DNA of 64,000 nucleotides. Origin: Amylostereum areolatum. Its lineage: Eukaryota; Basidiomycota; Agaricomycetes; Russulales; Stereaceae. Made by a program: the position numbers and the translations under genes. The notes under the pieces are model-generated. The model did not search any database. It saw only the letters and a list, made by a program, of their open reading frames with translations, and was not told the DNA's origin. The stretch is taken from the NCBI GenBank assembly GCA_012932865.1, contig SAXG01000001.1, forward strand, positions 2,593,693-2,657,692, in the 5' to 3' direction. Shown piece after piece: positions 1-64,000 of this stretch (the stretch's first letter is position 1; every line of letters starts with the position of its first letter).

Positions 1-1355
1 CGTCACTGTACGAACTTTCGTCAATCCTGAATGATGTCGTCTGTGAAGCTTCCAGCCGCTGAATCGAATTCCAGATGACGTAAGGAAAGTTGGTGCCTGT
101 TGCAAAGGGCGCATCGTCCATGAGCAGCATGTTGCGCAGCTGTCGCTCGATGCCGATGGCATATTTCCCTGCGCGATCCGGGTGATTGAAACCCCCTATA
201 CCCCATGGGTCAAGGTGGGGAAAAGCGAAAGTCAGCATACGAGGATCACGGTCAGGAAGTAGCCCGCCGCCGTCCTTGACCTGGATGTAGGGTTTTCGGT
301 CCAGACACCACTGTAGGGCTCGGGCGCGCATGGCAGTATGCGCGACATTAGTATTTGATGGACTTGAGTAGCAGACAGTCTCTATTAAAAGTTGATCGTC
401 GGGAATCTGGAGGCGGTCTGTATCCCGTCGATCATATCCAGAGGACATAGCGCAGGCGCTGGATTCATCCGAGTCAAGATGAGAAATCTCGACCGTCGAA
501 GGAATACCGATTCCGTCGCGAAAGTCGGCACCATGGGTGATATCGCGCAGGTTGTCGGAGCTAAACGAGATACCATATTCAATATAATGACGATTACGGC
601 TTATTAGAAACCTGGACATGACCTCGACACGCTCAAGTGACACCAAGATGGGATGCAACTTCCGGATATTGTTCAGTGTTGGTGTCACGCCCGCACCCAC
701 GAACAGTACGCAAACGGAGAAGTCCATTCCTGAGGGTGATACAGGCAAAAGGGCAGACATCTGGCCGACGTCCTGTGGTATGATTGCACAGTGGCCGCGG
801 GTCATGCGTTGCTGAGCCCCCGGAATGCCACCCACCTGGAGTGAGATCATGTACGTCACCTGGGTCATGCGACATGCAGCGGAGTAGTTAATATCGCTGA
901 CGGATGCGTCTCGAAAAGCGTCACGCACACGGTTTGGCAGGCAGCTGCGGGCATAGTACAGTTTGTTTGAGATAGCATCGACGGGACGTTCGCCGCGAGT
1001 AAGAGCATTGAGGCAGGTGTTGCAAACACGCATGCGGCCGCGGTCGGTCGTGCAAGATAGGCCATTGGGGTGGAGGAGAGCGCGAGAGTACACGTCGAAG
1101 TCGTAGTCTAGAGGATGAAGATGAGCAGGTAAATCATCATCGGACAAATACTGGAGAATCTCATCAGTAACATCCACCATGTCAGTACAAGCCACAAACT
1201 TTCGTTGACCGCACACCGAGCATGTCGCTTGTACCCATGCCTGCGGATCCATCGCGGCCTGCCATTCACGTATAATCAGTAAGCGAAGATCAGAAGGACA
1301 AGGCGAAGGAAAGGATGAGTCGGAAGCAGATCCCTGCATGCGAGCGGCGACGTCT
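1..1355 (-). pseudogene. Helitron-type replicase/helicase, downstream fragment (open to window edge)
   Basis: One frame is open from the CGTCT target duplication at 1351-1355 to base 1. It has a Cys pair near 1200-1225, a GR-M-R-CNTC segment near 1000-1035, and a conserved block around 560-960. A HLDPWGIGGFNHP segment near 185-215 is followed by a KYAIGIERQLRNMLLMDD-like stretch. This order resembles the DUF6570 region running into the Helitron-like N-terminal domain of basidiomycete RepHel proteins. Those proteins combine a rolling-circle Rep nuclease with a PIF1-like helicase to move Helitrons; both catalytic parts would lie left of the window. The first ATG here (1339) is internal, because the frame continues exactly into 8875-9298 once element A is removed. 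The gene is therefore interrupted, not a short gene of its own. Family assignment is from memory of motif order; no search was run. Confidence 0.7.
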
Positions 1356-1812
1356 TGTCATGAACGGTCTATAATTTTCTTTTTACTTTACATCGGTTAC
1401 ACGCTTTAGGACTTATCGACTTATCACCGGTCCGGCTCCACCTTGGCCCGGACCCGGCTCATCTATATCCCGCCTGGACCCACGTGACTCATCTCGGTCC
1501 GGGTCTGACTCCTTTCTCTTGACTCATGCTGTACGATACTGACTCATGCTGTGCTCTTTTACATACGACTGCTTACTTATACTTGGTCTGCTTACTGATC
1601 GCCGTGTATTGGTTGCTTACCTAAGTCTCTCTCCTCTTGTGTATATAAGGCTCGCTCTCGCTGTACATATTCCTTATCTCGAGCTAGTCAATTCTACCGA
1701 CTTTGCTTGCTTTCCCTTGTCTGTCGCCGTGTCTGATCGGCTCCCCTCTGTCGTCCTCTTCCTCTGTCAGCTTTGTCGTAACTTGGTGCTGTCGCACTAG
1801 TCGTTGCTGACA
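1356..1812 (+). repeat. 5' LTR of element A
   Basis: 457 bp, TGTCATGA...TTGCTGACA, matching 8413-8869 and the element A2 LTRs. It carries a TATA box (1642-1649), so the U3/R border lies near 1676. The CG-rich stretch at about 1425-1505 contains repeated CCGG/CCCGG motifs, where the copies differ by transitions. Confidence 0.97.
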
Positions 1813-1824
1813 TAAGCTCGAGAT
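1642..1824 (+). promoter_or_regulatory. TATA box, predicted mRNA start and Tf1-like self-primer/primer-binding pair of element A
   Basis: TATATAAG lies at 1642-1649. Thirty-four bases after its first T, 1676-1685 reads ATCTCGAGCT. Its exact reverse complement, AGCTCGAGAT, lies at 1815-1824, two bases after the LTR end, where a primer-binding site must be. No TGG-initiated tRNA-type site is present there. In the Tf1/sushi group the first ~11 nt of the mRNA fold back and prime reverse transcription; position and spacing fit that mechanism. Element B has the same arrangement with an unrelated 11-mer, which argues against chance. The CTCGAG core is itself palindromic, so this case alone would be weaker. 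Confidence 0.75.
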
Positions 1825-2283
1825 CTGTTTACTCTTGCACCACCCTACGACCGTCCCTACGTACTGTAGCGTAGTAGTAGTAGTACCCGTCTGGTACTGA
1901 CCTTGTTCTTCCCCCGTGCCGCCCTAGACCGTTGCCCCCAGAGTACGCGACTCGTTACCCTGACATTGTGGTCGTGCGCACGTATACCGGTGCCGGCTTG
2001 ACGTTTCCTCGAAACGTTACACCTACTCGAGACTCTCCAATACCAGGAGTTGAAAGCTCAGAGGTGACAGTAGAAGGTGCACCTTTGGTGTAGGAAACGA
2101 GTAAAAGCGGCGAAAGGAAAGCGGTTTAGGAAGTCTTTGGGCTCGTGTCCCCTAGACGAAGAGACAGCCAACAGGTCGAGAAGACTGAGGCAGACCGTCT
2201 TGCGATCTCATAACAGAACCACCTTCCCTCGACAAAATCTTCCCTTGCCGCACAGAGTAACCATTTCGACTGGGGGCTCGTGC
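1825..2283 (+). other. 5' leader of element A
   Basis: About 460 bp between the self-priming site and the first ATG of ORF0. It contains a short GTA-rich run near 1869-1885. The ORF0 frame is open upstream to about 2077 but has no ATG before 2284. It presumably holds packaging and dimerisation signals, but I see no specific motif. Confidence 0.5.
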
Positions 2284-2685
2284 ATGGAAGATTGGCGCTC
2301 GCAAGTACAAGAATTCATCCCCATCAGCCACGACGCTATCATCTCCCTCATCAACGAATCTAAAGACCCTTGGACCTGGCACAATTGGAAGGTCGCCCTC
2401 GGTGTAGAAGAACTTGAAGACTCCATCATAGACATCCACTTCTATCGCCTCAAAATAAGCGAACAAGGAAACGGAAACCTCTACGTCTACTCCTGCCCAT
2501 ACGTCACCTACCGCTACAAACTCGAGCAACCCCCAAAATCCTTCTACGCGCCCAACGAGAAAATACCAGTAGACACTCGACACACCCACCGCCTCCTTAC
2601 ACCAGGCAACACCCCCAGCCCCACACCAGAGCCAGAGGTCATCGACCTCACCCAGCCAGAGGTCATCGACCTCACCCACTTATAA
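2284..2685 (+). CDS. ORF0 of element A: small pre-gag protein with tandem VIDLT motifs
   Basis: 133 codons from the first ATG to a TAA at 2683-2685. The protein has a KDPWTWHNW segment and a Tyr-rich middle (YVYSCPYVTYRYKL). Its C-terminus carries two tandem PEVIDLT repeats at about 2635-2676. VIDLT is a textbook SUMO-interacting motif; its role here is inference. Element B encodes a comparable small protein at the same place, sharing KDPWT and a Tyr-rich stretch. The gag frame continues directly after the TAA in the same frame, so this may be the N-terminal module of a read-through Gag. Copy A2 (53692-54093) is intact, with few changes and the same stop. I know of no named family. Confidence 0.7.
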   Translation: MEDWRSQVQEFIPISHDAIISLINESKDPWTWHNWKVALGVEELEDSIIDIHFYRLKISEQGNGNLYVYSCPYVTYRYKLEQPPKSFYAPNEKIPVDTRHTHRLLTPGNTPSPTPEPEVIDLTQPEVIDLTHL

Positions 2686-4248
2686 ACAATTCCCTCGTTC
2701 GGACTCAACGGCTCCGACTCCAGTTCTGACTCCGACACCGACGTTGAGGACGAAAACTGCTACATATATCCCCTCCCTCTAGGCTTCACTGAACGAGGAA
2801 ACGACTTCTTTGTCCAACTCGGAGACACCACTGTCGAAGTCGCCTTCGTAGCAACCCAAACAAGTGGCATCAGTTGGTACTTCGCCAACGAAAGCCAAGA
2901 CGACCTCACTGAAGCCGACTTCAACCTCATCGCCGCCTCCGCCCTACCGCCTGTCACCGACGAAGACTTCTCCGACCTCGACGAACCAATCATGGCTGCC
3001 CAGTGGATCCGCACCGACCCCCAACCCCCTCTCCCCGCCGAACTTGCCAACTGCACCGAAATCGGTGGAACATGGAACATTGTCATCGGCCAAACTGGCT
3101 CTCCCATCCAACACATGAATAACGGCACCGACGATGCCTGGCTCGTGGAAGTAAATGGCCAATGGGTCGCCATCCCTGCCGTGCTTGTTGCTGCCCTCAA
3201 CCTGCCACCCCCCACCGTCAACGTCACGGCCCCCCCCATCACCGTCAACCCCCCTGCAGTCACTGTTAGTGCCCCAGCCGCCGCCGCCGCCAGACCCCCC
3301 CGAAAGAAAGTCCATGCGAAAACTCCTGAAGGCTTCTCTGGGAAACGAGAGGACTTCAATGACTGGATGCGGTCGTGCGAGGAATACATGCGAGCTGCTG
3401 AGGATGACCTCGTGACGGACAAGGACAAAGTCCTCTTCATTCTCACCTACATGACGGGGGAGGCAGCACGCACCTGGAAGGCCGAGTATGAGGATGCACA
3501 CTTGGCCAATGGAGCCATGGTCGCCTGGGTGGACTTCCACAAAGCACTCAAAGGGGCCTTCACCGACGTCAATGAGCAGCACCGTGCCGCAGTCGAACTG
3601 GACGGGTTCAAACAGACGAAGGGTACCACTGCCCATGAATACTTCGCCAAGTTCGAGCAACTCGCAAGAAAGGCAGGATACTCCACGGCGCAGGACCCTA
3701 TCCACCTCATGCAGCTGCTCAAACACAACGTCTACTATCGGACCATCGACTCCATCTACGACAGCGGTCACGTTCCTCAGAAATATGAGGACCTCAAAGA
3801 GCGCATCATCCTGATCGACGGTCTGCGACAGGAGCGGGAGGACCTTAAGACCCAGCGCAGTGGACCCGTGCAGAACCAAAAACCCAAAGGACAAGGATCG
3901 TCCAATGGGCAACAAGGGGGGCAGGTCCCATGGCGCCGCGATGGAACCGGCACGGTGCACGGTGGCAAAGGTCAGCCGATGGACGTCAACCGTGTCGACA
4001 TCAAGGGGCGATGCTTCCGCTGCGGACAGAATGGCCACCAGGTGCGGGACTGCAGGGTGGACGTGAAGAACATCCGAGACATGTGGGGGAGGGACCGGTA
4101 CACGGAACCACCAAAGCGGGAGGCTCGAGCACAGACATTCGAGACGCCCACCGCCTGGGCTAGGAGCCTGTCGGCCGAAGATCGGAAAAGCGTGATGGAC
4201 GCGCTTCAAGCTCAGCCGAAGGTGGAGGAGAAGAAGGAGGGTTTTTGA
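2686..4248 (+). CDS. gag: Gag of element A (capsid and CCHC zinc knuckle)
   Basis: The frame is open from just after the ORF0 stop to TGA at 4246-4248; the first ATG is 2992. Residues encoded by about 3310-3840 form a retrotransposon capsid domain (TPEGFSGKREDFNDWM, TGEAARTWKAEY, ITHEYF-like YFAKFEQLARKAG). A CX2CX4HX4C zinc knuckle (CFRCGQNGHQVRDC) lies near 4014-4055. The 102 codons between 2686 and 2992 lack ATG, yet they match the equivalent part of element B (WYF...L.E.DF..AA). This suggests they are translated by read-through of the ORF0 stop. Gag ends at a slippery heptamer that feeds pol. Starting at ATG 2992 would still give a complete capsid. Confidence 0.9.
   Translation, partial: TIPSFGLNGSDSSSDSDTDVEDENCYIYPLPLGFTERGNDFFVQLGDTTVEVAFVATQTSGISWYFANESQDDLTEADFNLIAASALPPVTDEDFSDLDEPIMAAQWIRTDPQPPLPAELANCTEIGGTWNIVIGQTGSPIQHMNNGTDDAWLVEVNGQWVAIPAVLVAALNLPPPTVNVTAPPITVNPPAVTVSAPAAAAARPPRKKVHAKTPEGFSGKREDFNDWMRSCEEYMRAAEDDLVTDKDKVLFILTYMTGEAARTWKAEYEDAHLANGAMVAWVDFHKALKGAFTDVNEQHRAAVELDGFKQTKGTTAHEYFAKFEQLARKAGYSTAQDPIHLMQLLKHNVYYRTIDSIYDSGHVPQKYEDLKERIILIDGLRQEREDLKTQRSGPVQNQKPKGQGSSNGQQGGQVPWRRDGTGTVHGGKGQPMDVNRVDIKGRCFRCGQNGHQVRDCRVDVKNIRDMWGRDRYTEPPKREARAQTFETPTAWARSLSAEDRKSVMDALQAQPKVEEKKEGF
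4239..4248 (+). promoter_or_regulatory. -1 frameshift site GGGTTTT abutting the gag TGA
   Basis: Gag codons GGT TTT TGA are preceded by G, giving G GGT TTT, a canonical X XXY YYZ heptamer at 4239-4245. A -1 slip enters the pol frame at TTG AGG GGG with no ATG needed. Both tRNAs can re-pair. A2 keeps the same site; elements B and E have GGATTTT and GGGTTTT at the same boundary. I did not model a downstream pseudoknot. Confidence 0.85.
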
Positions 4249-7200
4249 GGGGGCTGACGATGTACACGGCATCTGAAGCCCAAGTTTCTGTTTCTCGCTC
4301 GTCTGGTTTTGTGGCGCCTCGGTGGCCTGGTTCTCGTTTACATATGCGCATTATTGATTCGGACTGTACTACTACGGGGGATATCCCCATTATGACTTCT
4401 CTTACGGACTCTATCGGTACGGGCACGCGTCCCGTTGTTATTTTAGATACTCAGGCCTCGATTTGTGAGCCTTCGGCTTTGGATATGGCTTCGGTTTCGG
4501 CTTCAGTTTTGGATACGGCTTTGGATACGAACTCGGTTTTGGATATGGACCCTGTGAAGTCAGGGACAACGCCGTGCGATGGAAGGGGCACGGCGCCCAA
4601 ATCATGTTATATGGCACCTGGAACGGCTCAATGGACGCTTCGTCGCTTAAGGGAAGACAAACCCGAAAGTGCGATTGCAATCCTTCACATCTGGACACAC
4701 CATCGACGTCGTGACGAGGCTACTTATGAAGCCATCAAGGAGATAACTAGCATGGAAGATGAATTAGCATGCCAAGCTCTACTAGAGCTCGCCACTCCCA
4801 TGCAGTTCATACGCTCCGCCAGTGCCAAGGAACAAACGGTCATTCCCACACAACTGGTGGTAGATTCCAAACGCATTGTCAAAGCTCTCGCACTCCTGGA
4901 CAGTGGTTGCACTGGCTCGTGTATCAACACGAAGTTTGTGCAGGAAAATCACATCCCCACGCGACGGACCGCTCGCCCAATCCCAGTACGAAATGCAGAC
5001 GGCACTCTCAACGCAGGAGGTCCCATCACGGAATATGTCACACTTCGCCTAAATATTCAAGACCATGAAGAAAACATTGACCTGGCGGTCTCCAATCTAG
5101 GAGATACGGACCTTTTCATTGGACATGAGTGGCTAAAGAAGCACAACCCTCACATCGACTGGAAATCCGGGTCAATTGAATTTGACCGATGCCCTGTCAG
5201 CTGCTCTCGTCCCCCTCCCCTCCTCAATATCGATGAGGATGAAGAGGAGGAGGAAGAGCCAGTCCACATGGAAAAGGACGAGCAGCTGTTTGCTTTCGAC
5301 TGGGATGGCTACAAAGCGACATACCACATCCGGACCCATGCATCGGACATTGCAATTGAAGAGCATGCTAAGAAAAAGGAACAGACCTTCTCTGAGCGAG
5401 TCCCAACGGCGTACCACGAATTCAAGGACATCTTTGACAAAGACGACTTCGACAAGCTCCCTGAGCGACGCCCATGGGACCACGCCATTGAGCTCACTCC
5501 TAACTTCAAACCGGTTGATTGCAAAGTTTACCCCCTCACATTGGACGAGCAGAAGCAACTGGACGCCTTTCTGGAAGAGAACCTGAGATCTGGCCGGATC
5601 CAACCGTCCAAATCACCCATGGCCTCCCCATTCTTCTTCATCAAGAAAAAAGACGGCTCGCTACGTCCTGTGCAGGACTATCGAAAGCTCAATGAGATGA
5701 CAATAAAGAACTGTTACCCGCTCCCGCTCATCCAAGAGTTGGTTGACAAACTTAAAGGAGCACGGCACTTTACCAAGCTCGATGTCCGATGGGGGTACAA
5801 CAATGTTCGGATTAAAGAAGGGGACGAGTGGAAAGCTGCATTCCGCACGAACAAAGGTCTCTACGAGCCTACGGTCATGTTCTTTGGACTCACCAACTCC
5901 CCGTCTACGTTCCAAGCCATGATGAATGACCTGTTCAAAGACTTGATCCACCAAGGAGTCGTGGTCGTCTATTTGGACGACATCCTCATCTTCACACATA
6001 CGCTAGAAGAACATCGTCGAATAGTCAAGGAGGTCCTTCGGATCCTGCGAGAAAACAAACTCTATCTGAAGCCAGAAAAGTGCGAGTTTGAGAAGGCAGA
6101 AATCGAATACCTGGGCATGATTGTCGGCGGAGGAAGGGTTCGCATGGATCCAGCAAAGGTCGCGGCAATCACCAATTGGCCAGCCCCCAAAACGAAGAAA
6201 CAACTTCAATCATTTTTGGGCTTTTGCAACTTCTACCGTCGCTTTATCAAGGACTTCAGTGGCATTGCTCACCCAATGACTAAACTCACTGGGAAGACGG
6301 AATGGGTCTGGGACACCCCACAGCAAGAGGCTTTTGAGGAACTCAAGCGACGTATAACATCGCAGCCAGTTCTAGCAATCCCTACAGACGATGGACAGTT
6401 CCGTGTCGAGGCGGACTCCTCTGACTATGCCACGGGCGCGGTACTTTCGCAACAACAGGACAATGGCAAATGGCACCCGGTCGCCTTCCTCTCAAAGTCC
6501 CTCAGCGAAGCTGAGAGGAACTATGAGATTTATGACAAGGAATTACTGGCTATCATGACGGCGCTAGAGGAATGGAGACAATACCTCATGGGGGCACGAC
6601 AGGAGTTTGAAATCTGGTCGGATCATCGCAATCTCACGTACTTCCGCAAGGCGCAGAAGCTAAATCGGAGACAAGCACGATGGTTAACGGAGCTACAAGA
6701 GTATCATTGTACGCTACTCCACAAGCCTGGCAAAACAATGGGTAAACCCGATGCTATTTCCCGACTAGCGGGCCTTGAGAAGGGGGAGAAAGACAATGAA
6801 AACATTGTCCTCCTGAAACCAGAACTCTTTCGCGCCCTCAACCATGCAGGAATTATAACCAATGGACCTGACAATATCTTCATTGAGCGGATTCAGGAGG
6901 CTACCTTACTCCGAGACCATGCAGTAGAACGCGCCTTAGCACTCAAAGTGAAGGGATGGCTGGAACACGCAGATGGAACGATCACCTGGCAACACAGACT
7001 CTATGTCCCAAGAGACAAAGGACTCCGTGCAGACATCATCCAAGCTCATCATGACGGCCCGCTTGTCGGTCACCCAGGACGATACAAGACCCATGAGCTC
7101 ATCACGCGCAACTACTGGTGGCCTGCCATTAGAGACGATGTCCGGAAATATGTTGAAGGATGTGAGACCTGCCAACGCACCAAGATTAGACATGATCGCA

Positions 7201-8420
7201 TTGCCGCTCCACTCCACCCACATGACCCGCCACAAGCGCCTTGGGAGCATGTATCCATCGACTTTGTCATGCCGCTCCCAGTCTCGGATGGAAAAGACGC
7301 CATCTGCAATGTGAACTGCATGGGTACCAAGCAGGTTGTATTCTGGGCCACGACCAAAGACCTAACGGAGGACGAACTCGCCTTCGAGTACCTACGCGAG
7401 GTGGTCCCCCATCATGGAATTCCTAGAAAGATCGTCAGCGACCGTGGCAGCGTGTTTGTCTCCAAATTCACCACAGCATTGTTCCAACTGTTAGGCATTG
7501 AAGGGAACCCGTCCACGGCGTATCACCCTCAGACGGACGGACAGACCGAACGCTCCAACATGACCATGGAAAACTACCTTCGCATCTTCGTCAATCAACG
7601 ACAGGACAATTGGACACGTTACCTCCCACTTGCCATGACTGCACTCAACAACATGGTCCATAGTTCGATTGGGATGTCTCCCAACTTTGCCAACTATGGT
7701 CGGGAACTCTACCTGGGGACAAACCCTCGACGTGAGACAGACAACCCATCGGCGAACGAGTTTGCACAACGCATGCGAGACATCTATGAGGAAGCCCGCT
7801 CTGCGCTAAAGGCAGCACAGGACGATCAAAAGCGCTTTTACGATCGCAAGAAGGACGAACCAATAAATTACAAAATTGGCGACTTCGTCTGGCTGGAAGC
7901 CAAGACCAGAGATGGCCAAACCGTAATCAAAACGGCACGTCCTATGCAAAAGCTAGATGACAAGCGCTTTGGTCCTTTCGAAATCCTGGAAAAAGTCGGA
8001 GCATCGGCTTACAAGCTTCGCCTCCCTACATCCTGGTCACGAAAACATCCGGTCTTCAACGAGTCCCTCCTATCTCCACACAACGGTCCCGCCTTTGACA
8101 ATCAGAAAGCACCTACACCTCCACCGCCAGAGTTAGTCCAAGGAGAGGAAGTCTATGAGGTCGAAAAGATTATAGACTCCAAGAAGGTTGGTCGCGGCTT
8201 CAAGTACCTCGTCAAATGGAAAGGCTACCCAGACAATGACAATACTTGGGAGCCTCTCACCAATCTCCAGAATGCCAAGAAACGCATTGACGACTTCCAC
8301 CGTGAACATCCGGGTGCCCCGAAACCTGCACGCCTTAATCGTTGGAAACTCCTGTCGGAGGAAGAAACTGGATCTGATTACGACGAGGACGTCGAATCTA
8401 AGGAAGGGGTGATGTCATGA
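4245..8420 (+). CDS. pol: Pol of element A: protease, RT, RNase H, integrase, chromodomain
   Basis: 1,391 codons in one open frame, entered by -1 frameshift at 4239-4245. Domains in order: aspartic protease with LLDSGCTGS near residue 219; RT at about 425-600 with the catalytic YLDD near 576 (YLDD rather than YMDD); RNase H at about 720-800 with VEADSSDYATGAVL and IWSDHRNL; integrase HHCC zinc finger (HHDG...GHPGRYKTHEL...CETCQ) at about 930-985; integrase core with IDF, SDRGS and QTDGQTERS giving D, D, E; and a C-terminal chromodomain (EEVYEVEKIIDSK...YLVKWKGYP..NTWEP) at about 1300-1355. The chromodomain typically steers integration to marked heterochromatin. The stop codon lies inside the 3' LTR (TGTCATGA). 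No disruption seen. Confidence 0.96.
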   Translation: MRGLTMYTASEAQVSVSRSSGFVAPRWPGSRLHMRIIDSDCTTTGDIPIMTSLTDSIGTGTRPVVILDTQASICEPSALDMASVSASVLDTALDTNSVLDMDPVKSGTTPCDGRGTAPKSCYMAPGTAQWTLRRLREDKPESAIAILHIWTHHRRRDEATYEAIKEITSMEDELACQALLELATPMQFIRSASAKEQTVIPTQLVVDSKRIVKALALLDSGCTGSCINTKFVQENHIPTRRTARPIPVRNADGTLNAGGPITEYVTLRLNIQDHEENIDLAVSNLGDTDLFIGHEWLKKHNPHIDWKSGSIEFDRCPVSCSRPPPLLNIDEDEEEEEEPVHMEKDEQLFAFDWDGYKATYHIRTHASDIAIEEHAKKKEQTFSERVPTAYHEFKDIFDKDDFDKLPERRPWDHAIELTPNFKPVDCKVYPLTLDEQKQLDAFLEENLRSGRIQPSKSPMASPFFFIKKKDGSLRPVQDYRKLNEMTIKNCYPLPLIQELVDKLKGARHFTKLDVRWGYNNVRIKEGDEWKAAFRTNKGLYEPTVMFFGLTNSPSTFQAMMNDLFKDLIHQGVVVVYLDDILIFTHTLEEHRRIVKEVLRILRENKLYLKPEKCEFEKAEIEYLGMIVGGGRVRMDPAKVAAITNWPAPKTKKQLQSFLGFCNFYRRFIKDFSGIAHPMTKLTGKTEWVWDTPQQEAFEELKRRITSQPVLAIPTDDGQFRVEADSSDYATGAVLSQQQDNGKWHPVAFLSKSLSEAERNYEIYDKELLAIMTALEEWRQYLMGARQEFEIWSDHRNLTYFRKAQKLNRRQARWLTELQEYHCTLLHKPGKTMGKPDAISRLAGLEKGEKDNENIVLLKPELFRALNHAGIITNGPDNIFIERIQEATLLRDHAVERALALKVKGWLEHADGTITWQHRLYVPRDKGLRADIIQAHHDGPLVGHPGRYKTHELITRNYWWPAIRDDVRKYVEGCETCQRTKIRHDRIAAPLHPHDPPQAPWEHVSIDFVMPLPVSDGKDAICNVNCMGTKQVVFWATTKDLTEDELAFEYLREVVPHHGIPRKIVSDRGSVFVSKFTTALFQLLGIEGNPSTAYHPQTDGQTERSNMTMENYLRIFVNQRQDNWTRYLPLAMTALNNMVHSSIGMSPNFANYGRELYLGTNPRRETDNPSANEFAQRMRDIYEEARSALKAAQDDQKRFYDRKKDEPINYKIGDFVWLEAKTRDGQTVIKTARPMQKLDDKRFGPFEILEKVGASAYKLRLPTSWSRKHPVFNESLLSPHNGPAFDNQKAPTPPPPELVQGEEVYEVEKIIDSKKVGRGFKYLVKWKGYPDNDNTWEPLTNLQNAKKRIDDFHREHPGAPKPARLNRWKLLSEEETGSDYDEDVESKEGVMS
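8400..8412 (+). promoter_or_regulatory. Polypurine tract of element A
   Basis: AAGGAAGGGGTGA immediately precedes the 3' LTR and overlaps the end of pol. This is the expected position and composition for the plus-strand DNA primer. Element B has the similar AAAGGGGGGGTAA at the same place. Confidence 0.75.
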
Positions 8421-8869
8421 ACGGTCTATAATTTTCTTTTTACTTTACATCGGTTACACGCTTTAGGACTTATCGACTTATCACCGGTCCGGCTCCACCT
8501 TGGCCCGGACCCGGCTCATCTATATCCCGCCCGGACCCACGTGACTCATCTCGGTCCGGGTCTGACTCCTTTCTCTTGACTCATGCTGTACGATACTGAC
8601 TCATGCTGTGCTCTTTTACATACGACTGCTTACTTATACTTGGTCTGCTTACTGATCGCCGTGTATTGGTTGCTTACCTAAGTCTCTCTCCTCTTGTGTA
8701 TATAAGGCTCGCTCTCGCTGTACATATTCCTTATCTCGAGCTAGTCAATTCTACCGACTTTGCTTGCTTTCCCTTGTCTGTCGCCGTGTCTGATCGGCTC
8801 CCCTCTGTCGTCCTCTTCCTCTGTCAGCTTTGTCGTAACTTGGTGCTGTCGCACTAGTCGTTGCTGACA
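8413..8869 (+). repeat. 3' LTR of element A
   Basis: 457 bp, the same as 1356-1812 except for one transition seen (CCTGG at 5', CCCGG at 3'). The pol stop TGA (8418-8420) lies at LTR bases 6-8. It is followed at 8870-8874 by the CGTCT target duplication. Confidence 0.97.
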
Positions 8870-8874
8870 CGTCT

Positions 8875-9298
8875 ATCTGAGCAGAAACAGTAAACGGTTT
8901 AATGAACACAGAGAAAGAGGCGGAAGACGGAGGCTGTGAGAACGTAGGTTGGCAGTCCACACGAAAAGTTGGAGTAGATGCGGGCGTGATTTGAACGGGA
9001 ACAGGGACAGATGAGAGCAGGAAGGCAGGTTGGCGATCAACACGAAAGGCAGAAGCCACAGGGCGGGGAGCGCGAGGAACCACGGTACGGCGACGTTCGT
9101 TAGCAAGCAATGTAAAGACATATATGGCACCCGTACACGAGACGGAACATGTGTGCGCGCATAAAGCAGCTATCAGAGACGCTTTGGTCGACGTGCGGGG
9201 TGACTGAAGGCCATGAGTCCGGGCAACATCACGAAGGTGAGGGAGGAGCCATGAACCAAATAACTCGAACAATATGGGGAGGGACGCATGGTCCAGAA
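8875..9298 (-). pseudogene. Helitron-type protein, middle fragment with SAP-like motif
   Basis: An open frame between two LTR elements. It encodes a SAP-like helix-turn-helix motif (LPHLRDVARTHGLQSPRTSTKASLIAALCAHTCSVSC) near 9115-9255. SAP-like DNA-binding segments are common at the start of basidiomycete Helitron proteins. A Pro/Ser-rich linker follows. Upstream, removing element B joins this frame to 33133-33205 across the CAGAA duplication (9294-9298). Downstream, removing element A joins it to 1355-1 across CGTCT. Both joins keep the frame. Its own apparent start (TTG at 9272) is not a real start. Confidence 0.7.
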
Positions 9299-9718
9299 TG
9301 TCAGAAACACAGTTTATGAGACCGATGAACCGCCTAAGTCGCGACGATGGGAGGAGCGAGAAGAAAATAGATTCGAGAGTGCCGGGGTCTAGGGTAGTGC
9401 AACGTGCGCTACAGTACCGTATGACGAGATGGACAGTCTAGGGAAAAGGGAAGAGAAACACTGTCCTTATATACAAGTGGGAACGATGGTGCGATGCGAT
9501 GCGATAGTGGTGCGAGCGGGGGGAACAATAGGAAAGGAGTCATGGGGCGGAGGACGAAGGTCCGGAGCAGTGATGTCATAGATAAGGATGCGGAACCCCG
9601 CTCGGAAGTCTGGGCAATGACGTCATTGAAGCATGTGATGCAAGGGAAAGTCATGTGCTGTGACACGTCGCGTGTACGAGGTCTGCAAACGAAGAGAGAA
9701 ATGGAGCGATCCGTGACA
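9299..9718 (-). repeat. 3' LTR of element B
   Basis: 420 bp with TGTCA...TGACA ends, pairing with 32708-33127. Differences from the other LTR are mostly transitions, clustered in 9580-9665. The element B pol frame runs about 68 bases into it. Confidence 0.95.
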
Positions 9719-10153
9719 TTACCCCCCCTTTAAGACGTGCTTTCGCCTGGAGCGCGATGTCATCTGCAAGGGTAGATGCGAGAAAATCGTCAAAGGAGAT
9801 GCCGAGGGAACGCACAGGGCGGGGCGCGTTTGGATGGCGTTTGTGGAAGGCGTCGATCATGTCGGTGACCTTTGAGAGCGAGGAGCGAGGGAGCCAGGTA
9901 TTCTCGGAGTCAGGATAGCCTGCCCACTTGACGAGGTATTGTATGCCTTTCTTGTTGCGGGTCGGCTTCGAGTCGATGATGTCTTCAACGTCATATTCTT
10001 CTTCGTCATCAACGAGGTCAGGCGGCGGTTGTTCATAGTTTGGACCATGTGCCGTTGTCTCCTTGTACGTGGTGAGCAGCGAAGCATGGAAGACTGGGTG
10101 GATTCTCCACGTCTTCGGCAGCTTCAGGCGGTAGTTCACTGGGCTAATGACGT
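9651..10153 (-). pseudogene. pol: Element B integrase C-terminus and chromodomain (severed by element C)
   Basis: Encodes an ISPVNYRLKLPKTWRIHPVFHASLL segment, the usual post-core region of chromovirus integrases. A chromodomain follows (EEEYDVEDIIDSKPTRN..IQYLVKWAGYPDSENTWLP). The frame stops inside the 3' LTR. Its upstream half lies at 27149 and beyond. Removing element C and one copy of ACGT restores a continuous FGPFEIVDVISPVNYR reading. A polypurine run precedes the LTR at about 9719-9731. Confidence 0.9.
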
Positions 10154-12333
10154 TGTCAGATCAAAAGTGGGTTTAAACACTTTCCTAGATATATCGGGTT
10201 TTCCTCTTTCCCAGATGATACCTAGTTGTTCGGGGGTTTAGGGAAATGTGTTAGGGGATATGCTACCAAAGGTTGCCTTTCCTTCCAATTGTTTTTCCAA
10301 ACAATGGGGGGGGGAATGTGTAAGGAGACGGTCACGGTAGACGGGCTCGGTACACGGACGGACGTGGAGATACTGAATCTACCTTTCAGTGATAGACACA
10401 ATATATAGAGAACGGAACTTAGATTATAACTTGACTTGCAGAGACTGAAACTTGAACTTGGATTGAACGGGGGACTAAACTGGGACTGAAACTAACTTGA
10501 GAACTGAGAGAGAACTAGCTGAAAACTGACTTGATCGTGGGAACTGGGGACTACTGAATAACTGGGTGATGGGAACTTCTTGGGTATGGAACTTGGTACG
10601 TTATCTATCTCTGATGCCTGAAGCAGGGCCTTTATATAGTGCTCTAGCTTTGTTTGTGCACTGTTCGTTGTTGGCTATGCAAGGGCAGTGCAGTCCTGCC
10701 TCATGAGCAATCAACGCAGCCGTATCAGTGCCACACAGGCAACGTAGCCTTTTCTGATCTGCGGCTATGCTGACTACTTAAGGCAGTGCAGCGTTGAGAG
10801 AGGGGAGGATGGCAAACATAACCAAGGCGTACGTAGAAGTATGACATAGAGGGGGGGAGAGACAGTAAGCGACACGAGACAGCACAACCAGAGCCGGTAA
10901 TCGTACAACGAGGCAAGCTAATCTAATAAGGACATCAACAAACGGAGTGCAGATAAGAAAGGCCTAGGTGAAGAGTCAGCTCCTACTGGCGAGTGTATAA
11001 CCCAGCCTCCCTGTTCCGTCCTACCTCCGCCACCCGCTCCTGAACCTCGTGCGAGAGCTGGACCATGGCATCGTACTTTGCCTCAGCGATCAGCTAGGAG
11101 AGTGCCGTCTCCACCGTCTCGTACGAGTTGGGATAGATTGCGTGCCGGATACGCTTGAAGTATCTAGCTACTTCGTCTATGGGCGTCCAGGGATCTATCT
11201 TGTATATGCCTGGCAGATATGTTGAGGTAGGTGGACAAGCAGTGTATGGGGGTTGAGCGGCGTACCTGTGGCATTTCCCCAAGGGGGAAACACGAATACC
11301 GAGTACCCCTCGCACCCAGTGGCGTAGTAAAGCATCTGGGGGAGGTGGCGATCGACGAGACGGGCGATTGCTACAGCGACTTGCGAGGGGGGACCGATAA
11401 GACCGTCGCGACGAAGGTTGAAAGTCCAGTACCAGTCGGCGGCGATGGAACTGGAGACTGGGGTGTTGGGCTCGAGGTTGAGCGTCCAGTTGATATTGCA
11501 GATGATGAACACGATTAGTTCTGGTGGCAGGTTAGTGTGTGTTGCGAACAAGACAGACAGTGACGCACCAGCGGAGGTATGATTCCGCACTCGTCCTACA
11601 TAGATCGCGCTCTGTCCGTCGCTCCCAAGGCACTCGCCGGCCGTTGCGTAGTAATGGAAGCCACATCCAGTGACGGCTTCGACGAGCATGGCGGGTCCGA
11701 GCTGCTGTGCCTTTCCCTCCACGATCCATAGACCATTTATCTCGACGGGGCCGGTGGACGGGTTAGGTCCCCATCCCGCGTTAAGGGCCTCATTGGCCTC
11801 CAGCCACTGCTGGTGCGAGGCGTCGTCCTTGACCAGTTTGGCCAGAACCTTGGCCCGTGTGGTCGCCATGTCGTCGCGGGCCTGATAGGAAGGAATGGAT
11901 GGAACCATATAGGGGTGGTTAATCAGCCTGTTCGACAAGACAGGATCGTAAATTACGTCGTCGACGTGGCCTTGGTGGGAGCGTAGGTGGGCGTCCAGGA
12001 TTCGTGCCGAGGTGTACGGGTCGGGAGATGCTGACTGGCGTGTCGAGGGTGGAGCGGTTGAAGAGGGAAGGGGGGCAAACAGGCTGCTGGCAGGGGAGGA
12101 GGAGCTTTGCATGGTGTGAGAGATGGGGGGAACAAAGAGGGAGGTGTCTGCGTGCCGCCTGCCTATACGCTGCGGGATCAGCCTTCTGGATCTGCATTCT
12201 ATTTTGGGCTTCTTGGATGCCGATCTTCGGTGTTTTCTTTGTCCGGCCCTTCCTGTCTCCGGGTGACTCTGCTCTGGCTATTACCTGGTTGTTGTCTGTC
12301 CTGTCCCGCCCATAACCATTTGTGGGCGTGACA
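10154..12333 (-). repeat. 3' LTR of element C (2,180 bp)
   Basis: Reading leftward, the first ~220 bp (12333-12113) precede the embedded gene at 12112-11094. A TATA box (TATATAAAG, 10638-10630) then places the retroviral-type promoter and R start near 10600. U3 is therefore about 1.7 kb and carries the gene. The remaining ~930 bp (11093-10154) hold no supported ORF. Confidence 0.92.
11094..12112 (-). CDS. Spliced gene of unknown function inside the U3 of element C (3' LTR copy)
   Basis: ATG at 12112 and stop TAG at 11094-11096. Two short GT-AG introns fit: 11521-11568 (48 nt) and 11210-11265 (56 nt). Splicing gives exons of 544, 255 and 116 nt, totalling 305 codons with the stop. The N-terminus is Ser/Pro-rich. 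The rest is globular-looking, with INGLWIVEGKAQQLGPAMLVEAV and a Trp/Tyr-rich centre (NINWTL..ADWYWTFNL). Unspliced reading also stays open for 305 codons but ends in a different tail. I recognise no domain. An LTR-borne gene in element orientation recalls accessory genes encoded in U3 by some vertebrate retroviruses, by position only. A host-gene capture is the alternative. Confidence 0.55.
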
Positions 12334-12382
12334 TCCGCGGGGGTCTTTAAATCAACCGTCCTCGGTTGAGCGCTCTTATAGC

Positions 12383-15300
12383 CTAGTCACTTTCCCAGAT
12401 GTCGTCTTCAGCTGCTAGCGGCCTAGTCTTTCCCTTTTTCTGTATCTGTTTTTCTACGGTGTCAGGATTTGGAATGCGAGTAGATAGTTCTCGTAGGACC
12501 CTCCTATTTCTTGTAATGTAAGGGACCAGTCTGGATACAGCAAACTTTGTTGCTGATATTGCACCGTCTAACTCAGCCAATTTATACGCACCACCTTGTG
12601 TTTTTTCAATAACCTCATATGGTCCAAGGAACCTGTCTTTGTCTTTGCGGCTGTGGGAGGTTTCAATGGCATTATTCCTGACGAGCACAAGTTGGCCTGG
12701 TTGGAATTCATCTGTCCGGATGCGGTGCTTGAATCTGTCTTCAAACTGTGCTTTCGATGCAAACCTATGTTCGCGTAGCTTGTATGCGGCTTCATCAATG
12801 TCTGTCTGCCGCTTTTCTAGCTGTCGTATGCGTAGGGATAATAGCTCTGCAGATGACATTTTTGCTGAATAGGCTGGGCCTAGAAAAGTTGCTTCCGTCA
12901 AGTCAAATGGATAAATAGGATGTGTTCCATGCAGGAGATAGTATGGGGAGAAGCCTGTCGACTGTGATATTGTTATGCGGTCTGCATAGAAGGCTGCATG
13001 CACTTTAGCTGGCCAGTCTTGGACTTTTGATCCACATGTCTTGATGATGGATTCTCGGATTGTAAAGTGGCCGCGCTCCACTACTCCATTGGCCTTGGAG
13101 TTATATGGGGCAATCTTGACTTGAGGGACACCAAGACGTTCTACCAGTTCTTGAAACGCTCCGCGTACTTCTGGGCCATTATCTGTAACCACCTGTCGGA
13201 CAACTCCATATCGACAGTAAATTTGTTCCCAGAAGAACTTCTTCAATGATCCTGCATTTGCATTTCGTAGTGCCCGCCCTTCAGACACGCGAGTAAGATC
13301 ATCTCGTGCTGCCACAATGTACTTATACCCATGGGCCTGCGGCATATGCATGACATCAATATAGACCTTATCCCATATTGCAACTGGGGTTGACACCGTG
13401 GGATGCCGCAGAGGCCGTAGTGTTGAGCGGACCTGGCATTCATGGCAGGATCGGATATGCTGTTTAATGTCTGATAGCATGGCTGGCCAGTAGAAGCGCA
13501 GACTGATGGCTTTATGAACTGCCTCCACTCCTCTGTGTCCCATTTCCTCATGCGCCCCTAGCATAATGCTGTACCGGGTGTCTGGTGAAAAGATCACCTT
13601 CCTTGGGATTCCTTCTGCTTCCTTCCGAAACATGTCCTGGTCCCGTAAGAAAAATTTGGTAGCCTTGGCTACAAACCGCTTCTCTTGCTGGGTCGTTTGG
13701 ACTGAGGGAGGATATTCCCAATTCTGTAAAAAATGCTTGATCTGATCCAGGGTAGATTCTATTGCTCCAACAGGCAGTACAAGGCTGGCTTTGATGTTTG
13801 AGTGTTGGTAAACTGGTCGCGCTGACCGGTCTTGCAGCGTAACAAAGCGGTCTAGTGGAGCCTTAGGGATAGAATACAGGGCAATGGCATCTAACCAGTC
13901 ATCGTCATCTGGTTCATGTTCATCTTCTGAGGGCGGTCGTCTTGAAAGACCGTCGGGGCCTGAGAACCGCTTACCTGGTACATGAATTAATTCAAAGTCA
14001 AACATCTTGATTCCTTGTATCCAGCGGTTAATTGCAGCGTTCGGCTGAAGGTCTGGTGCATTGAGCATACCTTTGATATAAAGGGCATCAACTTCTACAT
14101 AGAAATTTTTGATCCCAATTATGTAGAGGCTAAAATGCTTCAACGCTCGGAACAAGCCAAATAGCTCTAGCTTGGGTTGCGAGTATCGCGCTTCAACTGC
14201 ACTCATTGGTAATGATCCGTAACGTGCGGGTCGTCTTCTTCCTTCTTCATCTAGCTGGGACAGAATAAATCCTACTGCGATATAACTGGAGTCAACGGAC
14301 AGAATCACTGGGCGTTCGGACTTATAGTCAATTGGGTGGAGGGCAGGTGCGGCTGAAACCTTAGCTTTGAGGTCGTCGAATGCTTTTTGACGCCGTGTAT
14401 CCCAGATAAATTCTTCGTCCTTGCGTACCAATTCTGTTAGAGGTCGCGCAAGCTTCGAGTAGTTTTCGATCCAAATACGAACTGTACCGCATAGGCCCAG
14501 AAAACCTCGTACCTCTGTGACATTCTTGGGCGCCGGCCAGTTCTGAATTTTTTCGGCTTTATTCTTCTCAGGGGACCGTCCTTTTGGTGTACAGGTTTGT
14601 CCTAAAATTTCGACTTGCTGAGCGCATATCTGTGCTTTATCGGGATTGAACGTTCCTCCTGCAGATTTTATGCGGTGCATTATGCGGTGGACATCCTGTG
14701 CGTGCTCCCATATAAAGCGCCGTATGCCCGGGTTATCTTTTAGCACTTCAGGGTTTCCAGATGAGTCCAGGTATGCTGACAAGGGTCCACGTATTGCTAA
14801 GTCATCAATGAAAATGTTTGCTGTGTGGGGGATTTCATCCTGCAGGATAAACACCATACTGTTTTGAAATTCTGCTGGCGAATTTGTGAAGCCCATAGGC
14901 ATAGATGTGATCCGTAGTTGTCCTAATGGAGTCTGAAAGGCTGTCATGTCCCTGCTATCCTCATGTATTTTGCGTGCGTCAAATCCCCAGAATAGGTCAA
15001 AGACGGTACTGCATTGGCGCCCGGCAAAGGGCTCTACGAAGTCATCTAGGATTGGCGGCATTCCAGAGTCTTTGATTGTTACTCGATTTAGCGGCTGCAG
15101 ATCGTGAACAATTCTGAGTTTACCATTTTTCTTGACTACACAAAACCAGCGTGAACGATAGCTTGATTGGCTGGGTTCATATACCCCACACCGGATTTTT
15201 TCTTTCAACAGATCAATAACTTTGTCTTTGATGCCAGGTGGGATTGGGATGTTCTTGTATTCCCATGGCTCGTGGGGGACGGTCGGAATTTTGTATGGTG

Positions 15301-15862
15301 TAAAATAGTCGTCGCGTAGCGTACCCCGTTGTTCATCGGTGTATGCCATTGCTTCCTCATTTAATACCATAATGTGTTGAAACAGCTTGAGTTCTTCTGG
15401 CCAGAGGAATCCGGCGGCATCTAATTTTAGTCTTGCTAAGCTCTCCATTGTTGTGCGCTCGGTGGGCACAAATTTTGGCGGGTTGACTGGCAGCGGGGCT
15501 AAAGATGCCAATGGATCTTCAGGGAATCTTCGTTCCACACGTGCTGACTGTGGGAAAGCAGTTGCCACTGGACGGACCTTTTTATCTACCTTCTTGTATG
15601 CAGTTAACACAAAGCCAGGTGGTTGAACAAGGTACAGTTCTTCCCCATCTATCTTGTTCCAGCTAACTGAGGCTTGATGATGTAATGTGTCATGTGCACG
15701 CAGATCTGGGACTGCCCGGATAATTCCGACCGAGGCTGATCTCAGATTCCGAGTCGTTTGATTGTTGGGTTGTCGCTGGAGTGATTCTTTCCTTCTTGAT
15801 CCCGTTTTGGCTTGTCGATCTGATCGGCACGTGATCGATCCATCAATCATAATCTTTCCCAT
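12383..15862 (-). CDS. pol: Pol of element C: RT, RNase H, integrase (no chromodomain)
   Basis: 1,159 codons from ATG 15862. It starts with a linker including LRAHDTLHHQ and LYLVQPPGFVLTAYK, found in a basidiomycete-specific gypsy lineage. RT follows (SRWFCVVKKNGKLRIVHDLQPLN and catalytic FIDD near 14805), then RNase H with VILSVDSSYIAVGF. The integrase has an HHCC finger (HEEMGHRGVEAVH...CHECQ) and core acidic residues in YIDVMH, VTDNGPE and VVERG. No chromodomain follows. The aspartic protease is not in this ORF; it lies about 6 kb upstream in the gag frame, with an accessory gene between. All catalytic motifs are intact, so the enzyme could be active if expressed. Confidence 0.9.
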   Translation of the reverse strand: MGKIMIDGSITCRSDRQAKTGSRRKESLQRQPNNQTTRNLRSASVGIIRAVPDLRAHDTLHHQASVSWNKIDGEELYLVQPPGFVLTAYKKVDKKVRPVATAFPQSARVERRFPEDPLASLAPLPVNPPKFVPTERTTMESLARLKLDAAGFLWPEELKLFQHIMVLNEEAMAYTDEQRGTLRDDYFTPYKIPTVPHEPWEYKNIPIPPGIKDKVIDLLKEKIRCGVYEPSQSSYRSRWFCVVKKNGKLRIVHDLQPLNRVTIKDSGMPPILDDFVEPFAGRQCSTVFDLFWGFDARKIHEDSRDMTAFQTPLGQLRITSMPMGFTNSPAEFQNSMVFILQDEIPHTANIFIDDLAIRGPLSAYLDSSGNPEVLKDNPGIRRFIWEHAQDVHRIMHRIKSAGGTFNPDKAQICAQQVEILGQTCTPKGRSPEKNKAEKIQNWPAPKNVTEVRGFLGLCGTVRIWIENYSKLARPLTELVRKDEEFIWDTRRQKAFDDLKAKVSAAPALHPIDYKSERPVILSVDSSYIAVGFILSQLDEEGRRRPARYGSLPMSAVEARYSQPKLELFGLFRALKHFSLYIIGIKNFYVEVDALYIKGMLNAPDLQPNAAINRWIQGIKMFDFELIHVPGKRFSGPDGLSRRPPSEDEHEPDDDDWLDAIALYSIPKAPLDRFVTLQDRSARPVYQHSNIKASLVLPVGAIESTLDQIKHFLQNWEYPPSVQTTQQEKRFVAKATKFFLRDQDMFRKEAEGIPRKVIFSPDTRYSIMLGAHEEMGHRGVEAVHKAISLRFYWPAMLSDIKQHIRSCHECQVRSTLRPLRHPTVSTPVAIWDKVYIDVMHMPQAHGYKYIVAARDDLTRVSEGRALRNANAGSLKKFFWEQIYCRYGVVRQVVTDNGPEVRGAFQELVERLGVPQVKIAPYNSKANGVVERGHFTIRESIIKTCGSKVQDWPAKVHAAFYADRITISQSTGFSPYYLLHGTHPIYPFDLTEATFLGPAYSAKMSSAELLSLRIRQLEKRQTDIDEAAYKLREHRFASKAQFEDRFKHRIRTDEFQPGQLVLVRNNAIETSHSRKDKDRFLGPYEVIEKTQGGAYKLAELDGAISATKFAVSRLVPYITRNRRVLRELSTRIPNPDTVEKQIQKKGKTRPLAAEDDIWESD

Positions 15863-16318
15863 CTTAGTGACTCCAGCTACGTCGCGTCGGAATGGGAGGG
15901 ATACGATTGGTGAGGAGTGGAGAGGTAGAGTGCAATAGCGCGGGAGGGGACGGGTGGTGGTACAGATAGCGAAAGGCGGCCGGGTAAGATAATAGATGTG
16001 ACGGAGGCGGGTGGGGGAGGTGGGCCGAGATCGGAACGCGCGTGAGTAAGTCCAAAGTGTGACTGGAAAGCATAGGTAATTAAATAAGCGGGGGGAGCGG
16101 AGACGGAGTGGTGATTGTACATAATAATAGCAGGGAGGGAGTCAGAGCGGGGGTGCATAGACGGCAGAGCGGCAAGAGAGAAGAGTGGGAACAGTGAAAT
16201 ATAAAAGGTACAGGTGAGTCCGCACGGATTATTCAAACAACGCGACGAGCCTGTGATCGAGATTAGCAATGCGACGATCTGACATCTACTGCTACGCACC
16301 ATGGCGCCTGCACGGCCC
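15863..16318 (-). other. Spacer between accessory gene and pol in element C
   Basis: About 455 bp with no supported gene. It would be the 3' flank of the accessory gene and the 5' flank of pol. I see no clear splice-acceptor cluster or TATA box that settles how pol is expressed. Confidence 0.4.
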
Positions 16319-19300
16319 CTACCACGGCCAATCCTGGAGGAAGCGCGTGGCCTGACGGACCCGCTCGTCATGGAGTCCGAGGAGCGGCCGGAGTTCCGGG
16401 TCTTCGAGGGTGCCGGACCGGATGAGGCTTGCGACGAGCTCGTCGCCCTGAAACCGCGAGCCGATGAAGTTGAGGAGGGGACCCACAAGAGCCGGAATCC
16501 CGGCCCTGACGAGCCAGTCCGTGAGCGCGACGAGAAAAAGATGTTCTGTGCTGCGGAGGAAAGCGCACCATCCTGGTTGGGGGCTAACACAAAGCGAGAG
16601 TCCTGCAGCCCGAAAGGTGACTGGCCAGGCTTGGAGGCTGTTGACGAGGCTGCCGATGTAGCCCTCGACCGCCTCATTGGCCGGGAACTGCTGCTGCTTG
16701 TACTCGAGGATCGCCTCGGCGAGAAGGACGCCCGTGATGGCCACCAATCGCGCTGCTTGCCGGCACGCCGAAAATGAGGACTGCGGGGGGGTGGGTGAAC
16801 GACGAAAGGAGTGCTGTGAGGGTGAATCGTACGCAGCGGGGTTGAGAGCATGTTCGCTGCCTGCCGGAGCCGGCACTGCCACGTCTGGGCCTGCGTCGGC
16901 GACACGGAGCCTGTACCGTTTCTGGGGGGGGACGTAGCGGGGGGGGGACGGGGGCGACGGTCTTGACGTGCTGGCGGATGCGGGGTGGTGCCGAGAACTG
17001 ACGGGATTTTCGTAAGTGCGGTGCGAGCCAGACTCGATTGACGGAGCGGCGTACACCTCTGGGGCCTCGTCCCCGACGCCTTCCGCGGCCGCGCGTGTTG
17101 TCGTTGCGAGAGCCGAGGTGCTCCTGACGAAAGGGACGTATGCGCATGTGTGTGTGTGGCTCAGAGATTACGAACGCGCTCGATTGGCATCGAGGGCATA
17201 CCTTGTTGTCGTCGAACTGGCTGGGCTCGGGCTTCTTGATCGTCGGCTGCTGGTACGGCGTCGGGTTGGCTGGGCGCGACGGTGCGTCGACGGAGGGGAC
17301 ATCTTTCGGGCTGCTTACCACACTCTCACATTCCGCGATCGTGATCAAGGACGGCATCGAGCCACCTGATGACGAGCGAGACGGAGAGGTGGGGGCAGCC
17401 AAGTCGATAGGCTTGGGTATCGGCGACGCGAGCTGAGTTGTGTCATCGTCGGGAGCAGCTACGGGCTCAGGCGGTGTCGAGTCGTCCATGCTGTCGGTGT
17501 CTTCGTCCTTGAAGAACAGGGGTAGCGGAGAGGCGGCCGACACGTCGACGGAGGCGGCTGCTTGGTCTTTGGGAGACGGGGGGCCTTGCAGGGTGCCGTT
17601 AACAGCAAACGGGATCTTGATGTTGACGAGGTCCTCCATGTCGAGTGGCGAGAGAGCGCCGCCATCATCCGAGCTGGACGAGTCCGCGTCGTTAGGGGAC
17701 GTGTCGGTGGTGGAGAGGAGGAGGGGAGACTTGGAGGCGGAGTCAGTTTTTGAAGTGTCGGAGGTGTCGGAGGTGTCGGAGTCGACGGAGTCGACCTCCT
17801 TGCACCAGCGGACGTAGGTGCGGAGCCGATAATCTGCCGCATCGAGAATCGAGCGGTGAGGTGTACCGCCGAAAGTCTTCAAAAGGATACTGCAGAGTCG
17901 ACGGAGGTACTGGAGAAGGCGGCTGCGATGGTCGGAGGACTTGACAAGTTGCTGGCCGAGGTTTGTGCCGCTGTGGATGCGCGAGACTAGGACCATAACA
18001 TCCGAGATGGGGGGGTTCTCCTTTAGATCCCCTGCCGCGACGGCCTCTTTGATGACGAGCGGCGGCTCTCCCGCGTACAGCGGGTTCCCCGGAATATTCG
18101 GAGCTAACACCCAAACGGGGTGCGTCTCATCTATCGACCCGAGATACTCGAACTGTCCAGCCGCCACAGCACGGCGCGGGCTCATGGCGGTTGGAGGCGG
18201 CGGGATCGATGGCGGGATGTCGACACGGATGGCGTTCGTGTGCGCCTGCCACATGCTGAGGCTGGCAGCGAGGCGCTGGGAGATGCCTGGGGTCATGACC
18301 TGTGGGCGCGGAGAGCGGGGGTCAATGGAGGAGGGTAGCGGGGGACGTGGCGTCGGGGGGCGTGTGTTTGCGGACTGTCCGAGGGGCTCGCCATCTTCAC
18401 GTTGGTACTGCGTCGAGGGCAGGTGGAGTTGGAGACCAGGGTTACGTTTGGAGCGCAGAATTGGGGTGAAGTTATCGACGCGTCGGAGGCCGTTGAGAGA
18501 AGAGTAGCCGCCACCCGCGATGTCGAGCACGGACTCTTCGCCGTGGGAGGAGCCTTCGGTCGTAATGAGAGCGGCGGTCGCCGACATGATCAGATGGCCA
18601 TCGTCCTCGGAGCTGCCCGTATGGACTTGTGCGCGGATGAACGAGAGAACTTGTTGGTGTGTGTCGGGCCCGATTGGCTGCGGGGGTGTCGAAGTGTGTC
18701 CATAGTCCATCCGGCGCGAGGACAGTGGCCGAGCGAACGGACTCGCCGTAGATGCTTGGGATCCGATTCGCGAGAATGCGGACCGAGTCGGCCCGCACCG
18801 TTTCGCGGATAATGTCGACCTCGTCAATGCTCGGGACGATAGGACGGATGTGCGTGTCTTGGCGGAGGAACGGCGGGATCGCTGGGTCGTGATAACCCGA
18901 GGACAACCCTACAGCGTGCGGGGTAAGTCCAGTGCAATTGACGCAACTGCTGGTTTGCTTACGGTTTTCGTACCAGGCAGCATCCATTTCCGTGAGTGAG
19001 AGCGGAGAGTTCGGCAGCGTGGCGTCGGGCATATCGACGTCCTGGTGGTCTTCGGGTAACGTGCTGAGGTCGGCCATGCGGCGTGCGTCCCCAGCGGATC
19101 CTTCCTCGACGCAGAGCGCGCGGAGGAAAAGGTCGCCTTTGAACGAAGTGGTCTTGACGCGCGTGCCGAGGAGTTCGCAATTGTCGGGGGTGAGAAAAGC
19201 TTGGATGTAGCGGGAACGTCGGACTAGCACCGGGTCCTTGAACGAAAGATCCAGGACGCAGGCAGTCGTGCCGTGGTCTTCGATTGAGCTAAAGGCCAGG

Positions 19301-19551
19301 ACGACAACGCTGTCGCTTTTGATCTCGACGGCGCGATCGTCATAGACGACCCCGGGTGCGCGTCCACGGAGCAGTTGCTCTCGCCAGTCGGCGATAACAC
19401 GGATATTGAAACGACCAAGAGAAGACTGCGAGAGTGAGTCGGGGGAACGTTCGAAGGGGTCGAAATGACTAACCATGGGCGAGACGGGAGTATCAGGGGA
19501 GATCATGGGGGCCTCGGCCAGCGAGGCGGAAGAGAGGGAGCTTTGGGACAT
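16319..19551 (-). CDS. Accessory gene of element C, unknown function, probably spliced
   Basis: ATG at 19551 lies 122 bp below a TATA box (19679-19672) and after a CT-rich leader, like an ordinary fungal promoter. Coding potential passes through three frames: 19551 to about 18715, then about 18715 to 17180, then about 17090 to the stop at 16319. Frame changes near 18710 and 17100 imply introns or frameshifts I could not resolve. Landmarks are a long Ser/Asp-rich acidic centre (17450-17800), a CPRC..C-like cluster near 17175-17200, and a hydrophobic helical C-terminus (LVALTDWLVRAGIPALVGPLLNFIG). No domain recognised. It lies between protease and RT in element orientation, so it travels as cargo or is a lineage-specific extra gene. 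Confidence 0.4.
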
Positions 19552-22500
19552 TGTAGATGGGAGAGATGGGAACGAGGATGAGAAATCTGAGATGGGAGAT
19601 AAGTATGAGAGCACAGACGGAAAAGTGAGAGATGTGAGGAGATGAGGCTCACCGTCAACGGACGCGGGGGTCTTTATATGCCTTGTGCGCGCTAAAGACG
19701 TCGGTGGCCCGGCTTGAATGGGCAGTGCGTGGCCGTCGGCGGTGATGCTCTTGATAGATGGGCTATTGACGGTGGGGTGGGTGCACGACGCGGAAGGGCC
19801 GCCGCTTGTGGGGGCCTTCATGGCGCGCAGCGTGTCCAATTTACGCGCGACGGACTCTGCGTCGCGCAGGACGTGCCGAAATCGTCGTCGGTCTGCACGA
19901 GAGTCCATTGGGTTAGTCAAGAAAAAGCTGGAGTTATTCGGAAACGGCGTACCCTCGGGACTCGTCGCGTCGACGCCGTTGTCCGGGTAGCAGCCTGTCG
20001 TGTTGTGGTCCGAAAGGCGGCCGGTCTTGAAAGCGCGACCCATCACGGCGTCGGCTTGGCCTGTACGGCCTGTGCGTTGCGAGTGGTCGAAGGAGGAGGT
20101 CGAGGCGGGGGCGAGAGCGAGGTGGTTGGTCGGCGACGTGGCAAAAGGCGATGGCGGCGGGACGAAAAACTTCGCGTGCCAATTCGCATCGAAGCGTCGT
20201 TGGTTCGCACGTGATCCGGCGAACTCCGAGTGGAACGACGACGCGTCACGCCGTTCGTCTGCGTGTTCGTCTTCCGTCCGCGTCGTCTCCACGTCGTTCT
20301 CTCTTTCTTCCTCCTTGCCTCGTCCGTCGTCCGCAAATTCTTCGCGTGCGCGTCTCTGGTCGATGGCGCGTGAGTCATGGATCGCCGCGGCTGCCTGTCT
20401 GGCTAAGCCCGGATTTTTCCAGGTGCGTTCGTCCGTGTGTTTGGCTCCATTATCGTACTTATCCTTTTTTGTAGGTTCCCTCCCTTCGCGCGCACCTTTC
20501 CGTGTGAACGCTGCAGCGTCGGGACCGTGCTGGTGCATCAGGAACTCGAGGGGAGCTCTCGACGGCTCGGGACCGTCGCGCACGGCGACTTCGTGGCGCA
20601 AAGGTACGCCGTTCGTTCCGTTTGCTATACTTACACTAACATTCACCTCGCCGTCTCCGTTCGCACAGGACATTAACCCGCGCGCGTTCGCGGCTGCACG
20701 CTCGGATGCGTAGGGGATTTCGACGGTAAGCCTTGCCTTGGTCATTTTGCGACCGACGCGCTTACACTGGTTGCGACGCGTAGGTGCTTCGAACGCGACT
20801 GGCCCGTCTTTATTCTTAATGACCCCAGTGCGAACTTCGGAGGGGGGCCGCGGCGGCGTACGAGGTCGGTCGGGGCCGTCAAGGGCTATGACCTTGTCGT
20901 GCTTTGGGCGAGACTCTGGTGCGTTCGTATTCTTTTCTTTTTGTTCGAGACTGACTTTGTCCTTGGGGGGACCCTCAGCGATCCTCGCGCCCGCAATGGG
21001 CATGGAACGGGGCCCGTTCGGTTGGTACTGTGGCCGTTCGCGTTTCCACCGCGTCACAGGTTCGTGTTCGGCATTCCTCTCCACGGCGGTGACATCCTGA
21101 CCTCGCCTTTTCTCGCAGACTCTTGGCTGACGCCGCGCGCATTCGCGTTCGCCGATGCTGCGTGTCGAAGGGCCTCGGTCGTGTCGTATCGTCAATACGA
21201 TTTTTCCTGGTCGCCGCCCGGTCTCGTCATGCTGATCCAGGCGTTTTTCGCTAGGTTCGCAACAATTCCGCGCGCGACTTTGTTCGCCGCGGTCGGTGCA
21301 GGCTGATGTCTCGCCAAACCTGTGTTCCGAGTTTTTGTGTTCGGGTCGCTCGCCGTCGGCTCGAGATCTGGGGTTCTGCTCGCGCGCGCGTTCGCTAGCG
21401 GCGGTGTTATTTTGCTCGATTAATGCGCTATCTGTTCGGGATCCGTCGGCGGTCGGTGTATTGCCTGTTCCCCATGCCACTTTCCGTTGAATAGGCGGCT
21501 TGTTTACTTGCTCTGGGGTTTTCTCGCTGTGTGCGCATTTATTCATTTCTACTGGCGAACGGTCATCGACGACCTCGAATATTCGGCCTGGCTCTGGTGT
21601 CGGCGCAGCTTGATGAGCCGACGAATCCTGTATCGAAATCTCTGGTGATCGGATGCTTGGTGGAGAAGCCACATATCTTGGGCGAATATTAGATCCTAGC
21701 CTTGGGTGTAATATGACCGTGTTGCATGCTATGGACTGACTCATTTTTGCGGCTTCGTTTCGCTCTCGTTGGTGCTGCTCTACCCGCAGACGCACTAGGT
21801 TCACGGCGTCGGTTTCTTCTTCCTCAGTTCGGGCCATGAATTGCTGTATGTTCTGGGTAGCCACATTGTGTCCTTGTAACATGACGTCGTAGCGAATGCG
21901 ATCTGGATTTTGTTTGTCCTTAAAGACGAGATATGTTCCGGCTTTCCGTTCGTCGATGCACACCAGGTTGTCGCGCTGCCATGGCCGTCCTAATAGCAGA
22001 TCGAATGGAACATGATCTGCTGCCCACAAGTGCGCATGAGTTTCTAATGCACCGAAATGGATTCGAACGTCCTGAATGAGGCCTACCAGTTTCTCTTCTC
22101 CTCCGTTTGCATCGGTCATACGTACTACCGACTGACGATCCATAGGGAGGCAGACAAATTTATCTGCAAGTTCGCGCCGAATAATATTGAGTTGTGAGCC
22201 TGAGTCCATTATGGCGGTCATGAGCGCTCCATTTATGTTGACCTGAAACTGAAGGAGACGATCATGCAGGACTGTGGACCGAGGAGAAATGGCTGTCAGG
22301 CCCAGAGAGGTTAGATTGATCTGAGCCGCGCGTTCCGGTCCCACATTGTGCGTGGGTCCAGTTTCCTTGAGGTCCCTTTTTACACTCTTGAGCTTCATAT
22401 TTTCCACCAACAAGCTGCCCAATTCCCTCGACACACCCAGGATATCACCAATCGGCAAGGATACCGATGTTCCTAGTATATGCGCGAGTACTTGACGAGG

Positions 22501-24930
22501 GTCTGCAACTTTCGATATGGTGGACTGACGTGTAGGTACCTTGCGCGTGCGTGACTGGAGAAGGTCTGCCGGTTCTCGTATAATTTCTTCTACCACAGGG
22601 CTAGATATACGAACTTGTTTACGTGGGCGGTCCTCTACGTCATCCATAAAGGCATCCTCATTTGTCGGGTCAAATGTCTGGGGAAACACGTCTATTGGAC
22701 GCTCTGGGAGTTCACTAAGCTGGCTTCTAGTAGGCTCTTCTGGATTAGAGACAGGTTCTGAACCTTTGGGTGCACTGGTTGGGTTATTACGCGTGGGCGG
22801 GTGTCCTGTACGTTCGCCAGGAACCTTATTTAGCATTTTAGGGCGCACCTTGGAGGTCCCTGCTTCCTGCGATTCCTGGGCTCGGTGACTAGGAACAGGT
22901 ACACGGTTTGAACGCCGAATGCCGATCTGCTCATCAACATTCTCGCGTGCTTCCCGAGTGGTCTTCTTTCCACGTTCCGCCTTGTATGAATGGACTGGAC
23001 GAGGCTCGTATTTTTCATCTTCCGAGTCACTTTCAGGGCCGGACCAGGATCTGGACGGGAGTGATCTTGCATGGACACCGTACACATCTGCTGATGGCTC
23101 AGAAAATTCTTCATCGTCTTGCCTGCCAATTGCGAACCGCACCAGATTTGCATGAACGGGGTTGGAATTGAAAGTGCTAGCCTTGCCTCTGTCACGCATT
23201 GCCGCTTGGACTAGGGTTTCCCCTGTTGTACGCCGTATGATTGAACCATCTGGGAAGGCGTAGCGTCCATTCGCGTCGCGAACAACCTTACCTTGCGTGA
23301 CCAGGCCTGCTAACTTTGGACATATGTTCATTGAATGCCCCTGTTCACCACACCCATAACATCCGGTTGGTCGCTGTGGCGCTGTGTTGGACATATGAGG
23401 GGGTAATGGGCGAGGCGTAGAGGTAATGTTGGGTCGAGTGTCTTGAGCTACTGGGGCCACTTGGTAGTTCCGCGCTGAAGATTTGTAGCCGCTGTATGGA
23501 ACCGGGTCTGAGGCGGGCATAGCCATTCCAACCATGGGCATTGGGAGGGTCTGACGCCACTTCTCATCAATACGACAGATCTGGTAGTGAAGAATTGCAT
23601 ACCGAGGTTCATTAATCTTGAGCGACCCCAACTGCATGACCAAGTCTTCAACACCGTCAGTGTTCTGAGGGCGCACTTTCCGCCTAGAGTCTGCACTCAC
23701 CTTTGCTGAGGAAACTGCGGGCTTGCGGGTCTCGCCTTTCTTATGCCTAGACTTGTCATACTTGGTAGGTTCTTCTGCGGGGTACTCATCGTCAGAACTT
23801 ATGGCTTCTGAATCGGTATTGGTGTCTTCACTCCACCTGGATTCATCTTCCGAATCTGGGTCGCTGAGATCTTCATGAAATGTGCCACGGGCTAGGAGGA
23901 ACTCGGCCGCCTTGTCGACTTCAGTCTTGTCCCAGGGATTGGCCATGTTATGGGTGGGGTGCCAGTTGATAAGACATTGCTCAATACGCTTACGGAGTGT
24001 AGGACATATGCCTTGCCAAAGCTGCAAGTTGATCTGCCGCCTGGTCATACGTCCGTTCTTGTACACCCATCCTGCCTTAGTATTGAACTTGAGGAGGTAC
24101 TGACGCCACTCGCTCAGATTGCGCATCTTCCTGTGGCGCATCTTCCTTACAAATGCCTTGACGTCACTTGGCTGGTATCTTTTCTCGTGGCGGTCTGCAT
24201 CAAATGCCTTTAGGATTTCTCTCTTGAGGCTATCCCAGTCACGTATGGCATAGGAATCCATAGCTTCAATGGCGTCTCGCACCTTGTCTGAACAGTAACG
24301 CAAAATTCCAGAGCAGCGTGCCGCATCAGTGAACACGTGATGACTCATACAGAGGGCCTCAAACTGTTCAATGAACTGTTTGACCCGTCGATGACTGCCA
24401 TGGAAGGTCTTGAGGGCGTACTTGGATTGACGGTCAGGTAGAATGCCGGTTTGAGACGGTTGGACATAAGGCGCAGGGTACGCAGATGGGTATCCAGTGG
24501 GAAACGTGTGGGGCTGTGTGTTTGCTTGAGAATAATATGCTTGAGGGAACGGTTGGGGAATAAATGGGGTTGCTTGAGGGGAGGTCATATAATTAGGTAC
24601 ATGTGCTGAATGCTGTGATGATCGAGGGGAAATATCGGGAGATGGGTGAAGGGAACCTGCTGGAGAGACGTGGGCACTGGCGTGCTCATTGTCCATATCA
24701 GAAGGCCCTATAAATATACGTTGAGATGTTTGGCCACCCTGCCCTGCAGGGTTGTTGCCAGATAAATTAATAGACTTGCTTGACATATTCTGTGGTCGGA
24801 TTCTTCGTCCAATTGCTCGTATTGCTTGGCCGGTTGACGTGGTCGATGAGAACGTAGCGCTTGATATCGGAGATACAGACGTTGGGAATGGAGAAACAGG
24901 AGAAGGATGAGACGAGTTGGTAGGATCCAC
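18472..24930 (-). CDS. gag-pro: Gag-protease of element C, with a long low-complexity extension
   Basis: One frame of 2,152 codons from ATG 24930. Residues 1-160 are Ser/Pro/Gln-rich. A capsid-like domain spans about 165-330 (FHGSHRRVKQFIEQFEALC, LKREILKAFDADRHEKRYQPSD). A CCHC knuckle (CYGCGEQGHSMNIC) lies near residue 525. A retropepsin core (AIMDSGSQLNIIRRELADKF, then LLLGRPW) spans about 900-985. After about residue 1090 the sequence becomes an Arg/Glu-rich stretch that may not be translated as part of Gag. The final 1.1 kb is shared with the first part of the accessory gene, which starts at 19551 in this same frame. The recognisable gag-protease therefore occupies roughly 21650-24930. 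Confidence 0.75.
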   Translation of the reverse strand: MDPTNSSHPSPVSPFPTSVSPISSATFSSTTSTGQAIRAIGRRIRPQNMSSKSINLSGNNPAGQGGQTSQRIFIGPSDMDNEHASAHVSPAGSLHPSPDISPRSSQHSAHVPNYMTSPQATPFIPQPFPQAYYSQANTQPHTFPTGYPSAYPAPYVQPSQTGILPDRQSKYALKTFHGSHRRVKQFIEQFEALCMSHHVFTDAARCSGILRYCSDKVRDAIEAMDSYAIRDWDSLKREILKAFDADRHEKRYQPSDVKAFVRKMRHRKMRNLSEWRQYLLKFNTKAGWVYKNGRMTRRQINLQLWQGICPTLRKRIEQCLINWHPTHNMANPWDKTEVDKAAEFLLARGTFHEDLSDPDSEDESRWSEDTNTDSEAISSDDEYPAEEPTKYDKSRHKKGETRKPAVSSAKVSADSRRKVRPQNTDGVEDLVMQLGSLKINEPRYAILHYQICRIDEKWRQTLPMPMVGMAMPASDPVPYSGYKSSARNYQVAPVAQDTRPNITSTPRPLPPHMSNTAPQRPTGCYGCGEQGHSMNICPKLAGLVTQGKVVRDANGRYAFPDGSIIRRTTGETLVQAAMRDRGKASTFNSNPVHANLVRFAIGRQDDEEFSEPSADVYGVHARSLPSRSWSGPESDSEDEKYEPRPVHSYKAERGKKTTREARENVDEQIGIRRSNRVPVPSHRAQESQEAGTSKVRPKMLNKVPGERTGHPPTRNNPTSAPKGSEPVSNPEEPTRSQLSELPERPIDVFPQTFDPTNEDAFMDDVEDRPRKQVRISSPVVEEIIREPADLLQSRTRKVPTRQSTISKVADPRQVLAHILGTSVSLPIGDILGVSRELGSLLVENMKLKSVKRDLKETGPTHNVGPERAAQINLTSLGLTAISPRSTVLHDRLLQFQVNINGALMTAIMDSGSQLNIIRRELADKFVCLPMDRQSVVRMTDANGGEEKLVGLIQDVRIHFGALETHAHLWAADHVPFDLLLGRPWQRDNLVCIDERKAGTYLVFKDKQNPDRIRYDVMLQGHNVATQNIQQFMARTEEEETDAVNLVRLRVEQHQRERNEAAKMSQSIACNTVILHPRLGSNIRPRYVASPPSIRSPEISIQDSSAHQAAPTPEPGRIFEVVDDRSPVEMNKCAHSEKTPEQVNKPPIQRKVAWGTGNTPTADGSRTDSALIEQNNTAASERAREQNPRSRADGERPEHKNSEHRFGETSACTDRGEQSRARNCCEPSEKRLDQHDETGRRPGKIVLTIRHDRGPSTRSIGERECARRQPRVCEKRRGQDVTAVERNAEHEPVTRWKRERPQYQPNGPRSMPIAGARIAEGPPKDKVSLEQKEKNTNAPESRPKHDKVIALDGPDRPRTPPRPPSEVRTGVIKNKDGPVAFEAPTRRNQCKRVGRKMTKARLTVEIPYASERAAANARGLMSCANGDGEVNVSVSIANGTNGVPLRHEVAVRDGPEPSRAPLEFLMHQHGPDAAAFTRKGAREGREPTKKDKYDNGAKHTDERTWKNPGLARQAAAAIHDSRAIDQRRAREEFADDGRGKEEERENDVETTRTEDEHADERRDASSFHSEFAGSRANQRRFDANWHAKFFVPPPSPFATSPTNHLALAPASTSSFDHSQRTGRTGQADAVMGRAFKTGRLSDHNTTGCYPDNGVDATSPEGTPFPNNSSFFLTNPMDSRADRRRFRHVLRDAESVARKLDTLRAMKAPTSGGPSASCTHPTVNSPSIKSITADGHALPIQAGPPTSLARTRHIKTPASVDGEPHLLTSLTFPSVLSYLSPISDFSSSFPSLPSTMSQSSLSSASLAEAPMISPDTPVSPMVSHFDPFERSPDSLSQSSLGRFNIRVIADWREQLLRGRAPGVVYDDRAVEIKSDSVVVLAFSSIEDHGTTACVLDLSFKDPVLVRRSRYIQAFLTPDNCELLGTRVKTTSFKGDLFLRALCVEEGSAGDARRMADLSTLPEDHQDVDMPDATLPNSPLSLTEMDAAWYENRKQTSSCVNCTGLTPHAVGLSSGYHDPAIPPFLRQDTHIRPIVPSIDEVDIIRETVRADSVRILANRIPSIYGESVRSATVLAPDGLWTHFDTPAANRARHTPTSSLVHPRTSPYGQLRGRWPSDHVGDRRSHYDRRLLPRRRVRARHRGWRLLFSQRPPTRR
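19672..19679 (-). promoter_or_regulatory. TATA box of the accessory gene in element C
   Basis: ATATAAAG on the minus strand, 122 bp upstream of ATG 19551, followed by a pyrimidine-rich leader. The bases just downstream, TAAAGACCCCCGCG, are repeated exactly beside the 3' LTR at 12336-12349. Confidence 0.5.
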
Positions 24931-24944
24931 TATGATTAACCTAA

Positions 24945-24966
24945 GAACCCCTCGCGGTGGGCTCCA
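24945..24966 (-). promoter_or_regulatory. Candidate tRNA-type primer-binding site of element C
   Basis: Two bases after the 5' LTR (leftward), the sequence begins TGGAGCCCACCGCG. The TGG start fits a tRNA CCA end. I could not assign the tRNA. I found no matching self-primer in the LTR, unlike elements A and B. Confidence 0.55.
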
Positions 24967-24968
24967 GA

Positions 24969-27148
24969 TGTCAGATCAAAAGTGGGTTTAAACACTTTCC
25001 TAGATATATCGGGTTTTCCTCTTTCCCAGATGATACCTAGTTGTTCGGGGGTTTAGGGAAATGTGTTAGGGGATATGCTACCAAAGGTTGCCTTTCCTTC
25101 CAATTGTTTTTCCAAACAATGGGGGGGGGAATGTGTAAGGAGACGGTCACGGTAGACGGGCTCGGTACACGGACGGACGTGGAGATACTGAATCTACCTT
25201 TCAGTGATAGACACAATATATAGAGAACGGAACTTAGATTATAACTTGACTTGCAGAGACTGAAACTTGAACTTGGATTGAACGGGGGACTAAACTGGGA
25301 CTGAAACTAACTTGAGAACTGAGAGAGAACTAGCTGAAAACTGACTTGATCGTGGGAACTGGGGACTACTGAATAACTGGGTGATGGGAACTTCTTGGGT
25401 ATGGAACTTGGTACGTTATCTATCTCTGATGCCTGAAGCAGGGCCTTTATATAGTGCTCTAGCTTTGTTTGTGCACTGTTCGTTGTTGGCTATGCAAGGG
25501 CAGTGCAGTCCTGCCTCATGAGCAATCAACGCAGCCGTATCAGTGCCACACAGGCAACGTAGCCTTTTCTGATCTGCGGCTATGCTGACTACTTAAGGCA
25601 GTGCAGCGTTGAGAGAGGGGAGGATGGCAAACATAACCAAGGCGTACGTAGAAGTATGACATAGAGGGGGGGAGAGACAGTAAGCGACACGAGACAGCAC
25701 AACCAGAGCCGGTAATCGTACAACGAGGCAAGCTAATCTAATAAGGACATCAACAAACGGAGTGCAGATAAGAAAGGCCTAGGTGAAGAGTCAGCTCCTA
25801 CTGGCGAGTGTATAACCCAGCCTCCCTGTTCCGTCCTACCTCCGCCACCCGCTCCTGAACCTCGTGCGAGAGCTGGACCATGGCATCGTACTTTGCCTCA
25901 GCGATCAGCTAGGAGAGTGCCGTCTCCACCGTCTCGTACGAGTTGGGATAGATTGCGTGCCGGATACGCTTGAAGTATCTAGCTACTTCGTCTATGGGCG
26001 TCCAGGGATCTATCTTGTATATGCCTGGCAGATATGTTGAGGTAGGTGGACAAGCAGTGTATGGGGGTTGAGCGGCGTACCTGTGGCATTTCCCCAAGGG
26101 GGAAACACGAATACCGAGTACCCCTCGCACCCAGTGGCGTAGTAAAGCATCTGGGGGAGGTGGCGATCGACGAGACGGGCGATTGCTACAGCGACTTGCG
26201 AGGGGGGACCGATAAGACCGTCGCGACGAAGGTTGAAAGTCCAGTACCAGTCGGCGGCGATGGAACTGGAGACTGGGGTGTTGGGCTCGAGGTTGAGCGT
26301 CCAGTTGATATTGCAGATGATGAACACGATTAGTTCTGGTGGCAGGTTAGTGTGTGTTGCGAACAAGACAGACAGTGACGCACCAGCGGAGGTATGATTC
26401 CGCACTCGTCCTACATAGATCGCGCTCTGTCCGTCGCTCCCAAGGCACTCGCCGGCCGTTGCGTAGTAATGGAAGCCACATCCAGTGACGGCTTCGACGA
26501 GCATGGCGGGTCCGAGCTGCTGTGCCTTTCCCTCCACGATCCATAGACCATTTATCTCGACGGGGCCGGTGGACGGGTTAGGTCCCCATCCCGCGTTAAG
26601 GGCCTCATTGGCCTCCAGCCACTGCTGGTGCGAGGCGTCGTCCTTGACCAGTTTGGCCAGAACCTTGGCCCGTGTGGTCGCCATGTCGTCGCGGGCCTGA
26701 TAGGAAGGAATGGATGGAACCATATAGGGGTGGTTAATCAGCCTGTTCGACAAGACAGGATCGTAAATTACGTCGTCGACGTGGCCTTGGTGGGAGCGTA
26801 GGTGGGCGTCCAGGATTCGTGCCGAGGTGTACGGGTCGGGAGATGCTGACTGGCGTGTCGAGGGTGGAGCGGTTGAAGAGGGAAGGGGGGCAAACAGGCT
26901 GCTGGCAGGGGAGGAGGAGCTTTGCATGGTGTGAGAGATGGGGGGAACAAAGAGGGAGGTGTCTGCGTGCCGCCTGCCTATACGCTGCGGGATCAGCCTT
27001 CTGGATCTGCATTCTATTTTGGGCTTCTTGGATGCCGATCTTCGGTGTTTTCTTTGTCCGGCCCTTCCTGTCTCCGGGTGACTCTGCTCTGGCTATTACC
27101 TGGTTGTTGTCTGTCCTGTCCCGCCCATAACCATTTGTGGGCGTGACA
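24969..27148 (-). repeat. 5' LTR of element C (2,180 bp)
   Basis: Same length and, in every frame compared, the same sequence as 10154-12333. Its TATA box (25453-25445) would drive the genomic RNA, and its U3 holds a second copy of the embedded gene. Confidence 0.92.
25909..26927 (-). CDS. Spliced U3 gene of element C (5' LTR copy)
   Basis: Identical to the copy at 11094-12112: ATG 26927, introns 26336-26383 and 26025-26080, TAG at 25909. This copy lies upstream of the R start, so it would be absent from genomic RNA and expressed, if at all, from its own upstream sequences. The ~220 bp before it carry no clear TATA box. Confidence 0.5.
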
Positions 27149-28352
27149 ACGTCAACGATCTCGAAGGGTCCAAATCGTTTGGCAGCAAGCTTAGCTTTCG
27201 GCCTCGTCGTCTTCAGGTTTTTGCCTTCGAGCCAGACCTTGTCTCCAACGGCGAACAGTGTCGATTTGCTGATCGTGTCACCGTTGTAGTGCTTCATTAA
27301 GTCAGATGCGAGGGCAAGGCTGGCTTTGATCTCTTGTCGGACTTCTTCAAGTTGACGGAGGCGTTCTTCAACTGCAGGGACCTTTGAGGACGGGTTTACG
27401 GACGGGTACATCCTGGGGAGGAAGCCGTAGAGGACTTCAAAGGGAGCCTTTCCAGTAGCTGCATGGGTGCGAGAGTTGTGAGAAAACTCGAAGAAGGGCA
27501 ACCACTTCACCCAGTCGTCTTGACGGTAGTTGCAGAATACTCGCAGAAACTGCTCGAGGTTCTGGTTCTCGCGTTCGGTTTGGCCGTCTGTCTGTGGGTG
27601 ATACGCTGTGCTGAGGGCGGACTTGATCCCGAGCTTCTCGTTGAGTGTACGCATCACCTGTCCAGCAAATTGGGGTCCACGATCCGAGATGATCTTGTCT
27701 GCTAAGCCGTAGTGTCGGTATACCTTATCGAAGAGAATGTCAGCCGTGCCATCGCTGGTGATCTTCATTGTACATGGGGTGGTAACCACCATCTTGGTGA
27801 GGCGATCAACCACGACATTGACAGCGTTATAGCCTTCGCAGTCAGGGAGTTCGACGATGAAGTCGGTGGAGATGACGCCAAATGGTCGATCGGGTACTTC
27901 GTTTGGGATCATGTCGACGTGGGGTCGGCTGCTCTGTGTCTTCGTCGACTGGCAGGTTGCGCATCCTGCTACAAAGTCGCGGACAAAGACAGACATGCCA
28001 GGCCACCAATATTCACGACTCACAAGCTCGTAAGTCTTGAAGCGACCGGGGTGTCCAGCCAGGGGCGATTCATGGTACATTTTGACAATGTCGCGTCGCA
28101 ACTCGTCATCCGCAGGGACGTATACCTTTCCTCTAAACAGGACCAGGCCTTCTTCGTAGTTCCACTCTTGAAGGTTCTTGACGAGTGTACGTGGTCCGTT
28201 TCGTAAGATGGCGTCCAGGGCTTGAACGACCTCGATGTCCTTGGTTTTGCAGTCGCGGATGCGTCGTCGGAGTTCGACGTCACCGAGGGAGGTTACTGCT
28301 CCTGGCCTTGTTGCGCGTACTTGGAAGTACTTGGGGTCAAGCAAGACGCGCT
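27149..28352 (-). pseudogene. pol: Element B integrase (main part), cut by element C
   Basis: The frame resumes after the RNase H deletion with KRVLLDPKYFQVRA. The integrase zinc finger follows (YHESPLAGHPGRFKTYEL...CATCQ), then the core with DDE residues (STDFIVELP, ISDRGPQFAG, QTDGQTERENQ). The C-terminal part reaches FGPFEIVDV, where element C starts. Beyond 27148 the open frame continues into element C's LTR (to 26734), which is artificial. Confidence 0.9.
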
Positions 28353-29401
28353 TTGTCGTAGATGTCGTAGTTCCGTTCCGGTTCCGATAGGGCCTTGGAT
28401 AGATACGCCACTGGATGCCAGTGACCGTCGTCGCCTTTCTGCGAGAGTATACCTCCAGTAGCAAAGTCCGAGGCATCGACTTCAACGAGGTAAGGCTTCT
28501 TTGGGTCAGGCATGACCAAGACGGGGGAGGAAGTAAACGCAGCTTTCAGTGCGTCAAACACAGTTTGGCAGTCCGTCGACCAGTCCCATGTGCAGTCCTT
28601 CTTTGTCAGATCAAATAGGGGCCGTGCAACTTTGGAGAAGTCCTTGATGAAACGTCGGTAGAAGTTGCCAAAGCCGAGGAAGGATTGCACATCTTTGACC
28701 GTTCGTGGTGTCGGCCAGTCCTGAATACCTGCTACCTTGACGGGGTCCATAGCGATCTTGTCGTGCGAGATGATGAGTCCGAGGTATTCGACAGAGTCTT
28801 GCTCAAAGACGCATTTCTCTGGTTTGAGGAAGAGGTCGTTGTCTTGCAAACGCTGCAGAACCTGCCGCACTATGGCACGGTGTTCGTCTATGGTGCGAGT
28901 GAACACCAAGATGTCGTCCATGTAGATTATGACCTTGCCCGAGTCGATGAGATCCTTGAACAGTTCATTCATCATTGCCTGAAATGTCGCAGGGGAGTTC
29001 ATAAGCCTGAAAAACATCACCGTAGGTTCGAAGAGACCGCGATTCGTCTTGAACGCAGCCTTCCACTCGTCGCCTTCCTTGATGTGGACATTGTTGTAGC
29101 CCCAGCGAACATCCATCTTGGAGAAGATCTTTGCACCTTTGAGGCAGTCGACAATTTCAGAGATCAGTGGCAAGGGGTATTCATTCTTGACAGTGCCCTT
29201 GTTTAATTCTCGATAGTCCTGTACAGGACGCAGCTTTCCATCCTTTTTCTTCACAAAGAAGAACGGACTCGCCTGAGGTGACTTCGATGGGCGGATATAG
29301 CCCTTCTTCAGGTGGTCGTCGAGGAAGGTGTCGAGTTCGATCTGCTCGGAAGGTGAGAGGGGATAGATCTTGCACGGTTTGGGTTCAAAGCCGTCTTTCA
29401 T
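28337..29401 (-). pseudogene. pol: Element B reverse transcriptase and truncated RNase H
   Basis: RT core with FFFVKKKDGKLRPVQDYR, a YMDD-type IIYMDDILVF near 28930, and the RNase H start (YLVEVDASDFATGGIL). Around 28350 the reading jumps from NYDIYDK to KRVLLDPKYF, omitting about 85 residues that element E retains (RNase H second half). The usual MFFGLTNSP reads MFFRLMNSP. The join shares GACAA-like bases, suggesting microhomology-mediated deletion. The enzyme cannot be functional. Confidence 0.9.
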
Positions 29402-30480
29402 GTCAATAGCATGGTCCCATGGTCGTCGGTCAGGAAGTCGCTCGGAGGTTTTCTTGTCGAATACGGGCGCAAAGTCGCGGTACGGCGGGGGACTAAGTCT
29501 TCAAAGGTTTGCGGGCGTGCATTCTCTTTTGAATGCTCTGCAAGCTCCTGCGCTTTTGTAAAGCCCGCGCGGATGGGTATTGCATCTGGATTAAGACCAT
29601 CGGTTTCGGGGAGGATTCCGGCGCGGCGTAGTCCATTGATCTCCCAGTCTCGGAATACCATGGGCCGCTCGTCGTCGTCTTCGGTGAAGAGTCGTGCGGG
29701 TAGAGGGGAGCGATGGACCGTGCGGACGCGAACACCTTTGACTCTGCGTGCAGGAATAACATAAGTGGGGACTGGGGTCCAGGATACATATGTCGGCTCT
29801 GGGAAGGGATCGTCCACGACGAGAGGTGTCCTCGGGGTTTTACCTGCTTCAACCTTACGCTGTGATTGGACCGACGATGGTCTCCGTGGCTTGGTTGCGA
29901 GGTTCGTCACAGGAGGTTTGGACAGAGTGCACGAGGGAGGGCAGCGGAGCATGTCAACACGGTCTCGTTGCCAGTCTATGGTGGGATTGTGCTCGTCGAG
30001 CCAGTCTGTTCCAAGGATCATGTCATGATCGCCGATGTCGGTGATGAAGAACTCAGCTTCTTCCTCATGGTACGCCCTTGAATCTTGCGAGTATATCCGG
30101 ATCCGCTGGGTCGTTGTGTCGCGTACCCAGCCCATGACGTTCTCGGTGCCATCCACATTACGCACGGGGAACGGGTTTTCTAGTTTTCTTGTGGTGAGCT
30201 TCTTACGTTCAACGAAGCTTCGGTTCAGGATAATTCCTTCTGCGCCGCTATCAAGCAGCGCGTCTGCGTCGATTTCTCTTTTGGTAACTCGTCCGATCAG
30301 CTTGACTTTGAGCGTGATCGATGGTGTTTGCCTGTTCTTGGTGACAGTAGACAGATACAAACACGGGAGATACGATTGCTCACAGGTATGCATGGATGAT
30401 AATACAGCGAAACGATTCGACGATGATACCAAAAGTCCTTTGCCTCCACCAGACGACGCGACTGGGGGGCGTTTCAAAAA
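29398..30480 (-). pseudogene. pol: Element B protease region of pol
   Basis: Entered by -1 frameshift from gag (FLKRPP...). Aspartic protease with DADALLDSGAEGIILNRSFV near 30215-30275 and IGDHDMILGTDWLDEHNP. Near 29487-29491 the frame breaks at a run of five G (C on the coding strand). One more base would restore the VPPPYRDFAPVFDKK reading and connect to the RT frame. Confidence 0.9.
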
Positions 30481-30483
30481 TCC
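30474..30483 (-). promoter_or_regulatory. -1 frameshift site GGATTTT abutting the gag TGA of element B
   Basis: Coding strand reads CAG GAT TTT TGA, giving G GAT TTT, a heptamer known to work in plant RNA viruses. A -1 slip leads into FLKRPP and the protease. Same geometry as elements A and E. Confidence 0.75.
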
Positions 30484-32090
30484 TGCGATTCCAGGATGTC
30501 CTTCAACAGCGCTACTGCCTGCTCCTTGCCTTCCGCGTCCAGATCCTTCAGCTGGCGAGTGATCGCCGCGATGGTTTTGGATGGGTCGGGAGCTGCTTTC
30601 GCAGTGGACGGAGCCGTGTTCGTCGGCAGGGGAGGGGCCTTGGACCCAGTCTCTACTGCGCCCACCCGTCGCGCGCTCGAGTCGCGGTTGGGGCAGTCGC
30701 GAGAGACGTGACCGGCTTGTCGACACATGAAGCACTTGCCTTCACGCATCATCTTTGCACGCTCGTCGTCCGTCAGCTTTGCAGGGCGGGTCGAGGTGTT
30801 GGTGAAGGCGCCGACTCGGCGCGACGAGGAGTCATTGGCCGAACCGTTCGAGGTGAGCGCGACAGCCCCCTTGGACTGACTGCTCTTCCTCTCCGGGTTC
30901 TCCTCGAGCCATTGGTGGTTGATGCGGCGGGCGCGCTCCTTCCACTCCGCGAGGTTGGTGGGGAATGGGTACGACCGGGCCACCTGTTTGCCGAGTTCTC
31001 GCTGCAGTCCTTTCTTGAAGAAGTGGATCAGCGCTTCCTCGTCGTACTCCGTCATAGTTGCCAGCAGTTCAAACTCGGTGATGAAGTCAGTGACGTCCCG
31101 AGTAGTCATCGTGAGCTCGTTGATCTTACGCTGGGCCTCCATTTTTGGTTCGATGGGTACGAAGTCCCGACCAAACCTGTCCGAAAGCTCCTTGTAGGTG
31201 CTGTAGTGGAGCTTTGGGGGTGTTTCGCCGGAGTCCTCAGCTTCTTCCTTCTTGTCCTCGTCGGCAAAGAGCTCCATGCGACGGTGCGTGGCCCAGGCTT
31301 TCGCCGTGTCGTCCTCCATCAGGCTGAGGAGGAGCATCATCTTGGCGTCATCTGTGGCATAAACATCCTTGTTAACGCGCAGGAACATGCGGAGCTCGAG
31401 GGAGAACCGGAGGGTGTCGCGTCTATCGCCTTTGAATGGCTTTGGCTTGGGGCCGATTTCCCGCTTGGAGACGGCAGGTTTGGATTCGGCGTCGGACGTC
31501 TTGTCGAAGGGGAGGGGGACGGTGAGGGATTGGGCGAGTTCTTGATCAAGGCGGCGTAGGGTTTCTCGTCGGCGTTCTTCTGCTTCTTCAACTTCGTCCT
31601 CAACTTGTTTTGCGACAAGGAAGTCGGCGGGGGTGAGGAATTGCTGGTTATGATGCCACGACCAGTGATCTTGGACGGGACTGAACGAAGTGGGCTGCCA
31701 CTCAACTACTGATCGTCCTGGGGTTCCGTTCTTGTTCCGTCTATAGGCGTACCACTTCCCAGTTGTGTCGTTGTGGTTGATCCCTTCTGGGACTTCGATT
31801 ACAGTACGTCGACGGGGTGGGGGCGAGTTGGTCGGAGGGGGGTTCAGGAAGCGCTGTAGAACGTCCGCAGCGGTGGCAAAATCCGATTCTTCGATGTAGG
31901 GTTGTTCGTCGCGGTCGTCGAAGTACCAGTCTCGACGTTGCCGGTTTGGTTCGTCGTGCAGCCAACGTACGGATTCCTTAGTCTGCTGCGAAGTGAGGAT
32001 ATAGTATTCTTCGGGACAGTAGTCTCGAAAAACGCCTGGGGGAAGGTTCGGAGTGGGGGGACAAGGGGCTGTGGAGGACGTGATGATGGT
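30474..32090 (-). CDS. gag: Gag of element B, read after the ORF0 stop
   Basis: Open frame directly downstream of ORF0's TAG (32091-32093), ending at TGA 30474. I translated 32090-31389 codon by codon: there is no ATG and no stop for 234 codons. The first ATG (31388) lies inside the capsid domain (KPKPFKGDRRDTLRFSLELR-MFLRVNKD), so starting there would truncate the capsid. The upstream part includes a WYFDDRDEQPYIEESDFATAAD segment matching the corresponding part of element A. A CX2CX4HX4C knuckle (CFMCRQAGHVSRDC) lies near 30700-30740. The frame is intact even though pol is not. Confidence 0.85.
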   Translation of the reverse strand, partial: TIITSSTAPCPPTPNLPPGVFRDYCPEEYYILTSQQTKESVRWLHDEPNRQRRDWYFDDRDEQPYIEESDFATAADVLQRFLNPPPTNSPPPRRRTVIEVPEGINHNDTTGKWYAYRRNKNGTPGRSVVEWQPTSFSPVQDHWSWHHNQQFLTPADFLVAKQVEDEVEEAEERRRETLRRLDQELAQSLTVPLPFDKTSDAESKPAVSKREIGPKPKPFKGDRRDTLRFSLELRMFLRVNKDVYATDDAKMMLLLSLMEDDTAKAWATHRRMELFADEDKKEEAEDSGETPPKLHYSTYKELSDRFGRDFVPIEPKMEAQRKINELTMTTRDVTDFITEFELLATMTEYDEEALIHFFKKGLQRELGKQVARSYPFPTNLAEWKERARRINHQWLEENPERKSSQSKGAVALTSNGSANDSSSRRVGAFTNTSTRPAKLTDDERAKMMREGKCFMCRQAGHVSRDCPNRDSSARRVGAVETGSKAPPLPTNTAPSTAKAAPDPSKTIAAITRQLKDLDAEGKEQAVALLKDILESQDF

Positions 32091-32624
32091 CTAGAAGAAG
32101 TCCGCCGCGATGGGGCGACGGCCGAGGAGTTTCTTAGTGAGGTAGCCGGCTTTTACTGCCTGGCGGATCTTATGTTCGTGGTGGCGGCGACGAAGGGTCT
32201 TACCCTTGATGGTGGGACGGAGGACTGGTGGCGGGGTGGATTCGGGGGTCCGACGGTTAAACTGGGAGACGGAGGTGAAACTGGTTTGGAGGATCGGGTT
32301 GGGGGCGTCTTGGATGAGGTATGTGTGGTAGGTGGGGGCGTGGAGGGTGAATTCAAGGCGTTCGAGATCTACGTTGATGCACGTAGTGATCCGGACGTAT
32401 AGGGCGAGGACGACAGTACCGTGATCCTTGTGCCACCTCCACTCGAAGATGCGGAAGTTGAGGCCGTGCGCGGTCCAGGGATCTTTCTTGCAGAGGTTCT
32501 GTACGGGGACAAGGCAGTTGACGGTGACGGCGTCGGACCAAGGGTAGGGGAGTGGTGCGTCGTCGCGGGGGGTGATCGGCTTTCCGTTGAACGGGAGGAA
32601 GACCGGTGCGTTCGGGAGGTCCAT
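32091..32624 (-). CDS. ORF0 of element B: small pre-gag protein
   Basis: 177 codons from ATG 32624 to TAG 32091-32093. It has CKKDPWTAHGLNFRIFEWRW and a later hydrophobic/Tyr stretch (LEFTLHAPTYHTYL), comparable in order to element A ORF0. The C-terminus is basic (KGKTLRRRHHEHKIRQAVK), suggesting nucleic-acid contact. Gag follows in the same frame. No VIDLT motif. Function unknown. Confidence 0.65.
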   Translation of the reverse strand: MDLPNAPVFLPFNGKPITPRDDAPLPYPWSDAVTVNCLVPVQNLCKKDPWTAHGLNFRIFEWRWHKDHGTVVLALYVRITTCINVDLERLEFTLHAPTYHTYLIQDAPNPILQTSFTSVSQFNRRTPESTPPPVLRPTIKGKTLRRRHHEHKIRQAVKAGYLTKKLLGRRPIAADFF

Positions 32625-32694
32625 GGTGGGAGTTTTTAACGTCGTAGAGACGGCAGAGGTAGATGGAGAGAGGGGTGCGAGGTAGGCGTAGGGG

Positions 32695-32882
32695 TAGACT
32701 GTCCAGGTGTCAGAAACACAGTTTATGAGACCGATGAACCGCCTAAGTCGCGACGATGGGAGGAGCGAGAAGAAAATAGATTCGAGAGTGCCGGGGTCTA
32801 GGGTAGTGCAACGTGCGCTACAGTACCGTATGACGAGATGGACAGTCTAGGGAAAAGGGAAGAGAAACACTGTCCTTATATA
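32695..32882 (-). promoter_or_regulatory. TATA box and Tf1-like self-primer/primer-binding pair of element B
   Basis: TATATAAGG begins at 32882 (minus). Thirty-three bases downstream, 32849-32839 reads TAGACTGTCCA. Its perfect 11-nt complement, TGGACAGTCTA, lies at 32705-32695, two bases after the LTR. TATA spacing, duplex length and 2-nt gap parallel element A with unrelated sequence. Confidence 0.8.
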
Positions 32883-33127
32883 CAAGTGGGAACGATGGTG
32901 CGATGCGATGCGATAGTGGTGCGAGCGGGGGGAACAATAGGAAAGGAGTCATGGGGCGGAGGACGAAGGTCCGGAGCAGTGATGTCCTAGATAAGGATGC
33001 GGAACCCCACTCGGAAGTCCGGGCAGTGACGTCATTGAAGCACGTGATGCAAGAGAAAGTCATGTGCCGTGACACGTCGCGTGTACGAGGTCTGCAAACG
33101 AAGAGAGAAATGGAGCGATCCGTGACA
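32708..33127 (-). repeat. 5' LTR of element B
   Basis: 420 bp pairing with 9299-9718, flanked by the CAGAA duplication at 33128-33132. It contains the promoter described separately. Confidence 0.95.
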
Positions 33128-33132
33128 CAGAA

Positions 33133-33325
33133 GAATATATGAGCGAGTATTTGGGGGCAAACGCAGTAGCGCATCAGCCGGGCGAAAAACGGTACATGAA
33201 TACATGAACCAGAGGTTTAATATGTCGGAAGATACATAGGCTGCGGGGTCAGGACCATCTGGATGAAGTGTGTATACAATGCCTGAACAAGTCGTGCAAA
33301 GCGTGGTGAAAGTCGAGTAAGGTTC
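33133..33325 (-). pseudogene. Helitron-type protein, upstream fragment
   Basis: The only in-frame ATG is at 33205. The frame from there (MYSCTVFRPADALLRLPPN) continues across the CAGAA site into 9298-8875. Open frame extends upstream to the D-left insertion at 33326. Whether translation starts at 33205 or in an upstream exon is unclear. The sequence that originally lay upstream is now at 41711 and below, on the other strand, because of the inversion described in the findings. Confidence 0.55.
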
Positions 33326-33339
33326 AGCACAGGTAGTCT

Positions 33340-33575
33340 GCTTTTCTCCGCGACGCACTTGTCGAGTGAAAGGGGGAGCTCGCTGATTGGCTGGCTAAGC
33401 AACCTTATCGGGGCAGTGCAATGGCTTGCTTTACGCGCCAGAATACCTTAATATCGAGCTATGTATATTTAGAAACAATATTATTTGCGTAAGATCAACA
33501 TTCAACGTGCTCGCGATTGCACTGTCTCCTTCACCCACGGCGATCCTCTGCAACCCTTCCCATTCTATCGCTACC
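33340..33575 (+). other. 5' flank of the DUF6589 gene in D-left
   Basis: About 240 bp between the terminus and ATG 33576. The frame before the ATG is open but reads like untranslated leader. A CT-rich leader precedes the ATG. No clear TATA box at the expected distance, though an AT-rich run lies near 33465-33490. Confidence 0.4.
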
Positions 33576-36500
33576 ATGGCACGAAAGGCCGTCAACAAAA
33601 ACAGTAAGCGTGCTCTTCAAGGACGACAGAAGCGGATGGACGACTGTTTGGCGCAGATCAAACGAAAAAAACTTCACGCTCTTCGAGTTCCTCGAAGAAC
33701 TCCTCCTCCCATGCAGAAAGGACGACCCTAGGCGATCCAAAATACGCACATCGATGCTCCGTTCCCTTCTCGCTGGCCGCAAGAACAGTCCGTCTCGGAT
33801 CGGGAGGATTGCGGACCTCATATACGATCACCCATACAGCAAACCTCGCCGCACCCGGACCTCCACCAATCGCTCAGCTGCCGATGCCTCCCGTCGCAAT
33901 CATCGACTCATGGCCCGTTGGCGCCTTCTCGACTGGGCAATCGGGAAGGTCGAAGGCGTTCTCAGCGGAGAGGCTGCCGACTTGACGTCGAAGGCCGGCG
34001 GGTTGCACTCGTCGAACACGACAAGCAACTGGGAGGCCGTTCTCGGCTTTTCAATGCGCAATTTCCTCCTGCACATCCAGCAGAAAGCCCCTGTTCTCCT
34101 CCACCTCCTTATTGCTATCGCATTCAAGGATAAAAACTGGCCGCAGCGGGACGCGGGTTCAACTTCCTGGCTACCTTCGTATACCGGTCATTTCTCTGCG
34201 CCGATCTCCTCCGGGACGGGCAACAACCCTCGCGATCCTTTTATGGTGCGCCTATAGCCCGTTTCTCTCCGTTCGTTCTCACTAACATACCTGTATCCAT
34301 AGATGGTCCTCGCTGCCGCTCTCGTTCTGTTGAACGCGCGAAACCGGCGTTTCAACCTCTTTCAGAAAATCGTCGGCATGTGGATGTTTTCGCATACAGC
34401 CCCCCATGGAATGTACGCAGTTCTCGGACGTTTGGGCCTGTCTGTGTCCTATACATCAGTTCTCTCCTTTCTTCAAGTCCTTTCTCGATCCGCGCTCGAC
34501 GAGATGCGCCAGGAGGCCACCCTCCACGCGTTCCTTCTCATATACGATAACATCAATCGTATGTCTCGCTCGTGGAATCCTGAGCTTGGAAAAAAAGACA
34601 CCATCCACAATGGCACCGCTGCAACTATGGTCGAGCTCGAAGACTGTGATGTTCGCAAGGCTTTCAACATCGAAGCTTTGGCGGCAGCAAGACGTGAGGA
34701 GCGCCGTCGAGGGCTGACACTGGCCAAACTCCGTGGGCAAATCAAATGGGACAAGCTGGATGCTGTGATGGCTCTCCACTGCCTCAATATGCTTGTCGAC
34801 GCTGTTCCTTGCCTCACCTCGCACCGCGAAACCATACTCCGACATATCCGTACCACGCACGCCATGCACCGCATGCCCGACGGGCGCAAGACGAAGATAC
34901 ATCCTATGGCCACTTCCGACTACAACGAGGGCAACACAGGCGAGAATGCGAACGTCCTCGATGACCTCCTCCTACGCCAGCTCAACTTGCCAAAAGAAGA
35001 GATTGTGCAGCTTTTGGTTATCGTCGGGGGGGATCAATCCACGGTGGAGAAGCTTCGTACACTGCAAAAGTTCCTTGCCGACTGTCCTCACGGCTACCAA
35101 CGTTATGGGTGGGTGCTACCCTTGATTCAGTTATGGCACATGGGCTGGGCCGACCTTGAGAGGATTCTCGCAACCCACTGGGGCGTTTCGCACAGCGACC
35201 TCACCTCATTTGTCGTGATGAATAACATCTTCGGACGAAAAGTCACCAACTCAAAACGGCCGGATTACTACCCAGCCCAACATCTAGTCTTCGACACGCT
35301 CATGGCCGCGATTATTGATTGTTGGAGGTGTGTATCTACGGGTATTTTCCGAAAGCTTGCACTGACTTCGTCTTCAGAACTCACCTTGGTGTTGACGACC
35401 TCGAGGCATACTTCGCCAGTCATCCGATGACATTCGATGATCTCCTCAAAATGGCTACCGAGATAACCACTCTGTACCTAAAGACGGAGGGCGTTATGCG
35501 GGCTCGGTACGGAAGTGAGACGGGAGCGGAGGATGACTTCAAGGCATTTGACACACAAGCTAACATCCCGACTGAGGCAGACCCATCCGATGCCGCCAAC
35601 GCGCCGACTACCCCCGCTCCTTCATCGAGTGACAAGGGTGGCGATGGTGTACCACCGGGTGAAAGGTCCCCCTTCATTGGTGATCAAGTTCTCGCCAACG
35701 AGATTCTTCGCATGCGTGATAGTATGTGGCACTACGTCTTCCAATGGGCAGTTAGTGATGGAGACATTGGCCATGCAATGAACATTATGGCGGTATGTAA
35801 CCATTGTTTCCTATTACCTTTCTCACCTCGCTCATGGACGCATCAGATCTGGACCTTCACATTTATGGGATGTGGGAAGACCAAGTACACGAACGAGCTG
35901 CTCGAACTGGCGTGCAACTTCCTAATGGAATACTCGCCGGAACTCTGCTTAGCTATCATGAACAACTGGCTATGCAATCTCACTGGTAACGTGGGCTGCC
36001 ACTTCCCCATGGACCTGCTACAAGAAAAGAACATCAAACGTCTCAAGCAGATGTCCCAGCGTCGCGACACATCGTTCGGAGGCGACTTCTTCAAGAATAT
36101 TGTGGCCCTCAACATCCGCGCATTCCTCCTCTCGATTCGATCTATGAAATTGGCCGTCCGACTCGGGGAGAAGAGTGAATCTCATACAGCAAAAAAGTGT
36201 GCGGCAGCCTTGAACGAAGGCAGCAAAAAGATGGCGGCCGCTCAGATCCACAAGTTCTGCGAGGGGCGTAGTGCAGGCCGCCGTGCTCAAGACGACTTTG
36301 GAACCGGGTTTCAAAAGTTCAAGTTGGGTACTCGGATCCAGGACTTTGTCGAGCGAACCATTCGCGATGCCGGGGATCTCCACGGCGCAGACTCTGTAGC
36401 CATTGAGAACGAGGATGCCGACGAGCGTACAGCAGCGGAGAGTTCACCGGGAGTACTGCCCAACATGATCATTGACGGGGTTCTTGTTGCGGCTGATGAC

Positions 36501-36608
36501 TGGGATGACGACAATGATGGTTCGGGGCCAGGTGATGATGAACAGGTCAATATATTTGGTGTAGACACCGTCAACAGCGGAGAATCGTCTTCGAGCGACG
36601 AGGACTAG
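33576..36608 (+). pseudogene. DUF6589-family protein, candidate transposase (D-left copy, frameshifted)
   Basis: Same four exons as the intact copy in D-right: 33576-34245, 34303-35327, 35378-35792, 35847-36608. Here the A-run at 33665-33671 has seven A instead of six, which throws the frame 30 codons after the ATG. The rest of the gene is undamaged. The only other coding change I found is Ile for Val in exon 2 (near 34670). This single homopolymer change could be a genuine null mutation or an assembly error. If real, only D-right supplies the protein. Confidence 0.8.
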
Positions 36609-36697
36609 TACGGGTGGGGAGAGTATGGTAATATCATAACAGATAGAATACTAGAGGGATGGACTATATACATATAAGTAAAGCACATTACATGGGT

Positions 36698-39318
36698 TTA
36701 TTTCCGAGATGTGACGGGGCGCGGACGAGGACGCGGACACGGTTTATTGGCGGGACCAAACATTGGAGCAGGGATTATTGGAAGGTGGGAAAGGGATGAG
36801 TCCGTAGTATTGATCCTCCGAGAGGGCGAAAGAGCCTACCCAAAGATTAACACAAGACCGCATGAGAAGGTTAAAGCACATACCATGATGTTTAGAGCAG
36901 GAGTGTGTCGTGGCGATTTGGCAGGTGGATACTCAAGACTGTCGAGAGCATCCGCAGCCCGTTTTACACCTTGTACTATCTAGACGTCAGTGGGGTACCA
37001 GGGGGACAGAGTGACAGAGTGCGGTACTCACGACTCGGAGCTTGTTCGTCAGTGGGTTCGGGAACAACCAACTTCACCCGCTTGATCTCCGTCAACCCGT
37101 TCTTGAGAAGGTATTCATGGACGTCTTCCTCGTCTTTCCGGGCGCGTTTTGCTGCAGTGTTAGTCCGCTGTTTCCGATTATCTTCTGTACGCCTCTCCTC
37201 CACTCGTCGACGCATCTCCTTGACTAGCGGCTCCACTACCTTCCAAAGCCCACCACCATACAGATCCCACCACTCCCAACCCTGCATACGTTGCGCGAGA
37301 TCGTCGAGGGCTTGAATCTGATGAAAGCGCGCCGTGATCATTGTCTTGATCTCCCCGTCCGAGAGGAAGCACTCATCGTCGATCCAACTGAGTTCAAGTG
37401 GACGCGGTGGTGGTGATGGCAGAAGTGGTGGCTGCAATTGTGAGGCTGAAGGATCTGTAGATGTACGCTTGGATAAAGCAGAGGGGGGCGGTGAAGGGGT
37501 GGAGAGCATGAGACGGGGAATGGCTCGACGCAGCTCCAACTTCACATGTTTGATGTCCCTGGTATTGAGTCGTTTCCATCGACAGCTGTCGTCCGGTGCT
37601 TCGTCAAGCTTTTGCTTGCCCGTTGATTCACGAAGTGGGCACGGCTCCGGTACAGTGTCGCCCGCACACGAGCTGCACTTGCCACAGTTCTCCAAGGTCC
37701 CAGGGTCGCCATAGATGACGTTCATTTGTCGTGAGAGGCAAGTACCACGTGTATGGGCAGCGACAAGGAGGAGGAACAACTTGTCAAGGCCTTTGAAGGT
37801 AGAAGTGGAAGGAGTGTTTGTGGCTTGACTCTGAGAACCAACCTTCGACTTCGTGTTCCCACGAAGACGAGATTGATCACGCGTCTTGCTGCTATCTTCC
37901 TCGTCGACATCCATCTTGTCCTCTCTATTCTCTGAGTCGGATCCAGAATGTCTGTGCCGTTCAGTGGCCAGCATCTCCACATCCCCCCCCACATGCTCTT
38001 CGGAACGCAAGGGTAACATCCGCGGGTCTGGCGTCTCTTGCAGTGCGTACTCCCGAGCTGTTTCGACCACGGCTTTTTTGACATAGACATACGCTTTGCC
38101 CCGTCCTGGAATGTTGCGAACATTCCGTCCCATCCGTTGCTTGGACGCCGCGGCACTTGTTCCTGTTGGAAACTCGATGGTTTCACGTACATCTGGAGGG
38201 TCCACGCCAACGTCCAGAATGGCTGTCGTTACGAAGATGGATGTGTCGCGATCGGGTTCCATACGGAAAAGCGACTCCAGGCCTTCTTTTTTGCATTCCG
38301 GACAGCAGACGGAGTGTAGGTGACGGATGAGGATTCGGGCTTGCGGCTGAAGACAAGTGGGGAGCAATGACCGGAGGTAGGCGGTAACACGGTGCCCAAG
38401 CTCGATAGTCGGACAGTAGATCAGACGTTTGGGTATGTCCATCGCATTCATCATACTTGCAGGTACTAACCAATCAAGGTCTCTGAATATGCTGCTGGTG
38501 AACGTGTACATCACATAGCGGAAGATGATGTCAATGTTCGTCCGCCGCATGTCTCGTTTGTCGAAGCGAAACCTCCCTTCGTCAAATCCAAGGTTCTCGC
38601 AGATGCGCCTGGTTTGTGCGCCTGGTTCTACACTTGCGGATAATGCAACCAAGGTGAGATTCGGGACCAGTGAATGGATGGTTTTGATTTCCCTGTAGAG
38701 CGGTCGGAATTCGGATCCCCACTGGTCGGAAAGATGAGCTTCATCCACAGTGAGTACACGCCATCGTGAACAAAAAAGCTCGTTCTTGATCAGCTCTTTG
38801 AACCTCTCTGTTTGTAGGGACTCCGGTGCTAGGGTTACGACCTGGTATCGACACTCCTTAACCTCTTGCCATAGGTCGCGACTGGCCAAAGAGGCCGCTG
38901 CAAGTGTATCGCCGTTGATGACCAGTGATTTCACACCCTTTCGGTCGGTGTTCATTGCCTGCCAGGAATAGTATGAGTGGTGTTGACATTCCTAAAGGCT
39001 TGTTCGTACCAAGCTTCGCTCGAGAAAGTTGGTTGGCTCGATAACAATGGTGACCATCTCCTTTTGCACGATGGCTGGCACATATATCAAGGCTGACTTT
39101 CCATCCCCTGTCGCAGTGATACAGAATACATTCTGACCATTCAGGATGCATGCAGAATTGTAGAGCTGGAATTCTCGAAGGGGAAAATCTATATGCGGTG
39201 CGACGGCAGCCTTGATTTTTTCGAGGCCTTCAGGAGATGTCCAGTCGAAGGTTCGAGCATTATTTCTAGCAGACATTAGTATGATCCATAGAATAAATAA
39301 AAAGAGTGTGTTTTGCAT
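36698..39318 (-). CDS. RecQ-type DNA helicase (D-left copy)
   Basis: Exons 39318-39010, 38958-37032, 36975-36884 and 36835-36698 encode 821 residues. SF2 motifs: Walker A TATGDGKS (69-75), DEAH (175-178) within VDEAHLSDQW, motif III LSAS (~210), motif V TTAILDVGVD (347-356) and motif VI QRMGRNVR (377-384). A RecQ zinc-binding-like cluster (CLSRQMNVIYGD...CGKCSSC) follows near 490-520. The C-terminus is Ser/Pro-rich, then charged. No HRDC domain. One substitution (PPPRPLEL versus PPLRPLEL) distinguishes it from D-right. RecQ enzymes unwind DNA 3'-5'; a role in transposition is inference from linkage. Confidence 0.85.
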
Positions 39319-39595
39319 GTATGTGCTCTTGCTCTATTGATTGTGCACCGTTGATGTTGAGGTCGGCGTCAACTGGCACTTAGTGAAACTGACATGTCCT
39401 CTTATCGGTTATTGGGATTAAAAAACTATTCTGCACATGATCTGCCGAGGTCCGGCAACAGGCACTAATCACGCTCCCTTGGACACTCGATAACAACGCC
39501 CGTAATGGAAGCAGACGCCAGATAAGAGGATCCTGAACTTGAGAAGTGTTGACGAATTATCTCGTCTGCCTCTGGGAGACTACCCGCATCACGTA

Positions 39596-40679
39596 CAGCT
39601 GTTTCCGAAAAGCTTGGAATCCGCGTCTCGCGCCCGCGAAAAATATGAAAAATACCGAAAACCCTGGAAATACTAGAAACTACGTAGACAGTCTGAACGC
39701 ATACATACAGCATGCCTACAATAGCGATGATGGTCAAGGAGGGTATATATGCATGATTGAACCATCTTTAGGTGACGAGGGAAGGATTATCCGGGATTAT
39801 CGAGCGCGGCGGTCATGCTCGAGTCCACAACCACGACCTGACCACGACATCCTGTTTCCCTCGTCAAACCTCGACTTCTTCCCGCTTTTCCCCTCCACAA
39901 TCCTTTTTGACGACACTGGTCCTGTGCCTATACTTTTAGATTGATCCGTGGTCCGCTGAAGCAACTGCCCGTCGTCGTCTTTCCCCGGCCACCTCGAGGG
40001 TCGATGCATCCTCAACGCTCAACAGACAACACATTTAGACTGTCGGTGTCTCGAACATTACGCGGCACAGAACCCCAAGTGCCCATCCTTGAAGGCGAAC
40101 ATCTGATCTGCAAGCATTGTTTGGCTAGCGGGGGAGTGGGTGTGCAGGATGATGGGGAGTGGCTATCGGTGCGCACTTACCTTCTGTACACACTCCCAAT
40201 GTATCCTTCCTTCTACGCTATCCCAATGGTGAATGCCCTGTCTCGTCCGGGAATACCATGTTCGTACGACGTTCACTTTCCCGTGCGTGAATCCCCGGAC
40301 CCCAATGCCAGCCGATGCCCTGCACACTTCTCCGCCCCTCCCTGCTCTAAGTGTCCTCTTTTCCGTGAGCAATGTCACCCTTGGTATTCCAACCCACACC
40401 ATGACCATTCCATTCCCGGAAATCTACGTCGAGGACGTTGTCAGCCACGTTGCGCTGTCCGTTACCCGATGAATACTGTCACCAGAAACAACGGCGCCGC
40501 CGCTCGTTGACTACACACCGTCTCACATATGACTTCCGGCATACTTCACCCAGTTGTACCGTACTTTTATGTGAGCTAGCGGGGCTGAGACGGAGCTGTA
40601 TGTATTTTAAGGATTTGGGGGGTTTTTCATATTTTTCGCGAGCGCGAATCGCGGATTCCAAGCTTTTCGGAAACAGCTG
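39596..40679. mobile_element. Mariner-like non-autonomous element with ~57-bp terminal inverted repeats
   Basis: Arms at 39596-39652 and 40623-40679 are inverted copies with about three to four mismatches. Both start CAGCTGTTTCCG and are flanked by TA (39594-39595, 40680-40681), the target duplication of Tc1/mariner/pogo elements. The 1,084-bp unit encodes no transposase I recognise, so it would depend on one in trans. Confidence 0.65.
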
Positions 40680-41102
40680 TACAAAGAGGATCCTGCAGGT
40701 GCGATGACTGGAAGCCTGCCGCTGGTTGCGTCCAAGGATTCGACGTTTGCCATTCAGAATGGGGGTTGATGCCAGTGGCAGGCCGGCAGGCCGTCCGTCG
40801 AGAGATGAGGAGACCTGGTGACTATATGCCGTACACAAGAAGTACTTGGAAGTACTGGCTGTGCTGCAATTCCTGGTCTCGAAGAGAACAGGCTTTGACT
40901 TGAGGCTCTCCTTCCCGATATGGTATCATCGCCCAAAACGACAGTGTCGTTTTTTTCCCCCTTCCTCTTTCGTTTCTCTCGGCTCCTCCGGACCGCTCGT
41001 CATTCACAGCCGTCGCTCATCTCTTTCTTTGCCTGCCGTTTCCCTTCATCTGCTCATCTCGCGGGCCCCCTTTTTCCTGCTCACCCTCCGCGCATCATTT
41101 CT

Positions 41103-41711
41103 ATGGGGAACGATCAATCGACCTTGACGTCCGAGTCTTTTTCTCCTTCTTCAACGTTGCTTGGCAAACGCCCCTTTCCCGACCACCCATTTCCGTGCTT
41201 TGTGCGCCCTCACACGCACACTCCCCATGCGTTCTCGACCTCTCACCCATCTCACATCTTCTTGTCTGACTCGCCACAGTTGCAGTACCTGATGTTTTCA
41301 CATCACCTCCCGCGTCCGCCACTGTGTCCGCTCCTGCACTGGAAGCCGAAGCACAACACGTCTCATCACCTTCCTCCTCCTCCCCTCTCTCGGACACCAC
41401 CCCCCACATGTCGGGTCCTGACCATCTTACGCAACCAGTTTCATCACCCTCTGTCTCCCGTGTCGATGCCTCTACATCCACCTCCACACCCGTCACACCA
41501 TCTGCCGGTGCACTGGTTCGCTCGAACGACATACCATGCAGTCTGTCGACTGGTACGTCACAACTTACATGTCCTTTCGACCCATACTGATGCACGCGCT
41601 CTTTCTTTTCCTTCTTTCATTGACGCTTTCTTCGCCTGCCCCGCTTGCACGTTACCCTGACTTCATGCACGCTCTCCACGTTCGCACGCACATCATCCTG
41701 ACTTCACTCAC
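41103..41711 (+). pseudogene. Possible displaced 5' end of the Helitron-type gene
   Basis: ATG 41103 opens a Ser/Thr-rich frame. A second frame (41324-41590) is also Ser/Pro-rich, consistent with short introns that I could not place. The 3' end abuts AGCACAGG (as complement) beside D-right. Undoing the inversion puts it directly upstream of 33325. No conserved domain seen, so its link to the Helitron gene rests on position only. Confidence 0.25.
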
Positions 41712-41983
41712 CCTGTGCTTAGTCTCCCAGAGGCAGACGAGATAATTCGTCAACACTTCTCAAGTTCAGGATCCTCTTATCTGGCGTCTGCTTCCATTAC
41801 GGGCGTTGTTATCGAGTGTCCAAGGGAGCGTGATTAGTGCCTGTTGCCGGACCTCGGCAGATCATGTGCAGAATAGTTTTTTAATCCCAATAACCGATAA
41901 GAGGACATGTCAGTTTCACTAAGTGCCAGTTGACGCCGACCTCAACATCAACGGTGCACAATCAATAGAGCAAGAGCACATAC

Positions 41984-44604
41984 ATGCAAAACACACTCTT
42001 TTTATTTATTCTATGGATCATACTAATGTCTGCTAGAAATAATGCTCGAACCTTCGACTGGACATCTCCTGAAGGCCTCGAAAAAATCAAGGCTGCCGTC
42101 GCACCGCATATAGATTTTCCCCTTCGAGAATTCCAGCTCTACAATTCTGCATGCATCCTGAATGGTCAGAATGTATTCTGTATCACTGCGACAGGGGATG
42201 GAAAGTCAGCCTTGATATATGTGCCAGCCATCGTGCAAAAGGAGATGGTCACCATTGTTATCGAGCCAACCAACTTTCTCGAGCGAAGCTTGGTACGAAC
42301 AAGCCTTTAGGAATGTCAACACCACTCATACTATTCCTGGCAGGCAATGAACACCGACCGAAAGGGTGTGAAATCACTGGTCATCAACGGCGATACACTT
42401 GCAGCGGCCTCTTTGGCCAGTCGCGACCTATGGCAAGAGGTTAAGGAGTGTCGATACCAGGTCGTAACCCTAGCACCGGAGTCCCTACAAACAGAGAGGT
42501 TCAAAGAGCTGATCAAGAACGAGCTTTTTTGTTCACGATGGCGTGTACTCACTGTGGATGAAGCTCATCTTTCCGACCAGTGGGGATCCGAATTCCGACC
42601 GCTCTACAGGGAAATCAAAACCATCCATTCACTGGTCCCGAATCTCACCTTGGTTGCATTATCCGCAAGTGTAGAACCAGGCGCACAAACCAGGCGCATC
42701 TGCGAGAACCTTGGATTTGACGAAGGGAGGTTTCGCTTCGACAAACGAGACATGCGGCGGACGAACATTGACATCATCTTCCGCTATGTGATGTACACGT
42801 TCACCAGCAGCATATTCAGAGACCTTGATTGGTTAGTACCTGCAAGTATGATGAATGCGATGGACATACCCAAACGTCTGATCTACTGTCCGACTATCGA
42901 GCTTGGGCACCGTGTTACCGCCTACCTCCGGTCATTGCTCCCCACTTGTCTTCAGCCGCAAGCCCGAATCCTCATCCGTCACCTACACTCCGTCTGCTGT
43001 CCGGAATGCAAAAAAGAAGGCCTGGAGTCGCTTTTCCGTATGGAACCCGATCGCGACACATCCATCTTCGTAACGACAGCCATTCTGGACGTTGGCGTGG
43101 ACCCTCCAGATGTACGTGAAACCATCGAGTTTCCAACAGGAACAAGTGCCGCGGCGTCCAAGCAACGGATGGGACGGAATGTTCGCAACATTCCAGGACG
43201 GGGCAAAGCGTATGTCTATGTCAAAAAAGCCGTGGTCGAAACAGCTCGGGAGTACGCACTGCAAGAGACGCCAGACCCGCGGATGTTACCCTTGCGTTCC
43301 GAAGAGCATGTGGGGGGGGATGTGGAGATGCTGGCCACTGAACGGCACAGACATTCTGGATCCGACTCAGAGAATAGAGAGGACAAGATGGATGTCGACG
43401 AGGAAGATAGCAGCAAGACGCGTGATCAATCTCGTCTTCGTGGGAACACGAAGTCGAAGGTTGGTTCTCAGAGTCAAGCCACAAACACTCCTTCCACTTC
43501 TACCTTCAAAGGCCTTGACAAGTTGTTCCTCCTCCTTGTCGCTGCCCATACACGTGGTACTTGCCTCTCACGACAAATGAACGTCATCTATGGCGACCCT
43601 GGGACCTTGGAGAACTGTGGCAAGTGCAGCTCGTGTGCGGGCGACACTGTACCGGAGCCGTGCCCACTTCGTGAATCAACGGGCAAGCAAAAGCTTGACG
43701 AAGCACCGGACGACAGCTGTCGATGGAAACGACTCAATACCAGGGACATCAAACATGTGAAGTTGGAGCTGCGTCGAGCCATTCCCCGTCTCATGCTCTC
43801 CACCCCTTCACCGCCCCCCTCTGCTTTATCCAAGCGTACATCTACAGATCCTTCAGCCTCACAATTGCAGCCACCACTTCTGCCATCACCACCACTGCGT
43901 CCACTTGAACTCAGTTGGATCGACGATGAGTGCTTCCTCTCGGACGGGGAGATCAAGACAATGATCACGGCGCGCTTTCATCAGATTCAAGCCCTCGACG
44001 ATCTCGCGCAACGTATGCAGGGTTGGGAGTGGTGGGATCTGTATGGTGGTGGGCTTTGGAAGGTAGTGGAGCCGCTAGTCAAGGAGATGCGTCGACGAGT
44101 GGAGGAGAGGCGTACAGAAGATAATCGGAAACAGCGGACTAACACTGCAGCAAAACGCGCCCGGAAAGACGAGGAAGACGTCCATGAATACCTTCTCAAG
44201 AACGGGTTGACGGAGATCAAGCGGGTGAAGTTGGTTGTTCCCGAACCCACTGACGAACAAGCTCCGAGTCGTGAGTACCGCACTCTGTCACTCTGTCCCC
44301 CTGGTACCCCACTGACGTCTAGATAGTACAAGGTGTAAAACGGGCTGCGGATGCTCTCGACAGTCTTGAGTATCCACCTGCCAAATCGCCACGACACACT
44401 CCTGCTCTAAACATCATGGTATGTGCTTTAACCTTCTCATGCGGTCTTGTGTTAATCTTTGGGTAGGCTCTTTCGCCCTCTCGGAGGATCAATACTACGG
44501 ACTCATCCCTTTCCCACCTTCCAATAATCCCTGCTCCAATGTTTGGTCCCGCCAATAAACCGTGTCCGCGTCCTCGTCCGCGCCCCGTCACATCTCGGAA
44601 ATAA
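41984..44604 (+). CDS. RecQ-type DNA helicase (D-right copy)
   Basis: Exons 41984-42292, 42344-44270, 44327-44418 and 44467-44604, with introns of 51, 56 and 48 nt and clean GT-AG ends. The intron 3 acceptor choice at 44326 is forced, since the alternative at 44322 soon meets a stop. 821 residues. Motifs as in D-left: Q-motif-like FPLREFQLYNSACILNGQNVF, Walker A with K74, D175-E-A-H, motif VI arginines, and the RecQ zinc cluster. The first 15 residues are hydrophobic; ATG 42026 (MSARNN) is an alternative start without them. The gene points outward-in, with its 5' end near the element terminus. Confidence 0.88.
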
Positions 44605-44693
44605 ACCCATGTAATGTGCTTTACTTATATGTATATAGTCCATCCCTCTAGTATTCTATCTGTTATGATATTACCATACTCTCCCCACCCGTA

Positions 44694-47600
44694 CTAGTCC
44701 TCGTCGCTCGAAGACGATTCTCCGCTGTTGACGGTGTCTACACCAAATATATTGACCTGTTCATCATCACCTGGCCCCGAACCATCATTGTCGTCATCCC
44801 AGTCATCAGCCGCAACAAGAACCCCGTCAATGATCATGTTGGGCAGTACTCCCGGTGAACTCTCCGCTGCTGTACGCTCGTCGGCATCCTCGTTCTCAAT
44901 GGCTACAGAGTCTGCGCCGTGGAGATCCCCGGCATCGCGAATGGTTCGCTCGACAAAGTCCTGGATCCGAGTACCCAACTTGAACTTTTGAAACCCGGTT
45001 CCAAAGTCGTCTTGAGCACGGCGGCCTGCACTACGCCCCTCGCAGAACTTGTGGATCTGAGCGGCCGCCATCTTTTTGCTGCCTTCGTTCAAGGCTGCCG
45101 CACACTTTTTTGCTGTATGAGATTCACTCTTCTCCCCGAGTCGGACGGCCAATTTCATAGATCGAATCGAGAGGAGGAATGCGCGGATGTTGAGGGCCAC
45201 AATATTCTTGAAGAAGTCGCCTCCGAACGATGTGTCGCGACGCTGGGACATCTGCTTGAGACGTTTGATGTTCTTTTCTTGTAGCAGGTCCATGGGGAAG
45301 TGGCAGCCCACGTTACCAGTGAGATTGCATAGCCAGTTGTTCATGATAGCTAAGCAGAGTTCCGGCGAGTATTCCATTAGGAAGTTGCACGCCAGTTCGA
45401 GCAGCTCGTTCGTGTACTTGGTCTTCCCACATCCCATAAATGTGAAGGTCCAGATCTGATGCGTCCATGAGCGAGGTGAGAAAGGTAATAGGAAACAATG
45501 GTTACATACCGCCATAATGTTCATTGCATGGCCAATGTCTCCATCACTAACTGCCCATTGGAAGACGTAGTGCCACATACTATCACGCATGCGAAGAATC
45601 TCGTTGGCGAGAACTTGATCACCAATGAAGGGGGACCTTTCACCCGGTGGTACACCATCGCCACCCTTGTCACTCGATGAAGGAGCGGGGGTAGTCGGCG
45701 CGTTGGCGGCATCGGATGGGTCTGCCTCAGTCGGGATGTTAGCTTGTGTGTCAAATGCCTTGAAGTCATCCTCCGCTCCCGTCTCACTTCCGTACCGAGC
45801 CCGCATAACGCCCTCCGTCTTTAGGTACAGAGTGGTTATCTCGGTAGCCATTTTGAGGAGATCATCGAATGTCATCGGATGACTGGCGAAGTATGCCTCG
45901 AGGTCGTCAACACCAAGGTGAGTTCTGAAGACGAAGTCAGTGCAAGCTTTCGGAAAATACCCGTAGATACACACCTCCAACAATCAATAATCGCGGCCAT
46001 GAGCGTGTCGAAGACTAGATGTTGGGCTGGGTAGTAATCCGGCCGTTTTGAGTTGGTGACTTTTCGTCCGAAGATGTTATTCATCACGACAAATGAGGTG
46101 AGGTCGCTGTGCGAAACGCCCCAGTGGGTTGCGAGAATCCTCTCAAGGTCGGCCCAGCCCATGTGCCATAACTGAATCAAGGGTAGCACCCACCCATAAC
46201 GTTGGTAGCCGTGAGGACAGTCGGCAAGGAACTTTTGCAGTGTACGAAGCTTCTCCACCGTGGATTGATCCCCCCCGACGATAACCAAAAGCTGCACAAT
46301 CTCTTCTTTTGGCAAGTTGAGCTGGCGTAGGAGGAGGTCATCGAGGACGTTCGCATTCTCGCCTGTGTTGCCCTCGTTGTAGTCGGAAGTGGCCATAGGA
46401 TGTATCTTCGTCTTGCGCCCGTCGGGCATGCGGTGCATGGCGTGCGTGGTACGGATATGTCGGAGTATGGTTTCGCGGTGCGAGGTGAGGCAAGGAACAG
46501 CGTCGACAAGCATATTGAGGCAGTGGAGAGCCATCACAGCATCCAGCTTGTCCCATTTGATTTGCCCACGGAGTTTGGCCAGTGTCAGCCCTCGACGGCG
46601 CTCCTCACGTCTTGCTGCCGCCAAAGCTTCGACGTTGAAAGCCTTGCGAACATCACAGTCTTCGAGCTCGACCATAGTTGCAGCGGTGCCATTGTGGATG
46701 GTGTCTTTTTTTCCAAGCTCAGGATTCCACGAGCGAGACATACGATTGATGTTATCGTATATGAGAAGGAACGCGTGGAGGGTGGCCTCCTGGCGCATCT
46801 CGTCGAGCGCGGATCGAGAAAGGACTTGAAGAAAGGAGAGAACTGATGTATAGGACACAGACAGGCCCAAACGTCCGAGAACTGCGTACATTCCATGGGG
46901 GGCTGTATGCGAAAACATCCACATGCCGACGATTTTCTGAAAGAGGTTGAAACGCCGGTTTCGCGCGTTCAACAGAACGAGAGCGGCAGCGAGGACCATC
47001 TATGGATACAGGTATGTTAGTGAGAACGAACGGAGAGAAACGGGCTATAGGCGCACCATAAAAGGATCGCGAGGGTTGTTGCCCGTCCCGGAGGAGATCG
47101 GCGCAGAGAAATGACCGGTATACGAAGGTAGCCAGGAAGTTGAACCCGCGTCCCGCTGCGGCCAGTTTTTATCCTTGAATGCGATAGCAATAAGGAGGTG
47201 GAGGAGAACAGGGGCTTTCTGCTGGATGTGCAGGAGGAAATTGCGCATTGAAAAGCCGAGAACGGCCTCCCAGTTGCTTGTCGTGTTCGACGAGTGCAAC
47301 CCGCCGGCCTTCGACGTCAAGTCGGCAGCCTCTCCGCTGAGAACGCCTTCGACCTTCCCGATTGCCCAGTCGAGAAGGCGCCAACGGGCCATGAGTCGAT
47401 GATTGCGACGGGAGGCATCGGCAGCTGAGCGATTGGTGGAGGTCCGGGTGCGGCGAGGTTTGCTGTATGGGTGATCGTATATGAGGTCCGCAATCCTCCC
47501 GATCCGAGACGGACTGTTCTTGCGGCCAGCGAGAAGGGAACGGAGCATCGATGTGCGTATTTTGGATCGCCTAGGGTCGTCCTTTCTGCATGGGAGGAGG

Positions 47601-47725
47601 AGTTCTTCGAGGAACTCGAAGAGCGTGAAGTTTTTTCGTTTGATCTGCGCCAAACAGTCGTCCATCCGCTTCTGTCGTCCTTGAAGAGCACGCTTACTGT
47701 TTTTGTTGACGGCCTTTCGTGCCAT
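44694..47725 (-). CDS. DUF6589-family protein, candidate transposase (D-right copy, intact)
   Basis: ATG 47725. Exons 47725-47057, 46999-45975, 45924-45510 and 45455-44694, with introns of 57, 50 and 54 nt. The last intron keeps the frame, so it may be retained. 956 residues, matching the basidiomycete DUF6589 family by its YDNIN, GGDQST and YTNELLEL-type landmarks. Conserved acidic residues D305 (LIYDNINR), D467 (VIVGGDQST) and E763 (MDLLQEKNIK) are spaced like a DDE/RNase H-fold catalytic triad with a large helical insertion, as in hAT-like transposases. That role is inference, supported by its place in a unit with 8-bp target duplications. The C-terminus is acidic (SSSDED). The N-terminus is basic and may bind DNA. 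Confidence 0.8.
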
Positions 47726-48097
47726 GGTAGCGATAGAATGGGAAGGGTTGCAGAGGATCGCCGTGGGTGAAGGAGACAGTGCAATCGCGAGCACGTTGAA
47801 TGTTGATCTTACGCAAATAATATTGTTTCTAAATATACATAGCTCGATATTAAGGTATTCTGGCGCGTAAAGCAAGCCATTGCACTGCCCCGATAAGGTT
47901 GCTTAGCCAGCCAATCAGCGAGCTCCCCCTTTCACTCGACAAGCGCATCGCGGAGAAAAGCAGACTAGATGCGGGTACCCCATCTTTATACGTTACTCAC
48001 ACTTCTGCAAACGTAGCAGCGGGAGTACGGCACAAGGCATTCCATTGACCGTCAAAAGTGAGCTCCTTGCCCCTCGTCACGATGCTTCCTCATTCCA

Positions 48098-50949
48098 GTG
48101 ACTTTCTTGCGTGAAGTTATCCAAGGGCATGATTTCCCGCGCATCTGGATCTTCAAACGCCGGGGACGATTTTTTGTTGAGGTGACCGTCGACAAGAGCA
48201 AGAAGATCACGGCAATTTCGAAAGGGGATAGTGGCCCACTATGGAACGAAACACTCCACGATTTGTGGGTCCAGCTCTGTGTTTTCGAAACGTCTGGCTG
48301 GCTTTAATTTGAGGTCCCTGTCAGATCAGCACAAACGTCGTCCTCGCTCATGGTGGAAGTATATGCAAAACAGACGATGTTGAAGAATATATGCATCGGA
48401 GGATTCGAGATTCCACACGTACTTGGTCTGCCACAGAGCGAAGGTGGGTCGAACTGCCTCTTTTTCACCCTTTCTGCCTGCCAAACAGGAAAAAATCCTC
48501 TGCAGAGCATATCACGCGTATCCTCCGTGCATTCGGCCGCCAGAGATCAACGATTGGGACAGCCTCCCTCGATTTAATCATCGCGAGGCCTTCGAATGCT
48601 CCCGCCGAGAGAACCAAGGGAGTGGACAGCCCGATTCCTGCCACAGAGGACGCCCCAGAAGGTCTCGAAAGAGCAGAAGTATTCGCGATGAATACCTCAC
48701 GGGCCGTGCGAAAAACGAGTTCCTACACTGTGAACGTACCACAGACTACCCTCTCTTCTGTCGAAGACGTCAAGCTGGGTCCTGGTTCCGTCGGTCGTTC
48801 TACAATCAGCGCAGACAACGCGCCTCCAGGTGCCCCGAGCACGACTGAAGAATTGCGACAAGCTGTAGACGCCATGCACATCCCCCGCTTTCTTGGCGGT
48901 GCCGGTTCTTTCGTCGACACTGCGCAGACCACGTTTGGGGGCTTGGCTTCCTTCTCGGATACATGGAAGCCGTTCTGGGAGAAGGTCGGCATCTGCGTGA
49001 ACCTAGCAGATGGCATCGCGGAGGTACGTTTCTGAGATCGATGGCTACCTTTAGATTGACGGAATCTCTCTTAGATTCATCCATACGCCCGGATCGCGTG
49101 GGACGTTCTCTCCTTCATTCCGAAGGTTGGTGGTGTCTTTTTATAACACGATGTCGGTGCTTATTGTGTTGGTTGCCCGGTTTGGTCAGACCCTTTCGGC
49201 GCAGGTTGAACGCGACAAAAATGTCATTGAGCTTCTCAATGCCATTGATGGAGCCTATGACTTTGTCAAGCAAGCCATGTCCCTCGAAAACCGGAAGGAG
49301 GCTCTCCTCGACGGCCAAAAGACGCTGCTCGCAGGCATCGTGAAACAAATCACCGAGTGCGCATATTTCATACTCGACTACGCGAAGGATACCAATTTCT
49401 GTGAGACGTTTCGTCTGCTGTTGCTCTACAAGTCCCCAGTACTTACACAGTCGCTCTCGTTAGAGAGACGCACCTTCAGGAACGCCGTCCTCAGCGAGGT
49501 CGATGCTCGGAGGCAAGCATATCTGGACAAACTCGAGGAGCTCAAGAAGGATTTCCAAGGGCACGCGGTCATGACAACCGAGGTCACCGTTTTCCGCGTC
49601 CTGGATACCGTCGAAGACATTTTGAATGACCTCAAGGAGCACGGTGAGCCCTACATATTCTCGTCTCTATCAACCTACTTACGAACGTACGATAGATATC
49701 GACTCAAAGCTGGAAACCATCCCGTACGTCGGTGCAGGCTTCCAGCCTAACAACGAGGGTTGTCTGCCAGGTACTCGCGAAGCATTTCTGAAGGACATCG
49801 AGGAATGGGTCAATGACCTGGACAGCGAGCAACGTGTCTGCGTCATCTTCGGCCAAGCAGGGACCGGCAAATCTTCCATCGCACATGAGGTGGCTCGTCG
49901 ATTCGAGCAACTCAAACGCCTCGGATCTTCATTCTGCTTCAACCGCGTCGATCAGACCGCCCGTAGTCCTCAGCGCCTGTTTTCCAACCTTGCACGAGAT
50001 CTGGCCTACTGCGACCCACACTTCAAACAAGCATTATATCGGACCATCCGTGACGGCACACACCTCCGCCACCAAGATGATATCGCTTGGCAACTGGAGA
50101 ACCTAATTCTGCAGCCGATGAGAGAGTTGCATGTGGTCGGGCCGCTGGTTCTGGTTATTGACGCGTTGGACGACAGCGGGAACGAAGGCCTTCGGGAGAA
50201 GATGCTGGCAATATTGGCCAATAGACTGGCCAACATCCCGGCTTGCTTTCGCATTGTGATCACCTCAAGAGCCGAACCTGATATCACGGACATATTTGAT
50301 GCTTCAGACGTGTCGAAGCACATCCGCTTTCTTTATGTCCGTCGCATTCTCACCAGACGGAAAACACATTGTCTCTGGATCCTGGGATGGGAACATTCGC
50401 CTGTGGAGTTCGGAGACGTGCGAGGCCATCGGTGTGCCTCTGGAAGGCCACACAAACTGGGTTACATCCATCGCATTCTCACCAGACGGAAAACACATTG
50501 CCTCTGGATCCAGGGACAGGACCATTCGTCTATGGAGCGTGCACAATAAGCGAGAAGGTAAAGTGGAACTGTCCGACTTGCCAATGAGTCCAAGAGACAC
50601 TAACCGCTTTGAATCAGGCATCATTCTCTCCCGCAACCTGAGCCACGCCCTAGCCAATCCCGACATCCTACTTGGTTCTCCCTCCTCATCTGAAAATGAT
50701 CCCGAAAATGATCCCCGTGATCTGCTACATATACAGGAAGATGGCTGGCTTGTTGGCCCCGAGTCACAATCGCTGTTGTGGGTACCTGCCGAAATCCGCC
50801 AGCAAATGCATTTGCTTCGGGAAGATATGCTAATCGGCCAGCATGCGACGGATCTGGACCTTAGCGACTTTGCACACGGACCAAACTGGCACGAATGCTA
50901 TGTAGGTGGGGACGAGGTCAGCCATGGGAGTAGTCGAAGGACCTCTTAG
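48098..50949 (+). pseudogene. C2-NACHT-WD40 NLR-like (STAND) gene, degraded
   Basis: Exons with GT-AG introns at 48265-48324, 49024-49074, 49126-49189 and 49644-49695. The N-terminal part resembles a C2 domain (LREVIQGHDFPRI..., LWNETLHDL, LMVEVYAKQ). A fungal STAND effector-like region follows (IAEIHPYARIAWDVLSFIPK). NACHT has Walker A GQAGTGKSS near 49850 and Walker B LVLVIDALDD near 50155. Two near-identical WD40 repeats (SVAFSPDGKHI.SGS.D..IRLW) and the usual family tail (WLVGPESQSLLWVP) end it. Frame changes near 48420 (within C2) and at about 50327, where NACHT (KHIRF) fuses one base out of frame to a WD repeat. The missing winged-helix and most WD repeats indicate an internal deletion. 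The 5' end is near the D-right insertion. Such proteins are proposed non-self recognition receptors. Confidence 0.75.
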
Positions 50950-51936
50950 CACGTAGCATGTGTTCGGGTTGTTGTCAATATGTGGGGTTTTTAGGCGATG
51001 ATTTTACAATTTTGAGGGTACGAGAGCTACCGCGACGCAGTTTACGAGTGACGGTGTTTGGATGATTTGGCTTGCAGTACCAGATTGTTTCATATCCGTT
51101 TCACTCGCGATACCGATGTAGAGCTTTACTTATCAGTACAGACCACGGATGACGCACAGAGAATCAACGTCGGATTATACTCAACCTGGAGGACTAGCAT
51201 ATAGCGTCAATGGTGAGGTGCAGCTGAGCACTCGCAGGATGATGTGGAACAATGAAAACGCCTGTGGAATACCATGCATGATGTCTTCATGATCACCAGC
51301 GTAGCCGATATCACGACCAAAGGAAGGATGACTGGAGACAACTTTATGTTGGACCATATATGGCAGTGATCTCCATACTATACAGGTCACTCGCGCTTTA
51401 CATCCTGTGTGAGTAACGGCTCGACCGCTTGCGGCCGCATATGAGAGGATTTTCCACCCCCCAGCGTGTTTCGATCCAAACGGCGCGGCCGCCCCCTCGG
51501 TTGTCTCCCAGCACCCCCTCTGCCGGTATCCGCTTCGCCAGGACCTCGGTCTAATTTACCATTTGCCAGGATGTCCTCGCTACACATCCCCTAGCCACTG
51601 CTCGCTAGAATTACTGTGTCGGTACCATGTATCCCATGTTTTATTTCCAATACATCCGTGTTACAAACATGCTACCAAGATTTGAATAGGCTACAACAAA
51701 TATACTATGACCAATAATGAACCCCTACACTCGGCGGCAGGCAATACGAAATCGTCCGTTCGAGATGAACCCTCGGTAGGCGGAGTGGTCTGCCGAACCA
51801 CTCGTTCCTCGCAGTCAGCAGACCGCTCCACCTACCGAGGGTAGCCAATCATCCCAAACAGATGACTTTGTCCTCCCGCCGCGCTAAAACCTCCCCCAGG
51901 AAACTACAAGCGAAAACAACACTGTACCGAGGAATC
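50950..51936. other. Intergenic region without a supported gene
   Basis: Short frames only. The region is AT-richer near 51600-51720. The single structured feature is the hairpin at 51770-51841. Confidence 0.5.
51770..51841. repeat. Imperfect 24-bp inverted repeat (hairpin, 24-nt loop)
   Basis: CCCTCGGTAGGCGGAG... at 51770-51793 pairs with 51818-51841 with two mismatches, both G-T type. It lies about 95 bp beyond the 3' end of the gene at 51937-52763. It could be a terminator structure or a small foldback element; no flanking duplication is evident. Confidence 0.6.
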
Positions 51937-52763
51937 TTACGTTCGGGACCGCTTTCTGTCTCGACCCTCTTCCCTGATATCCTCCACTCCACTAACATAC
52001 CGGGCACGCATCAGAGCCACCAGCTCCTCCTTCATACGATGCAGGGTATTCTCATCTTGGGTGAGGACACTCAGCATGTGGTCATACGTCTTCAGGTTCT
52101 GAGCAATCCGCTGAGCGTCTCGGTAGATGCTCATCCACGCCGAGGTAAGCTGAGGACCGGCAGTGTCCATGACATCGTCCGGTAGGGCTGGAGCCTCGGG
52201 AGAGCGATCCAGGAAATTCAGCCACTCTTGATACGATTTGTGCTCTGCCGGATGGTCAAATCCATACCCGTCGGCAGCACAATCAAAAAAAAACTCACCT
52301 GGCAAGTTGGATCCCTCCGATGCCGCGTCCAGGGTGCCGTTGGAGGGTTCGGCGGCGGTAGGCCAGGATTCTGAGAGTTGTTAGAACAACAGGTGAAATA
52401 TGCAGGGTCCACTCACCGTTTGCAAGCCCATCGGCACGCTCCTGCCGACCCACCCTGAAGGACGGCCAACCGCTGACCCCTGTCACCGAGTCGTCCCAGG
52501 ACGCACGTGGCTTTGAAGCCTTCATCAGAGCAGCATGCTCGGGAGACAGGTCGGGGTCAGACCTCGTCAGGATCCCCCGGGACGGGGTCGCTTGTCGGTT
52601 GTGAATCCGCGGTCGAGTGGGGGACATGGGCGGCACAAGAGACTTGGGCGGTGAGGACGGGGCAGAGGGGAAAGTCCAGCCCCCGGCCCCAGGCCTTGAT
52701 CCTGCCGAGGCATTTGTTTCAGGCGGACGCCGGATGACGTAGCATCCCACAGAAGGCCCAGGC
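51937..52763 (-). CDS. Spliced gene of unknown function, truncated at its 5' end by element A2
   Basis: A frame runs from the A2 border at 52763 with no ATG. A GT-AG intron at about 52374-52417 leads to an exon reading NPGLPPPNPPTAPWT. Then either a second intron or a direct join near 52300 leads to an exon ending at 51937 (AADGYGFDHPAEHKSYQEWLNFLDR...). The C-terminus is helical and charged (LKTYDHMLSVLTQDENTLHRMKEELVALMRARY, then Arg/Lys-rich). The N-terminus is Pro/Ser-rich. No family recognised. The start codon and promoter are missing because A2's LTR begins 14 bp upstream of the first apparent (GTG) start. Confidence 0.5.
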
Positions 52764-53220
52764 TGTCATGAACGGTCTATAATTTTCTTTTTACTTTACA
52801 TCGGTTACACGCTTTAGGACTTATCGACTTATCACCGGCCCGGCTCCACCTTGGCCCGGACCTGGCTCATCTATATCCCGCCCAGACCCACGTGACTCAT
52901 CTCGGTCCGGGTCTGACTCCTTTCTCTTGACTCATGCTGTACGATACTGACTCATGCTGTGCTCTTTTACATACGACTGCTTACTTATACTTGGTCTGCT
53001 TACTGATCGCCGTGTATTGGTTGCTTACCTAAGTCTCTCTCCTCTTGTGTATATAAGGCTCGCTCTCGCTGTACATATTCCTTATCTCGAGCTAGTCAAT
53101 TCTACCGACTTTGCTTGCTTTCCCTTGTCTGTCGCCGTGTCTGATCGGCTCCCCTCTGTCGTCCTCTTCCTCTGTCAGCTTTGTCGTAACTTGGTGCTGT
53201 CGCACTAGTCGTTGCTGACA
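52764..53220 (+). repeat. 5' LTR of element A2
   Basis: 457 bp. TATA box at 53050-53057, self-primer match at 53084-53093, and its complement at 53223-53232 just inside, all as in element A. Compared with its 3' partner it has TCACCGGCCC, GACCTGG and CCCAGACC variants. Confidence 0.96.
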
Positions 53221-53691
53221 TAAGCTCGAGATCTGTTTACTCTTGCACCACCCTACGACCGTCCCTACGTACTGTAGCGTAGTAGTAGTAGTACCCGTCT
53301 GGTACTGACCTTGTTCTTCCCCCGTGCCGCCCTAGACCGTTGCCCCCAGAGTACGCGACTCGTTACCCTGACATTGTGGTCGTGCGCACGTATACCGGTG
53401 CCGGCTTGACGTTTCCTCGAAACGTTACACCTACTCGAGACTCTCCAATACCAGGAGTTGAAAGCTCAGAGGTGACAGTAGAAGGTGCACCTTTGGTGTA
53501 GGAAACGAGTAAAAGCGGCGAAAGGAAAGCGGTTTAGGAAGTCTTTGGGCTCGTGTCCCCTAGACGAAGAGACAGCCAACAGGTCGAGAAGACTGAGGCA
53601 GACCGTCTTGCGATCTCATAACAGAACCACCTTCCCTCGACAAAATCTTCCCTTGCCGCACAGAGTAACCATTTCGACTGGGGGCTCGTGC

Positions 53692-54093
53692 ATGGAAGAT
53701 TGGCGCTCGCAAGTACAAGAATTCATCCCCATCAGCCACGACGCTATCATCTCCCTCATCAACGAATCTAAAGACCCTTGGGCCTGGCACAATTGGAAGG
53801 TCGCCCTCGGCGTAGAAGAACTTGAAGACTCCGTCATAGACATCCACTTCTATCGCCTCAAAATAAGCGAACAAGGAAACGGAAACCTCTACGTCTACTC
53901 CTGCCCATACGTCACCTACCGCTACAAACTCGAGCAACCCCCAAAATCCTTCTACGCACCCAACGAGAAAATACCAGTGGACACTCAACACACCCACCGC
54001 CTCCTTACACCAGGCAACACCCCCAGCCCCACACCAGAGCCAGAGGTCATCGACCTCACCCAGCCAGAGGTCATCGACCTCACCCACTTATAA
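53692..54093 (+). CDS. ORF0 of element A2
   Basis: 133 codons, colinear with 2284-2685, with a few amino-acid changes (for example Ile to Val in EDSVID and Arg to Gln in DTQH). The tandem PEVIDLT repeats and the TAA stop followed by ACA ATT are unchanged. It remains open although gag and pol here are broken. Confidence 0.65.
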   Translation: MEDWRSQVQEFIPISHDAIISLINESKDPWAWHNWKVALGVEELEDSVIDIHFYRLKISEQGNGNLYVYSCPYVTYRYKLEQPPKSFYAPNEKIPVDTQHTHRLLTPGNTPSPTPEPEVIDLTQPEVIDLTHL

Positions 54094-55657
54094 ACAATTC
54101 CCTCGTTCGGACTCAACGGCTCCGACTCCAGTTCTGACTCCGACACCGACGTTGAGGACGAAAACTGCTACATATATCCCCTCCCTCTAGGCTTCACTGA
54201 ACGAGGAAACGACTTCTTTGTCCAACTCGGAGACACCACTGTCGAAGTCGCCTTCGTAGCAACCCAAACAAGTGGCATCAGTTGGTACTTCGCCGACGAA
54301 AGCCAAGACGACCTCACTGAAACCGACTTCAACCTCATCGCCGCCTCCGCCCTACCGCCTGTCACCGACGAAGACTTCTCCGACCTCGACGAACCAATCA
54401 TGGCTGCCCAGTGGATCCGCACCAACCCCCAACCCCCTCTCCCCGTCGAACTTGCCAACTGCACCGAAATCGGTGGAACATGGAACATCGTCATCGGCCA
54501 AACTGGCTCTCCCATCCAACACATGAATAACGGCACCGACGATGCCTGGCTCATGGAAGTAAATGGCCAATGGGTCGCCATCCCTGCCGTGCTTGTTGCT
54601 GCCCTCAACCTGCCACCCCCCACCGTCAACGTCACGGCCCCCCCCATCACTGTCAACCCCCCTGCGGTCACTGTTAGTGCCCCAGCCACCGCCGCCGCCA
54701 GACCCCCCCGAAAGAAAGTCCACGCAAAAACTCCTGAAGGCTTCTCTGGGAAACGAGAGGACTTCAATGACTGGATGCGGTCGTGCGAGGAATACATGCG
54801 AGCCGCTGAGGATGACCTCGTGACGGACAAGGACAAAGTCCTCTTCATTCTCACCTACATGACGGGGGAGGCAGCACGCACCTGGAAGGCCGAGTATGAG
54901 GATGCACACTTGGCCAATGGAGCCATGGTCGCCTGGGTGGACTTCCACAAGGCACTCAAAGGGGCCTTCACCGACGTCAATGAGCAGCACCGTGCCGCAG
55001 TCGAACTGGACGGGTTCAAACAGACAAAGGGTACCACTGCCCATGAATACTTCGCCAAGTTCGAGCAACTCGCAAGGAAGGCAGGATACTCCACGGCGCA
55101 GGACCCTATCCACCTCATGCAGCTGCTCAAACACAACGTCTACTATCGGACCATCGACTCCATCTACGACAGCGGTCACGTTCCTCAGAAATACTGAGGA
55201 CCTCAAAGAGCGCATCATCCTGATCGACGGTCTGCGACAGGAGCGGGAGGACCTTAAGACCCAGCGCAGTGGACCCGTGCAGAACCAAAAACCCAAAGGA
55301 CAAGGATCGTCCAATGGGCAACAAGGGGGGCAGGTCCCATGGCGCCGCGATGGAACCGGCACGGTGCACGGTGGCAAAGGTCAGCCGATGGACGTCGACC
55401 GTGTCGACATCAAGGGGCGATGCTTCCGCTGCGGACAGAATGGCCACCAGGTGCGGGACTGCAGGGTGGACGTGAAGAACATCCGAGACATGTGGGGGAG
55501 GGACCGGTACACGGAACCACCAAAGCGGGAGGCTCGAGCACAGACGTTCGAGACACCCACTGCCTGGGCTAGGAGCCTGTCGGCCGAAGATCGGAAAAGC
55601 GTGATGGACGCGCTTCAAGCTCAGCCGAAGGGGGAGGAGAAGAAGGAGGGTTTTTGA
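54094..55657 (+). pseudogene. gag: Gag of element A2 (frameshifted)
   Basis: Matches element A gag from the post-ORF0 segment (no ATG until 54400) through the capsid. An extra C at about 55194 (AAATACTGAGG versus AAATATGAGG) creates an immediate stop at 55195-55197. The zinc knuckle and the GGGTTTT slippery site (55648-55654) follow in the shifted frame. Confidence 0.9.
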
Positions 55658-58600
55658 GGGGGCTGACGATGTACACGGCATCTGAAGCCCAAGTTTCTGT
55701 TTCTCGCTCGTCTGGTTTTGTTGCGCCACGGTGGCCTGGTTCTCGTTTACATATGCGCATGGTTGATTCGGACTGTACTACTACGGGGGATATCCCCATT
55801 ATGACTTCTCTTACGGACTCTATCGGTACGGGCACGCGTCCCGTTGTTATTTTAGATACTCAGGCTTCAATTTGTGAGCCTTCGGCTTTGGATACGGCAT
55901 TGGTTTCGGCCTCAGTTTTGGATACGGCTTTGGATACAGACTCAGGTTTTGGATATGGACCCTGTGAAGTCAGGGACAACGCCGTGCGATGGAAGGGGCA
56001 CGGCACCCAAATCATGTTATATGGCACCTGGAACGGCTCAATGGACGCTTCGTCGCTTAAGGGAAGACAAACCCGAAAGTGCGATTGCAATCCTTCACAT
56101 CTGGACACACCATCGACGTCGTGACGAGGCTACTTATGAAGCCATCAAGGAGATAACTAGCATGGAAGATGAATTAGCATGCCAAGCTCTACTAGAGCTC
56201 GCCACTCCTATGCAGTTCATACGCTCCTCCAGCGCCAAGGAACAAACGGTCATTCCCACACAACTTGTGGTAGATTCCAAGCACATTGTCAAAGCTCTCG
56301 CACTCCTGGACAGTGGTTGCACTGGCTCGTGTATCAACACGAAGTTTGTGCAGGAAAATCATATCCCCACGCGACGGACTGCTCGCCCAATCCCAGTACG
56401 AAATGCAGACGGCACTCTCAACGCAGGAGGTCCCATCACAGGAATATGTCACACTTCGCCTAAATATTCAAGACCATGAAGAAAACATTGACCTGGCGGT
56501 CTCCAATCTAGGAGATACGGACCTTTTCATTGGACATGAGTGGCTAAAGAAGCACAACCCTCACATCGACTGGAAATCCGGGTCAATTGAATTCGACCGA
56601 TGCCCTATCAGCTGCTCTCGTCCCCCTCCCCTCCTCAATATCGATGATGATGAAGAGGAGGAGGAAGAGCCAGTCCACATGGAAAAGGACTGAGCAGCTG
56701 TTTGCCTTCGACTGGGATGGCTACAAAGCGACATACCACATCCGGACCCATGCATCGGACATTGCAATTGAAGAGCACTGCTAAGAAAAAGGAACAGACC
56801 TTCTCTGAGCGAGTCCCAACGGCGTACCACGAATTCAAGGACATCTTTGACAAAGACGACTTCGACAAGCTCCCTGAGCGACGCCCATGGGACCACGCCA
56901 TTGAGCTCACTCCTAACTTCAAACCGGTCGATTGCAAAGTTTACCCCCTCACATTGGACGAGCAGAAGCAACTGGACGCCTTTCTGGAAGAGAACCTGAG
57001 ATCTGGCCGGATCCAACCGTCCAAATCACCCATGGCCTCCCCATTCTTCTTCATCAAGAAAAAGACGGCTCGCTACGTCCTGTGCAGGACTATCGAAAGC
57101 TCAATGAGATGACAATAAAGAACCGTTACCCGCTCCCGCTCATCCAAGAGTTGGTTGACAAACTTAAAGGAGCACGGCACTTTACCAAGCTCGATGTCCG
57201 ATGGGGGTACAACAATGTTCGGATTAAAGAAGGGGACGAGTGGAAAGCTGCATTCCGCACGAACAAAGGTCTCTACGAGCCTACGGTCATGTTCTTTGGA
57301 CTCACCAACTCCCCGTCTACGTTCCAAGCCATGATGAATGACCTGTTCAAAGACTTGATCCACCAAGGAGTCGTGGTCGTCTATTTGGACGACATCCTCA
57401 TCTTCACACATACGCTAGAAGAACATCGTCGAATAGTCAAGGAGGTCCTTCGGATCCTGCGAGAAAACAAACTCTATCTGAAGCCAGAAAAGTGCGAGTT
57501 TGAGAAGGCAGAAATCGAATACCTGGGCATGATTGTCGGCGGAGGAAGGGTTCGCATGGATCCAGCAAAGGTCGCGGCAATCACCAATTGGCCAGCCCCC
57601 AAAACGAAGAAACAACTTCAATCATTTTTGGGCTTTTGCAACTTCTACCGTCGCTTTATCAAGGACTTCAGTGGCATTGCTCACCCAATGACTAAACTCA
57701 CTGGGAAGACGGAATGGGTCTGGGACACCCCACAGCAGGAGGCTTTTGAGGAACTCAAGCGACGTATAACATCGCAGCCAGTTCTAGCAATCCCTACAGA
57801 CGATGGACAGTTCCGTGTCGAGGCGGACTCCTCTGACTATGCCACGGGCGCGGTACTTTCGCAACAACAGGACAATGGCAAATGGCACCCGGTCGCCTTC
57901 CTCTCAAAGTCCCTCAGTGAAGCTGAGAGGAACTATGAGATTTATGACAAGGAATTACTGGCTATCATGACGGCGCTAGAGGAATGGAGACAATACCTCA
58001 TGGGGGCACGACAGGAGTTTGAAATCTGGTCGGATCATCGCAATCTCACGTACTTCCGCAAAGTGCAGAAGCTAAATCGGAGACAAGCACGATGGTTAAC
58101 GGAGCTACAAGAGTATCATTGTACGCTACTCCACAAGCCTGGCAAAACAATGGGTAAACCCGATGCTATTTCCCGACTAGCGGGCCTTGAGAAGGGGGAG
58201 AAAGACAATGAAAACATTGTCCTCCTGAAACCAGAACTCTTTCGCGCCCTCAACCATGCAGGAATTATAACCAATGGACCTGACAATGTCTTCATTGAAC
58301 GGATTCAGGAGGCTACCTTACTCCGAGACCATGCAGTAGAACGCGCCTTAGCACTCAAAGTGAAGGGATGGCTGGAACACGCAGATGGAACGATCACCTG
58401 GCAACACAGACTCTATGTCCCAAGAGACAAAGGACTCCGTGCAGACATCATCCAAGCTCATCATGACGGCCCGCTTGTCGGTCACCCAGGACGATACAAG
58501 ACCCATGAGCTCATCACGCGCAACTACTGGTGGCCTGCCATTAGAGACGATGTCCGGAAATATGTTGAAGGATGTGAGACCTGCCAACGTACCAAGATTA

Positions 58601-59832
58601 GACATGATCGCATTGCCGCTCCACTCCACCCACATGACCCGCCACAAGCGCCTTGGGAGCATGTATCCATCGACTTTGTCATGCCGCTCCCAGTCTCGGA
58701 TGGAAAAGACGCCATCTGCAATGTGAACTGCATGGGTACCAAGCAGGTTGTATTCTGGGCCACGACCAAAGACCTAACGGAGGACGAACTCGCCTTCGAG
58801 TACCTACGCGAGGTGGTCCCCCATCATGGAATTCCTAGAAAGATCGTCAGCGACCGTGGCAGCGTGTTTGTCTCCAAATTCACCACAGCATTGTTCCAAC
58901 TGTTAGGCATTGAAGGGAACCCGTCCACGGCGTATCACCCTCAGACGGACGGACAGACCGAACGCTCCAACATGACCATGGAAAACTACCTTCGCATCTT
59001 CGTCAATCAACGACAGGACAATTGGACACGTTACCTCCCACTTGCCATGACTGCACTCAACAACATGGTCCATAGTTCGATTGGGATGTCTCCCAACTTT
59101 GCCAACTATGGTCGGGAACTCTACCTGGGGACAAACCCTCGACGTGAGACAGACAACCCATCGGCGAACGAGTTTGCACAACGCATGCGAGACATCTATG
59201 AGGAAGCCCGCTCTGCGCTAAAGGCAGCACAGGACGATCAAAAGCGCTTTTACGATCGCAAGAAGGACGAACCAATAGATTACAAAATTGGCGACTTCGT
59301 CTGGCTGGAAGCCAAGACCAGAGATGGCCAAACCGTAATCAAAACGGCACGTCCTATGCAAAAGCTAGATGACAAGCGCTTTGGTCCTTTCGAAATCCTG
59401 GAAAAAGTCGGAGCATCGGCTTACAAGCTTCGCCTCCCTACATCCTGGTCACGAAAACATCCGGTCTTCAACGAGTCCCTCCTATCTCCACACAACGGTC
59501 CCGCCTTTGACAATCAGAAAGCACCTACACCTCCACCGCCAGAGTTAGTCCAAGGAGAGGAAGTCTATGAGGTCGAAAAGATTATAGACTCCAAGAAGGT
59601 TGGTCGCGGCTTCAAGTACCTCGTCAAATGGAAAGGCTACCCAGACAATGACAATACTTGGGAGCCTCTCACCAATCTCCAGAATGCCAAGAAACGCATT
59701 GACGACTTCCACCGTGAACATCTGGGTGCCCCGAAACCTGCACGCCTTAATCGTTGGAAACTCCTGTCGGAGGAAGAAACTGGATCTGATTACGACGAGG
59801 ACGTCGAATCTAAGGAAGGGGTGATGTCATGA
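55654..59832 (+). pseudogene. pol: Pol of element A2 (five frameshifts in the first third)
   Basis: Compared with element A, single-base insertions lie near 55944, 56440, 56691 and 56780, and a one-base loss in an A-run lies near 57063. All hit the protease-to-early-RT segment. From about 57060 to the stop at 59830-59832, RT (YLDD), RNase H, integrase and chromodomain are open and nearly identical to element A. No functional polyprotein can be made from this copy as sequenced. Confidence 0.92.
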
Positions 59833-60281
59833 ACGGTCTATAATTTTCTTTTTACTTTACATCGGTTACACACTTTAGGACTTATCGACTTATCACCGGT
59901 CCGGCTCCACCTTGGCCCGGACCCGGCTCATCTATATCCCGCCCGGACCCACGTGACTCATCTCGGTCCGGGTCTGACTCCTTTCTCTTGACTCATGCTG
60001 TACGATACTGACTCATGCTGTGCTCTTTTACATACGACTGCTTACTTATACTTGGTCTGCTTACTGATCACCGTGTATTGGTTGCTTACCTAAGTCTCTC
60101 TCCTCTTGTGTATATAAGGCTCGCTCTCGCTGTACATATTCCTTATCTCGAGCTAGTCAATTCTACCGACTTTGCTTGCTTTCCCTTGTCTGTCGCCGTG
60201 TCTGATCGGCTCCCCTCTGTCGTCCTCTTCCTCTGTCAGCTTTGTCGTAACTTGGTGCTGTCGCACTAGTCGTTGCTGACA
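59825..60281 (+). repeat. 3' LTR of element A2
   Basis: 457 bp. Differs from the 5' LTR at CACAC (CACGC at 5') and GATCACC (GATCGCC), among others, mainly CpG transitions. It abuts element E's integrase without a matching duplication. Confidence 0.96.
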
Positions 60282-63200
60282 ATCTCGCAGTGTGAACGTT
60301 TGATCATGCTGCATTTTCATTAACTTGGCAGCTATTTCCAGACTTGCTTCTGCGTTGTTCCATGCGTCCTTAAAGTTCTTTATTCTTTCTTCGGCTGTCG
60401 GTATTCGCGGATCGGTTGGTATTGCCGGGTTAAAAACCGGTTGATACCCGTGTAGGAGTTCAAATGGGCAAGTTTTCGTAGCTGAATGTTGTCTTATATT
60501 GTGTGCAAATTCTGCTTTTGGTAGAAGTTTTGCCCAATTCGTTTGATCTCCGTTGCAGAATGCTCGAAGATATTGTTCTAACTCTTGATTCACTCTTTCT
60601 GTTTCGCCATCCGTTTGGGGATGATACGCTGTACTGAGCGACGAGATAACTCCGAGGCTGTCGCAGATGGATTGGAATACTTTGGATGCGAATTGCGGGC
60701 CTCTGTCCGATATCATTCTTTTCCATAGTCCAAATCGTCTGTAAACATTGTCGATCAGAAGATCGGCTGTTTCTTCTGCGTTGATCGTCTTTAGGCACGG
60801 CGTGAATACTGCGGTTTTGGTGAACCTGTCGACGACTACGTTGATCGAATCGAATCCGTTGGAGATCGGAAGGTCTGTAATAAAATCTGATGTGATTGTT
60901 TCCCATGGTCGTTCTGGTATTTCCGTTGGTTGTAATGGATGTTTTGCCGGATGTGTGACATTTTTTGTTGACTGGCATACGGGACATCCTTGAACATAAT
61001 CTTTCACGAAGGAAATCATCTTGGGCCACCAAAAGTTTCTTTGTACCAGCTCCAGGGTTTTCATTTCGCCTGGATGTCCAATCGTTTCCAGATCATGATG
61101 CGATTTTAGGATCATGCGTCTAAGTTCGAGATTCTGTGGCACATAGATCTTTCCTTTTCTGATGATCAGATCGTTCTCGAAGTTCCAGTCTTCGATTCCT
61201 TTTGCGAGGGTGCGTGGTCCCGATCTTTTGATTATATCTAATGCTGTCCAAACTTCATCATCTAGGTGTGAGAAGTTTCTTAGTTCTTTGAGAAGTTCTT
61301 TGTCTCCGACTGCTTCGACTGTTCCTCTTCCGGTGGCTCTAGCCCTGAAAACCGAAGGGTGAAGCAGGATGCGGTCGTCGTTGTCTGGAATGTCTTCCTT
61401 ATGATCTGGTCTTCTAGAAAGTCCGTCTGCCTTGTTTGTACTTCCTGGTTTGTGCACCAAGGTGTAGTCGAAACGGGACAGATACAAGCTCCATCGTGCT
61501 TGCCGTCGGTTGAGTTTCTGAGCTGTTGTGAAATATTCTAGATTTTTATGATCTGTCCAGATTTCGACTTTGTGGTTCGCTCCTTCTAGATAGTGTCGCC
61601 AGTGTTCTAAGGCTTTTACTACTCCTAAGAGTTCTTTGTCGTATATCTCGTAATTCTGTTCCGCGGGAGACAGTGATTTGGATAGGTACGCGACCGGGTG
61701 CCATCTTCCGATTTCATCTGGCTGTGATAGGATCGCTCCGTACGCAAAATCGGAGGCGTCACTCTCTATGCGGAATGGTTTGTTTTCATCGGGCATGATT
61801 AAGATTGGGGACGATGTGAACTCTCGTTTCAGTCTTTCGAAGGTACGTTCACATTCGGCCGTCCAGTTCCATTCGTGGTCTTTCTTTGTGAGTTGGAATA
61901 GGGGCCTGGCGATCTTAGAATAGTCTTTGATGAAGCGTCGATAGAAATTTCCAAATCCGAGGAACGATTGGACTTCTTTTACTTTCCTTGGTGTGGGCCA
62001 TTCGGCTAGTCCTTGGACTTTGACTGGGTCCATCTGTACCTTGTTGTGCGTGATTATCACGCCTAAGTATTCGATTGATGGTTGTTCGAAGAAGCACTTC
62101 TCTGGTTTCAGGAATAGATCGTTCCGTTCTAGAAGTTGGAGGGCTTCTTTCATCAATTTCCTGTGTTCGTCGAGTGTTTCGGTAAATATCAATATGTCGT
62201 CCATATAGACCACCACTTTTCCTGTGTCTATTAATTCTTTGAATAGTGCGTTCATCATTGCTTGGAATGTCGCGGGTGAGTTGGTTAATCCGAAGAACAT
62301 TACCATTGGTTCGAAAAGGCCTCTGTTTGTTTTGAACGCAGCTTTCCATTGGTCCCCTTCTTTGATTCGAACATTGTTGTATCCCCATCGGAGATCGAGT
62401 TTTGAGAAGATTTTAGCGCCTTTTAATTTGTCGATGAGATCTGAGATGAGTGGTATCGGATATTCATTTTTGACCGTGATCGAGTTAAGATAGCGATAGT
62501 CCTGTACTGGTCGAAGAGATCCGTCTTTCTTCTTGATAAAGAAAAATGGTGATGATATCTCTGATTTTGATTCTCGGATGTACCCTTTTCGTAGATGTTC
62601 GTCTATGAATGTGTCCAATTCCTTCCGTTCTGGTACTGTCATTGGGTACACTTTGCAATTTCGAGGTTTCCATCCTTCAATCAGGTCTATCGCGTGATCC
62701 CATGGTCTGCTGATTGGAAAACGTTCCGACGCCTTCTTTTCGAATACCTTCTGATACTGTTTGTAACTAGACGGAATCATTTCATCGAGTGTCTTCTTCT
62801 TCTCTCCTACGGCCGCTCTTTCTGCGAGTTCTTGTGCCTTGGTTGCTCTTGCTGTTATCCAAATATCGGGTTCGTTTGTTTCTTTTGCAATCGGCATTGT
62901 TTCTACGTCAGTTTTTCCATGGAACGTTCTGATTATCCTGATATTGACGAGATCGGAGTCGAATTCGGGGTCTTCTTGTTCTTCTATCGTTGTGTGATGG
63001 TTGATCTTCTGTTCTTCGAATGATTGTAGAGGGCGTTCGTCTTTTCCTTGGACGATCATTGCTTTACTGGTAGTGGAACACGTACCTGGACATGTCTGTA
63101 GTGTAATCTGTCTTTTCCTCCAATCGATATGAGGATTGTGTTTCTTGAGCCAAGGGGTTCCTAAGATTACTTCATCTCCTCCTAGAGCTGTGACGAATAA

Positions 63201-63602
63201 CCCTAAGTTTTCGCGGTGAATTTCTCCGTTGATCCCTTCCATCGTCATTGGAAGGTATACCTTTTGTTTGATCTCTCCTAGAGTGTTACGAGATCCATCA
63301 ACGTTGTATATTGGTATTGGCTTTCTCAGTTGGATCAGATTCATCTTGTGTTTTCGTACGAAATCTGGATGGATCAGGGTGCTACTTGCCCCGCTATCTA
63401 GAAGTGCTTTTGCGGCGGCTTTACGGAACTTTCCATGAAACGTGACAGGTATATGAATTGATGGAGCGTGTGTTGCTCTGTCTTGGTATGACCTTATATA
63501 CACTGTTCTATTTACGTCATCTCCTGTTTCCTGCACAGGAGATTGTTCTGAAAAGTTCATTGTCTGTGTCCTTTCAACAGCCGCGGTTGAAGGACGATTC
63601 AA
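60282..63602 (-). CDS. pol: Pol of element E (3'-truncated by element A2)
   Basis: Entered by -1 frameshift at 63608-63602. Aspartic protease with KALLDSGASSTLIHPDFV near 63360-63425. RT with FFFIKKKDGSLRPVQDYR and catalytic VVVYMDDILIF near 62195. RNase H (FRIESDASDFAYGAIL, IWTDHKNLEYF). Integrase zinc finger (HHDLETIGHPGEMKTLEL...CPVCQ) and core residues in TSDFITDLP, ISDRGPQFAS and QTDGETERVNQ. The frame is clean to the A2 border at 60282, so the expected C-terminal tail and chromodomain are missing. The frame runs on artificially into A2's LTR to 60153. Confidence 0.93.
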
Positions 63603-63608
63603 AAACCC
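63599..63608 (-). promoter_or_regulatory. -1 frameshift site GGGTTTT abutting the gag TGA of element E
   Basis: Coding strand CAG GGT TTT TGA gives G GGT TTT, identical to element A although the flanks are unrelated. The -1 frame continues as TTG AAT CGT into pol. Confidence 0.83.
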
Positions 63609-64000
63609 TGATTGTCTTTGAACATGTTGGCGGTGCGTGCGAACGTTTCACTGTCCATCTTGTTCACAAGCTTGGTGATCTGATTAATCGGGGATTCTTC
63701 CTCTGTTAAATTCGCCATTCGTGCATTGATCGTTGTTTGGGTACGTTTCTCTGGGCAGTTCCTGGAGATATGTCCTGGCTTCCGACAATAGAAGCATGAT
63801 CCCGATTTCTGAAGTTCTGTACGTTCTTGCGGGGTAAGGCGTCTGAAGTTTCGGTTGTTGTTTCCGGTCTGAGCGACCCTGGCGGTGGTAGCGTTCCCTT
63901 TATTTCCGTTTCCTCTTCGGAACGGAACGTACGGCTGCGGTTTCTTGTATAGGAGGGTAAGATCACTCGTCGGGTTCATTGGTCTCGTATAATGTCGTTG
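63599..64000 (-). CDS. gag: Gag of element E, C-terminal part
   Basis: Open from the window edge to TGA at 63599-63601. It includes a CCHC knuckle (CFYCRKPGHISRNC) near 63755-63800 after an Asn/Arg/Gly-rich stretch. ATG 63979 is probably internal, since the capsid domain would lie upstream, outside the window. It ends in GGT TTT TGA, the frameshift signal. Confidence 0.88.
   Translation of the reverse strand, partial: QRHYTRPMNPTSDLTLLYKKPQPYVPFRRGNGNKGNATTARVAQTGNNNRNFRRLTPQERTELQKSGSCFYCRKPGHISRNCPEKRTQTTINARMANLTEEESPINQITKLVNKMDSETFARTANMFKDNQGF

Follow-up and report, generated by a model that had tools for sequence, protein, structure and literature searches.

What are the two nearly identical, oppositely oriented 6.25-kb units that lie in a 64,000-nucleotide stretch of Amylostereum areolatum DNA (the window), each pairing a gene for a DUF6589 protein with one for a RecQ-type helicase? 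Our main reading, which we hold at a probability of roughly 0.85, is that of an autonomous DNA transposon of the DDE type, in which the DUF6589 protein would act as transposase and RecQ in a step after cutting. Self-comparison and end alignment placed copy A at 33334..39582 (forward strand, 6,249 bp) and copy B, inverted relative to A and with its transposase frame open, at 41720..47967 (reverse strand, 6,248 bp). Over 6,249 alignment columns the copies are 99.92% identical, with only four substitutions and a single-base indel in a run of A to separate them, which bears out the >99.9% identity claimed in an earlier note on this DNA. The precise termini described there also hold: both copies start with TAGTCT and end with AGACTA, and the exact inverted repeat covers 6 bp only.

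The 8-bp target sequences that the note had assigned to each copy are real, but they are swapped between A and B rather than paired around each copy. A is flanked by AGCACAGG on its left (33326..33333, forward strand) and CCCGCATC on its right (39583..39590, forward strand), and B, read in reverse, by CCCGCATC and then AGCACAGG; on the window's own strand the partners beside B appear as CCTGTGCT (41712-41719) and GATGCGGG (47968-47975). Computationally flipping the 2,137-bp spacer between the copies (39583..41719, unstranded, delimited by the flank exchange and by matches elsewhere) gives A and B each its own perfect 8-bp repeat. Recombination between A and B as inverted copies, after each had inserted, accounts for the swapped 8-mers, and the spacer was probably inverted at that later stage; an assembly flip at the A/B repeats would give an identical flank picture. 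At C138, left-flank pieces and reversed-middle pieces lie side by side, a thin support that fits inversion, and a search of the genome contigs found no empty site for the A/B pair. The spacer also holds a repeat of about 1.1 kb (39593-40682) with 81-bp inverted arms (88%), parts of which match C107 and C144.

Both genes were modelled from splice signals and homology. The DUF6589 (probable transposase) gene of B (44694..47725, reverse strand) has four exons and three introns (57, 50 and 54 nt) and encodes 956 aa, with D305, D467 and E763, the triad suggested previously, at exactly those positions; PF20231 spans residues 358-816 of this protein (Pfam, E 7e-114). Its four-exon counterpart in A (33576..36608, forward strand) is broken by an extra A at 33665, which cuts the transposase frame to 51 aa and is absent from the earlier note. 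The helicase gene of A (36698..39276, reverse strand) is convergent with it and, in a three-intron model of 805 aa, stops at 36698, reproducing the 89-bp gap to the DUF6589 stop that had been reported; an alternative one-intron model of this copy (749 aa, stop 36976) leaves 367 bp. In B the helicase gene occupies 42026..44604 (forward strand), its 44604 end computed by mirroring A, and the two RecQ proteins differ once, P607L, over the 749-aa model. A RecQ core, likewise proposed before, was recovered against TIGR00614 (E 2e-25, under the curated cut-off) and PDB RecQ-family chains (E 4e-13), together with the Pfam domains DEAD (2e-13) and Helicase_C (1e-4, just under cut-off). For the RecQ zinc-binding domain there was no Pfam match in the window protein, where the cysteines were read by eye, and matches in relatives were weak (P0065, E 0.0025; P0061, E 0.35).

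Searching the genome (57 Mb, 182 contigs) revealed related elements. C6 holds a full-length copy with 78% identity to A, and a sister family of six copies, 6,324 bp long and 99.79-99.87% identical to the C111 copy, shares 68-70% identity with A in matching pieces. Identity within the sister family ends at TAGTCT/AGACTA, where each copy has its own perfect 8-mer; the C113 copy was read at its left end only. All six autonomous copies with both ends read (five sister copies and C6) carry a perfect 8-bp duplication, each different. Short elements have only the ends in common with A: of the two compared in full, the 1,103-bp copy keeps 57 bp on the left and 116 bp on the right, the 1,078-bp copy 60 bp and 99-108 bp. 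Ten right-end places yielded six perfect 8-bp duplications and four cases with no left end in the piece read, and 19 further left-right pairs, picked from 23 unread close pairs, yielded 16 perfect 8-bp duplications, one of 7 bp and two pairs with none (one of them a 415-bp pair), so that an 8-bp duplication is present in 22 of the 25 short pairs for which both ends were located. Genome-wide counts are 43 for the left-end pattern (≤2 mismatches) and 126 for the right-end pattern (≤3 mismatches, hence a different stringency), with no matches for reversed controls; given this excess, many of the right ends may be solitary, or part of derivatives whose left end differs.

Unoccupied sites were sought with joined-flank queries, five of ten of which matched contiguously across the join (C6, 100%; sister C111, 98%; sister C141, 95% with 9 extra bases; two short elements, 96% and 83%) and five of which matched nothing. 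The duplications and empty sites anticipated in the earlier note are thus present in this genome, and precise insertion with a constant-length target duplication and unoccupied sites supports, at the level of sequence comparison, a DNA transposon; we take the window units to be recently active jumping genes. A candidate excision footprint at C181 (9 extra bases), the sole site so tested, gained no support from a doubled-target test. At C146:112684-113864 a short element has inserted 3 bp away from a second one's left end, and its duplication, GAGTAGTC, overlaps that end.

The ends have a shared architecture. The left-end module of A (33334..33385, forward strand, about 52 bp) recurs as an inverted repeat inside the right end (39467..39582, forward strand, 116 bp), which combines a 64-bp terminal part with the subterminal inverted module (39467-39518), that is, 64 + 52. 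The first 52 bases of A return inverted at this 64-bp offset with agreement at 29 of 52 positions, against a best of 28 and a mean of 20.9 in 2,000 shuffles, each scored at all offsets. The best offset is also 64 in C6 (28/50) and in the sister family (32/50), in unshuffled comparisons of sequences that are related to A and not independent of it. Among short copies the retained right end is 116 bp long at five places, mostly 108 bp elsewhere, and 81 bp at one place. These modules, left and inverted right, are candidate transposase binding sites. That short copies with nothing but the end sequences have spread with the same 8-bp duplications implies that the ends are recognised in trans.

Which protein would recognise them? 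The fold predicted for DUF6589 is RNase H-like, the outcome that the earlier note had favoured over an unrelated fold, and hAT Hermes is its top-ranked structural match; the predicted strand order of the core and its conserved D, D and E/D fit an RNase H-like core, making the protein the probable transposase of the element. A sequence profile of DUF6589 found nothing in the PDB up to E 10, and none of 39 homologues matched a Pfam transposase family at E ≤ 5 (a 39-row alignment from 55 homologues, 16 of them excluded, mostly as shorter or partial). PMC9587614 describes a C/DxxH motif between the second D and the last E in the group of Kolobok, hAT, P, MuDR and Dada. What is conserved in the DUF6589 alignment is CxH (C and H each in 36/39 rows) and QxxH (36/39, with a gap in 3), with DxxH at the first place in 17/39 rows; either place may be the counterpart of C/DxxH. 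The literature searched contained no mention of the name DUF6589, a statement that extends as far as that search.

We propose that the DUF6589 protein, with DDE chemistry suggested by its predicted fold and conserved residues, would bind the left module as well as the inverted module that lies 64 bp inward in the right end, cut at TAGTCT/AGACTA and join each end to the target at sites 8 bp apart, in a manner resembling hAT and P-type enzymes. RecQ would serve a step after cutting, the least certain part of the scheme. Its most likely task would be strand displacement during template-directed repair of the excision gap, through which the donor copy would be regained and copy number would rise; alternatively, RecQ might open the ends or clear the strand-transfer complex. 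BLM knockdown reportedly increased such repair in a human assay. By encoding its own RecQ, an element could tilt repair towards copying from a template, so that the donor copy is regained.

As far as present evidence goes, the element behaves as a hAT/P-type transposon does. Both hAT and P elements make 8-bp duplications, and they occupy the top rows of the structural comparison, sharing with the predicted DUF6589 structure the RNase H fold and an extended helical segment that precedes the last acidic residue. In contrast, there is no sequence match between them and the window element, and to our knowledge hAT (Hermes) and P elements have no RecQ gene and have other termini. For the hAT/KDZ-like type put forward previously, the predicted fold ranks Hermes first, while sequence gives no support (0/39 in Pfam transposase families). 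Elements of the KDZ group (Zisupton, Kyakuja, Dileera) resemble the window element in duplication length, Zisupton and a Dileera element having 8-bp duplications and occurring in Agaricomycetes according to PMC12730594, whereas the accessory gene discussed there is TET/JBP rather than RecQ. No KDZ transposase model was matched by the 39 homologues in a library that may lack one.

Helicase-carrying elements weaken the earlier claim that a RecQ gene makes an unusual pairing, since both KolobokH (RecQ) and AcademH (helicase) are published cases. Kolobok targets TTAA, whereas the window element duplicates 8 bp with no fixed sequence. KolobokH, reported from fungi alone (PMC9587614), carries RecQ with its transposase, and a relative from a rhodophyte, Kolobok-1_CCri, resembles the window element in having RecQ on the complementary strand; in KolobokH, however, the RecQ part lies downstream of the transposase domain, and in the window element it is a convergent separate gene.

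AcademH, an Academ lineage with a helicase, was reportedly described by Kojima (2020), with members in both animals and fungi. The element could belong to it, with DUF6589 as an Academ transposase and 8-bp duplications marking a new subgroup, a possible reading that we nevertheless consider doubtful. Like the window element, AcademH is a DNA transposon that encodes a helicase and occurs in Basidiomycota according to PMC10045372 and PMC10799480, the latter describing it as low-copy in Basidiomycota, Ascomycota and Mucoromycota, and DEAD and Helicase_C, both found here, are domains named there for the helicases of AcademH, KolobokH and Helitron. AcademH duplications, however, are reported as 9 or 10 bp (and those of AcademX as 3-4 bp, a contrast that the authors link to helicase and nuclease; PMC10045372), against 8 bp in 6/6 autonomous copies and 22/25 short pairs here, which sets the two apart by description. 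The named DUF6589 homologues, moreover, are basidiomycetes throughout (among 8,000 candidates that shared most words and were scored, a screen that misses distant relatives), and a nine-sequence profile search for animal and ascomycete relatives returned five proteins, all from Pleurotus, one of them the query's first member. Three of these groups each lack one tested mark in the window element: KolobokH the target, AcademH the duplication length and hAT the sequence model. Tentatively, and at a little under even odds, we regard DUF6589 as an undescribed eukaryotic DDE superfamily structurally near hAT/P, its elements in mushroom-forming fungi having a dedicated RecQ as a conserved second component and ends built from a left module and its right-end inverted copy at a 64-bp offset. 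Our main reading in itself suggests a function for a Pfam family of unknown function that has at least 58 matching loci in this genome, and adds an element with 8-bp duplications to the helicase-carrying ones, raising the question of whether RecQ-type helicases are a general solution in cut-and-paste transposition, for example in donor-gap repair. It is open to direct test, given that nearly identical copies exist along with short derivatives whose ends are defined.

The linkage of the helicase to DUF6589 bears on whether it takes part at all. Hand-grouping of match lists gave at least 58 DUF6589 and at least 48 RecQ-like loci; among the matches listed, 38 of the 48 RecQ loci have a DUF6589 locus no more than 8 kb away (uniform placement predicts 0.8) and 10 do not, 30 of the 38 pairs being convergent, 7 divergent and 1 on the same strand, so that the adjacent convergent gene looked for in the earlier note recurs well beyond the window. 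Five sister copies, seven of another family and likely duplicate contigs make the independent cases fewer than 38. The helicase might instead be a captured passenger with no role in transposition, and gene capture is known in fungal elements (TET/JBP, for example; PMC12730594); among the matches listed, 20 of 58 DUF6589 loci have no RecQ match within 8 kb. This alternative is unlikely in view of the linkage across deeply diverged copies, of the joint fall in identity of the two proteins to those of the window (Spearman 0.76 for 13 of the 38 pairs, those with identities listed for both; 0.70, p 0.011, with one duplicate dropped) and of a RecQ dN/dS of 0.12-0.13 in three comparisons. Between B and C6, dN/dS is 0.10 for DUF6589 and 0.13 for RecQ; between B and the sister family it is 0.125 for RecQ, with DUF6589 synonymous change saturated. 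These ratios show that both linked genes, RecQ included, have been under selection. In the protein database, P0056, the RecQ nearest to that of the window, and P0002, the second DUF6589 protein, are from Amylostereum chailletii, and the longest contig given for each has 7,019 bases, which suggests that they share one contig.

The broader claim of a DUF6589-linked transposon holds in that RecQ adjoins DUF6589 at most RecQ loci found, but some DUF6589 loci have no recognised ends. A blind scan for a duplication with inverted ends found no convincing ends at 12 other 10-kb DUF6589 loci; the scan was weak, recovering one of two positive controls and giving 0.4 hits per shuffled sequence at threshold. 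One candidate, at L049, was rejected with its 'ends' inside a single direct repeat of about 35 bases (about 1101-1136 and 6965-7000) that brackets a diverged DUF6589 and RecQ pair. Another, at L045 (17-5066), was set aside, its stretch excluding the DUF6589 match: it spans 5.0 kb, has inverted ends of 15 bp (CAGGCTGAACTACA...), is flanked by the 8-bp duplication AGCTAGCT and is apparently another transposon. Diverged DUF6589 genes at C128:834530, C170:60479, C145:122929, C66:430061, C111:360012, C70:23124 and C94:20596 have a head-to-head RecQ 2.3-2.6 kb away. A seven-copy DUF6589 and RecQ family (C23, C66, C95, C103 and C168), with near-identical scores and equal spacing, is probably another recently active element.

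Passive segmental duplication in retroelement-rich DNA, rather than transposition, would suit a window rich in LTR elements and other repeats, and three sets of other DUF6589 loci do form parts of long duplicated segments, but it is extremely improbable for this unit, given the sister family's sharp ends, individual 8-mers and unoccupied sites. Among the neighbouring repeats, two 7.5-kb LTR elements (1356-8869 and 52764-60281) with 457-bp LTRs are 99.0% identical, the first encoding a Ty3-type polyprotein with a chromodomain, and 2,180 bp of retroelement-rich DNA recur without any difference at 10154-12333 and 24969-27148. An open reading frame at 49626-50549, with a nephrocystin-3/NACHT-type NTPase domain and a 71-bp direct repeat near its end, is perhaps a fragment of a STAND gene.
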